Assembly (NCBI GenBank): GCA_021298285.1
Contig: JAJTFN010000028.1
Location: 1 to 40,924, forward strand
Direction of reading: 5' to 3'
DNA length: 40,924 bases
Source: Verrucomicrobium sp.
Lineage (GTDB): Bacteria; Verrucomicrobiota; Verrucomicrobiia; Limisphaerales; UBA9464
Part shown: positions 1 through 40,924 of the stretch, piece by piece
Numbering within the stretch: position 1 is the first letter of the stretch
How the letters are laid out: each line of letters opens with the position of its first letter
Program-made: the position numbers and the translations under genes
The notes under the pieces: generated by a model
Databases searched by the model: none
Told to the model about the DNA's origin: nothing
What the model saw: only the letters and a program-made list of their open reading frames with translations

Positions 1-234
1 AGCGGTCGGGATTCCCGACGGCGACGCCTCGAGGATGTGGGTGAACCGTCCCGGGTGGTCTGGCTCTTCGACAACGGCCAACGCGCCGCGGTCGCCGGCC
101 CGGGCAATCTCCACCGCACCCTCCACCGGGGGGCGGCCAACCTCCTGATGCTGGATGGCGGGGTGCGACGACACACCGGATCGGCCACCGGAGCCTTGGG
201 CCACCCCGACACCGTCCTCTGGGAAGCCCCATGA
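1..234 (+). CDS. C-terminal part of an H-X9-DG prepilin-like protein (5' end outside window)
   Basis: The reading frame is open from the first base and ends at a TGA at 232-234, so this is the 3' end of a longer gene. The visible 77 residues contain RVVWLFDNGQRAAVAGPGNL and then a histidine, nine residues and DG (HRGAANLLMLDGG), which is the H-X9-DG signature. That motif is found near the C-terminus of DUF1559-like, prepilin-type exported proteins that are abundant in PVC bacteria. These proteins normally begin with a type IV pilin-like cleavage/methylation segment; that part lies upstream and is not seen. The role of the family is not well established; a surface or pseudopilin function is inference. 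No downstream gene is coupled to it. Confidence 0.7.
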   Translation, partial: SGRDSRRRRLEDVGEPSRVVWLFDNGQRAAVAGPGNLHRTLHRGAANLLMLDGGVRRHTGSATGALGHPDTVLWEAP

Positions 235-793
235 TCCCAGGCCATGACCGCCACCGACCCGAACCCCATGCACCCCCCTCCCAAACCCATACGCGACCAG
301 GCCGATCTCCGCAGGCCCGAGTCGGCCCGGACCGGGTCGAGGTTTTGCCACTCCCAGAACGCAGTCCGGCATGGGTCGCCACACCGTCCCGCGAGAATTC
401 GATGGCCCCCCGACATCGAAGTTCGGAACCTTTCCGCCGATGGGACCCCGATGTCCGCAACCGATCCGGCTGACCAGCCCACGGGCACGACCTCCGGAAA
501 CACCCTCGGACACCCTTTGTCCATCGGTGGGTGCAAGACTGCAGCCCGATCGGATCGAGGGATCCGCAACCATCGATCGGAAATCCATCGACGCCAATGC
601 ATCACTGAAAACCCTGCCACAGGCCCCGACCACCCAACCATTCATCACTCCATAGAGACTCTCGGCCCGCCGGCAGGCGGACGAGGACCAGCCCTTTGAA
701 GGGTTCCCGAAGCACCCGATCCAGGCATCATCCCAACACCGTCCAACCGGTCTGAACCCGCAATTTTCTTACCATTCCCAACACCACTGAACC
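235..793. other. Gene-free stretch upstream of recA
   Basis: These 559 bases contain several open frames, but none has a recognisable protein motif, a convincing start or a coding partner. I see no tRNA, strong hairpin with a T tract, or tandem repeat. The part just before recA is somewhat AT-richer (around 760-780) and may hold the recA promoter, but no clear -35/-10 pair or LexA-type palindrome could be picked out by eye. Confidence 0.5.
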
Positions 794-1939
<1,146 letters not shown>

Positions 1940-1992
1940 AGGCCCAGCCGGCCGGCACCCGACGGCGGAGGGCTCCGCGGCGGAAGGGACCT

Positions 1993-2706
1993 TCAAGGCT
2001 TCGACGACACCGAGGAAGAGGCCGCCTTGAGCCGCTGCAGCGCCAGGAACGCCGCATGGCTCTCGGCGGCCTTCTTGCTCCGTCCCTCGCCCCGGGCCAG
2101 CTCCACACCTCCGTGCAGCACCGCGCATCGGAAGGTGCGGTTGTGGTCGGGACCCTCGGTCTCGAGCAACTCATAGCGCGGAGCCTCCGGGGAACCGGCC
2201 TGAAGGAATTCCTGCAGGTCGCCCTTGGGGTTCTCGAGGTTGGGCAACTCGGCCATCGCCGATCCACCCTCGGCCAGCAGGTTGAGGAGCGTCTGACGGG
2301 CGGTCTCGAAGCCGGCGTCGACATAGACCGCGCCAATGATGGCCTCGAAGGCGTCGGCCAGCGTCGAGCTGCGGGAGCGCCCCCCGCTCGATTCCTCGCC
2401 CCGGCTCAGGATCACCTGGCCTCCCAGGTTGAGCCGCCGGGCCTGGGTCGCCAGGGAGGTCCGATTGACCAACTGGGCACGCGCCTGCGTCAGGGCCCCC
2501 TCGCCCAGCGCGGGAAACCGGTGGAACAGCTCGGACGTGATCGCCAGTTGGATGACCGCATCGCCCAGGAACTCGAGCCGTTGGTTGTGGTTCTGCCCAC
2601 CTCCCTCCTCATGAGCCACCGAAGGATGGGTCAGGGCCAGCGAGAGCAGGCCGGCATCCCTGAATCGATGACCAAGGGCGGATTGGAGGGCTTCAAGGTC
2701 GGACAT
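1993..2706 (-). CDS. rnc: Ribonuclease III
   Basis: RNase III cleaves double-stranded RNA in rRNA processing and RNA decay. The 237-residue product has the family signature NQRLEFLGDA at 41-50, giving the metal-binding E45 and D49, and a second acidic pair D118/E121 in ADAFEAIIGA. A double-stranded RNA-binding domain follows at about 158-226 (NPKGDLQEFLQ, then RGEGRSKKAAESHAAFLAL). The length is normal for the family. The start was placed at the ATG at 2706 because homology begins there; the frame stays open far upstream without family similarity, and an ATG nine codons earlier (2733) is possible. It lies 52 bases downstream of the conserved unknown gene on the same strand, so the two are probably co-transcribed. 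Confidence 0.95.
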   Translation of the reverse strand: MSDLEALQSALGHRFRDAGLLSLALTHPSVAHEEGGGQNHNQRLEFLGDAVIQLAITSELFHRFPALGEGALTQARAQLVNRTSLATQARRLNLGGQVILSRGEESSGGRSRSSTLADAFEAIIGAVYVDAGFETARQTLLNLLAEGGSAMAELPNLENPKGDLQEFLQAGSPEAPRYELLETEGPDHNRTFRCAVLHGGVELARGEGRSKKAAESHAAFLALQRLKAASSSVSSKP

Positions 2707-2758
2707 GCGGTCGGTGGAGCGCCGGGGACGGGGCATCCCGGGAAGGGCTTCGGTGGAA

Positions 2759-3358
2759 TCAGGCGGGAGCCAGCGACGGGATCTGGCTCGGTGCGTTGAA
2801 AGGTTCCTCGACCGGCCCGCCACCGGGAATCGCCGTCCCGGCGGGATCATCCGGGAGTCCGTGCTCCAGAAGTTGGGCCACGTCGTGCTGGACGGCCTCC
2901 AACTGGTCCAGTTGCAGGTCGGGATCGGCAATGCTGAACAGGTCACCCGACTTCGGATGCTCGTAGATGAAAAGACGCCGACCATGGTCTCGCGACTGGC
3001 CCTTGACCCGCAGGATGCGCTTGCGCTCAAGCATCACCGCCAGGATGTAGGCGGCGGCGGCATGGCGCTCCTCGCGCCGATCCAGCAGCTTGCGCAGGAG
3101 GGACTCCGCATCATCGCGGCGGATGGCCTCGGGCGGCACCGGCGGGGGCGCTTCGTAGATCCCCTTCCAGTGCGACACCAGGTTGGCCTTGGCGGGAAGG
3201 TCCGCCGCCACCTCACGGAACGCCTCGACGCAGAGGTCCATCCGCTCGAAACCGGTCTTCGTGTCCAGGAGCAGGGTGTGGTAGGTCTCCCCGTCCTGGA
3301 ACTGCCGGCCGGATCGCTGGCAGGCGTGGGCCCGCGACTGGATATGCCACTCCATCAT
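2759..3358 (-). CDS. Conserved protein of unknown function upstream of rnc
   Basis: The product is 199 residues if started at the first of two adjacent ATGs (3358, 3355). It opens with MMEWHIQSRAHACQRSGRQF, followed by DGETYHTLLL. As I recall, related PVC proteins carry a zinc-ribbon-like CxxC near this position; here only the first cysteine is kept (CQRS). The middle is basic and alpha-helical (LLRKLLDRREERHAAAAYIL), then comes FIYEHPKSGDLFSIADP, and the tail is acidic and Pro-rich. There is no signal peptide or membrane segment. Its position directly before rnc hints at co-expression, but nothing in the sequence identifies a function. The frame extends upstream to 3436, but the extra residues look non-coding. 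Confidence 0.7.
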   Translation of the reverse strand: MMEWHIQSRAHACQRSGRQFQDGETYHTLLLDTKTGFERMDLCVEAFREVAADLPAKANLVSHWKGIYEAPPPVPPEAIRRDDAESLLRKLLDRREERHAAAAYILAVMLERKRILRVKGQSRDHGRRLFIYEHPKSGDLFSIADPDLQLDQLEAVQHDVAQLLEHGLPDDPAGTAIPGGGPVEEPFNAPSQIPSLAPA

Positions 3359-3472
3359 GGATCGAATCGGCAGCGAGTATCGGATGCGGCCCCGGCGGTG
3401 CAACAGGCTTTTGGCCGGGTTTTTCCGCGCCCGCACCGGACGCCCGGCCGGGGACCATGCCTGGCCATGGGT

Positions 3473-5162
3473 TCAGAGGCGCGCGACGAGCAACTGTTCC
3501 TGGAAGACCATCTCCTTCGGCAGGTGGGTGTAGAGCTTCATGAAGAGCTCATCGGTGGCGAGCAGGTCGCGGCGCCACTCCTCGGTGTCCATCCGCTGCA
3601 ACCGCTCGAAGCGCTCCCGGGTGAACCCCTTGAGACCCTCCGTGTCGAAGTCCTCGTAGCGGGGCACCCACCCCAGCGCCGTCTCGACGGCCCCGGTCCG
3701 GCCGTCGCACCGGTCGAGGATCCACTTGAGCACGCGCATGTTCTCGCCGAACCCTGGCCAGAGGTACTGCCCGGCTTCGTCCTTGCGGAACCAGTTGACG
3801 TGGAAGATCCGGGGCGGTTCGGCCAGCCGCTTGCGCATGTCGAGCCAGTGCCGGAAATAGCGTCCCATGTTGTAGCCGCAGAACGGCAGCATCGCCATCG
3901 GGTTCGAACACCAGCGGCACGACACCGGCACGACGGCCGCCGAAGATGATGGCCGAGATGGGCACCCCCGCCGGATCGAGGGCCTCGGGCGCCATGGCCG
4001 GGTTGTTGGTTGCCGGGGCGGTGAAGCGGGAATTCGGATGGGCGGCCTTGCCCGGGGACTCGGGCGTCCAGCGCTCCCCCTTCCAGTCGAGGCACTCGGC
4101 CGGGGGCGGATCGTCGTGGCCCTCCCACCACACCGTGCCATCAGGCTTGAGGGCCACGTTGGTGTAGATCGTGTCCCGCGCGATGGTGGCCATCGCGTTG
4201 GGGTTGGTCTGGGCATTCGTGCCCGGGGCCACCCCGAAATACCCCGCCTCGGGATTGATGGCCCAGAGCCGTCCGTCCGGGCCGGGCCGCATCCAGGCGA
4301 TGTCGTCGCCGACCGTCCAGATCCTCCAGCCACGGAAGCGTTCCGGAGGGATCATCATGGCGAAGTTGGTCTTGCCGCAGGCGCTCGGGAACGCCGCCGC
4401 GACATACTGCCGGCGTCCATCCGGGGATTCGACGGCCAGGATGAGCATGTGCTCGGCCATCCAGCCTTGTCGCCGGCCGAGGAAGGACCCGATGCGCAGG
4501 GCCAGGCACTTCTTCCCGAGCAGCACATTGCCGCCGTAGCCCGACCCCACCGAGATGATCTCGTTGGATTCGGGGAAGTGGCAGATCAACCGTCGCTCCG
4601 GGTCGCCGTCGAGCAGGCAATGGAGACCGCGGTTGAAGTGGCTGGATTGTCCCAGGTGGTCGATGGCGACCCGGCCCATCCGGGTCATGATGCGCATGTT
4701 GAGCACCACGTAGATCGAATCGGTCAACTCGATGCCGACCTGCGCCAACGGCGATCCCGGCGGCCCCATCAGGTAAGGCACCACGTACAGCGTCCGACCC
4801 TTCATGCTGCCCGCGGCCAGTCCCATCAGCCGGGCCCTCATGGACGTCGGGTCGGCCCAATGGTTGGTCGGCCCCGCATCCTCGGCCAACTCGGTGCAGA
4901 TGAAGGTGCAGTGCTCCACCCGGGCCACGTCGTTGGGATGGGACCGGTGGTAGTAGCACCCCGGCAGCTTGTCCTGATTGAGCGGGATCAGGACTCCCTG
5001 CCGGACGGCCTCGGCATAGAGGAACGCCTTTTCATCCTCGGAACCGTCGCACCAGAAGATCGAGTCGGGCTGCGTGATGGCCGCGGTGGCCTCCACCCAC
5101 TCCCGGACGGCTTGGTGGGCGATCGGCGGCATTCCGTGGGTTGCGGCGGGGTTCCTGCTCAC
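3473..5162 (-). pseudogene. pckG: GTP-type phosphoenolpyruvate carboxykinase, disrupted by an internal deletion and frameshift
   Basis: PEP carboxykinase (GTP) interconverts oxaloacetate and PEP, the entry step of gluconeogenesis. The first 420 codons (5162 to about 3903) are intact and match the family: the kinase loop FPSACGKTN at 258-266 with the reactive Cys262, TVGDDIAWM at 283-291 and IIFGGRRAG at 405-413. After VPLVFE the frame breaks. The C-terminal part continues in another frame from [14 protein letters not shown] to the stop at 3473, including [20 protein letters not shown]. The family normally has about 31 residues between these parts, including a conserved FNWQHG...GSETTAA segment, so roughly 92-95 bases are missing. 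Adding them would give the usual length of about 594 residues. The start is a GTG at 5162; an ATG ten codons later is an alternative. The lesion may be real or an assembly error. Confidence 0.9.
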
Positions 5163-5230
5163 GGCCTCAATCTAGCCCGATCCCCTGCCGGGGCATCTCC
5201 AATATTGCCCGTCCATGGGCCCGTCTGGAT

Positions 5231-5264
5231 GAAAAAAAGAGGCCGGACCCCGGGGTCCGGCCTC
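5231..5264 (-). terminator. Rho-independent terminator of the discoidin-repeat gene
   Basis: A perfect 26-base palindrome at 5239-5264 (gaggccggacccc and its complement) is preceded on the plus strand by seven A residues at 5232-5238. Read on the minus strand this is a 13-bp GC-rich stem followed by a T tract. It lies 23 bases past the stop of the giant exported gene at 5287, so it should end that transcript before the PEP carboxykinase locus. Confidence 0.85.
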
Positions 5265-5286
5265 CTGTGATCGGATGGACTGTCGC

Positions 5287-8200
5287 TCAGCGGCGGGCGC
5301 GGGCGAAGCGCTGGGCCGTGTCCGGCTTGAGCACCAGCGGGCTGGTGGCTCCCACCAGCTCCTGATAGGGACCGCCCACCTCCGAGGCGACCTCGAGCTT
5401 GCCCTCGAAGGTCACGGTCAGGGTGCCGTCCGCGTTGCTCTTGATGGAGAGCGCCGGCGGCGTGGAGGGCGCGGGCTTGGGCTCCACGACCGTCTGGACA
5501 TCCTTGCCCGCCTTGCCGGCGGCATGGATCGCCTTGATCGTCTCGCCCGAAAGTCCGCGGGTCCAGAGGGCGAGGTCATCCAACGCGCCAGCGAGGAAGT
5601 TCGGCGTGCCGTCGGGTCCGAGGACCGGAGGCTCGTCGGTGCTCAGGCCGAGGCGGGCGCCGATGGACAGGTACTTGATGTCAGGCGTGTTGATGTCCGC
5701 CAGGTAGTCCGCACGGGCGACCTCGACGCCGTCGACATACAACCGGAGCTGCGCGCCGTCGGCCGTGAAGGCGATGTGGTGGAACCCGTCACCGACCGGG
5801 AACGCCTTGGCCGAAGTGGCCCGGGCGACGTTGGGGCCGATGCTGATGGCGGCCGTCGGCAGCAGGCTGTCGGTGGCCGAGTCATAGAGCATCCCCATCT
5901 CGAACTGGCCGACCACGCGAACACCGCCGGTGGTGGCGAGGGGCCCCTGGGCGTTGCGGGCGATGACCACTTCGTTCTGGACGGCCGCCGGGAGGCTGAC
6001 CCAGGCCGATCCGCTGATGCCGGTCTTGGCCTTGGCGTAATCCGGGACCTGGATGTAGGAGGCCCCGTCGAACGCGAAGGCGTTGCCGATGATGCCGGCG
6101 CCCCACGAGGCCGTGCCGTTGACGGTGCCGTCGCCGGCCGAGGCGATGGCGTTGTCGGCCAGGGTGCCGCTGGCCTCGTTGAACTTGAGATGCGCGGCGA
6201 GGCCCGACTTGATGTCGAAGGGCGAGATCCGCACGGCGGCGTTCCGGCTGATCACGCTGCCGGCCGGATTGAAGACGGCGACGCTGTAGACGCCCTCATC
6301 CTCGGTGGCGAAGCTCGAGAGCTTCAGGGTGGCGGTGGTCGCGCCGCTGACATGGCCGCCGTTGGGCAGGTTGCGGCCGTCCTTGCGCCACTGGTAGGTC
6401 AGCCCGTCACCGCTGGCCCCGACGGTCAGGGTCGCGACGCCATTGGCCTCCACCAGGGTCGGCTGCGGATCCGAGACGACCACCGGCGGCAATCCGGGGT
6501 TCGGGGCGTTCAGCACGAGCTGCAGGCCGTTCACGCCGGTGCCGCGGTCGTAACCGGTCGTGATGCAGTCGACGGACACCACGATGGTGCCATCGGCGGA
6601 CGGTTCGACATCATCGAACCGGATGAAGTTCGAGATGGTCGGACTGCCGGCATCGGTGCTGGTGGCGCGGTAGAATCCCGGAGCCGCGTTGTACTCGTCC
6701 GAGTTGATCACGCGGGCGTAGTAGGTCTTCTCCGCCTTGCCGGCCACCTTGTACGAGGCGACCTGGAACTGCAGCGGCGGGCTGACGGCGTACACGAGGA
6801 CGGCGTGCTTGCCGGCCGGGACGTTGGCGAAGGTGAACGTCGCGGGTTCGCCGCCCGGGCTGTCGAGGTTCATGCCGTTGAGCATGCGCTGGGTGGCCGA
6901 AGAGTTGCCGGTGCCGGAACCCCAGGTGCCCGAGGTCGCATACTCGAAGGTGATGGTCGAAGGATTCTTGCTGCTGTCCAGCAGGTCGATCGCGGGGTCG
7001 GCGCCCACGTCCGGCAAGGTGCCGTTGTTGGCATTGACCGGGACGTTCCAGTAGGCCTGCGGCCAGACGCCGGTGATGTCGTCGACGTTCATCACGGTGG
7101 GAGCGCCATTGGCGCCGCTGCCGCGGAAGCTGATGCCGATGCTCTTGGTCGCGGAAGGCTTGAAGAGCTCCGCCTTCACGGCCGTGCTCTTCTCGCAGCC
7201 GACGATCTCGACCTCGAAGACGTCACCCGCGTTGGCGGCGGTCACCGGGGGCGTGGTGTAGCTGGTGGCGCTGGCGCCCGGGATGGGCTCGCCGTTGCGG
7301 AGCCAGCGCAGCGGCCAGGGACCGTTGACGGCAGCGAAGAAGGTGGCGGTCGAGCCCTCGAGAACCGGGGTGTTCACCGGCTGGAGCGTGAACCGGGCCT
7401 TGGAGCAGTCGACACCGGTCACGGCGAGCAGCTCGACCTCGGCGACCTGCATGCAGCAGCCGTTCGCCGTGGTCGTCTCGACGACCGTCCAGCGGTAGTG
7501 CTTGTACGACTTGGTGTTCGGGAAGAAGAACTCCTGGGTCTGGAAACGGGCCGTGAACGCCGCGTTGTCGACCTGGACGATCTTCTCCCAATTGCCCGCC
7601 GAGTAGCCGGTGAGGGCGTCGTCATTGGAGCCCTCGAGCACGACGACCTTGGGGTCGCGTTCCGGGGCGTCGTTGGCCGACTGGATGGTCATGCCGGTGA
7701 CCGTGGTGGCACCCACGCGGGGGCTGACGGCGAAGCCGGAGGGCTTGACCGGGGCCGGTGTGCGGCTGTCGAAGTTGAGGTACTTGGTCGGCTTGCCGTC
7801 GATGACGTTGGCGACGCCTTCCGATCCCGGGCTGTTCGACGACGAGGCGAAGACCGGATCACCCGGCTGGGTCACGTCCTTCGGGGCGCCCGTGCCCAGG
7901 AGCTCGACCTCGGCGACCTGCATGCAGCAGCCGTTGGCCGTGGTCGTCTCGACGACCGTCCATCGGTAGTGCTTGTAGGGCCGGACGTTGTCGAAGAGCA
8001 CCGTCTGGGTCTGGAACCGCGCGGTGAAGGCGAACCCGTCGAACTGCTGGATCAGTTCCCAGTTGCCCGCATTGAAACCGGTGACCGCGTCGTCGTTGGA
8101 ACCCTCGAGCTTGACGACCTTCGGGTCGCGCTCCGGGGCGTCGTTGGCCGACTGGATCGACATGCCCGAGACGACCGTGCGGCCGATGGTCGGGCTGACG

Positions 8201-8913
8201 ATGAATCCGGAGGGCTTGATCGGAGCGGGGGTGCGGCTGTCGAAGTTCAGGTACTTGGTCGGCTTGCCGTCGATGACGTTGGCGACGCCCTCGGAACCGG
8301 GGCTGTTCGACGACGAAGCGATGACGGGGTCACCCGGTTGCGTGACATCCGGCGGGACCACCGTGCCGAGCAGCTCCACCTCGGCGACCTGCATGCAGCA
8401 GCCGTTGGAGGTCGCGGTCTGGGTCACGACCCAGCGGTAGTGCTTGTAGGGCCGGTTGTTCTCGAAGGTGAAGGTCTGGGTCTGGAAACGCGCCGTGAAG
8501 GCGGGGGCGTTCACCGTGGTGATGGCCTGCCAGTTGCCGGTGTTGAAGGCGGTGATCTTGTCGTCGTTGGAGCCCTCGAGGGTGATGGTCTTGGGATCCC
8601 GCTCAGGCGCGTCATTGGCCGACTGGATCGTCATGCCGGTGACGCGGGTCGCCCCGACCTTCGGCGAAACGACGAACCCGGAGGGCTTGATGGGCTCCGG
8701 GTTGCGGCTGTCGAAGTTCAGGTACTTGGTCGGCTTGCCGTCGATCGCATTGGCGACCCCTTCGGAGCCGGGACTGTTCGAGGACGAGGCGATGACGGGG
8801 TCGCCGGGTTGGGTGACGTCGCTCTGGGCGATGGCATCGAGCCCGGAGGCCAGCCATCCGGAGGTGCACGCCAGCGCGGCGGCCCATCGACGAATGTTCA
8901 TTCGTGGGTTCAT
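5287..8913 (-). CDS. Giant exported protein: three discoidin-like repeats, Ig-like and LamG-like domains
   Basis: A 1208-residue secreted protein. The start is placed at the ATG at 8913, giving a signal peptide with core WAAALACTSGWLASG and cleavage near AIAQS-DVTQ; an ATG four codons later is also possible. Residues 32-188, 189-345 and 346-497 are three very similar repeats of 157 residues, each starting DVTQPGDPV and ending NGCCMQVAEVELL; the fold looks like an F5/8-type (discoidin) carbohydrate-binding domain. Next come an Ig-like domain (about 500-580), a middle region without a recognised domain, a second Ig-like domain (about 810-900) and a LamG-like domain (about 904-1129). The last 60-70 residues form a terminal domain ending RFARARR. 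A surface or matrix role in glycan binding is inference. A weak promoter candidate is TTGACT/TAAGAA at 8982-8952, with a long 19-base spacer. Confidence 0.85.
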   Translation of the reverse strand: MNPRMNIRRWAAALACTSGWLASGLDAIAQSDVTQPGDPVIASSSNSPGSEGVANAIDGKPTKYLNFDSRNPEPIKPSGFVVSPKVGATRVTGMTIQSANDAPERDPKTITLEGSNDDKITAFNTGNWQAITTVNAPAFTARFQTQTFTFENNRPYKHYRWVVTQTATSNGCCMQVAEVELLGTVVPPDVTQPGDPVIASSSNSPGSEGVANVIDGKPTKYLNFDSRTPAPIKPSGFIVSPTIGRTVVSGMSIQSANDAPERDPKVVKLEGSNDDAVTGFNAGNWELIQQFDGFAFTARFQTQTVLFDNVRPYKHYRWTVVETTTANGCCMQVAEVELLGTGAPKDVTQPGDPVFASSSNSPGSEGVANVIDGKPTKYLNFDSRTPAPVKPSGFAVSPRVGATTVTGMTIQSANDAPERDPKVVVLEGSNDDALTGYSAGNWEKIVQVDNAAFTARFQTQEFFFPNTKSYKHYRWTVVETTTANGCCMQVAEVELLAVTGVDCSKARFTLQPVNTPVLEGSTATFFAAVNGPWPLRWLRNGEPIPGASATSYTTPPVTAANAGDVFEVEIVGCEKSTAVKAELFKPSATKSIGISFRGSGANGAPTVMNVDDITGVWPQAYWNVPVNANNGTLPDVGADPAIDLLDSSKNPSTITFEYATSGTWGSGTGNSSATQRMLNGMNLDSPGGEPATFTFANVPAGKHAVLVYAVSPPLQFQVASYKVAGKAEKTYYARVINSDEYNAAPGFYRATSTDAGSPTISNFIRFDDVEPSADGTIVVSVDCITTGYDRGTGVNGLQLVLNAPNPGLPPVVVSDPQPTLVEANGVATLTVGASGDGLTYQWRKDGRNLPNGGHVSGATTATLKLSSFATEDEGVYSVAVFNPAGSVISRNAAVRISPFDIKSGLAAHLKFNEASGTLADNAIASAGDGTVNGTASWGAGIIGNAFAFDGASYIQVPDYAKAKTGISGSAWVSLPAAVQNEVVIARNAQGPLATTGGVRVVGQFEMGMLYDSATDSLLPTAAISIGPNVARATSAKAFPVGDGFHHIAFTADGAQLRLYVDGVEVARADYLADINTPDIKYLSIGARLGLSTDEPPVLGPDGTPNFLAGALDDLALWTRGLSGETIKAIHAAGKAGKDVQTVVEPKPAPSTPPALSIKSNADGTLTVTFEGKLEVASEVGGPYQELVGATSPLVLKPDTAQRFARARR
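7426..8820 (-). repeat. Three tandem 471-bp repeats inside the discoidin-repeat gene
   Basis: The unit is 157 codons long and starts at 8820, 8349 and 7878 on the minus strand. The third copy loses similarity after VELL, at about 7426. Blocks such as NSPGSEGVAN, IDGKPTKYLNFDSR, QSANDAPERDP and NGCCMQVAEVELL are the same in all three copies, and much of the DNA is identical too. The coding phase is kept across all copies. Confidence 0.9.
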
Positions 8914-9084
8914 GGATTCTTGCGGGTTGTGGTTACGGGAAGGGGCGCAAATTCTTACCGGACCGATACGTTGTCTAGTCAAATTTCAACCCTAAAAACA
9001 CCGTTTTCATGGATGTTTTTCGATCCAGAGGGCGTCCAGGGCATCCGTCGACATCACCCGAAGGATCGGCTCCGGGGCCACCGG

Positions 9085-12000
9085 TCAGGGGGAAAGCTCG
9101 CCAGAGGCCAACCGCACCTCTGCACCGGTCGCCGGGACGGCCACGGAGGTCGATCGCCCACCAGGCCATCGGACCTTCAGGGTGGCCTGGGCGAGGCGTG
9201 GCACCACCTTCACGGCGCTGTCCTGCGAGAGCCAGCCGGAGCCGGCCTGGACCTCCAGGGTGGGTGTGCGGGCCGCCCCCGACTCGAGCCAGAATTGAGC
9301 GCCGATGGCGTCGGGATTGCCTGGCGGGCCGACGAGCCGCACGCGCAGGCCGGGCGTTCCCCCGGAGTTGCGAAACAGGCGCGTGGCCGCCCCGTTCTGG
9401 CCGACGGCCAGGTCGGGCCGCCCATCGCCGTCGAAATCGCACACCGCGGCCCCCCGCTGATCGCCCTGGATGCGGAGGCCGCTGTCGGCACTCCCGACCG
9501 GGCGGAACCCTCCCCTGCCGTCGCCCCGGAGCAGCAGGCCGAGGCCCGCATCCTGACGGACGGCGTCGGGGTGGATGCCGGTCAGGTTCTGGCCCAGGAA
9601 CAGGTCAGGGTGCCCGTCGCCGTCGAAATCGGCGACGTTCACCGAGGAGGCAGGGGCGAACTGGGCCTCGGCCGGCAGCGTCGAGGCGACGAACCGCCCG
9701 CCACGGTTCAGGAAGACCGTGGAGGCAAGGGTGCGCACCGTGCGGGGCCGGACGAGGACCTTCCACTCGCCGAGGACCGCATCGATCGGGGCCTCGCTGA
9801 AGGCCTTGAATGAGCGGAAGTGGGTCGGGACGAACGGCAGCGCCGCGCCCAACCGCTCGAGGGAGCGCAACGGGGTGGGCTTTCCGGTCACGGGATCCGG
9901 GGCGGTCTCCAGGAAGTCGACAGTCCCGGGCCGGCTCGTCTCCCCGACCAACGCGGTGAAGGGACGGTCGACCCCGGCCGACCACGCCGAATTCCATCCC
10001 CAGTTCCCGGCGACCAGGTCCATGCGGCCGTCCCCGTCGAGATCGGCCGATGCGATCCCCCGCCAGAGGCCGGTGAGGTCCGCCAGCCCCATCTCGGAGG
10101 TCGTCTCCACGAGCCCGTCCGTCCGGCTGGCGAACACCCGGACGGGTCCCCAGTCGCAGGCCAGGACCAGTTCCGGAACGGCATCGCCGTCGAGATCGCT
10201 CCAGAGGGCCCCGTTCACCAGGCCCACGTCGGCAAGGCGGGCGCTGGCGGCGGCATCGTGCTTCCAACCGGCGCTGGCATCGAGGCGCAGCAGGGCCGCG
10301 GTCCGGGCGAAGGGGTAACGCCCGGGATCGACCCCGCCACCGACGAAGAGGACCAACCCGGCCGGAGGCGCGAGGCATCCGATCGCCAGGGTCGATGCCG
10401 ACGAGAGGCTCGGGGGAAGATCGCAGGTCCCCAGGCGCCCCAGCGACCGACCCGTCGATCCGAGCACCGCCAGGGGGGCCTTCTGCGGCTGTTCGTAGCC
10501 GCTGACCGCCGCGAGAAGCCTCGGACGCAGGGTTGCATCCCGCCACCCGACAAGGCCCAGGAGGTCGCCCGGGGCCGCGAGGTCGGGCGTGGAGGTCCCG
10601 GGGGAAAAACCACCACGGCCATCGGAGTGGAAGACCGACGGGGTGCCGCCCGAGCCGGAGCCGATCACCAGGTCGTCGTTCCCGTCGCCATCGAGGTCGA
10701 ACCAGGCCAGCCCCGGCCCCTGCTGGCTCAGCACAAAGGGAAGCAGCGGTTGGCGCTGGTAGTCGTCGAACGCAGGCTCCTGGTGCGTGTGCCCCAGTCG
10801 GTCGCCGACGTCGGTGAAGAGGGCCGGAGGCCGGGACACGGCGGGCGGGACCGCCGGGGGCCGGTCCGGCTCGTTGAGTTCGTAGAGCCGGTCGGGAACC
10901 ACGTTGGTGACCCAGGAGATGCGGCCGCTGCGCCACCGCACCTCCAGCGAGGCCATCGAGGAGGTCCCGAACACCGCCATCGGCTGGGAACCCGAGAGGT
11001 AGGACCCGCCGGCGATGATCTCCTTCGATTGCGTCCGTCCTCCCTCATGCAACAGGACACGCGCACCGATGCCCGCCCGGTTCGGGGACAGGCCCTTCAA
11101 CCGAACGGCCACCCGGGCCCCGGGTGCCTCGTTGCGATAGACCTCCAGCGGGGAGTTCAGGCAGTTGACGACCAGGTCCAGGTCGCCGTCGCCATCGAGG
11201 TCGGCCAGGGCCATGCCGTGGCGGACGGCGGCGTTGGTCAGTCCCCACTCGGCGGTGGTCTCATGGAACCTGCGGTCACCGCCGTTGCGGAAGGACCTCA
11301 GGGGAAGTGCCAGGCCGGGATACAGGCCGTAGTGCTCGGCCAGTTCGCGGGTGAAGGCCGCCTGGCGCGAGGCCTCGGTCGCGTACCCGGACCAGGGATG
11401 CTGGCGGCGGCGGATCTCCATCTGGGCATCGAGGTCCTGCACGTCGCGGAAATGGCCCGAGGTGACGAGCAGGTCCTCGAACCCGTCGAGGTCGACGTCG
11501 AGGAACATGGGCGACCAGGACCAGTCGGTGGCCGCCAGGCCGGCATACTGGGCGATCTCGGCGTACGAGCCGTCGCCCCGCGCGGTGAACAGGGTGTTCT
11601 GGAAGACCTGCGGCGTCCCTGCATCCGCGCCGACGGGAGGCCACTCGGGCGCATCCGCCAGCGACTGGCGCTTCCGGGTCCGCAGATCGGAGGCAAGCAT
11701 CTCCACCACCAGGAAGTCGAACCACCCGTCCCGGTCGATGTCGGCGAAATCCACCCCCATGGAGCTGGAGGGGATCCTTCGGAGGGTGAAGGGCGCGGCG
11801 GCCCGGAACCGGCCCCGGCCGTCGTTGAGCCAGAACCGGTCCGGAGTCCAGTAGTCGTTGCAGACGTACAGGTCGGGCGAGCCGTTCCCGTCGACATCCC
11901 GGAAGGTGGCGGTGAGCCCCCAGTCGAGCGGGGCCTCGCGCAGCGGCCGGCCATCGGCATCCAGGAAGGAGCCGTCCGTCCAGGACACGAGGGTGAACCG

Positions 12001-12747
12001 CCCGCGGCCGTCGTTGAGGTACAGGCGGTCGGCCTCGCCGCATTCGGCGACCTCGTCGCCACGCATGCGGAAACGGCCCTGCAACGCGGGCGGGATGACG
12101 GGCTTCCCGCCGACGTTGCGCACCGAGAGCCGCCCGACGTCGCGGATGTCGTTGGTGCGGTAGTTCGCCACATAGAGGTCCAGCGTGCCGTTGCCGTCGA
12201 CGTCGGCCAGGGCGAGGGTCGAGCTGCCGGAATCGCCGCGGAGGCCCGCCTCGACCGTCGTCTCGGCGAACCGGCCACCCACGTTGCGGAAGCACCGGAC
12301 ACCCTCCAGGGCGGTCGAGACCAGCAGGTCGTCGTGCCCGTCGCCGTCCAGGTCCGCGAAGACCGCCCCGCGTGTCCTCCCGAGCGCCGGAGGCAGCCCG
12401 GCCTCCGCCGTGACCTCCCGGAACCGCCATCCGCCCAGGTTCCTGAACAGCCTCGACGGGGACTCGAGGCCGCAGACGAACAGGTCGGGGAGCGCGTCGC
12501 CGTCGAAGTCGCCGACGGCCAGTCCCGCGCCGTTGGCCAGCACCCGGTTGGCGGCGATGGCCACCTCGCTCAGGAGGTTGGTGGCCCCAAGCCCGGTCTC
12601 GGTGGCGGGCAGTCGTCGAAAGCCATTCCGGGAGCCGTTCCTTGGCGCGAGGGCGGCATGACGGTGCCCCGGGCCGTCGGTCCAACCGGCGGCGGAGACC
12701 TCCAGCAGCGCGAGCCCCAGCCAACCGAGAAGCACGGCGACCTTCAT
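9085..12747 (-). CDS. Giant exported FG-GAP/VCBS-like protein with two ASPIC/UnbV domains (CRTAC1-like)
   Basis: A 1220-residue exported protein with signal peptide MKVAVLLGWLGLALLEVSAA. It contains 12 calcium-loop motifs of the DxDxDG type (for example DLDGDGHDDLLV, DVDGNGTLDLYV and DFDGDGRPDLAV), typical of FG-GAP beta-propeller blades. They fall in two blocks, each closed by an ASPIC/UnbV-like domain. The first is at about 552-626 (NRAGIGARVLLHEGG to VRWRSGRISWVTNV), the second at about 1139-1219 (GNPDAIGAQFWLESG to LKVRWPGGRSTSV). So the protein looks like a duplicated propeller plus UnbV unit. The ATG at 12747 overlaps the stop of the upstream cytochrome gene by four bases (ATGA), indicating translational coupling. 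An extracytoplasmic, calcium-stabilised binding or enzymatic role is likely, but the substrate is unknown. Confidence 0.88.
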   Translation of the reverse strand: MKVAVLLGWLGLALLEVSAAGWTDGPGHRHAALAPRNGSRNGFRRLPATETGLGATNLLSEVAIAANRVLANGAGLAVGDFDGDALPDLFVCGLESPSRLFRNLGGWRFREVTAEAGLPPALGRTRGAVFADLDGDGHDDLLVSTALEGVRCFRNVGGRFAETTVEAGLRGDSGSSTLALADVDGNGTLDLYVANYRTNDIRDVGRLSVRNVGGKPVIPPALQGRFRMRGDEVAECGEADRLYLNDGRGRFTLVSWTDGSFLDADGRPLREAPLDWGLTATFRDVDGNGSPDLYVCNDYWTPDRFWLNDGRGRFRAAAPFTLRRIPSSSMGVDFADIDRDGWFDFLVVEMLASDLRTRKRQSLADAPEWPPVGADAGTPQVFQNTLFTARGDGSYAEIAQYAGLAATDWSWSPMFLDVDLDGFEDLLVTSGHFRDVQDLDAQMEIRRRQHPWSGYATEASRQAAFTRELAEHYGLYPGLALPLRSFRNGGDRRFHETTAEWGLTNAAVRHGMALADLDGDGDLDLVVNCLNSPLEVYRNEAPGARVAVRLKGLSPNRAGIGARVLLHEGGRTQSKEIIAGGSYLSGSQPMAVFGTSSMASLEVRWRSGRISWVTNVVPDRLYELNEPDRPPAVPPAVSRPPALFTDVGDRLGHTHQEPAFDDYQRQPLLPFVLSQQGPGLAWFDLDGDGNDDLVIGSGSGGTPSVFHSDGRGGFSPGTSTPDLAAPGDLLGLVGWRDATLRPRLLAAVSGYEQPQKAPLAVLGSTGRSLGRLGTCDLPPSLSSASTLAIGCLAPPAGLVLFVGGGVDPGRYPFARTAALLRLDASAGWKHDAAASARLADVGLVNGALWSDLDGDAVPELVLACDWGPVRVFASRTDGLVETTSEMGLADLTGLWRGIASADLDGDGRMDLVAGNWGWNSAWSAGVDRPFTALVGETSRPGTVDFLETAPDPVTGKPTPLRSLERLGAALPFVPTHFRSFKAFSEAPIDAVLGEWKVLVRPRTVRTLASTVFLNRGGRFVASTLPAEAQFAPASSVNVADFDGDGHPDLFLGQNLTGIHPDAVRQDAGLGLLLRGDGRGGFRPVGSADSGLRIQGDQRGAAVCDFDGDGRPDLAVGQNGAATRLFRNSGGTPGLRVRLVGPPGNPDAIGAQFWLESGAARTPTLEVQAGSGWLSQDSAVKVVPRLAQATLKVRWPGGRSTSVAVPATGAEVRLASGELSP

Positions 12748-13529
12748 TCGAGCGGCAGCGCGACCTTGGCGCCGGGAGTCGGGGGAAAACGGCCCTCGAG
12801 ATACCGGATCAGGGAGAGGATCTGCGGCTCGGTCAGGGGCCCGGTGTACGACCGGTCGAAGCCGGGCATGAAGGACCCGGGCTTTCCGATGCGGATCCAC
12901 TGGGACCAGTAGGCCGCCCCACCATGGGGCTTGGCCGCGAGGTCCGGCACCATGGAGGCCCGGTGTTCAGCCTCGTGGCAGATGGCGCAGGCGGCACGGT
13001 ACAACTCGGCCCCGGTCAACCCCACCGCGGGCGTGGAGTGGCAGTTGGCGCAATCCCCCTTGAACACGGCCTGGCGGTCGGCGAAGGCGGCCAGGCGGTT
13101 CTTCTGGCGCTCGTCGGGCTCCGGGATGTCCACCCGCACGGTCAGGGTGTTGGTCGCGTCGGCGGTCCACAGCCGGAGGGTCTTCTCCAGCAGGCCCCAC
13201 TTGCCGGGGATCTCCACGACCACCTCAAGCTCTCCCGCCGCGTGCGGCCCGATGGTCCACGGCAGGGCGGGGATCTTGGGCGTCGTGCAATGGCACGAGG
13301 CGTCGACCCCCAGCACCCGGACGGGCGCCTCCAAATGGTTGGTGTAGCGGAACCTCAGGGAAAGGTTGGTCAGCAGATGGGGAGAACGGGCCTGGTTGGT
13401 GCGCGGCCAGAACACCAGGCCACCCCCGGCGGGAATCGCGTCGGCCAGGAGCCGGGAGCCAAGGCAGACCACCAGCCAGAGCACCCCGAGGAGGCGGCTC
13501 GTGGACCGTGATCTGGCGATGGGTCTCAT
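12744..13529 (-). CDS. Exported DUF1573-like / cytochrome c protein
   Basis: A 261-residue exported protein. It begins at the ATG at 13529 with a signal peptide (core LLGVLWLVVCLG, cleavage near LLADA). Residues about 50-135 resemble DUF1573 (DASCHCTTPKIPALPWTIGP at 77-95), an ASH-like beta domain. The C-terminal part has two heme c sites, CANCH at 160-164 and CAICH at 181-185, and a candidate axial methionine at M221 (SFMPGF). The two heme sites are only 16 residues apart, so this is either one cytochrome domain with an added heme or two reduced ones. Its stop overlaps the start of the FG-GAP/UnbV gene, suggesting that the cytochrome works with that protein outside the cytoplasm. The electron partner cannot be told from the sequence. 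Confidence 0.85.
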   Translation of the reverse strand: MRPIARSRSTSRLLGVLWLVVCLGSRLLADAIPAGGGLVFWPRTNQARSPHLLTNLSLRFRYTNHLEAPVRVLGVDASCHCTTPKIPALPWTIGPHAAGELEVVVEIPGKWGLLEKTLRLWTADATNTLTVRVDIPEPDERQKNRLAAFADRQAVFKGDCANCHSTPAVGLTGAELYRAACAICHEAEHRASMVPDLAAKPHGGAAYWSQWIRIGKPGSFMPGFDRSYTGPLTEPQILSLIRYLEGRFPPTPGAKVALPLE

Positions 13530-13701
13530 GCGTGGGGTGTTGGCTTGGCGTCGAGGATGATGTCGGCCCGGAGGCCTTTCAAGATCGCCGGCGCCGGGGT
13601 GACAGCCTGCCAGGAACATCCGCGGGCAGGGGCCAAGGTCCTCCGGACAAGCCCCTTCCGTCCGCCGGCAACGGGTGTACCGTGGCCCGATCCGACGCAT
13701 C

Positions 13702-14460
13702 ATGAATGCCTCCTCCAACGTCTCCGCACGCACCCCTGAAGCCCCCCGACGACAACCCGACATCCGGTTCCTGGAGGGCCCCCGCTCCCGCTGGGACGAC
13801 CTCAAGTTCGTCATCGACATCGCCCGGGAATTCATCCGGGGCTTCCGGGCGCTGCACTTCTCCGGACCATGCGTGGCGGTGTTCGGTTCGGCCCGGTTCC
13901 CGGAGTCCAGCCCGTACTACGAGCAGACCCGCCGATTGTCGGCGGAAATCGCCAAGCTCGGGTTCACCATCATGACCGGCGGCGGACCCGGCCTCATGGA
14001 GGCGGCCAACCGGGGCGCACGGGACGTCGGTGGCCGCTCGGTGGGCTGCAACATCGTGCTGCCGATGGAGCAGAATCCCAACCCCTACCTCGATCGGTGG
14101 GTGAACATCCGCTATTTCTTCGTCCGCAAGACCCTCCTCATCAAATACTCCTACGCCTTCGTCATCGTCCCCGGAGGGTTCGGCACCCTGGACGAATTCT
14201 TCGAGGCGATGACGCTGATCCAGACCGGCAAGATCCAGAATTTCCCGGTGATCATCTTCGGCCGCGAATTCCACCATGAACTGCTCGAGTACATCGACAA
14301 GATGCGCCGCCTCAAGACGATCTCCGAGAACGACCTGAAGCTCTTCCTGGTGACCGACTCGGTCGACGAGGCGGTGGACCAGATCCGGCAGGCCATTCCC
14401 AAGTACGGACTCAAGCACATCGAGCGCAAGCCGAGCTGGCTCCTGGGCGAGCACCGTTAG
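13702..14460 (+). CDS. LOG-family protein (putative nucleoside 5'-monophosphate phosphoribohydrolase)
   Basis: The 252-residue product belongs to the LOG/TIGR00730 family. Characterised members split nucleoside 5'-monophosphates, including cytokinin ribotides, into base and ribose 5-phosphate. Visible signatures are VAVFGSARFPESSP near the start of the Rossmann fold, GGGPGLMEAANRGA in the middle, and the hallmark PGGFGTLDEFFE with the active-site glutamate. It has a longer N-terminus than minimal LOG proteins (about 55 residues before the fold), as in the larger LOG subfamily. The start was set at ATG 13702; an in-frame GTG at 13675 would add nine residues. It is transcribed divergently from the DUF1573-cytochrome gene and ends with TAG. 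The physiological substrate is unknown. Confidence 0.9.
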   Translation: MNASSNVSARTPEAPRRQPDIRFLEGPRSRWDDLKFVIDIAREFIRGFRALHFSGPCVAVFGSARFPESSPYYEQTRRLSAEIAKLGFTIMTGGGPGLMEAANRGARDVGGRSVGCNIVLPMEQNPNPYLDRWVNIRYFFVRKTLLIKYSYAFVIVPGGFGTLDEFFEAMTLIQTGKIQNFPVIIFGREFHHELLEYIDKMRRLKTISENDLKLFLVTDSVDEAVDQIRQAIPKYGLKHIERKPSWLLGEHR

Positions 14461-14797
14461 GGCATTGCGGCGCTTCAGGCGGCAACGGCCTTGAAGGCCG
14501 GATGGGCGTCCGATGCGACGGGCACGGCTGCCGGCGATCCAGACCTCGGGCAGATCCGGGAGATTTCCCGAGAGATCGGGCACCGATGGAGCGAAGTCTG
14601 GGATACCATGAGCATCCCGACACTTCTTCCGGAGGGTCATCTTCCTGCCGGCCCCGCGACGACCCTGGCAACCTCCCAACGGACGGCACGGCATCCTGCA
14701 CACCCGCAACCCGAGGCCCGGATCCCGTCCCGGACGATCCCCACGACCCGCGGCGGACGGACCGATCCGACGGGTCCATCCCGATCCTTTCCGCCGC
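14461..14797. other. Gene-free stretch between the LOG gene and the PEP-CTERM remnant
   Basis: Open frames cross this stretch, but none shows protein motifs. A short inverted repeat (acggcctt with aaggccg, about 14486-14501) sits after the LOG stop but has no T tract, so it is not a convincing terminator. Nothing else was recognised. Confidence 0.4.
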
Positions 14798-15436
14798 ATG
14801 GGCTCCTTGCCCCCCGGTGCCGGCACCTCGGCCGATGGGTTCTCCCGCTGGTGGCCGTCCTACCGACCCTGCAGGGCCAGGTGCTCATCACCCGATGGGA
14901 CTTCAGCGGAGGATCCCGGAACCGCCGGGGTCGAGTTCCGACTGTCCACCGAAGGCCTCGGTCCGGTGTCGATGGCCTTCCAGATGCGGCCCAGCAACAC
15001 CTCGGCCAACACCGCACGCGTGCTGTGGTCCTCCGACGGCATCGGGTTTTCCGAGGCGGGACGGTTCACGGTCGTCCCGGCCCCGAGCGGCTCCGGGGAG
15101 ACTTGGTACGACCGGGTGGTCGCCCTGCCGCCCGAATCGGCCAACGTGTCCCAATTGCTGGTCCGGGTGGTGTCGGACTTCGGGTCGCCGGACACCTCGC
15201 GCTACCTGGCATCGCGTCTGGGCTCGAGCTATTCGCCGTCGGGGACCTGGCGCTTCGACAACGTGAGCTTTTCGGCCGTCCCCGAGCCTGGGGAGTATGC
15301 CGCCATCAGCGGCCTGGGGTTGGTCGGCTTCGCGCTGTGGCGCCGGCGCCGGAACGTCCGGGAGGGGCCGGCGCGATTCGTGCCGGATCCTGGCACCGGG
15401 CAGGTCGCCAGCCCTGGCCCATCACCACAGGAATGA
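14798..15436 (+). pseudogene. PEP-CTERM exported protein, damaged N-terminal half
   Basis: The C-terminal part is a clear PEP-CTERM protein: VPEPGEYAAISGLGLVGFAL followed by RRRR, the sorting tripartite signal recognised by exosortases. Before it lies a verrucomicrobial exported domain (AGVEFRLSTEG, RPSNTSANTARVLWSSDGIG, TWRFDNVSFSAVPEP). The matching signal peptide and first strand (RWVLPLVAVLPTLQGQVLIT then RWDFSGG) are found just upstream, but in a different frame. A one-base change in the run of six C near 14810 would join the ATG at 14798 to that signal peptide. From memory of the family, several dozen residues normally separate WDF from AGVEF; here they are almost absent. The tail past RRRR is also long and runs 15 bases into the opposite gene. 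Genuine decay or assembly error are both possible. Confidence 0.6.
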
Positions 15437-15871
15437 CTGCGACCCGGCCAGCGGCTTGCCCGCCTCGACCAAGGTGGCCTTCCAGGCGGTCACGGTGCCC
15501 AGGCGGGACACCTGCTCGGCGGGAACGATCACCCGCGACCACCGCCTCCCGAACAGACCGCGCTTCACGGGCATCTCGACGACCTCGGGCACGCCGGATT
15601 GGCCCCCCCGGAGTTCGAGGCGAAGGGTCAACGGGCCGGTGACCCGGCCCGAGGCCTTCCAAAGCACCTCGTACTGCAGGCCACCACGCTTCTCGGGGTG
15701 GTCGCGCAACTCGGCCTGGTAGGCGTCCCGCTCATACAGACTGGGCGAGAGGGCGTGACGCCCCTGATGATCGACCCAATGCGGCAACACCTTGACGACG
15801 CGGGCCTCGGAGGCGCGCAGGACGCCTCCCCACAGACAGCAGGCCAGTGCGGCCCAGGGCAACCAGTTCAT
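15422..15871 (-). CDS. Small exported protein of unknown function
   Basis: The 149-residue product has a signal peptide (MNWLPWAALACCLWGGVLRA, cleavage near ASEA). The mature part is a small beta-rich domain with KVLPHWVDHQGRHALSPSLY, then ERDAYQAELRDHP and SGRVTGPLTLRLELRGG; it ends GSQSFLW. I do not recognise a characterised family. Its ATG at 15871 directly follows the TGA stop (15874-15872) of the upstream Ser-rich exported gene with no spacer, so the two are almost certainly one operon and perhaps one surface or periplasmic system. The 3' end overlaps the converging PEP-CTERM remnant by 15 bases. Confidence 0.72.
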   Translation of the reverse strand: MNWLPWAALACCLWGGVLRASEARVVKVLPHWVDHQGRHALSPSLYERDAYQAELRDHPEKRGGLQYEVLWKASGRVTGPLTLRLELRGGQSGVPEVVEMPVKRGLFGRRWSRVIVPAEQVSRLGTVTAWKATLVEAGKPLAGSQSFLW

Positions 15872-17056
15872 TCAGAAGGGTCCGTTCTGGGGGAACGAGA
15901 GCACCGCCGGGCGCGGCGTGAAGCTCGAGGACGACCGGATCGCCGGGGACGAGTCGCCCGAGGAGCTGTTGAAGAGCGACCGGACCGATCCTTCGAGGCC
16001 TCGGGAACCTGCCCCGCCGAACCCGCCGAACGCTCCCGACGGGGACGACGAGGCCGCGGGAGCCGCCGAGAACGCCCCGCCACCGGTCTTCGGGAACAGT
16101 CCGGCATCCGCGGTGGACGCCGCCGAGAAGGCCGACCCCGGGGCCACGGTCGGATCGAAACGACGCCCCGGGTCGGCATCGAGACCGCTGGCAGGCGTCC
16201 CCAGCAATTCCGAGGCGGACGGTGCCGCCGGGTTGATGCCGGAACGGGAGGACGATGACGAGGCGGCCGTGCCGGAGAAGCCCTCGAACCGCTGCTCGGG
16301 TCGGGATGTCGACGAGGCGAACCCGAAGGTCCCCGCCGTATCGCTGGCGGCAGGGGCCTTGAACCAGTTCCGGTGATCGGCATCCGCGGCCAACACCTCG
16401 GAAATCGGCTTGGAGCGCCCGGCATCCGTGCTGTTGGGGTCCAACTGGCGTGCGGCCTGCTGGGTCGCACGGTCGGCCGTGCGCCTGTCCGAGCGGGATT
16501 CCTCGGCCGAAAGCCTCGAGTCCTTGCGGTTCCTCGGCTTGGCCTGTCCCTCGTCGTCCTCGAAATCGCTCCGCTGGGCGGCCTCATCCCTTGAGCGGCG
16601 GGAACGCCCGCGCTCACGGCTGAAATTCGGGATTTCGTCGTCGTCCCTGGTGGGTTTTCCAGACTCGATCTCGTCGGCCTTGTCGATCTCGCGCGGAGTC
16701 ACCGAGCCCGGTTCGGCCAGCCAGTTCTTCTTGCGGTCGTACTCGTCGAGCAGGCGTTGCTGGGCCTTCGGGTCGAGGTTCGGGATGGGTTTGGAGGGTG
16801 CCGGCAGGGACACGTCGATGGCTCCGCCCAGCGAGTTGCCCGAACGGAACACGTCGAACTGCCGGTTGCGCAGGAGTTTGTTCATCGTGCCCACCCGCTC
16901 GGCCTCCGATTGGAGGCGCGAACCGGGGGCCGCCTCGGAGCGGACCGCACCCGACGTCTGGGCCTTGTCGCCACCGAGAAGCGTGGGGACGGCCGCCGGC
17001 AGCAGGGCCAGCCCGGCAACGACACCCCACGGGATCGAGGATCGGCCTTGCTTCAT
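15872..17056 (-). CDS. Exported low-complexity Ser/Ala/Gly-rich protein of unknown function
   Basis: The product is 394 residues long. The ATG at 17056 gives MKQGRSSIPWGVVAGLALLP, a signal peptide ending near LLGGDKA. Residues about 30-115 look ordered (NKLLRNRQFDVFRSGNSLGG, DPKAQQRLLDEYDRKKNWLA). The next 100 residues are highly charged and Arg-rich (SRERGRSRRSRDE, RSDRRTADRATQQAARQ). The final 160 are low-complexity Ser, Ala, Gly and Phe (GGGAFSAAPAASSSPSGAFG) and end PRPAVLSFPQNGPF. No enzyme motif is present. It sits directly before the 149-residue exported gene. An envelope or scaffold role is a guess based only on composition. Confidence 0.7.
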   Translation of the reverse strand: MKQGRSSIPWGVVAGLALLPAAVPTLLGGDKAQTSGAVRSEAAPGSRLQSEAERVGTMNKLLRNRQFDVFRSGNSLGGAIDVSLPAPSKPIPNLDPKAQQRLLDEYDRKKNWLAEPGSVTPREIDKADEIESGKPTRDDDEIPNFSRERGRSRRSRDEAAQRSDFEDDEGQAKPRNRKDSRLSAEESRSDRRTADRATQQAARQLDPNSTDAGRSKPISEVLAADADHRNWFKAPAASDTAGTFGFASSTSRPEQRFEGFSGTAASSSSSRSGINPAAPSASELLGTPASGLDADPGRRFDPTVAPGSAFSAASTADAGLFPKTGGGAFSAAPAASSSPSGAFGGFGGAGSRGLEGSVRSLFNSSSGDSSPAIRSSSSFTPRPAVLSFPQNGPF

Positions 17057-17148
17057 GGATACCAACCTAGCGCCGGGGAGTCGGCCCCGTCAAAGGCCAT
17101 GTGACGGCAACGGCCGACCGGGCGGTCCGTGGGCCGGGTTGTGCCGAC

Positions 17149-17805
17149 TCACCGGTCGACCGGGCCCGCGCAGGAACGCCACGCCTCCCGGAACTGCCCT
17201 GCCCGCTGGCGGAACCAGTCCCAGTCGCCGGCGGCAACGCGGCGGGGATCGAACAGGGGGCCACCCACCCCGAAGGCGTCGGCCCCGGCGGCGCGGAAGG
17301 CCGGGAGCGTCTCGACGGTGACCCCGCCGGTGGGCATGAGCGGGATCTCCGGGAACGGCGCCTTCACCGCCTTGAGGTGGCCCGGCCCCAGCTGGTCGGC
17401 CGGGAACACCTTGACCATCGTGGCCCCGAGATTCCAGGCCGTGAAGATCTCCGTGGGGGTCATCGCCCCGGGGAAGACCGGAACACCCCGATCGACACAG
17501 GCGCGGATGACCTCCGGCAACACCACCGGGGTGACGATGAAGCTCGCCCCGGCCTCCAGCGCGGCCTCGAGGCCGGCCATCGAGGTGACGGTCCCGGCGC
17601 CGACATTGCCCTGGTCGCCGACCAGCTCCCGCGCGCGCCGGATGAGGTCGCTGGCCCCGGGGCTGTTCAGGGTGACCTCCAGGTTCACCAGCCCGCCGGC
17701 CATCACCGCCGGCACCAGCTGCTCGACCTGCGCCAGCGGAAAGAACCTCAGGATGCCGACCACGGGCATGGCCCGGAAACGGTCTTCGTGGAAAGGGTGG
17801 ATCAT
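17149..17805 (-). CDS. dgoA: 2-dehydro-3-deoxy-6-phosphogalactonate/gluconate aldolase (Eda/DgoA family)
   Basis: This class I aldolase splits 2-keto-3-deoxy-6-phospho sugar acids into pyruvate and glyceraldehyde 3-phosphate. The 218-residue product has the catalytic Glu43 in LEVTLNSPG, GAGTV at 69-73, PGAMTPTE at 112-119, the Schiff-base Lys132 in VKVFPAD, and PTGGV at 158-162. After the catalytic Glu, the motif LNSP is like DgoA (galactonate pathway) rather than the LRT of KDPG aldolase Eda. Together with the DgoK-type kinase upstream, this favours KDPGal as substrate; that is inference. The start at 17805 has a GGAG site nine bases upstream; an ATG at 17859 is possible but less likely. It is the last gene of the three-gene sugar-acid operon. 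Confidence 0.9.
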   Translation of the reverse strand: MIHPFHEDRFRAMPVVGILRFFPLAQVEQLVPAVMAGGLVNLEVTLNSPGASDLIRRARELVGDQGNVGAGTVTSMAGLEAALEAGASFIVTPVVLPEVIRACVDRGVPVFPGAMTPTEIFTAWNLGATMVKVFPADQLGPGHLKAVKAPFPEIPLMPTGGVTVETLPAFRAAGADAFGVGGPLFDPRRVAAGDWDWFRQRAGQFREAWRSCAGPVDR

Positions 17806-17814
17806 TGCCAGAGT

Positions 17815-17818
17815 CTCC
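17815..17818 (-). promoter_or_regulatory. Ribosome binding site of the aldolase gene
   Basis: On the minus strand GGAG stands nine bases before the ATG at 17805. It is one of the few recognisable Shine-Dalgarno sites in the window, and it supports this start over the ATG at 17859. Confidence 0.6.
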
Positions 17819-17900
17819 AAGGTGACAGGGGCCGGGATCGGGGCCGGAGCTTTCGGCATCGGCTCCGCCGCCCCGGGCCGCCGCGCCGCGCCCGAGGCAT

Positions 17901-18818
17901 TCAGCCCCCGGACCATCGCCGCCAAAGGCGACGCTGACCCAATTCGCAGAGGTCGTCGACCTCGATGGCGCTCCATCGGGGGCCCAGCCCGCATCCGGCC
18001 GCCGCCCGGCTGTAAGACTCCCGGAGGCCGGACCCGGCGGCCAGCACGATGGGAGTGTCGTCGCCCGGAAGGGCCCGAAGCTCGGCCCCGATCAGCAGGC
18101 CGCTCAGGAAGGCCCGGTTGGCCGCGGGCGGGCGGCCGTGGAGGACCTGTCGGACCCGCACCTGGAACAGCGCGGCGCCGAGTGCCATCCGGCCCGACGA
18201 CGCCACGCCCTCGTCGAAGGCCCCGGCATCCCCGTCGCCGGAGTCGGCCTGCCTGTCGGCCTCCGCGTCGATCGAATGGCGCAGCACGCTGTGGCGGCCC
18301 AGCACCTCGAACAGCTCGCCCGTCAGGAAGGTGGCGATGGCGGTCACCGCCCCCGACTCGACCCGCAGGTGCTTGGAATGGGTGCCCGGCAGGACGAGCG
18401 TCGCCATGGCCGGAAGGGCGGCGCCCGACTGCTCGGCCCAGCCGAGGGCTTGCGTCTCCTCGCCACGCATCATGTCGGACACGCCGCGGACTCCCGACAC
18501 CAGGTGCACCCCGGGCAGGACCTGCTCGGAGAGCACGCCCGACCCGTCGAGGGCGAACGGCAGCCGGGCATAGGGCAGCTCGCGCCAGCCGATGCTCGAA
18601 CCGGCCATGCCCGAGACCACCACCGGGAGGCCTTCCGGCGCACCCAGCCGCCCGAGCCCCCGCCGAAGCGCCCCGGCGAAGGCCTCCGCCCGGTCGCCGC
18701 CCAGGGCGGCCAGCCGCGCCGCGCCCTCGTCGGAAGCCGTCTCGCGGCACCCCCCGTCCGGACCCCGCCAGCGGAGCCGCAGGCGGGACGTGCCCCAGTC
18801 GCAGGCGATGAAGCTCAT
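17901..18818 (-). CDS. dgoK: 2-dehydro-3-deoxygalactonokinase
   Basis: DgoK phosphorylates 2-keto-3-deoxy-D-galactonate at C6, the step before the aldolase. The 305-residue product is a typical ASKHA-fold sugar-acid kinase of normal length, with the N-terminal phosphate loop DWGTS at 7-11, MAGSSIGWRE at 71-80, MRGEETQ at 117-123, LPGTHSKH at 143-150 and TGELFEVL at 166-173. The second half carries LSGLLIGAELRAL and an adenosine-binding-like LAAGSGLRE. Its ATG at 18818 overlaps the stop of the lactonase gene by four bases, and the aldolase begins about 95 bases after its stop, so the three genes form one operon. No galactonate dehydratase is present within the window. Confidence 0.93.
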   Translation of the reverse strand: MSFIACDWGTSRLRLRWRGPDGGCRETASDEGAARLAALGGDRAEAFAGALRRGLGRLGAPEGLPVVVSGMAGSSIGWRELPYARLPFALDGSGVLSEQVLPGVHLVSGVRGVSDMMRGEETQALGWAEQSGAALPAMATLVLPGTHSKHLRVESGAVTAIATFLTGELFEVLGRHSVLRHSIDAEADRQADSGDGDAGAFDEGVASSGRMALGAALFQVRVRQVLHGRPPAANRAFLSGLLIGAELRALPGDDTPIVLAAGSGLRESYSRAAAGCGLGPRWSAIEVDDLCELGQRRLWRRWSGG

Positions 18819-19723
18819 CGGGCGGCCTTCCATCGGGCCCATTCCAGCCCGGGACGATCCACCCGGAAACTCACCAGCCGCTGGGCGTGGGCCTCGGTGA
18901 CGTAGACCGTGCGGCCATCCTCGCCGCCGAAGCAAAGGTTCGTGGGGTGCGGCCCGAGCACGTCGATCTCGCGCAGGATCTCGGCCTTCGGAGAGATCTT
19001 CACCACGGTGCCCTTGCCATGACGGGTGGCGTACAGGTTGCCGTCCACATCGCAACGCATCCCGTCGAAGCCATGGTCCGGGAACTCCTTGAAGATCCGG
19101 CGCTTGCCGAGGCGGCCGCCCCGGCCGATGTCGAAGACCCAGATGCGCCGCTGGACGCTCTCGTTGACGTACAGGCGGCGGCCGTCGGGGCTGACCTCGA
19201 TGCCATTGGTGGTGCCCATGCCCTCGGCCTCCCGGTGGGCCACCCCCTTCCGATCAATGCGCCACAGCTGCCCGGTGCCGTCCTTCCAGTTCGGGTCGCT
19301 GGCGTAGAGGGTTCCGTCGGCGGCGATGGCCAGGTCGTTGGGCTGGTTCATCCGGGCGTCGTGCACCAGCACGGTGATCTGGCGGGTGGCCGGGTCGATG
19401 CGGTGCACATTGTGGCCCGTGTAGTCGGCGACGTACATCCGGCCGGCGCGGTCGAAACGGATGCCGTTGCCCGCGCTTCCCTCGGGCAAGGCGACAAAGC
19501 GCTCGGCCCGGCCATCCGGCGTCACGCGCGCGATGTTGCGGGCGTCCCCGTAGCCGACGCAGAACACCGTGCCGGAGCGGTCGCAGGCGGGCCCCTCGAT
19601 GAGCTTGTTGAACCCCTCCGACGAGAACGGACGGGCTTCCCAGAGGGTCTCGGCGTGGATCGGGAACGGTGCCAGCAGGGAAAGCGCGAGGGATCCGAGC
19701 GCCATCATTCGGGAGGAGATCAT
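18815..19723 (-). CDS. Exported SMP-30/gluconolactonase-like lactonase
   Basis: SMP-30 family enzymes hydrolyse sugar lactones with a divalent metal in a six-bladed propeller. The 302-residue product shows the expected metal and substrate positions: Glu43 (LIEGPACD), Asn129 (NQPNDLAIAADG), Asn173 (TTNGIEVSPDG) and Asp220 (GFDGMRCDVDGNLY). It begins with a signal peptide (core MMALGSLALSLLAPFPIHA), so it should act outside the cytoplasm, unlike the usual cytosolic lactonases. It is the first gene of the operon with DgoK and DgoA; hydrolysis of galactono-lactone outside the inner membrane followed by uptake would fit, but this is inferred. The ATG at 19723 is chosen; an ATG five codons later is possible. 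Confidence 0.88.
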   Translation of the reverse strand: MISSRMMALGSLALSLLAPFPIHAETLWEARPFSSEGFNKLIEGPACDRSGTVFCVGYGDARNIARVTPDGRAERFVALPEGSAGNGIRFDRAGRMYVADYTGHNVHRIDPATRQITVLVHDARMNQPNDLAIAADGTLYASDPNWKDGTGQLWRIDRKGVAHREAEGMGTTNGIEVSPDGRRLYVNESVQRRIWVFDIGRGGRLGKRRIFKEFPDHGFDGMRCDVDGNLYATRHGKGTVVKISPKAEILREIDVLGPHPTNLCFGGEDGRTVYVTEAHAQRLVSFRVDRPGLEWARWKAAR

Positions 19724-19772
19724 GACCCGGATGCTGTGGCGGGAAGGCCTCGAAGGCCAGCCGGGGCGTCCG

Positions 19773-19811
19773 AAAAAAGAGGGGCCGGATCGACCGATTC
19801 GATCCGGCCCC
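19773..19811 (-). terminator. Rho-independent terminator of the 1002-residue exported protein gene
   Basis: A 12-bp perfect stem (ggggccggatcg at 19781-19792 with its complement at 19800-19811) and a 7-base loop is preceded on the plus strand by six A residues at 19773-19778. On the minus strand this reads as a GC-rich hairpin followed by Ts, about 35 bases beyond the stop at 19846. It should separate that gene from the sugar-acid operon. Confidence 0.85.
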
Positions 19812-19845
19812 CGTGACGGGCGGGTTCAAGGCCCGGCGCCCGGCC

Positions 19846-22800
19846 TCAGCGCTTGATGGCGCGCAGGAACCTGGCCGCGTCGGTGCCGAGCGGCAGCGTG
19901 ATCGGGGTGTTGGCCCCCGGCTGGGCGACCCACGGGCCGGTCAGGCTCGGGGCCACCTCGAAGACGAAGCCCGCGGGCAGCGGCTGCGGGTCGGAGGTGA
20001 TGCTCAACTGGCCATTGACCAGGGCCACCGAGATGCGCGGGGTGGTGGTGGAGGAACCACCGGCCGCCGGCGTCGGGTCGTCCTTCGGCGCCGGGTGCGA
20101 GATCACCGTGTAGAAGTTGACCTCCTTGGTGGAATTGGCCCCTTGGTCGGGCTGGTTCTGCAGGTTGATCTCGCCCTTGGCGGCCACGAGGATCTCCTTG
20201 GTGGTCATGGCGACGCTCATGCCGACCGAGCGGATGCCGCCCACCGGCGAGGCGTTGACGAAGGGCAGGAAGCTTGGCGTGAGCGGCTTCACCGTCTTGG
20301 TGGCCTCGTCCATCTCGAAGACGCGGGCGGCCACCTGCTGGGCCTCGTAGCCGTCGGGCTTCGACACCCAGGCCACCGTGAAGCGGCCCAAGCCATCGGC
20401 ACCGACCACGGCACGGTCGGCATCGGCCCGGAAGCCGCCTTCGCTCACGTCGGCCAAGGCGGCCAGCGCGCGGGTGCGGGCGTCCCAGATGGCGACACGG
20501 ACCGCCGTCGAACCCACCACCCGGCCCACCAGGAACACCCAGGGCTGGTTGATGTGGCCACCCAGGCGGGTGCCGTCGCCGCGGCCGCCGTCGAAGTTCT
20601 CGCCGGAGGTCGACTGGGCGACGGGCTCGCCCTGCTGCTCACCAGCATTGTTGTAGAAGTACAGCTTGCCGGCGACGCGGACCGCGAAGCCACCCTTGAA
20701 GGCGGCGACATTGGCCCAGAGGTCGCCGTCGGCCACCTTGAAGGACTCCTTCACCACCTTGCCGTCGGGCGAGAAGATGGTGGCGGTGGCGCAGTTGCCG
20801 TCGGTGCGGATCTGGTTGGAACGGTCCTCCACGACCGAGACGAAGTTGCCGTCGCTCAGGGCGGCGACATCGCCGCCGAAGCGGGTGATCTGGTTGCCCG
20901 GGGCCGCGCCCGAGGTGCGCCGGCCGTTGGCCGAATCCTGGGCCTTGCTCATTGCCGTCTGGACGAGGGTGGCCGGGTCGATCTTGAAGGTCTGAACCGT
21001 GCCGTAGCGTCCGTCGCCGAGCCGGTCGAAGCCGCCGGTGAAGCGGTTGTCGCTGTTGAAGCCGTCCACCACGTGCGGGGAGGCCTCGGCACCGGTGATG
21101 AAGTGGACCGCGCCCGGACGGGGATCACCCGCCACGCGGCCCGGATTGCCGTTCTGGCGCGAGGCGTTGATGGCCCCCTTGAAGGGCACCCCGGCATCGT
21201 TGAAGAAGGCCTCGCCCAGCTTCATCGCGCCGCCGGCCGCCGGCTGGAGGGCCACCACGTAGCGCTGCTCGGCGGTGCTGCCGTCGGCGAAGGTGTTGGC
21301 CTCGACCAGGAAGGTGGAGGTGCCCAGCACGGAGGCGAAGGGCTCCCAGTTGCCGAGCGAGTCGGCCGCCGGGACGATCACCGGCGTGTCGGCCACGATG
21401 CGTTTGAGGCCCGCCGACTCGATGCTGCCCGGCCGCACCGGGATGACGAACTGGCGCATGGCCACGACCCGCTTGTCCGGCTCGCCGCTGTTCAGGCTTT
21501 CCCAGACCACCGCGATGGAATCGTTGCGGAAGGCCACCCGGGGATTCCTGGCCTCGAGGGTGTCCGCCGCGGGCAGTTCCTTCTCGCTGACGTGGAAGGT
21601 CTTGCCGAGGGGCTTGCCCGTGGCGTCGAAGACCCGGGCCATGACGATCTTGGCGCTGCCGCCGGTGCCCGAGGCGTCGTCGAACACGACGGCCACGCGG
21701 CCGAGCGAGTCGATGCCGACATCGCAGCGGCCCGGGGCCAGCAGTTCCAGGTCGTCGGCCACCGAGCGGCTCCAGCGCAGGGTACCGTTGGCGTTGAGCA
21801 CGCTGAGCCAGACCTGGCTCTTGCCATCGGCATCCTTGCCGATGGCGACCGAGGCGTAGGCGTCGTTGCCATTGCCGTGGAAGCCCACCCCGTCACCCCG
21901 CCCACCGGCGCCGGCGATCGGGTTGCCCGCGACGGCCGCCAGGTCGATGTTGGTCGAGATCGGCGTGCCGGCATTGTCGAAGAGCCGGATGCGGCCCGCG
22001 CCGTTGTCCGAGAAGCGCACGGCGAACCCGTTTTTGGTCACGCCCGACCCGTGCCACATCTCGCTCTTGGTGGCGGTGGCGCTGGCCAACTGGGTGGCCT
22101 TGACCTCCTTGCCGGTCTTGTCGACCACCCGGACGATCACGTGGTTGGCCGCGGCCTCGCCCTTGTAGACGCTGACCAGGTCATCCCCCTGCCGGCTCTC
22201 GCCGACCACCACCACGTTGCCCGTGGAGAGGAACTCCCAGTCGCCGATGCGGATGTTGCCGGAACGAGCGCCGTACTCGACCGGCACGCCATTGACGATG
22301 CCCACCGGGGTGCCCGCGTCGGTCAACAACTGGACGGCCGGCCAGTCGCCCGCGTCCTGGTAGCCGGCGAACTCGACCACCTCGAGCCCCAGGTCGAACG
22401 AGGTCGAACCCATGCCCAGTCCGTCACCGAACAGGTTCGACTTGATCTTGGGTCCCCACCCGGTGCGCCCCGAGACGGCGCTGCCGTCCTTGCGGAAGTA
22501 GGACAGGAATCGGGAGGTGAGCGTCTGTCCGGCGAAGGCCGGATCCACCGAGGTGATGGCGGTCTCGGGGGTGATCGGCTTGCTGTCACGGTCGAAGAGC
22601 GTCCAGACGGCCTCCAGGTCCGAGAGGGCGTCTCCGTCGTCCTCCCAGCCCACGATCACGTTGCCGTTTCGGCCGATGGCCACGCCCAGGCTTTCGGTCT
22701 TGGAGTTGTTGATGGTGTCGGACGTGTTGACGTAGACGGTCTCCCCGACGGGATTGACGCCATTGTCCTCCGGTTTTCCCGGAAGCGCTTGGCCGAAGGC

Positions 22801-22854
22801 CTGCGCCGCCACGAAGGCGGCCGCCAGGAACGGCAGGTTTCTTTGGAGGTTCAT
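19846..22854 (-). CDS. Giant exported protein of unknown function with verrucomicrobial C-terminal domain
   Basis: The 1002-residue product begins with a signal peptide (MNLQRNLPFLAAAFVAAQAF, cleavage after G-QA). The body has many short repeats of the type seen in beta-propeller or sialidase-like exported proteins, such as GVAIGRNGNVIVGWEDDGD, VGIDSLGRVAVVFDDASG, VAALSDGNFVSVVEDRSN and VVGADGLGRFTVAWVSKPD. These suggest a propeller fold, but no catalytic signature is visible. A linker PAPKDDPTPAAGGSSTTTP leads to a terminal domain of about 65 residues ending AARFLRAIKR, which resembles the end of the discoidin-repeat protein at 5287. A surface-anchored binding protein is a reasonable guess. 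It stands alone, with a terminator downstream and a long gene-free region upstream. Confidence 0.75.
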   Translation of the reverse strand: MNLQRNLPFLAAAFVAAQAFGQALPGKPEDNGVNPVGETVYVNTSDTINNSKTESLGVAIGRNGNVIVGWEDDGDALSDLEAVWTLFDRDSKPITPETAITSVDPAFAGQTLTSRFLSYFRKDGSAVSGRTGWGPKIKSNLFGDGLGMGSTSFDLGLEVVEFAGYQDAGDWPAVQLLTDAGTPVGIVNGVPVEYGARSGNIRIGDWEFLSTGNVVVVGESRQGDDLVSVYKGEAAANHVIVRVVDKTGKEVKATQLASATATKSEMWHGSGVTKNGFAVRFSDNGAGRIRLFDNAGTPISTNIDLAAVAGNPIAGAGGRGDGVGFHGNGNDAYASVAIGKDADGKSQVWLSVLNANGTLRWSRSVADDLELLAPGRCDVGIDSLGRVAVVFDDASGTGGSAKIVMARVFDATGKPLGKTFHVSEKELPAADTLEARNPRVAFRNDSIAVVWESLNSGEPDKRVVAMRQFVIPVRPGSIESAGLKRIVADTPVIVPAADSLGNWEPFASVLGTSTFLVEANTFADGSTAEQRYVVALQPAAGGAMKLGEAFFNDAGVPFKGAINASRQNGNPGRVAGDPRPGAVHFITGAEASPHVVDGFNSDNRFTGGFDRLGDGRYGTVQTFKIDPATLVQTAMSKAQDSANGRRTSGAAPGNQITRFGGDVAALSDGNFVSVVEDRSNQIRTDGNCATATIFSPDGKVVKESFKVADGDLWANVAAFKGGFAVRVAGKLYFYNNAGEQQGEPVAQSTSGENFDGGRGDGTRLGGHINQPWVFLVGRVVGSTAVRVAIWDARTRALAALADVSEGGFRADADRAVVGADGLGRFTVAWVSKPDGYEAQQVAARVFEMDEATKTVKPLTPSFLPFVNASPVGGIRSVGMSVAMTTKEILVAAKGEINLQNQPDQGANSTKEVNFYTVISHPAPKDDPTPAAGGSSTTTPRISVALVNGQLSITSDPQPLPAGFVFEVAPSLTGPWVAQPGANTPITLPLGTDAARFLRAIKR

Positions 22855-23239
22855 GCGGTGTGGTGCTGCGTTGCGTTGCCCTCCGATCGGGCCGATGTCC
22901 GGATGTCGACGGAGTCCGTCGACGACGCGACCGGCGCTCCGGACGGTCCGGCAGGAGGGGGTTCGACACGCTGGCTACGCCTGTGGATTACATTTGGCAA
23001 CGAGTTTCCGATTCTTTTTGGAGTCCCCGGAAAACAGGTAAAAATGCCCATTTTTTGAGCTTTTCCAGCCATCCCGCCGGAGAGGGGTCAGGCGGGTTGG
23101 TCCCGGAATCCGTCACCACCGCAGGGGCATGGTTTGAACGCCTGAAACCGGAGCACCCAGGCGACGCCCCTGGGAACGGCTCCGAGACTGCGGCATTGTT
23201 TCTCCGGTCCCAAGGCATAGCCTGTCCCCTCATTCGCCC
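22855..23239. other. Divergent gene-free region between two exported-protein genes
   Basis: These 385 bases separate the divergent genes starting at 22854 (-) and 23240 (+), so both promoters should lie here. The middle (about 23000-23065) is clearly AT-richer than the surroundings. It contains a small inverted repeat, aaaaatg-cc-cattttt, at 23040-23055 that could be an operator. A weak plus-strand candidate is TTGTTT with TAGCCT 16 bases later, just before 23240. No gene, tRNA or terminator was recognised. Confidence 0.45.
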
Positions 23240-25450
23240 ATGATGCACCGGTTCGTCCATCGCGTCGGTCGGCTCCTGACCGGAGGGCTGCTTTCCCTGG
23301 CAGCCGGTCGTGCCTCGGGCGAACCAGCCGCGGGAGCGCGTTATGTGGAAACGGTCAAACCCCTGCTCACGCGGTCCTGCGTCGGCTGCCACGGGGCCGT
23401 GCGACCGAAGGCGGGCCTCCGGCTCGACACCGCGGCGGGAGCCTTGAAGGGGGGTGACTCGGGGCCGGCCCTCCGACCGGGCGACCCCGACGGGAGCCTC
23501 CTGGTGCAGGTGGTCGAGGGCACCCACCCGTCGATCGACCAGATGCCCTACCGGCGCACCCCGCTGGATCCGGCCGAGATGGAAACGCTCCGGAACTGGA
23601 TCGCCGAGGGAGCCACAGCACCAACGACGGAGACGCCCGGGGTGTTCGTCCACTGGGCCTTCGTGGCGCCCACGCGTCCGCCGGTGCCACGGGTCGCCCA
23701 CGGGACCGAAGGCGCGCCGCCGAACCCGATCGACGCGTTCGTCCGCGGACGCCAGGAACGCCTGGGCCTGCGGCCCTCGCCGCCGGCCGATCCGGCCACC
23801 TGGCTGCGCCGGGTGCACCTCGACCTGGTCGGCCTGCCGCCCGAGCCCGAGGAGGTCGATCGCTTCGTGGCCAGCGACTCTCCCTTGGAACGCGGCCGGG
23901 TGATCGACCGCTTGCTCGGTTCGCCGCACCACGGGGAGCGCTGGGGCCGCTGGTGGCTCGACATCGCCCGCTATGCCGATTCCAACGGCTACAGCATCGA
24001 CGCCCCCCGCTCCATCTGGCCCTACCGCGACGCCGTGGTGGCGGCCCTCAACGCCGACCAGCCCTTCGACACGTTCGTGGTCGAGCAGCTCGCCGGGGAC
24101 CTGCTGCCCGGGGCCACCCTGGCCCAGCGCGTGGCCACGGGGTTCCACCGGAACACCCAGATCAACCAGGAGGGCGGCATCGACCCGGAGCAGTTCCGCA
24201 TCGAGTCGGTCTTCGACCGCGTGGCCACCACCGGCTCGGGCCTGCTGGGGCTGAGCATCGGGTGCGCCCAGTGCCACGACCACAAGTTCGACCCGATCTC
24301 CCACCGTGACTACTACGGCCTGTTCGCCTTCTTCAACGACCAGGACGAGCCGACGCTCGAGCTGCCGGGGGTGCCGGCCGGCACGGTCGATCCGAAGGGA
24401 AAGGCCGCCGGCTGGGCCACCACGCTGGTCTTGAGCGAACGCAGCCAGCCACGCACGACGCGGCGCTTCATCCAGGGCGATTTCACCCGGCCGGCCGAGC
24501 CGGTGGAGCCGGCGACACCCGGGGTCCTGCCGCCGCTGCCGGCCGGGCCCGCCCGCCGGGCCAGCCGCCTCGACCTGGCCCGGTGGCTGGTCTCGCCCAA
24601 CCACCCGCTGACGGCCCGCGTGGTGGTCAACCGCATCTGGCAGCAATACTTCGGACGCGGCCTCGTGGAGACCGAGAACGACTTCGGCACCCAGGGAACC
24701 CCACCCTCCCACCCGGAGCTGCTCGACTGGTTGGCGGTCGAGTTGCAGGAATCGGGCTGGAGCCTCAGGCACCTGCACCGGCTCATCACCGGATCGGCCA
24801 CCTACGGCCAGTCGTCGGTCGCACGTGCGGACCTGCGCGAAAGCGACCCGCTCAACCGCTGGCTTGCCCGGCAGAACCGCCTGCGCCTCGACGCCGAGAT
24901 CATCCGGGACGTCGCGCTGGCCGCCTCGGGCCGACTTGACCGCACGCTGGGCGGACCGCCGGTGCAACCCCCGCAGCCGGCCGGCCTGGGGGCCTTCACG
25001 CAGAGCAACCGCGATTGGGCGGCCAGCCCCGGGGGCCAGCGCTTCCGCCGCGCCCTCTACACGCGGCTCCAGCGGGCCACCCTGCACCCGGCCCTGGCGG
25101 TCTTCGACGCGCCCGACAGCTTCACGACCTGCACCCGCCGGCTGCGCAGCAACACCCCGCTGCAGGCCCTCACGCTGCTGAACGACGCCCAGTTCCACGA
25201 ACTGGCCCAGGCGCTGGCCCGGCGCATGGCCGGGAGCCCGGGCCCGGAGCCCGAGCGGATCGCCCGAGCCTTCCAGCGCTGCACGGCCCGTCGACCCGCC
25301 CCGGAAGAGATGGCCCCCCTCCTGGCGCTGCTCCGCACCGAGGGCTCCGCCTCCACGTCGCCAACCTCGCCCGAAGGACCACCGGCCGCCGGCTGGGTCG
25401 CCGTGGCTCGGGTGCTCCTGAACCTCGACGAAACCATCACCCGGGAATGA
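23240..25450 (+). CDS. Planctomycete-type cytochrome protein (PSCyt1-DUF1549-DUF1553)
   Basis: A 736-residue exported protein of the large PVC family with an N-terminal planctomycete cytochrome C segment (CVGCH at 47-51) after a signal-like start, then DUF1549 (PSCyt2, about 163-370) and DUF1553 (PSD1, about 430-700). A second heme-like site, CAQCH, lies at 342-346. Hallmarks are RVHLDLVGLPPEPEEV, WWLDIARYADSNGY, NRIWQQYFGRGLVETENDFG and SNTPLQALTLLND. The section between DUF1549 and DUF1553 (about 370-430) is shorter than in many relatives. Its TGA overlaps the ATG of the DUF1501 gene (ATGA), a pairing that is usual for these families. The enzymatic role is unproven; such genes often accompany polysaccharide or sulfatase loci, but none is present here. 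Confidence 0.92.
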   Translation: MMHRFVHRVGRLLTGGLLSLAAGRASGEPAAGARYVETVKPLLTRSCVGCHGAVRPKAGLRLDTAAGALKGGDSGPALRPGDPDGSLLVQVVEGTHPSIDQMPYRRTPLDPAEMETLRNWIAEGATAPTTETPGVFVHWAFVAPTRPPVPRVAHGTEGAPPNPIDAFVRGRQERLGLRPSPPADPATWLRRVHLDLVGLPPEPEEVDRFVASDSPLERGRVIDRLLGSPHHGERWGRWWLDIARYADSNGYSIDAPRSIWPYRDAVVAALNADQPFDTFVVEQLAGDLLPGATLAQRVATGFHRNTQINQEGGIDPEQFRIESVFDRVATTGSGLLGLSIGCAQCHDHKFDPISHRDYYGLFAFFNDQDEPTLELPGVPAGTVDPKGKAAGWATTLVLSERSQPRTTRRFIQGDFTRPAEPVEPATPGVLPPLPAGPARRASRLDLARWLVSPNHPLTARVVVNRIWQQYFGRGLVETENDFGTQGTPPSHPELLDWLAVELQESGWSLRHLHRLITGSATYGQSSVARADLRESDPLNRWLARQNRLRLDAEIIRDVALAASGRLDRTLGGPPVQPPQPAGLGAFTQSNRDWAASPGGQRFRRALYTRLQRATLHPALAVFDAPDSFTTCTRRLRSNTPLQALTLLNDAQFHELAQALARRMAGSPGPEPERIARAFQRCTARRPAPEEMAPLLALLRTEGSASTSPTSPEGPPAAGWVAVARVLLNLDETITRE

Positions 25451-26964
25451 ACCCCGACGACTCCGCCCCGGACGCCCCCCGGGCCACCCCCCAGGTGCCA
25501 CCCTCGCTGGCCGACCTCACCCGCCGGCACTTCTTCGGCCGCTGCGCCCTCGGCATCGGCAACCTCGCCCTGGCGTCCCTGTTGGCCGAAGGCGGCCGAC
25601 CACCGAGGACCGAACCTCCACCCTCCCCGGCCCCATCGGCGACCGGCAGGGAACCGCTCGAGGCCAAGCCCACGCACCACCGGGCCCGGGCCAAGAGCAT
25701 CATCTACCTCTTCATGGCCGGGGGCCCGAGCCAGCTCGAGCTCTTCGATGCCAAGCCTCGGCTCAACCAGCTCAGCGGGCAGGCCATCCCGCCGTCATTC
25801 CTCGAGGGCAAGCGCTTCGCCTTCATGGACTCGTCCTTCAAGAACAAGTCCACCCTGCTGGGCACCAGGCGCACCTTCCGCCAGCACGGGCAGTCCGGGG
25901 CCACCGTGAGCGACCTGCTGCCGCACATCGCCGGCATCGTCGACGACATCGCGCTGGTCAAGACCTGCGCCACCAACCTTTTCAACCACGCACCGGCCAA
26001 GCTCTTCATGAACACCGGCAGCGGCCAGTTCGGCCGGCCGAGCCTGGGCTCGTGGGTCACCTACGGCATCGGGAGCGAGTCGCGCGACCTGCCCGGATTC
26101 GTCGTGCTCCAGAGCGGGCCCCGCGGGCCGAGGGGCGGGGCCGTGAACTGGTCGAGCGGATTCCTGCCGACCACACACCAGGGGGTTCCGCTGAGGGGTT
26201 CGGGCGACCCCATCCTCAACCTTGGCCGGCCCGCGGGCATCGGCGAGGAGGCGCAGCGCCGCGCCCTCGACACCCTCCGCGAGCTGAACCTCCGCCGGGC
26301 CTCCGAGACGGGCGACCCCGAGATCCTCACGCGCATCGCCAGCTACGAGATGGCCTGGCGGATGCAGGCGAGCGCACCCGAGCTCACCGACCTCCGGGGC
26401 GAGTCCGACGCCACGCTGGCCCTCTACGGCTGCACCCGCGACACGCCGAGCTTCGCCCGCAACTGCCTGCTGGCCCGGCGGCTCGTCGAGCGGGGCGTGC
26501 GCTTCGTGCAGCTCTACCACACCAACTAGGATTCCCACGGCGGGCCCGGCGAGACCCTCGAGGACGACCTCGCCAAGGTGGCCCACCAGGTCGACCAGGG
26601 CTCGGCCGCGCTGGTCCGGGACCTGAAGTCGCGTGGGCTGCTCGACGACGTCGTTGTCGTGTGGGGTGGCGAATTCGGGCGGACGCCGATGGGCGAGACG
26701 CGCGAGAAGACCGGGCGCAACCACCACATCGACGCCTTCACCATGTGGTTCGCCGGCGCGGGCATCCGGGCGGGCCAGGTGCTGGGCGAGACCGACGAGC
26801 TGGGCTTCAACCCGGTGTCCGACCGGGCCCACGTGCACGACCTGCACGCCACCCTGCTGCACCTGCTGGGCCTGGACCACCAGCGCCTGACCTTCCGTTT
26901 CCAGGGCCGCGACTACCGCCTCACCGACATCCACGGCGAGTTGCTCCACAAGCTCATCGCCTGA
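25447..26964 (+). pseudogene. DUF1501 protein interrupted by an in-frame TAG
   Basis: Read through, this is a full-length 505-residue DUF1501 (sulfatase-like fold) protein. It has a twin-arginine-like export signal (TRRHFFGRCALGIGNLALAS, residues 25-44), then IIYLFMAGGPSQLELFDAKP and, after the break, [30 protein letters not shown] and [14 protein letters not shown]. Codon 361 (26527-26529) is TAG, exactly where relatives carry Trp in YHT(N/D)WD(S/H)HGG. A single G-to-A change from TGG explains it. The 144 codons beyond the stop remain intact and conserved, so the change is recent, is suppressed, or is a sequence error. The start at 25447 overlaps the DUF1553 gene stop. Without read-through the protein would lose its C-terminal active-site-like motifs. 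Confidence 0.9.
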
Positions 26965-27017
26965 CCCGGCTCCCCCGGTTTCGTTTCCCTTCGGGGGCCG
27001 GATCGACTATCCCCACC

Positions 27018-27021
27018 GGAG
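27018..27021 (+). promoter_or_regulatory. Ribosome binding site of the PVC heme protein gene
   Basis: GGAG lies seven bases before the ATG at 27029. It is one of the few recognisable Shine-Dalgarno sites here, and it agrees with the signal peptide that begins at this ATG. Confidence 0.6.
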
Positions 27022-27028
27022 ACACCGC

Positions 27029-30000
27029 ATGAACCCGTCGCGCTCCCTGACGCCCCTCCTGCTCGTCGCCTCGGCCCTGGCCGTCACCACCGCCACCGCG
27101 GCGATCGAGGAATTGCAGCCCAAGGCCGGACTGCCCCCCCTGCCCTACCAGGAGACCCCGCACCCGATGCCCAACTACCTGGCCGGCCAGCGCTGGGGCA
27201 CGGAGGGCGAGAAGATCACCCGGATGCAGACCCCGCTGACCCCGGAGAAGTCGGCCCAGCGGATCGTGCTGCGGCAGGGATTCCAGGCCGACCTGTGGAC
27301 GGCCGACCCGCTCATCCTCAAGCCCATCAGCCTCGCCTTCGACGCGCGGGGCCGGCTGTGGATCGCCGAGACGGTCGACTACCCCAACGAACTCCAGAAG
27401 CCGGGCGAGGGGCGCGACCGGATCAAGATCTGCGAAGACACCGACGGCGACGGCAAGGCCGACAAGTTCACGGTCTTCGCCGACAAGCTGTCCATCCCCA
27501 CGGGCCTCTGCCACGCCAACGGTGGGCTCATCGTGATCGAGGGTGGCCAGACGCTCTTCCTGCGCGACACCGACGGCGACGATCGGGCCGACGAGCGGAA
27601 GGTGCTCTTCAAGGGCTGGAGCATGGGAGACACCCACGCCACGGCCAGCAACATCCGCTTCGGCCATGACAACTGGATCTGGGGCGTGGTGGGCTACAGC
27701 GGCTTCGATGGCGAGGTGGGCGGCCGGAACGTGAAGTTCGGCATGGGGGTCTTCCGCTTCAAGCCCGACGGATCGGCCCTGGAGTTTGTCCGCTCGAGCA
27801 ACAACAACACCTGGGGCCTCGGGCTCTCCGAGGACGGCCTGGTCTTCGGCTCGACCGCCAATGGCAACGCCGCGTGGTACATGCCCATCCCCAACCGCTA
27901 CTACGAGGCGGTCAGCGGTTGGTCGGCCGCCCGCATGGAGTCCATCGCCGACAACCAGCTCTACCACCCGATCGCCAAGAACGTCCGGCAGGTGGACTGG
28001 CACGGCAAATACACGGCCGGGGCCGGGTCGGCCCTGTACACGGCGCGGAGCTTTCCCAAGGAGTACTGGAACCGGGTGTCGTTCGTGACCGAGCCGACGG
28101 GCCACCTCATCGGGCAGTTCCGTCTCGAGGGCAACGGGGCCGACTTCAAGGCCTTCAACGAGAAGAACTTCCTGGCCAGCGACGACGAGTGGTTTTCACC
28201 CATCATGGCCGAGGTGGGGCCGGACGGCGCGCTGTGGGTGCTCGACTGGTACAACTTCATCATCCAGCACAACCCGACACCCAACGGCTTCCGCAACGGC
28301 AAGGGCAACGCCTACGAGACGCCCCTGCGCGACAAGACCCACGGGCGCATCTACCGCGTGACGCACCGCGACGGCAAGCCGGCCCCGAAGATGGACCTGT
28401 CGGCGCGCGACCCCGAGCGGCGGCTGGCAGCCTTGGGATCCCCGGTGATGGAGGTCCGCCTGCAGGCCCAGCGGCTCTTGGTCGAGGCGCAGGACCGGTC
28501 GGTCGTGCCTGAGCTGGTGCGGATGGCCTCGGACACCTCGGTCGACGACCTCGGCCTCAATCCCCGCGCGCTGCACGCCCTGTGGACGCTGCACGGGCTC
28601 GGAGCCTCCGCGTCCGCGCCCGCCAAGGCCCTGGCCCATGCCTCGGCGGCGGTGCGGCGGGCGGCCATCCAGACCCTGCCGGCCTCGGCCTGGTCGGCGG
28701 CCGACTGGAAGCGCCTGCTGGTCTCGGACACCGACGCGCAGGTCCGCTTGGCCGCGCTGCTGGCGGTGGCCGAACGGGGCGACACGGCTTCGATCCTCCC
28801 GCTGGTGGAGGCCTTCCGCGACGCCCGGAACACCACCGATCCGTGGCTGAAGGACGCCCTGACGGCGGCGGCGGCCCGGCACCACCAGGCCTTCCTGACC
28901 TCGGCGGTCTCGGTCTCCCCGGAGTCCCCCGGGGCGCTGGACGTGCTGCGCACCGTGGCCCGTCACCACGCCGCCACCGAGGCCAACGCCCTGAAGCTCG
29001 CCCTTGCGGCGGCCGGGGCCCGGCCCTCGGTCTCCGGGGCGATCCTCGAGGGCCTGACCGCAGGCTGGCCCGCCCAGCGCATCCCGCAGGTCACCCCGGA
29101 GGTGGCCGACCGCATCCGGGCCGCGGCGGCCAAGGCACCGGACGCGGGCAAGGTGGCCCTGGTGCAACTGGCCACGCTGTGGGGACGGGCCGACCTGGTG
29201 TCCGACCAGATCCCTGGGGTCTCCGGGCGGTTGATCCAGTCGATCTCGCGGGCCGGCGCGCCGGACGCCGAGCGGATCGACGCAGCCCGGCGCCTGATGG
29301 CCATCGCCGACTCGAAGGACTCGGTCGCCGCCATCCTGGGCCAGGTCGGCACGCTCACCCCGCCACCGCTGGCCAACGGACTGATCGGAACCCTGGGCAC
29401 CTCCCGGATCCCGGAGACGGCGTCGGTGATCCTGGCACGGTGGCCGGAGTTCTCGCCGGCCTCCCGCCGCACCGCCACCGCCCTGCTCCTGCGGCGCAAG
29501 TGGTGGGCCGACGCGCTGCTTGGGGCCGTGGAGGCGGGCACCCTGGCGGCCGGCGACATCGGCCGGGACCACTGGAGCCAGCTCGCCAGCCATTCCGACC
29601 AGGGCGTGGCGTCCAAGGCCCGTTCACTGCAGAAGGCCGGACCGCCGAAGTCGTCGGCCGCCATGCAGGCGATGATCGACCGCCTGCAGCCGCTGGTCCT
29701 GAAGGAGGGCAAGTCCGACCATGGCCGCGAGGTGTTCGAGAAGAACTGCAGCGCCTGCCACGCGATGGCCGGCAAGGGCGGGCGGATCGGCCCCGAACTG
29801 ACCGGCATCGGCACCCGGCCCAAGGCGGAGATCCTCACCGAGATCCTCGACCCGAACCGCTCGGTCGAGGCCAACTACCGGCTCTGGACCGCGACGCGGA
29901 AGGATGGCGAGAGCGTCTCCGGACGCCTGGACGCCGAGACGGCGACCTCGGTCGAGATCGTGGACACCACGGGAGCCAAGCACGTCGTCCAGCGCAGCGA

Positions 30001-30118
30001 GATCGCCAAGCTGGAGTCGTCGGGCCAGTCCCTCATGCCGGGCGGCTTCGAGCAGTTGCCACCCCAGGATCTGAGCGACCTGCTGGAGTTCCTGGCCACG
30101 GCCGGTGCCAAGCACTGA
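27029..30118 (+). CDS. PVC-type heme-binding CxxCH protein (membrane-bound dehydrogenase-like)
   Basis: A 1029-residue exported protein of the TIGR02604/TIGR02603 type. After the signal peptide (MNPSRSLTPLLLVASALAV, cleavage near ATAA) comes a PQQ-dehydrogenase-like beta-propeller (about 75-470): LAFDARGRLWIAETVDYPNE, DGDGKADKFTVFADKL, NGGLIVIEGG, ALWVLDWYNFIIQHNPTPNG. An Ala-rich HEAT-like helical region (about 480-880) follows, then a C-terminal cytochrome c domain with CSACH at 907-911 (KNCSACHAMAGKGGRIGPEL). It starts 64 bases after the DUF1501 gene on the same strand and is probably in the same transcript, making a three-gene cytochrome cluster. A sugar or alcohol dehydrogenase function is often assumed for the family but is not shown by this sequence. 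Confidence 0.92.
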   Translation: MNPSRSLTPLLLVASALAVTTATAAIEELQPKAGLPPLPYQETPHPMPNYLAGQRWGTEGEKITRMQTPLTPEKSAQRIVLRQGFQADLWTADPLILKPISLAFDARGRLWIAETVDYPNELQKPGEGRDRIKICEDTDGDGKADKFTVFADKLSIPTGLCHANGGLIVIEGGQTLFLRDTDGDDRADERKVLFKGWSMGDTHATASNIRFGHDNWIWGVVGYSGFDGEVGGRNVKFGMGVFRFKPDGSALEFVRSSNNNTWGLGLSEDGLVFGSTANGNAAWYMPIPNRYYEAVSGWSAARMESIADNQLYHPIAKNVRQVDWHGKYTAGAGSALYTARSFPKEYWNRVSFVTEPTGHLIGQFRLEGNGADFKAFNEKNFLASDDEWFSPIMAEVGPDGALWVLDWYNFIIQHNPTPNGFRNGKGNAYETPLRDKTHGRIYRVTHRDGKPAPKMDLSARDPERRLAALGSPVMEVRLQAQRLLVEAQDRSVVPELVRMASDTSVDDLGLNPRALHALWTLHGLGASASAPAKALAHASAAVRRAAIQTLPASAWSAADWKRLLVSDTDAQVRLAALLAVAERGDTASILPLVEAFRDARNTTDPWLKDALTAAAARHHQAFLTSAVSVSPESPGALDVLRTVARHHAATEANALKLALAAAGARPSVSGAILEGLTAGWPAQRIPQVTPEVADRIRAAAAKAPDAGKVALVQLATLWGRADLVSDQIPGVSGRLIQSISRAGAPDAERIDAARRLMAIADSKDSVAAILGQVGTLTPPPLANGLIGTLGTSRIPETASVILARWPEFSPASRRTATALLLRRKWWADALLGAVEAGTLAAGDIGRDHWSQLASHSDQGVASKARSLQKAGPPKSSAAMQAMIDRLQPLVLKEGKSDHGREVFEKNCSACHAMAGKGGRIGPELTGIGTRPKAEILTEILDPNRSVEANYRLWTATRKDGESVSGRLDAETATSVEIVDTTGAKHVVQRSEIAKLESSGQSLMPGGFEQLPPQDLSDLLEFLATAGAKH

Positions 30119-30248
30119 GGCCCAAGCCCCCCCCGGGAAGGCGGCCGGGTGACGTTCCGGTCGCCCTGGGCCGCCCGGGGGGGCTGCCTGCTTCCAGGAT
30201 CGCCGAGGTCCGCCCGCCCCCGGACGGTGCCGATCCCGGAAAAGCACA

Positions 30249-30273
30249 ACGGCTCCCGGGATCCGGGAGCCGT
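30249..30273 (-). terminator. Probable terminator of rpmB
   Basis: An 11-bp stem (acggctcccgg, 30249-30259, with its complement at 30263-30273) closes on a 3-base loop. On the minus strand it is followed by a short, imperfect T-rich stretch (ttgtgctttt). It lies about 60 bases past the rpmB stop. The plus strand has no T tract, so it probably serves rpmB rather than the heme protein gene. Confidence 0.55.
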
Positions 30274-30332
30274 CGTCTCGAGCTGGACCGATGGTTGCGG
30301 TCCGGGGCGCCTTATTTGGCGGCGGCGTCGGC

Positions 30333-30602
30333 CTATTTGGCGGCGGCGGCGTCCTTCTTCCAGGTGCGGCGCGGAGCCTTGGTCACCAGACCGGCCTTGA
30401 GGGCCTTGACCGAGACGCGCATGTAGCGGATCTCGCCCGAGGGCAGGATCGCCTTCACGCGCTGGAGGTTCGGGTAGAACTTGCGCTTGGTGATCGCGGT
30501 GACGTGCGTACCGATGCCACCCTTCTTCTTGGCCTTACCGGAGCGCCAGATGTGGTTGCCTTTCACCGGGCGGCGACCCGTCAGCGGACAAATGCGTGCC
30601 AT
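30333..30602 (-). CDS. rpmB: 50S ribosomal protein bL28
   Basis: bL28 is a structural protein of the large ribosomal subunit. The 89-residue product has the family start MARICPLTGRRPVKGNHIWR, then KKGGIGTHVTAITKRKFYPN, LQRVKAI and RYMRVSVKALKAGLVTK. It is slightly longer than usual because of an Ala/Lys tail (KKDAAAAK). The TAG stop at 30335-30333 is followed in frame by ADAAAK and a TAA at 30314-30312, so the tail coding sequence appears duplicated around the stop. The gene stands alone, with a hairpin about 60 bases downstream. No Shine-Dalgarno site is evident. Confidence 0.96.
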   Translation of the reverse strand: MARICPLTGRRPVKGNHIWRSGKAKKKGGIGTHVTAITKRKFYPNLQRVKAILPSGEIRYMRVSVKALKAGLVTKAPRRTWKKDAAAAK

Positions 30603-30817
30603 AATCGAAGCAATCTTGAGTTAGAGGAACGGAGGTCCTACCAGCGTCGGGCTGCCGGGTGCAAGCAGCATTTTCGGTCCATGGACCGTGCGACGCCACC
30701 TCGGGGGGCTTCAGTCAGCGGAAATCCCGTCGTTCGACGTGCCTTGCACGTCGCCGGGAACTTGCCCGCGACAGCGCCCCGTCCCGAAGCTACCGTCCAT
30801 CGCATGGGGCCTTGCGC

Positions 30818-31939
30818 ATGAACCTGCTTCGGATCGCCATCCTGACCGCCGTCGCGGCCGCGGCATCCGTCCTGCCCGGCGGGCCGACCCTCCTGTTGCA
30901 GGCCGAACCGACCGCGGCCGCGGCGGGATCGACCAACGCCCCGGTGGTGACGGATCTTCCGGACCTCATCCGGACCCTCCAGACACACCTCGGTCTCAAT
31001 ACCGCCGACTTCGAGGCCCGGGCCTCGAGGGCCCTGACCGACCACTTCGGGGTCCGGCGCCTGGACGACGACAAGGCCCCGGCCACAGATCCGGCCACGG
31101 GCCCCGTGGCCCGCCGGGAACGGCTCGACGGCGGGGTGCTGTACCTCCGGGTGGCCCGGGTGGAGCCGGACCTCCCCGAAGCCCTCCGGGCGGCCCTGAC
31201 CGAGGCGTCCTGGATCACCAACGCCGCCGGCCTGGTCCTCGACCTGCGGTTCGCCGATGGCGGGTCGCTGGACGCGGCCGCCCGCAGCGTCGCCCTGTTC
31301 TCGGACCGGATCGAGGCGGTCCTCCGGCCGGGAATCCCGGCAGAGGCCCCGCCCGCGGCGGCCGCCGCCCCGGTTCCGAACCGTGTCTGGCACCTGCCCG
31401 TGGCGGTGCTGGTCAACGGCCGCACCGGGGGGACCGCCGAGGCGATGGCGGCGGCCCTCCGGATGGAAACCGGCAGCGCGCTGATCGGCCAACCGACGGC
31501 GGGCACCCATGGGGTGTTCCGCGAGGCCACACTGACCAACGGCACGCGCCTGCGGATCCCCTCCGGACGACTCCACCTCGGCGACGGTTCGATCCTTGAG
31601 GCCGGCCCGATCCCCCCGGACATCCGGGTCCCGGTGGCCGAGGCGGCCGAGCGGACGCACATCGAAAACCCGACCGCACCCGCCCAGACGCCCGGCGGCC
31701 CAGGGGTGGCCGGTGGCGCACGCTCCCCCCGGCGCCGTGTCAGCGAGGCCGATCTGGTGCGGGCCCAGCGCAACGAACCGGCCTCCGCGGCCGGCCCGAC
31801 GGAGACCGAGGCCGCCAAGACCCCATCGGGCGGCCCGGAGACGTCCCCGACACGGACCGTCCGATTGGCAGACCCGGTGCTCGGCCGCGCCGCGGACCTC
31901 GTGCGCGGACTGGCGGCGTTCCGGGGCGGTCGGCCCTGA
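30818..31939 (+). CDS. Exported S41-peptidase-like protein lacking catalytic residues
   Basis: The 373-residue product has a signal peptide (MNLLRIAILTAVAAAASVLP, with cleavage possibly near LLQAE). Its core resembles the tail-specific protease (S41) fold: GLVLDLRFADGG at 138-149 matches the DLRxNxGG strand, VAVLVNGRTGGTAEAMAAAL at 196-214 matches the strand and helix that carry the nucleophile, and LIGQPTAGTHG at 222-232 matches the lysine loop. The family motif SASASE is replaced by TGGTAE, so the serine position holds Gly, and GKG is replaced by GTHG, so the general-base lysine is missing. No PDZ domain is evident. The C-terminal 100 residues are low-complexity Pro/Ala-rich. It is probably a binding pseudo-protease; the ligand is unknown. 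The start at 30818 was chosen for the signal peptide. Confidence 0.7.
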   Translation: MNLLRIAILTAVAAAASVLPGGPTLLLQAEPTAAAAGSTNAPVVTDLPDLIRTLQTHLGLNTADFEARASRALTDHFGVRRLDDDKAPATDPATGPVARRERLDGGVLYLRVARVEPDLPEALRAALTEASWITNAAGLVLDLRFADGGSLDAAARSVALFSDRIEAVLRPGIPAEAPPAAAAAPVPNRVWHLPVAVLVNGRTGGTAEAMAAALRMETGSALIGQPTAGTHGVFREATLTNGTRLRIPSGRLHLGDGSILEAGPIPPDIRVPVAEAAERTHIENPTAPAQTPGGPGVAGGARSPRRRVSEADLVRAQRNEPASAAGPTETEAAKTPSGGPETSPTRTVRLADPVLGRAADLVRGLAAFRGGRP

Positions 31940-31953
31940 GACGGGGCCTTCGA

Positions 31954-33261
31954 TCAGCCGGCAGGGATCGTCCGCCAGCGGCGGGCCTTCAGGTCGAAAC
32001 GGGGCAGCGAGCCGATGGGCACCGGGGTCACCGCCATGCGCAGCGACAGGGCCCGATGCAACCGCCCGGCCAGGTCGCGGCACGCGGACGGATCGGCCTC
32101 GGCCTCGATCGACACCTCGGCCAGGTCGCCGGTGCGGTCCACCGTCACCCGGTACTCGCCCACCGCCTCCACCGAGCGCACCACCGCCTCCACCGCCGAG
32201 GGGTGGAGGTTGACCCCTCGGACCACGACCATGTCGTCCACCCGGCCCAGGATGCCGCCCTCGCAGGTCCATCGACCGCGCCAGCGCCGGGGGCGCACCC
32301 GGTCGCCGGTGCGGTAGCGGAGGAGGGGCGAGCCGACGCGCTTCAGGGTCGTGAGCACCAGTTCCCCGACCTCGCCCTCGGGCACGGGGGCCAGCGTGAC
32401 CGGATCGATCACCTCGGCGAAGAACTGGGAGTCGAGCAGGACCAGGCTGCCCGGCAGCTCGGGCGACTCGTAGGTGACCGGCCCGGTCTCGGTCATGCCG
32501 TGGTGGTCGAAGACCCGGGCACCCGGCCAGGCCGACTCGATGCGCGCCCGCACCGAGGGCTGGCTGCCGCCGGGCTCGCCCGCCACCACGATGCGGCGCA
32601 CCTGCGAGCGCCGCAGGTCCAGGCCCTCGGCCCGGGCCGTCTCGGCCAGGTGCAGCGCGTAGGTCGGGGTGCAGCACATCACGGTGAAGCCCTGCTCGAG
32701 GATCACCTTCAGGCGCAGCGACGAACCCATCCCGCCACCCGCCACCGACAGCACGCCCAGGCGCTGGGATGCCTCGAAGGCCAGCCAGAACCCCAGGAAC
32801 GGCCCGAAGCTGAACGGAAAGAAGGCCCGGTCCCCGGGGCCCACGCCCGCCTGCCGGAGCACCTCGACCCAGCCGTCGGTCATGGCCGACCAGCTCTCCG
32901 GCGTGTCGAGCCAGCGCATCGGCGCCCCATGGGTCCCGCTGGTCTGGTGGCACCGCGTGTAGGCACCGGGCGGGAAGGTGAGGTTCGATCCGTAGGGCGG
33001 GAAGGCCGCCTGGTCGGCCACCAGTTCGGCCTTGGTCGTCAGGGGAAAACGGGTCCGGAAATCCTCCATCGACGCCGGAACCGCGGAACAACCCACCGAG
33101 GCCAACCGTCGGGCCTGGAACCCATTGGTCGGCAGGACCCGCGCCAGCAGGTCCCGGATCGCCGCCAGGGAGTCAGGCAGGTCGGATGCCCCGGACGGGT
33201 GGGGCCGGGCGGTCGCCCCTGGCCCATCGGCCCCGGGTCCGGAGTATCCGGTCTGGCTCAC
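31954..33261 (-). CDS. Phenylacetate-CoA ligase-like adenylate-forming enzyme (PaaK family)
   Basis: Adenylate-forming enzymes of this family activate aryl or other carboxylic acids with ATP and CoA. The 435-residue product has the P-loop-like TSGTHGAP at 107-114, the adenine-site FDHHGMTETG at 251-260, LRYRTGDR at 314-321, and the hinge and C-terminal domain RVDDMVVVRGVNLHPSAVE from about 340, with a possible catalytic Lys near 424 (FDLKARRW). The length fits PaaK. No other phenylacetate-degradation gene (paaABCDE) is nearby, so the substrate is uncertain. The start is a GTG at 33261, the first codon in frame after the upstream stop; a later start is possible because the first 35 residues are low in conservation. 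It follows a membrane protein gene by 49 bases on the same strand. Confidence 0.87.
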   Translation of the reverse strand: MSQTGYSGPGADGPGATARPHPSGASDLPDSLAAIRDLLARVLPTNGFQARRLASVGCSAVPASMEDFRTRFPLTTKAELVADQAAFPPYGSNLTFPPGAYTRCHQTSGTHGAPMRWLDTPESWSAMTDGWVEVLRQAGVGPGDRAFFPFSFGPFLGFWLAFEASQRLGVLSVAGGGMGSSLRLKVILEQGFTVMCCTPTYALHLAETARAEGLDLRRSQVRRIVVAGEPGGSQPSVRARIESAWPGARVFDHHGMTETGPVTYESPELPGSLVLLDSQFFAEVIDPVTLAPVPEGEVGELVLTTLKRVGSPLLRYRTGDRVRPRRWRGRWTCEGGILGRVDDMVVVRGVNLHPSAVEAVVRSVEAVGEYRVTVDRTGDLAEVSIEAEADPSACRDLAGRLHRALSLRMAVTPVPIGSLPRFDLKARRWRTIPAG

Positions 33262-33310
33262 GCGTGCGGGGGCTCCACCCCGGGGAGCCCCGGGGTTTCT
33301 TCTCTGGGGT

Positions 33311-33904
33311 TCAGGGTGCCGTCGGCGCGACCACCGCGGGTGCGACCGCCGGGGCGGCGGGCTTGGCCGGTCCCCCGGTGTTGGACGGAGCGTACTTGGC
33401 CACGAGGAACGCGCCCACCGCCGCCATCACGCACCCCAGCAGGAAGGGCACCGGCAGCGCCCGGACCCCGCCCTGCGGCGGATGCAGGAGCATCGCCACC
33501 AGCGTGTTGATGACCGGCGCCCCGGCGAAGACGATGGGCATCACCGCCGCCGCGGCCGCACCCTTGTAGATCGGGGAGGCCGCCCCGAGCGCCAGGACCA
33601 GCGTGAACGCGCCAACCGCACCGGCCGAGCCGGCGATCAGGCTCCACTGGATGCCCATCGGGGTCAGGCTCCAATTCGATCCCCGGGCCTTGAGCACGAT
33701 CGCGGAGGCCACGCCGATGATCGCGTAGGCGATGCAGACGAAGAGGAAGGCCTTGAGGCCGGCGTGGGGGGTCTCCGACCCCATGGGCATGTAGCCACGT
33801 CCCTTGTGCAGGATGACCCCATAGACCCCCCAGGAGACGACCGTCAGGAGGGCGTAGATCAGCCAGGTGTTGCCGGGGGCGGCCGCCGCGGGAGCAGGAT
33901 TCAT
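33311..33904 (-). CDS. Small multi-pass membrane protein, possibly EamA/DMT-like
   Basis: The 197-residue product has about five hydrophobic segments: WLIYALLTVVSWGVYGVIL, LKAFLFVCIAYAIIGVASAI, WSLIAGSAGAVGAFTLVLAL, AAAVMPIVFAGAPVINTLVA and PVPFLLGCVMAAVGAFLVA. The pattern of short Gly/Ala-rich helices and the motif SPIYKGAAAAAVMPIVFAG recalls half of a drug/metabolite (EamA) transporter, which would act as a dimer. The C-terminus is Pro/Ala-rich. The ATG at 33904 is clear. It precedes the PaaK-like gene by 49 bases, so transport of a related acid is conceivable, but that is guesswork from neighbourhood only. Confidence 0.72.
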   Translation of the reverse strand: MNPAPAAAAPGNTWLIYALLTVVSWGVYGVILHKGRGYMPMGSETPHAGLKAFLFVCIAYAIIGVASAIVLKARGSNWSLTPMGIQWSLIAGSAGAVGAFTLVLALGAASPIYKGAAAAAVMPIVFAGAPVINTLVAMLLHPPQGGVRALPVPFLLGCVMAAVGAFLVAKYAPSNTGGPAKPAAPAVAPAVVAPTAP

Positions 33905-34019
33905 CGTGGGGACAGGCTACGTTCGACGCCCGCGGTCGGCAACAGGCGAGGCGGACCGGGGCGCGGGCGGCCATCCGGAGAGTGACAGCCGGGCGCGGGG
34001 TCCGCACCATCGCCGGCCG

Positions 34020-34898
34020 ATGCAAGAATGGATCTCCAAGGCGGCGGCCTTGTTGGAAGCGCTGCCCTACATCCAACGGTTCTCGGGCGAGACCTTCGTC
34101 GTGAAGTACGGGGGCAGCTTCATGGATTCGCCCGACCCGGCCGTGCGCCACGGCGTGGCCCGGGACATCGTCTTCCTTGAGGCGGTGGAGATCAACCCGG
34201 TGGTCGTCCACGGGGGCGGCAAGGCCATCACGCGGGCCATGGAGGCGGCGGGCCTGAAGGCCCAGTTCATCCAGGGGCAGCGGGTCACCGACGCCGCGAC
34301 GGTCGGGGTGGTCGACCAGGTGCTCTCGCGAGAGATCAACCCGGAGGTCGTCCAGACCCTCCAATCGCTCGGCGGGGCCGCCCGGGGATTCGCCGGGACC
34401 GACATCTTCACCTGCCGCAGGCTCTGGCTCCGGGATGCCGCGGGCGAGCCCGTGGACATCGGGTTTGTGGGCGAGGTCACGGCCGTGAACACCGTCCCGC
34501 TGCTGGACTGCATCCGCCAGGGCATCACCCCGGTCATCAGCCCCACGGCCCGGGGCGAGGACGGCCACGTGTACAACTGCAACGCCGATGTCGCCGCCGC
34601 GATGGCGGCCATCGCCCTGAAGGCGCGGCGTCTGGTCTTCATGTCCGACGTTCCGGGCCTGATGCGGGATCCGAAGGACCCGTCGACGGTGATCCCGCAC
34701 CTGTCGGTCTCCGAGGTGCCCGGCCTCAAGGCCACCGGCGTGGTCGACAAGGGCATGATTCCCAAGGTGGACAGCGCCGTGGCGGCCCTGCGTTCGGGGG
34801 TGGAGAAGGTGTCGTTCGTGGACGGCCGGGTGCCCCATTCCGTGCTGCTCGAGATCTTCACCGACGCCGGCGTGGGCACCGAGGTCGTGCTCGACTGA
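34020..34898 (+). CDS. argB: Acetylglutamate kinase
   Basis: ArgB phosphorylates N-acetyl-L-glutamate in arginine biosynthesis. The 292-residue product has VVKYGGS at 27-33, VVHGGGK at 62-68 (glycine-rich ATP loop), the substrate-site segment QGQRVTDAAT at 85-94, YNCNAD at 185-190 and VFMSDVPGLM at 206-215. The N-terminal helix (EWISKAAALLEALPYIQRFS) before the core is the feature of hexameric, arginine-inhibited enzymes, so feedback inhibition by arginine is expected from known family behaviour. The start at 34020 keeps this helix and fits the family length. No other arg gene is adjacent; the upstream neighbour is divergent and the downstream one converges. Confidence 0.96.
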   Translation: MQEWISKAAALLEALPYIQRFSGETFVVKYGGSFMDSPDPAVRHGVARDIVFLEAVEINPVVVHGGGKAITRAMEAAGLKAQFIQGQRVTDAATVGVVDQVLSREINPEVVQTLQSLGGAARGFAGTDIFTCRRLWLRDAAGEPVDIGFVGEVTAVNTVPLLDCIRQGITPVISPTARGEDGHVYNCNADVAAAMAAIALKARRLVFMSDVPGLMRDPKDPSTVIPHLSVSEVPGLKATGVVDKGMIPKVDSAVAALRSGVEKVSFVDGRVPHSVLLEIFTDAGVGTEVVLD

Positions 34899-34953
34899 CC
34901 GGGCCCGGGGCGGGCAATTCCCGGGGCGTTCCGGCGTTCCGGCGTTCCGACAT

Positions 34954-36261
34954 TCAGGCCGAGCACGGCGCCAGGATCGCGTCGCTCATGCCGTGGATGA
35001 TCTTCTTGTCCGCCGGGTTGAGCGTGGCAAGCACGCCCCCGAGGCGGGGCCGGGCCTGGTCGCCATCCCCTGAGACGAAGTAGTACGGGCACAGGCGCGC
35101 CCGGACGGCCTGCGCGGAGACCTCGCCCGTGGCCAGGTCCATGGCCTCGGCCTGGAGCAGGCGCGGCTTGTGGTACCGCTGGAGGATGCAGGGAGACTTC
35201 GGCCAGGAGGCCAGGGCCCGGTCGACGGCCGCCCCCCATTCCCCGGCGCTCAAGTCCGACCCGAGGTGGACTCCGCGGGATCCCCAGGCCTCGGGGCTGA
35301 AGCCCGAGATCTTGAGCACCAGGGCGCGCTCCCGCTGGGAGAGGGATTTCAGCTGCGACCACTCCGTGATCTCGAGGCCCGGGTAGGCCGCGTGGGGCGG
35401 CAGCGGTTCCGGGTCGAGCAGCCAGCTGCGCGGCACGATCTTGAGCAGCCTCAGGTAGAACCCCTCCCCCAATTCCTGCCTCCAGAACTCCCTCAGGTTG
35501 CGGTTCCAGAGCAGGGCGAAGAGCAGCTTCTCCTCAAACATCGGCCGAGGCGGCGGCGTCAGGCGAACGCGCTTGTCGAGGGCGGCACGGAACAATGCCG
35601 CCGAGCCGGGGACCTGGGGCAGGTCGAACAGTTCGAAGAACCGGTAGACGGCCTCGCCGTCGGCCGGGGCGTCGAACGCGCCACCGCGCACCTGGAAGCG
35701 CCCGTCCGGCGCCAGCGAGGCCAGCCATTCCATCTCCGGGCGATAGGATGCGGCCTCGTCGGACACCACGATGTGGACGCGGGGGGCCGGACCGAAGATC
35801 GAGGCGAAACCCTCCCGCATGCCCGAGGCGCCGCCGATCACCGCATCGCCCAGGGACGCGTAGGTCTGGTTCAGCCACTGGGTGAGGCCGATCCCGCCGG
35901 GCACCGAATCCAGCTCGGACACGATGAAGCCCTCGTCGGTGAGCAGCAGGTCGGGACGGATGACCCGGGGCAGCTCATTGCGGAAGGCTGCCGACCGTTG
36001 CATCGCCACCAGTTCGGCCGGCTTTCCTTGGTCGAGCACCCCGGCCACCCAGGCCGGCGCCCGGCCCTCGGCACTGCGGCGGTAGAGCTGGTTCACCGCC
36101 TTGTAGAACTGGTGGAAGACCCGGCCCAGCGCCTCGATCTCCGAGGCCAACTCCGGACCCAGCGCCAGGGGCCGGGCCGCCGACCTCCAGCTCATCCCGC
36201 CGAAGAGCCCTCCTTCGGGCATGGCATGTCGGAGGGCGCGGGCCCGATCCAGAGCGATCAT
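34954..36261 (-). CDS. Uncharacterised protein, possibly of a circularly permuted ATP-grasp type
   Basis: The 435-residue product has no signal peptide. Two regions look like parts of an ATP-grasp-type ligase: RPDLLLTDEGFIVSELDSVP at 102-121, which continues GGIGLTQWLNQ and recalls an acidic metal-binding strand, and VLKISGFSPEAWGSRGV at 315-331 followed by SPCILQRYHKP, which recalls the lysine strand and glycine-rich loop that grip ATP. The order (acidic strand before lysine loop) would suit a permuted version. The C-terminus LATLNPADKKIIHGMSDAIL appears family-specific. The ATG at 36261 was chosen; longer in-frame extensions run into the antisense of the tRNA and are not real. Function is unknown, and the ATP-grasp reading is tentative. 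Confidence 0.65.
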   Translation of the reverse strand: MIALDRARALRHAMPEGGLFGGMSWRSAARPLALGPELASEIEALGRVFHQFYKAVNQLYRRSAEGRAPAWVAGVLDQGKPAELVAMQRSAAFRNELPRVIRPDLLLTDEGFIVSELDSVPGGIGLTQWLNQTYASLGDAVIGGASGMREGFASIFGPAPRVHIVVSDEAASYRPEMEWLASLAPDGRFQVRGGAFDAPADGEAVYRFFELFDLPQVPGSAALFRAALDKRVRLTPPPRPMFEEKLLFALLWNRNLREFWRQELGEGFYLRLLKIVPRSWLLDPEPLPPHAAYPGLEITEWSQLKSLSQRERALVLKISGFSPEAWGSRGVHLGSDLSAGEWGAAVDRALASWPKSPCILQRYHKPRLLQAEAMDLATGEVSAQAVRARLCPYYFVSGDGDQARPRLGGVLATLNPADKKIIHGMSDAILAPCSA

Positions 36262-36457
36262 TTCCCCCACCCTACGAACCACCCCCTGCCCCGTCAAAAC
36301 CACCGACAATGGACAGCCTTGGTCGCGGGGACAGGCTTGGTCGAAGGGACGAGCTCCGGTGATTCTCGTCGAACTGGAGGATTCCTGGAAAGAAGCGCCC
36401 TCCTTCGGGCGAATCCTTGGACAGCCAATGTCTGATGCCATCCCCCAACCTCCTGCC
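36262..36457. other. Divergent spacer upstream of the ATP-grasp-like gene
   Basis: This spacer lies between the minus-strand gene starting at 36261 and a possible small plus-strand gene at 36458. Together with 36656-36768, it makes a largely gene-poor 507-base stretch before the tRNA. No promoter, repeat or RNA was recognised. Confidence 0.4.
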
Positions 36458-36655
36458 ATGAATCGAGCGCACTCCGACCTCCAGAAGACCACCGCCACGA
36501 CCACCGCCTGGCTGCCACTGGATCTTCCGGCCGCGTCCAACCGTCGAACCAACCGTCGCCAACGGGCCCTTCGACCCTGCGGGCGCGAACGGGCCGCCTG
36601 GTGGTTCGACCAGATGCGCCGCATCGTCGACTCCGGGGCCGATTTCCGGGCCTGA
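36458..36655 (+). CDS. Possible small basic protein with a WWF motif
   Basis: A 65-residue frame starting MNRAHSDLQKTTATTTAWLP. Its second half is basic and ends with RERAAWWFDQMRRIVDSGAD before FRA. The aromatic cluster WWFDQMRRIVD looks more protein-like than the shadow frames around it; from memory, similar short Arg-rich proteins with a WWF-like helix occur in verrucomicrobial genomes. No Shine-Dalgarno site is present, and an upstream ATG at 36428 would add ten residues. It is near the tRNA-Ala gene but not coupled to anything. It is listed as a possibility only. Confidence 0.35.
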   Translation: MNRAHSDLQKTTATTTAWLPLDLPAASNRRTNRRQRALRPCGRERAAWWFDQMRRIVDSGADFRA

Positions 36656-36768
36656 AATGGCGGGTGGGTCGGCAATCGCCCACCGGGCGGACCATCGGAA
36701 CGCCCTGCGACAAAACCCGGTCTTGCCACGCGGGCCGCGAATCGGCAGCGTCTCCGCGTCTTGGGAAC

Positions 36769-36844
36769 GGGGTCGTAGCTCAGTTGGTAGAGCGTCTCGT
36801 TCGCAATGAGAAGGTCAGGGGTTCGAATCCCCTCGGCTCCACCA
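36769..36844 (+). tRNA. tRNA-Ala (anticodon CGC)
   Basis: A full 76-base cloverleaf with encoded CCA. The acceptor stem ggggtcg pairs with cggctcc and includes the G3-U70 wobble that identifies alanine tRNAs. The D arm is gctcagttggtagagc. The anticodon stem tctcg/tgaga holds the loop ttcgcaa, so the anticodon is CGC, reading GCG. The T arm is aggggttcgaatcccct. The GCG codon suits this GC-rich genome. Confidence 0.97.
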
Positions 36845-36966
36845 GTCCCCAAGGCATCCCCAAGGCATCGGTTCAGGGCGTTCTTGCCATCCGGTCATCC
36901 GTGACAGCGGCGGGCTTCCCCTTCGCAGCCCGCCAAGCCGGCAGTTGCCCGTATCGCCCCGCGGCC

Positions 36967-38769
36967 TCAGGCCTCCTTTTTGGCCGCCTTCACCTCAAGG
37001 TGCAGGTCGCGCAATTGCCGCGAGGTCACCGCGCTCGGGCTGCTGGTCATGATGCACGTGCCCTTGGCCGTCTTGGGGAAGGCGATCACGTCGCGGATGC
37101 TCGTGGTGCCGCACAGGATGGCGCAGAGCCGGTCGAAGCCCAGGGCGATGCCGCCATGCGGCGGGGCCCCGTACTTGAAGGCCTCGAGCATGTACCCGAA
37201 GCGCAGTTGCGTCTCCTCCGGCGGGATTTGCAGCAGGTCCTCGAAGATGGTCTTCTGCACGTCCGGCTGGTGGATGCGGATGGATCCGCCGCCCAGCTCC
37301 ACGCCATTGACCACGATGTCGTAGTGCTGGCCCCGGACCTTCTTCGGGTCGGTCTTCAAGAGCGGGATGTCCTCGGCCACCGGGGCGGTGAACGGATGGT
37401 GGCTGGAGTACCAGCGGTTCATCTCACGGTCGAAGCCCAGCAGCGGGAACTCCACCACCCACAGGAAGTCGAAGCGGGCCGGATCGATGACCAGCTTGCC
37501 CTGGGCCTTGAGCACGTCCGCACAGTACAGACGGATCTTGCCCAGGATCTCGCAGGCGTTGAGCCACTGGTCGGCCGCGAAGAGGATGAGGTCACCCTGC
37601 TCGATGCCGAGCTTCTGGGTCAGCGCCGCCTTCTCGGCGTCGTTGAAGAACTTCACGATGGGCGACTTCCACTCGCCGTTCTCCACCTTGATGAAGGCCA
37701 GGCCCTTGGCGCCGAAGCTCTTGGCGTACTCGGTCATCGTCTCGATCTGGCCCTGGGTCGCGCCGGCCAACCCCTTGGCGTTCATCGCCTTGATCACCCC
37801 GCCGCCGGCCACGCAGTTGCCGAAAACCCCGAACTTCGAGCCGCGGAACTCCTCGGTGAAATCCACCAGCTCCATGCCGAAGCGCGTGTCGGGCTTGTCG
37901 ATGCCCCAGCGGTTCAGGGCCTCCTCGAAGGAGATGCGCTTGAAGGGCGTGGGGATGTCGACATTCAGGGCCGTCTTCCAGACCCGCTTGAGCAGGCCTT
38001 CGATGAGCGCGTAGATGTCCTCGCGCTCGATGAACGACATCTCGATGTCCACCTGGGTGAACTCCGGCTGGCGGTCGGCGCGCAGGTCCTCGTCGCGGTA
38101 GCAGCGGGCGAGCTGGAAATACCGCTCCACGCCGCTGACCATGAGGATCTGCTTGAACTGCTGCGGCGACTGGGGCAGCGCATAGAAGGTGCCCGGCTCG
38201 CGGCGGTTCGGCACCAGGAACTCGCGGGCGCCCTCGGGTGTCGACTTGAAGAGCGTCGGTGTCTCGACCTCCAGGAATCCCTGGTCGTCCATGTAGCTGC
38301 GGGTGGCGATGGCCACCTTGGACCGCAGCCGCAGGTTGCGGATCATCTCGGGCCGACGCAGGTCGAGGTAACGGTACTGCAGGCGCAGCTCCTCGTTCAC
38401 CTTGTTGGCCACCTCGGGGTCGTCGACCTGGAACGGCAGGATCGCCGAGGGGTTCAGCACGGTCATCGACAGCACCTGCACCTCGACCTCGCCCGTCAGG
38501 ATCTTCGCGTTGCGGGTGCCCTCGGGCCGGACCCGCACCTTGCCCTCGATCTCGATGACCGACTCGGCATGCAGCTTGGAGGCCGCGTCGAAGACCGCCG
38601 GAGGGAGGTCCGACGGATCGAACACCGTCTGGGTCCGGCCTTCGCGGTCCCGGAGGTCGATGAAGAGGACCCCGCCGAGGTCGCGGCGGGAGTGGACCCA
38701 GCCGGTCAGGAGGACCGCGCGGCCGGCGTCCGAGGCGCGGAGTTCATTGCAATGGTGCGTGCGCTTCAT
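36967..38769 (-). CDS. aspS: Aspartyl-tRNA synthetase
   Basis: AspRS charges tRNA-Asp. The 600-residue bacterial-type class IIb enzyme has an N-terminal OB-fold (GWVHSRRDLGGVLFIDLRD), motif 2 (ARCYRDEDLRADRQPEFTQV), the bacterial insertion domain in the middle and motif 3 (GGIALGFDRLCAIL). At the OB-fold position where many non-discriminating AspRS carry His, this protein has Leu (RRDLGG), as in discriminating enzymes, so it may not make Asp-tRNA-Asn; this is inference. The ATG at 38769 matches the family N-terminus MKRTHHCNELR; the longer upstream frame is not conserved. It diverges from fliD. Confidence 0.97.
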   Translation of the reverse strand: MKRTHHCNELRASDAGRAVLLTGWVHSRRDLGGVLFIDLRDREGRTQTVFDPSDLPPAVFDAASKLHAESVIEIEGKVRVRPEGTRNAKILTGEVEVQVLSMTVLNPSAILPFQVDDPEVANKVNEELRLQYRYLDLRRPEMIRNLRLRSKVAIATRSYMDDQGFLEVETPTLFKSTPEGAREFLVPNRREPGTFYALPQSPQQFKQILMVSGVERYFQLARCYRDEDLRADRQPEFTQVDIEMSFIEREDIYALIEGLLKRVWKTALNVDIPTPFKRISFEEALNRWGIDKPDTRFGMELVDFTEEFRGSKFGVFGNCVAGGGVIKAMNAKGLAGATQGQIETMTEYAKSFGAKGLAFIKVENGEWKSPIVKFFNDAEKAALTQKLGIEQGDLILFAADQWLNACEILGKIRLYCADVLKAQGKLVIDPARFDFLWVVEFPLLGFDREMNRWYSSHHPFTAPVAEDIPLLKTDPKKVRGQHYDIVVNGVELGGGSIRIHQPDVQKTIFEDLLQIPPEETQLRFGYMLEAFKYGAPPHGGIALGFDRLCAILCGTTSIRDVIAFPKTAKGTCIMTSSPSAVTSRQLRDLHLEVKAAKKEA

Positions 38770-38952
38770 GCGAAAATAGGCGTGCAGAGTGTCGATGCGG
38801 GGGGCATTTTCAAAGGGTGAAGTTGGGGAGCCCGGCGGCTCCCCACGGTTCCGCAGGGTGGTCTGCCCCCGGGCGCCCCAAGGGGGCGGTCGGGCGGTCT
38901 TGCCCGGGGACGAATTCAAGAAAAACGCGGATCCCGCCGATGAGACACTGTT

Positions 38953-40677
38953 ATGGAATTGGGCCTTGCAGGATTGGCCTCCGGCTTTGACTGGCGGTCG
39001 CTGGTGGACAAGCTGTCCGACGTCGAGCGCACGCCGCAGAAGCGGTTGCGCGCCGAGCAGTCCACGCTGCAGAACCGGAACAACGCCTTCGGCAGCATCA
39101 AGACCCAGCTCAACGTGCTGAAGAACCGGGTGGCCGCCCTGTCCTCCAACGAGGTCCTGCAGGCCCGCAAGGCCACGGTGAGCGACTCCACGGTGCTCAC
39201 GGCGAACGCCGCCCCCGGGTCGGCGTCCGGCACCTTCGAGTTCAACATCACCCAGCTGGCCACCGCCTCCAAGACCGTCGGCGCCTCGGGCATCGGGGCC
39301 AATCTCTACCCGAGCAACAACGTTTCAAGCGGCACGCTGGCCTCCAAGGGGTTCAACCCGCCGATCACCGCCGGCACCTTCACTGTCGATGGTGCCCAGA
39401 TCACCACCGACCCATCTGTCGACACGCTGCAGGACGTGTTCGACCGCATTGACGCGGCCTCCCAGAACAAGATCCAGGGCAGCTACAGCGCCGTGGACGA
39501 CAAGATCTCCCTGCGCCGGGTGGGCGGGCCGCAGCCTACGCTGGTGATCGGGAGCGCCACCGACACCTCCAATTTCCTGAGCGTCGCGCGGCTGGCCAAC
39601 AACGGCACCAACCAGATCGACAGCGCCACCAGCCTCGGCAGCATCACACCCACGGCCACGCTCAATGCCGCCAACTTCCAGACGGCGATCAGCGACGGTG
39701 GCGCCGGGGCCGGCGAGTTCAAGATCAACGGCGTCTCCATCAGCTTCAACGCCAGCGCCGACTCGGTGCAGAATCTGATGGACCGGATCAACGCCTCCTC
39801 AGCCGGGGTCACCATCAGCTACGACCGCATCAACGACCAGTTCACCTTGACCAACAAGGTCACCGGCAACCTCGGTGTCGCCGTGGAGGACGTCACCGGC
39901 AACTTTTTAGAGGCCGCGGGCCTGATCACCGGCGCCAACTTTCAGGCCGGCAAGGACCTGCTCTTCAGCATCAACAACGGTCCGCAGCTCAGCAGCCACA
40001 GCAACACCCTGACTTCCGAGGCCACAGGGATCGACGGCCTGTCGATCAACGTGCTCAAGACTGGCACCTCGACGGTATCCTTGGCTTCCGACTCGAGCAC
40101 CATCAAGGGGGCCATCAAGAGCTTCATCGACGACTACAACCGGGCCCAGTCGACGATCGATTCCCTGACCTCCAGCTCCACCGACTCGGCCGGCAAGGTC
40201 ACCCGGTCCACCCTCGCCGGCGACACCGATGCCAACGAGATCGCCTCGAAGCTCCGTGGCATCGCCTTCAACCAGGCCACCGGGCTGAGCGGGGTGCTCA
40301 ATTCCCTGGCCAAGATCGGCATCGACACCACCGGCGACAACGACCTGCTCAATCTCGAGGACGAAACGGCCCTCGACGCCGCCATCGCCAACAACCTCAG
40401 CGGCCTCAAGACCCTCTTCAACGATCCCACCAACGGGATTGCGACGAAGCTCAGCGCGTATCTCGACAACACCATCGGCGAAGATGGCACCCTCATTGCC
40501 CGTCAGGATGCCCTGACCAAGCAATCGAGCGAGATCGACACCCAGGTCACCGACCTCGAGAAACGCGTCCAGGCCAACCGCCAGCGCCTCATCGACAGCT
40601 TCGTCCAGATGGAGACCGCCCAGCAGTCCCTGAACCAGCAGCTCAAGTTCCTGCAGCAGCGCTTCCCGGCGCAGTGA
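38953..40677 (+). CDS. fliD: Flagellar filament capping protein FliD (HAP2)
   Basis: FliD forms the cap at the tip of the flagellar filament and helps flagellin assemble. The 574-residue product opens with the family start LGLAGLASGFDWRSLVDKL, followed by the N-terminal coiled-coil region to about residue 70. The middle has beta domains with the repeated pattern DGAQITTDPSVDTLQDVFDR and INGVSISFNASADSVQNLMD. The C-terminal part (about 370-574) is a FliD_C domain with LASDSSTIKGAIKSFIDDYN and a final coiled coil (QLKFLQQRFPAQ). There is no signal peptide, as expected for a type III exported protein, and no cysteine. No other flagellar gene lies in the window; fliS could follow beyond its end. 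Bases 40678-40924 hold no visible gene. Confidence 0.93.
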   Translation: MELGLAGLASGFDWRSLVDKLSDVERTPQKRLRAEQSTLQNRNNAFGSIKTQLNVLKNRVAALSSNEVLQARKATVSDSTVLTANAAPGSASGTFEFNITQLATASKTVGASGIGANLYPSNNVSSGTLASKGFNPPITAGTFTVDGAQITTDPSVDTLQDVFDRIDAASQNKIQGSYSAVDDKISLRRVGGPQPTLVIGSATDTSNFLSVARLANNGTNQIDSATSLGSITPTATLNAANFQTAISDGGAGAGEFKINGVSISFNASADSVQNLMDRINASSAGVTISYDRINDQFTLTNKVTGNLGVAVEDVTGNFLEAAGLITGANFQAGKDLLFSINNGPQLSSHSNTLTSEATGIDGLSINVLKTGTSTVSLASDSSTIKGAIKSFIDDYNRAQSTIDSLTSSSTDSAGKVTRSTLAGDTDANEIASKLRGIAFNQATGLSGVLNSLAKIGIDTTGDNDLLNLEDETALDAAIANNLSGLKTLFNDPTNGIATKLSAYLDNTIGEDGTLIARQDALTKQSSEIDTQVTDLEKRVQANRQRLIDSFVQMETAQQSLNQQLKFLQQRFPAQ

Positions 40678-40924
40678 GGCGTCCCCGGAAGTCCAAGCGG
40701 AAGGACGGCTCATCCGTCACCTAGGCAACGGACCAGCGCCCCCGGGAGGACATCGGTGTCCAAGAACCGAAGCCCGGGCATCCCAGCGACCCCGTCCCAT
40801 CACCGGGCAACGCGGTTTGCGATGACCTCAGCCGCAAGCTGGAGGACGGCCATGACCCGTCGCGGGTCAAACCGTATCCCCTGATTGGTCGGCATCTTTT
40901 GCCGCCTTCATCCGATCGATTCTC

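Follow-up and report, generated by a model that had tools for sequence, protein, structure and literature searches.

The window, the 40,924-nucleotide stretch of Verrucomicrobium sp. DNA analyzed here, carries three neighboring genes on its minus strand: a gene for an FG-GAP/UnbV double protein (9085..12747; 1220 aa), an upstream gene for a DUF1573-cytochrome c protein with two CxxCH motifs (12744..13529; 261 aa; start ATG at 13529, chosen by eye) and a downstream gene for a secreted lectin-like protein (5287..8901; 1204 aa). In the last, Pfam identified F5/8 type C (three copies by eye), Ig and laminin-G-3 domains. A plus-strand reading of 9085-12747 was rejected, as the gene lies on the minus strand. 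The N-terminus of the double protein, MKVAVLLGWLGLALLEVSAAG, resembles by eye a Sec-type signal peptide, and the protein is probably secreted. Promoter-like sites were not detected in 8700-13900, and the one terminator-like site in this interval (shuffle mean 2.1) was located within the FG-GAP gene.

The double protein consists of a first propeller with seven calcium loops (11086..12624, minus strand; approximately residues 42-554, limits approximate), a first UnbV/ASPIC domain found by Pfam (10882..11073, minus), a second propeller in which five calcium loops are kept (9376..10827, minus; approximately residues 641-1124, limits approximate) and a second UnbV/ASPIC domain (9124..9309, minus). 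The UnbV domain is transthyretin-like. Matches to the loop pattern D-x-[DN]-x-[DN]-[GA] lie at residues 80, 132, 182, 284, 336, 417 and 516 in the first half and at residues 684, 851, 902, 1040 and 1104 in the second; 5000 shuffles of the protein gave 0.30 such matches on average and never more than 4, compared with the 12 observed. Across 43 aligned rows, including that of the window, the first half had five to seven loops and the second two to seven. A further loop at residue 791, present in 24 of the 43 rows, is missing from the window's protein. Pfam detected FG-GAP_3 in nine stretches and UnbV_ASPIC (E 4e-16 for the whole protein) in a single stretch, residues 559-622, without a separate stretch for the second UnbV domain. 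In the genome search, the second domain scored near the Pfam cut-off of 23.4 bits (22.5 bits, or 24.6 with its neighbors in the frame). Its identity was confirmed by a profile comparison with the first UnbV domain (probability 97.8, 73 columns, 30% identity) and by the fold match to CRTAC1 described below. No NCBIfam family matched the protein at E 0.001. Thus, the 12 calcium loops and two UnbV domains that a sequence-only reading had assigned to this gene were borne out by the motif counts against shuffles and by the Pfam, profile and fold comparisons.

Structure prediction, which had been proposed as a check on the propellers, gave a model of residues 32-1220 (pLDDT 91.7, pTM 0.92) in which the protein is predicted to form two CRTAC1-like units in tandem. 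The best solved match was murine CRTAC1 (cartilage acidic protein 1, PDB 9etn), an animal extracellular protein. It was the top Foldseek match (9etn_A, E 3.4e-23; next row 4e-12) and the top VIA-align match (Z 39.0, 451 residues, 2.8 A), the latter over the second half (model residues 608-1186). CRTAC1 also ranked first when the sequence profile was compared with the PDB (E 2.6e-31); the next matches were a toxin-complex subunit that bears FG-GAP, matched in one stretch (E 6e-9), and integrin alpha chains (E 9e-6 at best). A designed seven-bladed propeller matched the second propeller over 285 of 286 residues (Z 25.2, VIA-align), which supports seven blades for this predicted domain. The structure and profile matches to integrin chains covered the propeller part only, and the thigh and calf domains that follow the propeller in integrin alpha chains were absent from the Pfam scan. 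With CRTAC1, the protein shares an FG-GAP calcium-loop propeller followed by an UnbV domain and the overall fold, but CRTAC1 consists of one such unit and the window's protein of two. Vertebrate CRTAC1 proper has an EGF-like C-terminal domain, to which Pfam found no match at E 0.001 in the window's protein, and we therefore refer to the latter as CRTAC1-like and not as CRTAC1.

The FG-GAP protein is a member of a large paralog family. The window's genome, a draft of 244 contigs, contained 16 UnbV matches in the genome search: eight lie as pairs in four open frames, two are divided between two frames of contig C224, and the other six occur singly. A match to the protein was found in 18 of 20 genomes (relatives, with the window's own genome included) and in 118 of 384 genomes of the class; the class searches scored few candidates per genome, namely two for the FG-GAP and lectin-like proteins and up to six for the cytochrome. 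We collected 181 full-length FG-GAP rows and dropped those with more than 90% identity to another, labeled rows being kept first, which left 128. One FastTree tree of these rows defined two sides, A (47 rows) and B (81 rows). The second half alone did not separate the two sides cleanly.

The earlier suggestion that the protein arose by internal duplication depended on similarity between its halves, and this was found. In addition to the UnbV profile comparison, the two halves aligned over 465 columns (E 8e-38, 24% identity). Because the FG-GAP repeats self-align out of register almost equally well (E 1.6e-31), the argument for homologous halves rests on the UnbV comparison. The two halves are homologous and diverged long ago. 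The doubling is old, since a full-length relative occurs in another phylum, in Fodinibius roseus, at 37% identity. Thus, the tandem homologous halves stood, and a recent duplication is contradicted by the distances to Fodinibius and between the halves; judged from these sequences, two related units may alternatively have fused long ago. Such a fusion would make the second half a different UnbV-propeller protein and the halves separable modules, which we regard as possible but rather doubtful. It fits the low identity of the halves and a survey of 54 frames shorter than 900 aa with one UnbV domain, 22 of which (repeats of a gene included) scored below 290 bits with both half profiles; 21 of these 22 favored the first-half profile and one slightly favored the second. 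However, quicker change of the second half, which has the longer branches, could yield the same pattern of scores, and the order of domains is identical in both halves. The other 32 frames were close kin of one half; they included fragments at the ends of loci, copies that had been split and a small number of genes for one half alone. Among the last, locus L216 carries two in succession, one for the second half (1139-2992) and then one for the first (3199-5166), both with a start of their own and a signal-peptide-like N-terminus, and L208 and L204 carry first-half-only genes. Although these genes suggest that the halves can be separated, in the half trees they nest in side A, among double proteins: the first halves of L216 and L208 group together (support 100) within a set of seven that includes five double proteins (98), and the second half of L216 groups with the double protein of L248 (99), so that the two L216 genes sit in different subclades. 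The half-only genes accordingly seem to have arisen by later splitting and not to be ancestral single units.

The upstream gene encodes a protein with matches to DUF1573 (PF07610; 33.4 bits, cut-off 26.1) and Cytochrome_CBB3 (34.6 bits, cut-off 27). Sequence and alignment located its two heme motifs, CANCH (13038..13052, minus strand) and, 21 residues after it, CAICH (12975..12989, minus). Both CxxCH motifs and an MP that would supply the Met ligand were invariant in five aligned cytochrome rows, and a CxxCH motif with a downstream Met ligand corresponds to a class I-type cytochrome c. In a larger set of 58 rows, picked by similarity (90 bits) with repeats of the same gene included, all 58 had a CxC in DUF1573 and two CxxCH motifs, the latter spaced by 21 residues in 57 rows and by 20 in one. 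In the structure model of this protein, the DUF1573 part was reliable and the cytochrome part was of low confidence.

The FG-GAP gene overlaps the cytochrome gene by four bases (12744-12747), from which the sequence-only reading had concluded that the two proteins are made together. We rejected this overlap as a sign of joint function, as 85 of 933 same-strand neighbor pairs (crude gene calls) share such an overlap. Further, the usual cytochrome copy in same-genus relatives also overlaps by four bases a gene that we take, from its sequence, to encode thymidylate kinase (tmk). Of 11 same-genus cytochrome copies retrieved from outside the window, eight lie beside this putative tmk, two do not and one, at a contig end (C183), is a second copy of the window's genome. 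None of the 11 adjoins an FG-GAP gene, and pairing of the two genes was not found in same-genus relatives. Among 65 cytochrome places from the class-wide search (E at most 4e-39; flanks of at least 1.5 kb where the contig allows), the window's was the only one with an adjacent FG-GAP gene.

When the survey was centered on the FG-GAP gene, a cytochrome gene was present directly upstream on the same strand in six of the 128 non-redundant rows, all on side A (6/47) and none on side B (0/81); at least 800 bases upstream were available for 44 of the 47 and 75 of the 81 rows, respectively. The five loci besides the window (L166, L198, L206, L209 and L211) come from metagenome bins, and the gaps between their two genes are about 17-114 bases by called starts (27 in L166). 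In a separate survey of 66 FG-GAP loci, the cytochrome was not the immediate neighbor at any of the 65 outside the window. In the FG-GAP trees, the window and L166 were sisters (support 99, 98 and 94/96 in three trees). In the cytochrome tree, made from the 51 rows left of the 58, with SH-aLRT as its support and with long branches flagged, that of the window among them, the window and L166 grouped with L308 (98), where the cytochrome gene converges on a lectin-like homolog. L198, L211 and the pair L206 and L209 belonged to the same subclade in both the FG-GAP and the cytochrome trees. Paired cytochromes thus fall into the same subclades as their FG-GAP proteins, which suggests that the two were inherited together. 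The association first suspected from the overlap gains support from five further loci and matching subclades, and the overlap itself contributes little to it. The gene-neighbor survey found the pairing to be real but rare, a minority arrangement.

Both the lectin-like and the cytochrome gene also accompany relatives of the FG-GAP gene in some distant genomes, and the lectin-like gene is the more frequent partner of the two. Lectin-like homologs (tblastn match above 120 bits within 4.5 kb) were found near 12 of the 47 side-A rows and none of the 81 side-B rows; FG-GAP loci from the class-wide search had flanks of only 1.5 kb, in which such a neighbor can be missed. The homologs occur in both orders, upstream or downstream of the FG-GAP gene depending on the locus. 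As a control, 40 cytochrome-centered stretches contained no lectin-like match above 120 bits and one weak match of 55 bits. Pfam scans further identified an upstream laminin-G or PA14 gene in the paired loci L198, L206 and L209 and laminin-G or PA14 neighbors in five more side-A loci (L171, L177, L195, L196 and L205); the large neighbors in L182, L174 and L309 were unrelated and lacked these domains. The large same-strand neighbors scanned were picked by eye, and these counts are not rates. At 13 of the 66 surveyed FG-GAP loci, none with a side-A row, an immediate neighbor belonged to a cluster with laminin-G and PA14, as read from one scanned member each; in that survey some of the clusters were scanned with Pfam, through one representative each. 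The non-orthologous laminin-G/PA14 neighbors may be partly due to chance, because lectin-like proteins are abundant, with tens of loose candidates per genome.

The window's lectin-like and FG-GAP genes differ in history. The closest relatives of the lectin-like protein are its counterparts in G185, from the same family, and G008, from the same genus (sister grouping with support of 100), and the FG-GAP protein groups with the cytochrome-paired L166 (94/96) and not with G185/G008. Forcing it to group with these two was disfavored (p-AU 0.021, for a group named after the trees had been seen). The trees of the two halves, another check proposed earlier, agreed in placing the window's protein in a group without G185/G008 (97 and 99), but the sisterhood with L166 appeared in the first half only (85). 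Another FG-GAP gene of G008, located on contig C111, is 50% identical to that of the window. Either a cassette exchange or the loss of old paralogs would account for the differing histories. It is conceivable, but rather unlikely, that the double CRTAC1-like protein and its cytochrome form a two-gene cassette that was exchanged beside a conserved lectin-like gene, the set being a surface redox complex with its specificity set by the fast-changing pair of propellers, whose halves can also be encoded apart. Between G185 and G008, the FG-GAP protein had accumulated 0.44 changes per column and the lectin-like protein 0.27.

The likeliest reading, to which we give about an even chance, is that the double protein is a secreted scaffold that binds the lectin-like partner. 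The secreted, calcium-stabilized protein, with two units that would each combine a seven-bladed integrin-type propeller and an UnbV domain, may serve as a scaffold for binding that lies beyond the inner membrane, with the cell surface as its most likely site. This scaffold would hold the large secreted lectin-like protein of the next gene, and the latter could link it to carbohydrate or to another surface. In two lineages, including that of the window, a DUF1573-diheme cytochrome c, apparently co-inherited, is encoded with the scaffold, and its CxC site and two hemes might give electrons to, or take them from, a substrate of the complex. We infer this redox role from the motifs of the cytochrome and from the selenocysteine variant of DUF1573 tabulated in the available part of PMC9312934. 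The architecture, the predicted fold, the recurrence of neighbors and the matching cytochrome and FG-GAP trees are established by the present results; adjacency by itself is neither contact nor electron flow.

We found no tested function for any member of the family, and its neighbors vary. This variety suits another explanation, namely that the family consists of general secreted adhesion or binding proteins, next to which the cytochrome is a chance co-transcribed neighbor without shared function. The single FG-GAP adjacency among the cytochrome places and the commonness of four-base overlaps point the same way, but the same gene order recurs in two separate subclades in which the trees of both proteins match, and we consider this explanation somewhat improbable. 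Adjacent partner genes would likewise be expected if the propeller protein were not a structural scaffold but served to carry or mature the cytochrome or the lectin-like protein. The greater change of the FG-GAP protein between G185 and G008 could be cited in favor of such a role but says little about it. As 122 of the 128 rows have no adjacent cytochrome (nine of these with less than 800 bases upstream) and we know of no carrier or maturation role for CRTAC1, the nearest solved relative, a carrier or maturation factor appears quite unlikely.

The protein itself belongs to a known kind. Bacterial tandem integrin-type propellers, seven-bladed, with calcium loops and sometimes two per protein, have been described (Chouhan et al., 2011; PMC3192720), and in the available text of that paper they share this architecture, including the doubled form, with the window's protein. 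The terms "UnbV", "ASPIC" and "CRTAC" are all absent from its main text, and we saw no partner genes of tandem propellers in the portion available. In freshwater Verrucomicrobia, planctomycete-type cytochromes with carbohydrate-binding modules have been reported, with function unknown (available text of PMC5615132). These share with the window the association, in the same phylum, of Laminin_G_3, PA14 and F5/8C proteins with c-type cytochromes. There, however, the cytochrome and the binding module can share one protein with PSD domains; in the window they are encoded separately, the cytochrome is of the DUF1573-diheme type, and a double CRTAC1-like protein is present as well. The DUF1573 proteins of PMC9312934, for which a UGC-encoded selenoprotein variant is tabulated, share with the window's the two-cysteine CxC site, and the variant suggests redox activity; unlike those in the part of that paper available, the window's DUF1573 is fused to a two-CxxCH cytochrome. 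A search by title and abstract opening, which lay mostly outside subscription journals, found no literature on this gene set or on a DUF1573-cytochrome, and for the set we thus found no description.

The Verrucomicrobiota hold many cytochromes linked to carbohydrate-binding modules, as described in the available text of PMC5615132. Against this background, the recurrent set of CRTAC1-like protein, lectin-like protein and DUF1573-diheme cytochrome represents a concrete, testable candidate complex, and it provides a bacterial setting for asking what the CRTAC1 fold binds.

When the DUF1573-cytochrome c genes were aligned (window 12744-13529, the comparison loci L117-L125 and others), a CxC motif and the arrangement CxxCH-x16-CxxCH were conserved in the rows compared. 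Two haem motifs in what is apparently a single cytochrome domain would be odd. Further, genes of this family frequently overlapped by 4 bases with a neighboring gene, which, judging by its sequence, we take to be a putative thymidylate kinase gene (tmk).

Relatives of the double FG-GAP/UnbV protein that comprise just a single half were detected at L216:1139-5166, L208:4512-6635 and L204:2756-4717. In L216 (1139-5166), both halves were present as adjacent genes, in reversed order compared with the double protein, and belonged to different subclades. Tandem pairs of FG-GAP/UnbV genes were observed in L019, L070 (four such genes consecutively), L072, L079, L081, L082 and L085, and some of these tandem genes overlapped by 4 bases.

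Elsewhere in the window, a GTP-type PEPCK gene (3473-5162, -) was apparently split over two frames, which may reflect an assembly error or decay; the matches at 3549-5132 (-) comprised the N-terminal domain and, for the C-terminal domain, profile positions 1-186 of 357. A Pfam search of the secreted-looking 1002-aa protein (19846-22854, -) returned zero matches at E 0.001.

PSCyt/DUF1501-type clusters adjoined the tandem FG-GAP/UnbV genes in L019, L072, L079, L081 and L082. The window contains a planctomycete-type cytochrome cluster, in which a PSCyt1-PSCyt2-PSD1 gene (23240-25450) precedes a DUF1501 gene (25447-26964, +). The DUF1501 gene lies in two frames, one matching profile positions 1-252 and the other 268-390, and is followed by a DUF7133-HEAT-cytochrome c gene (27029-30118).
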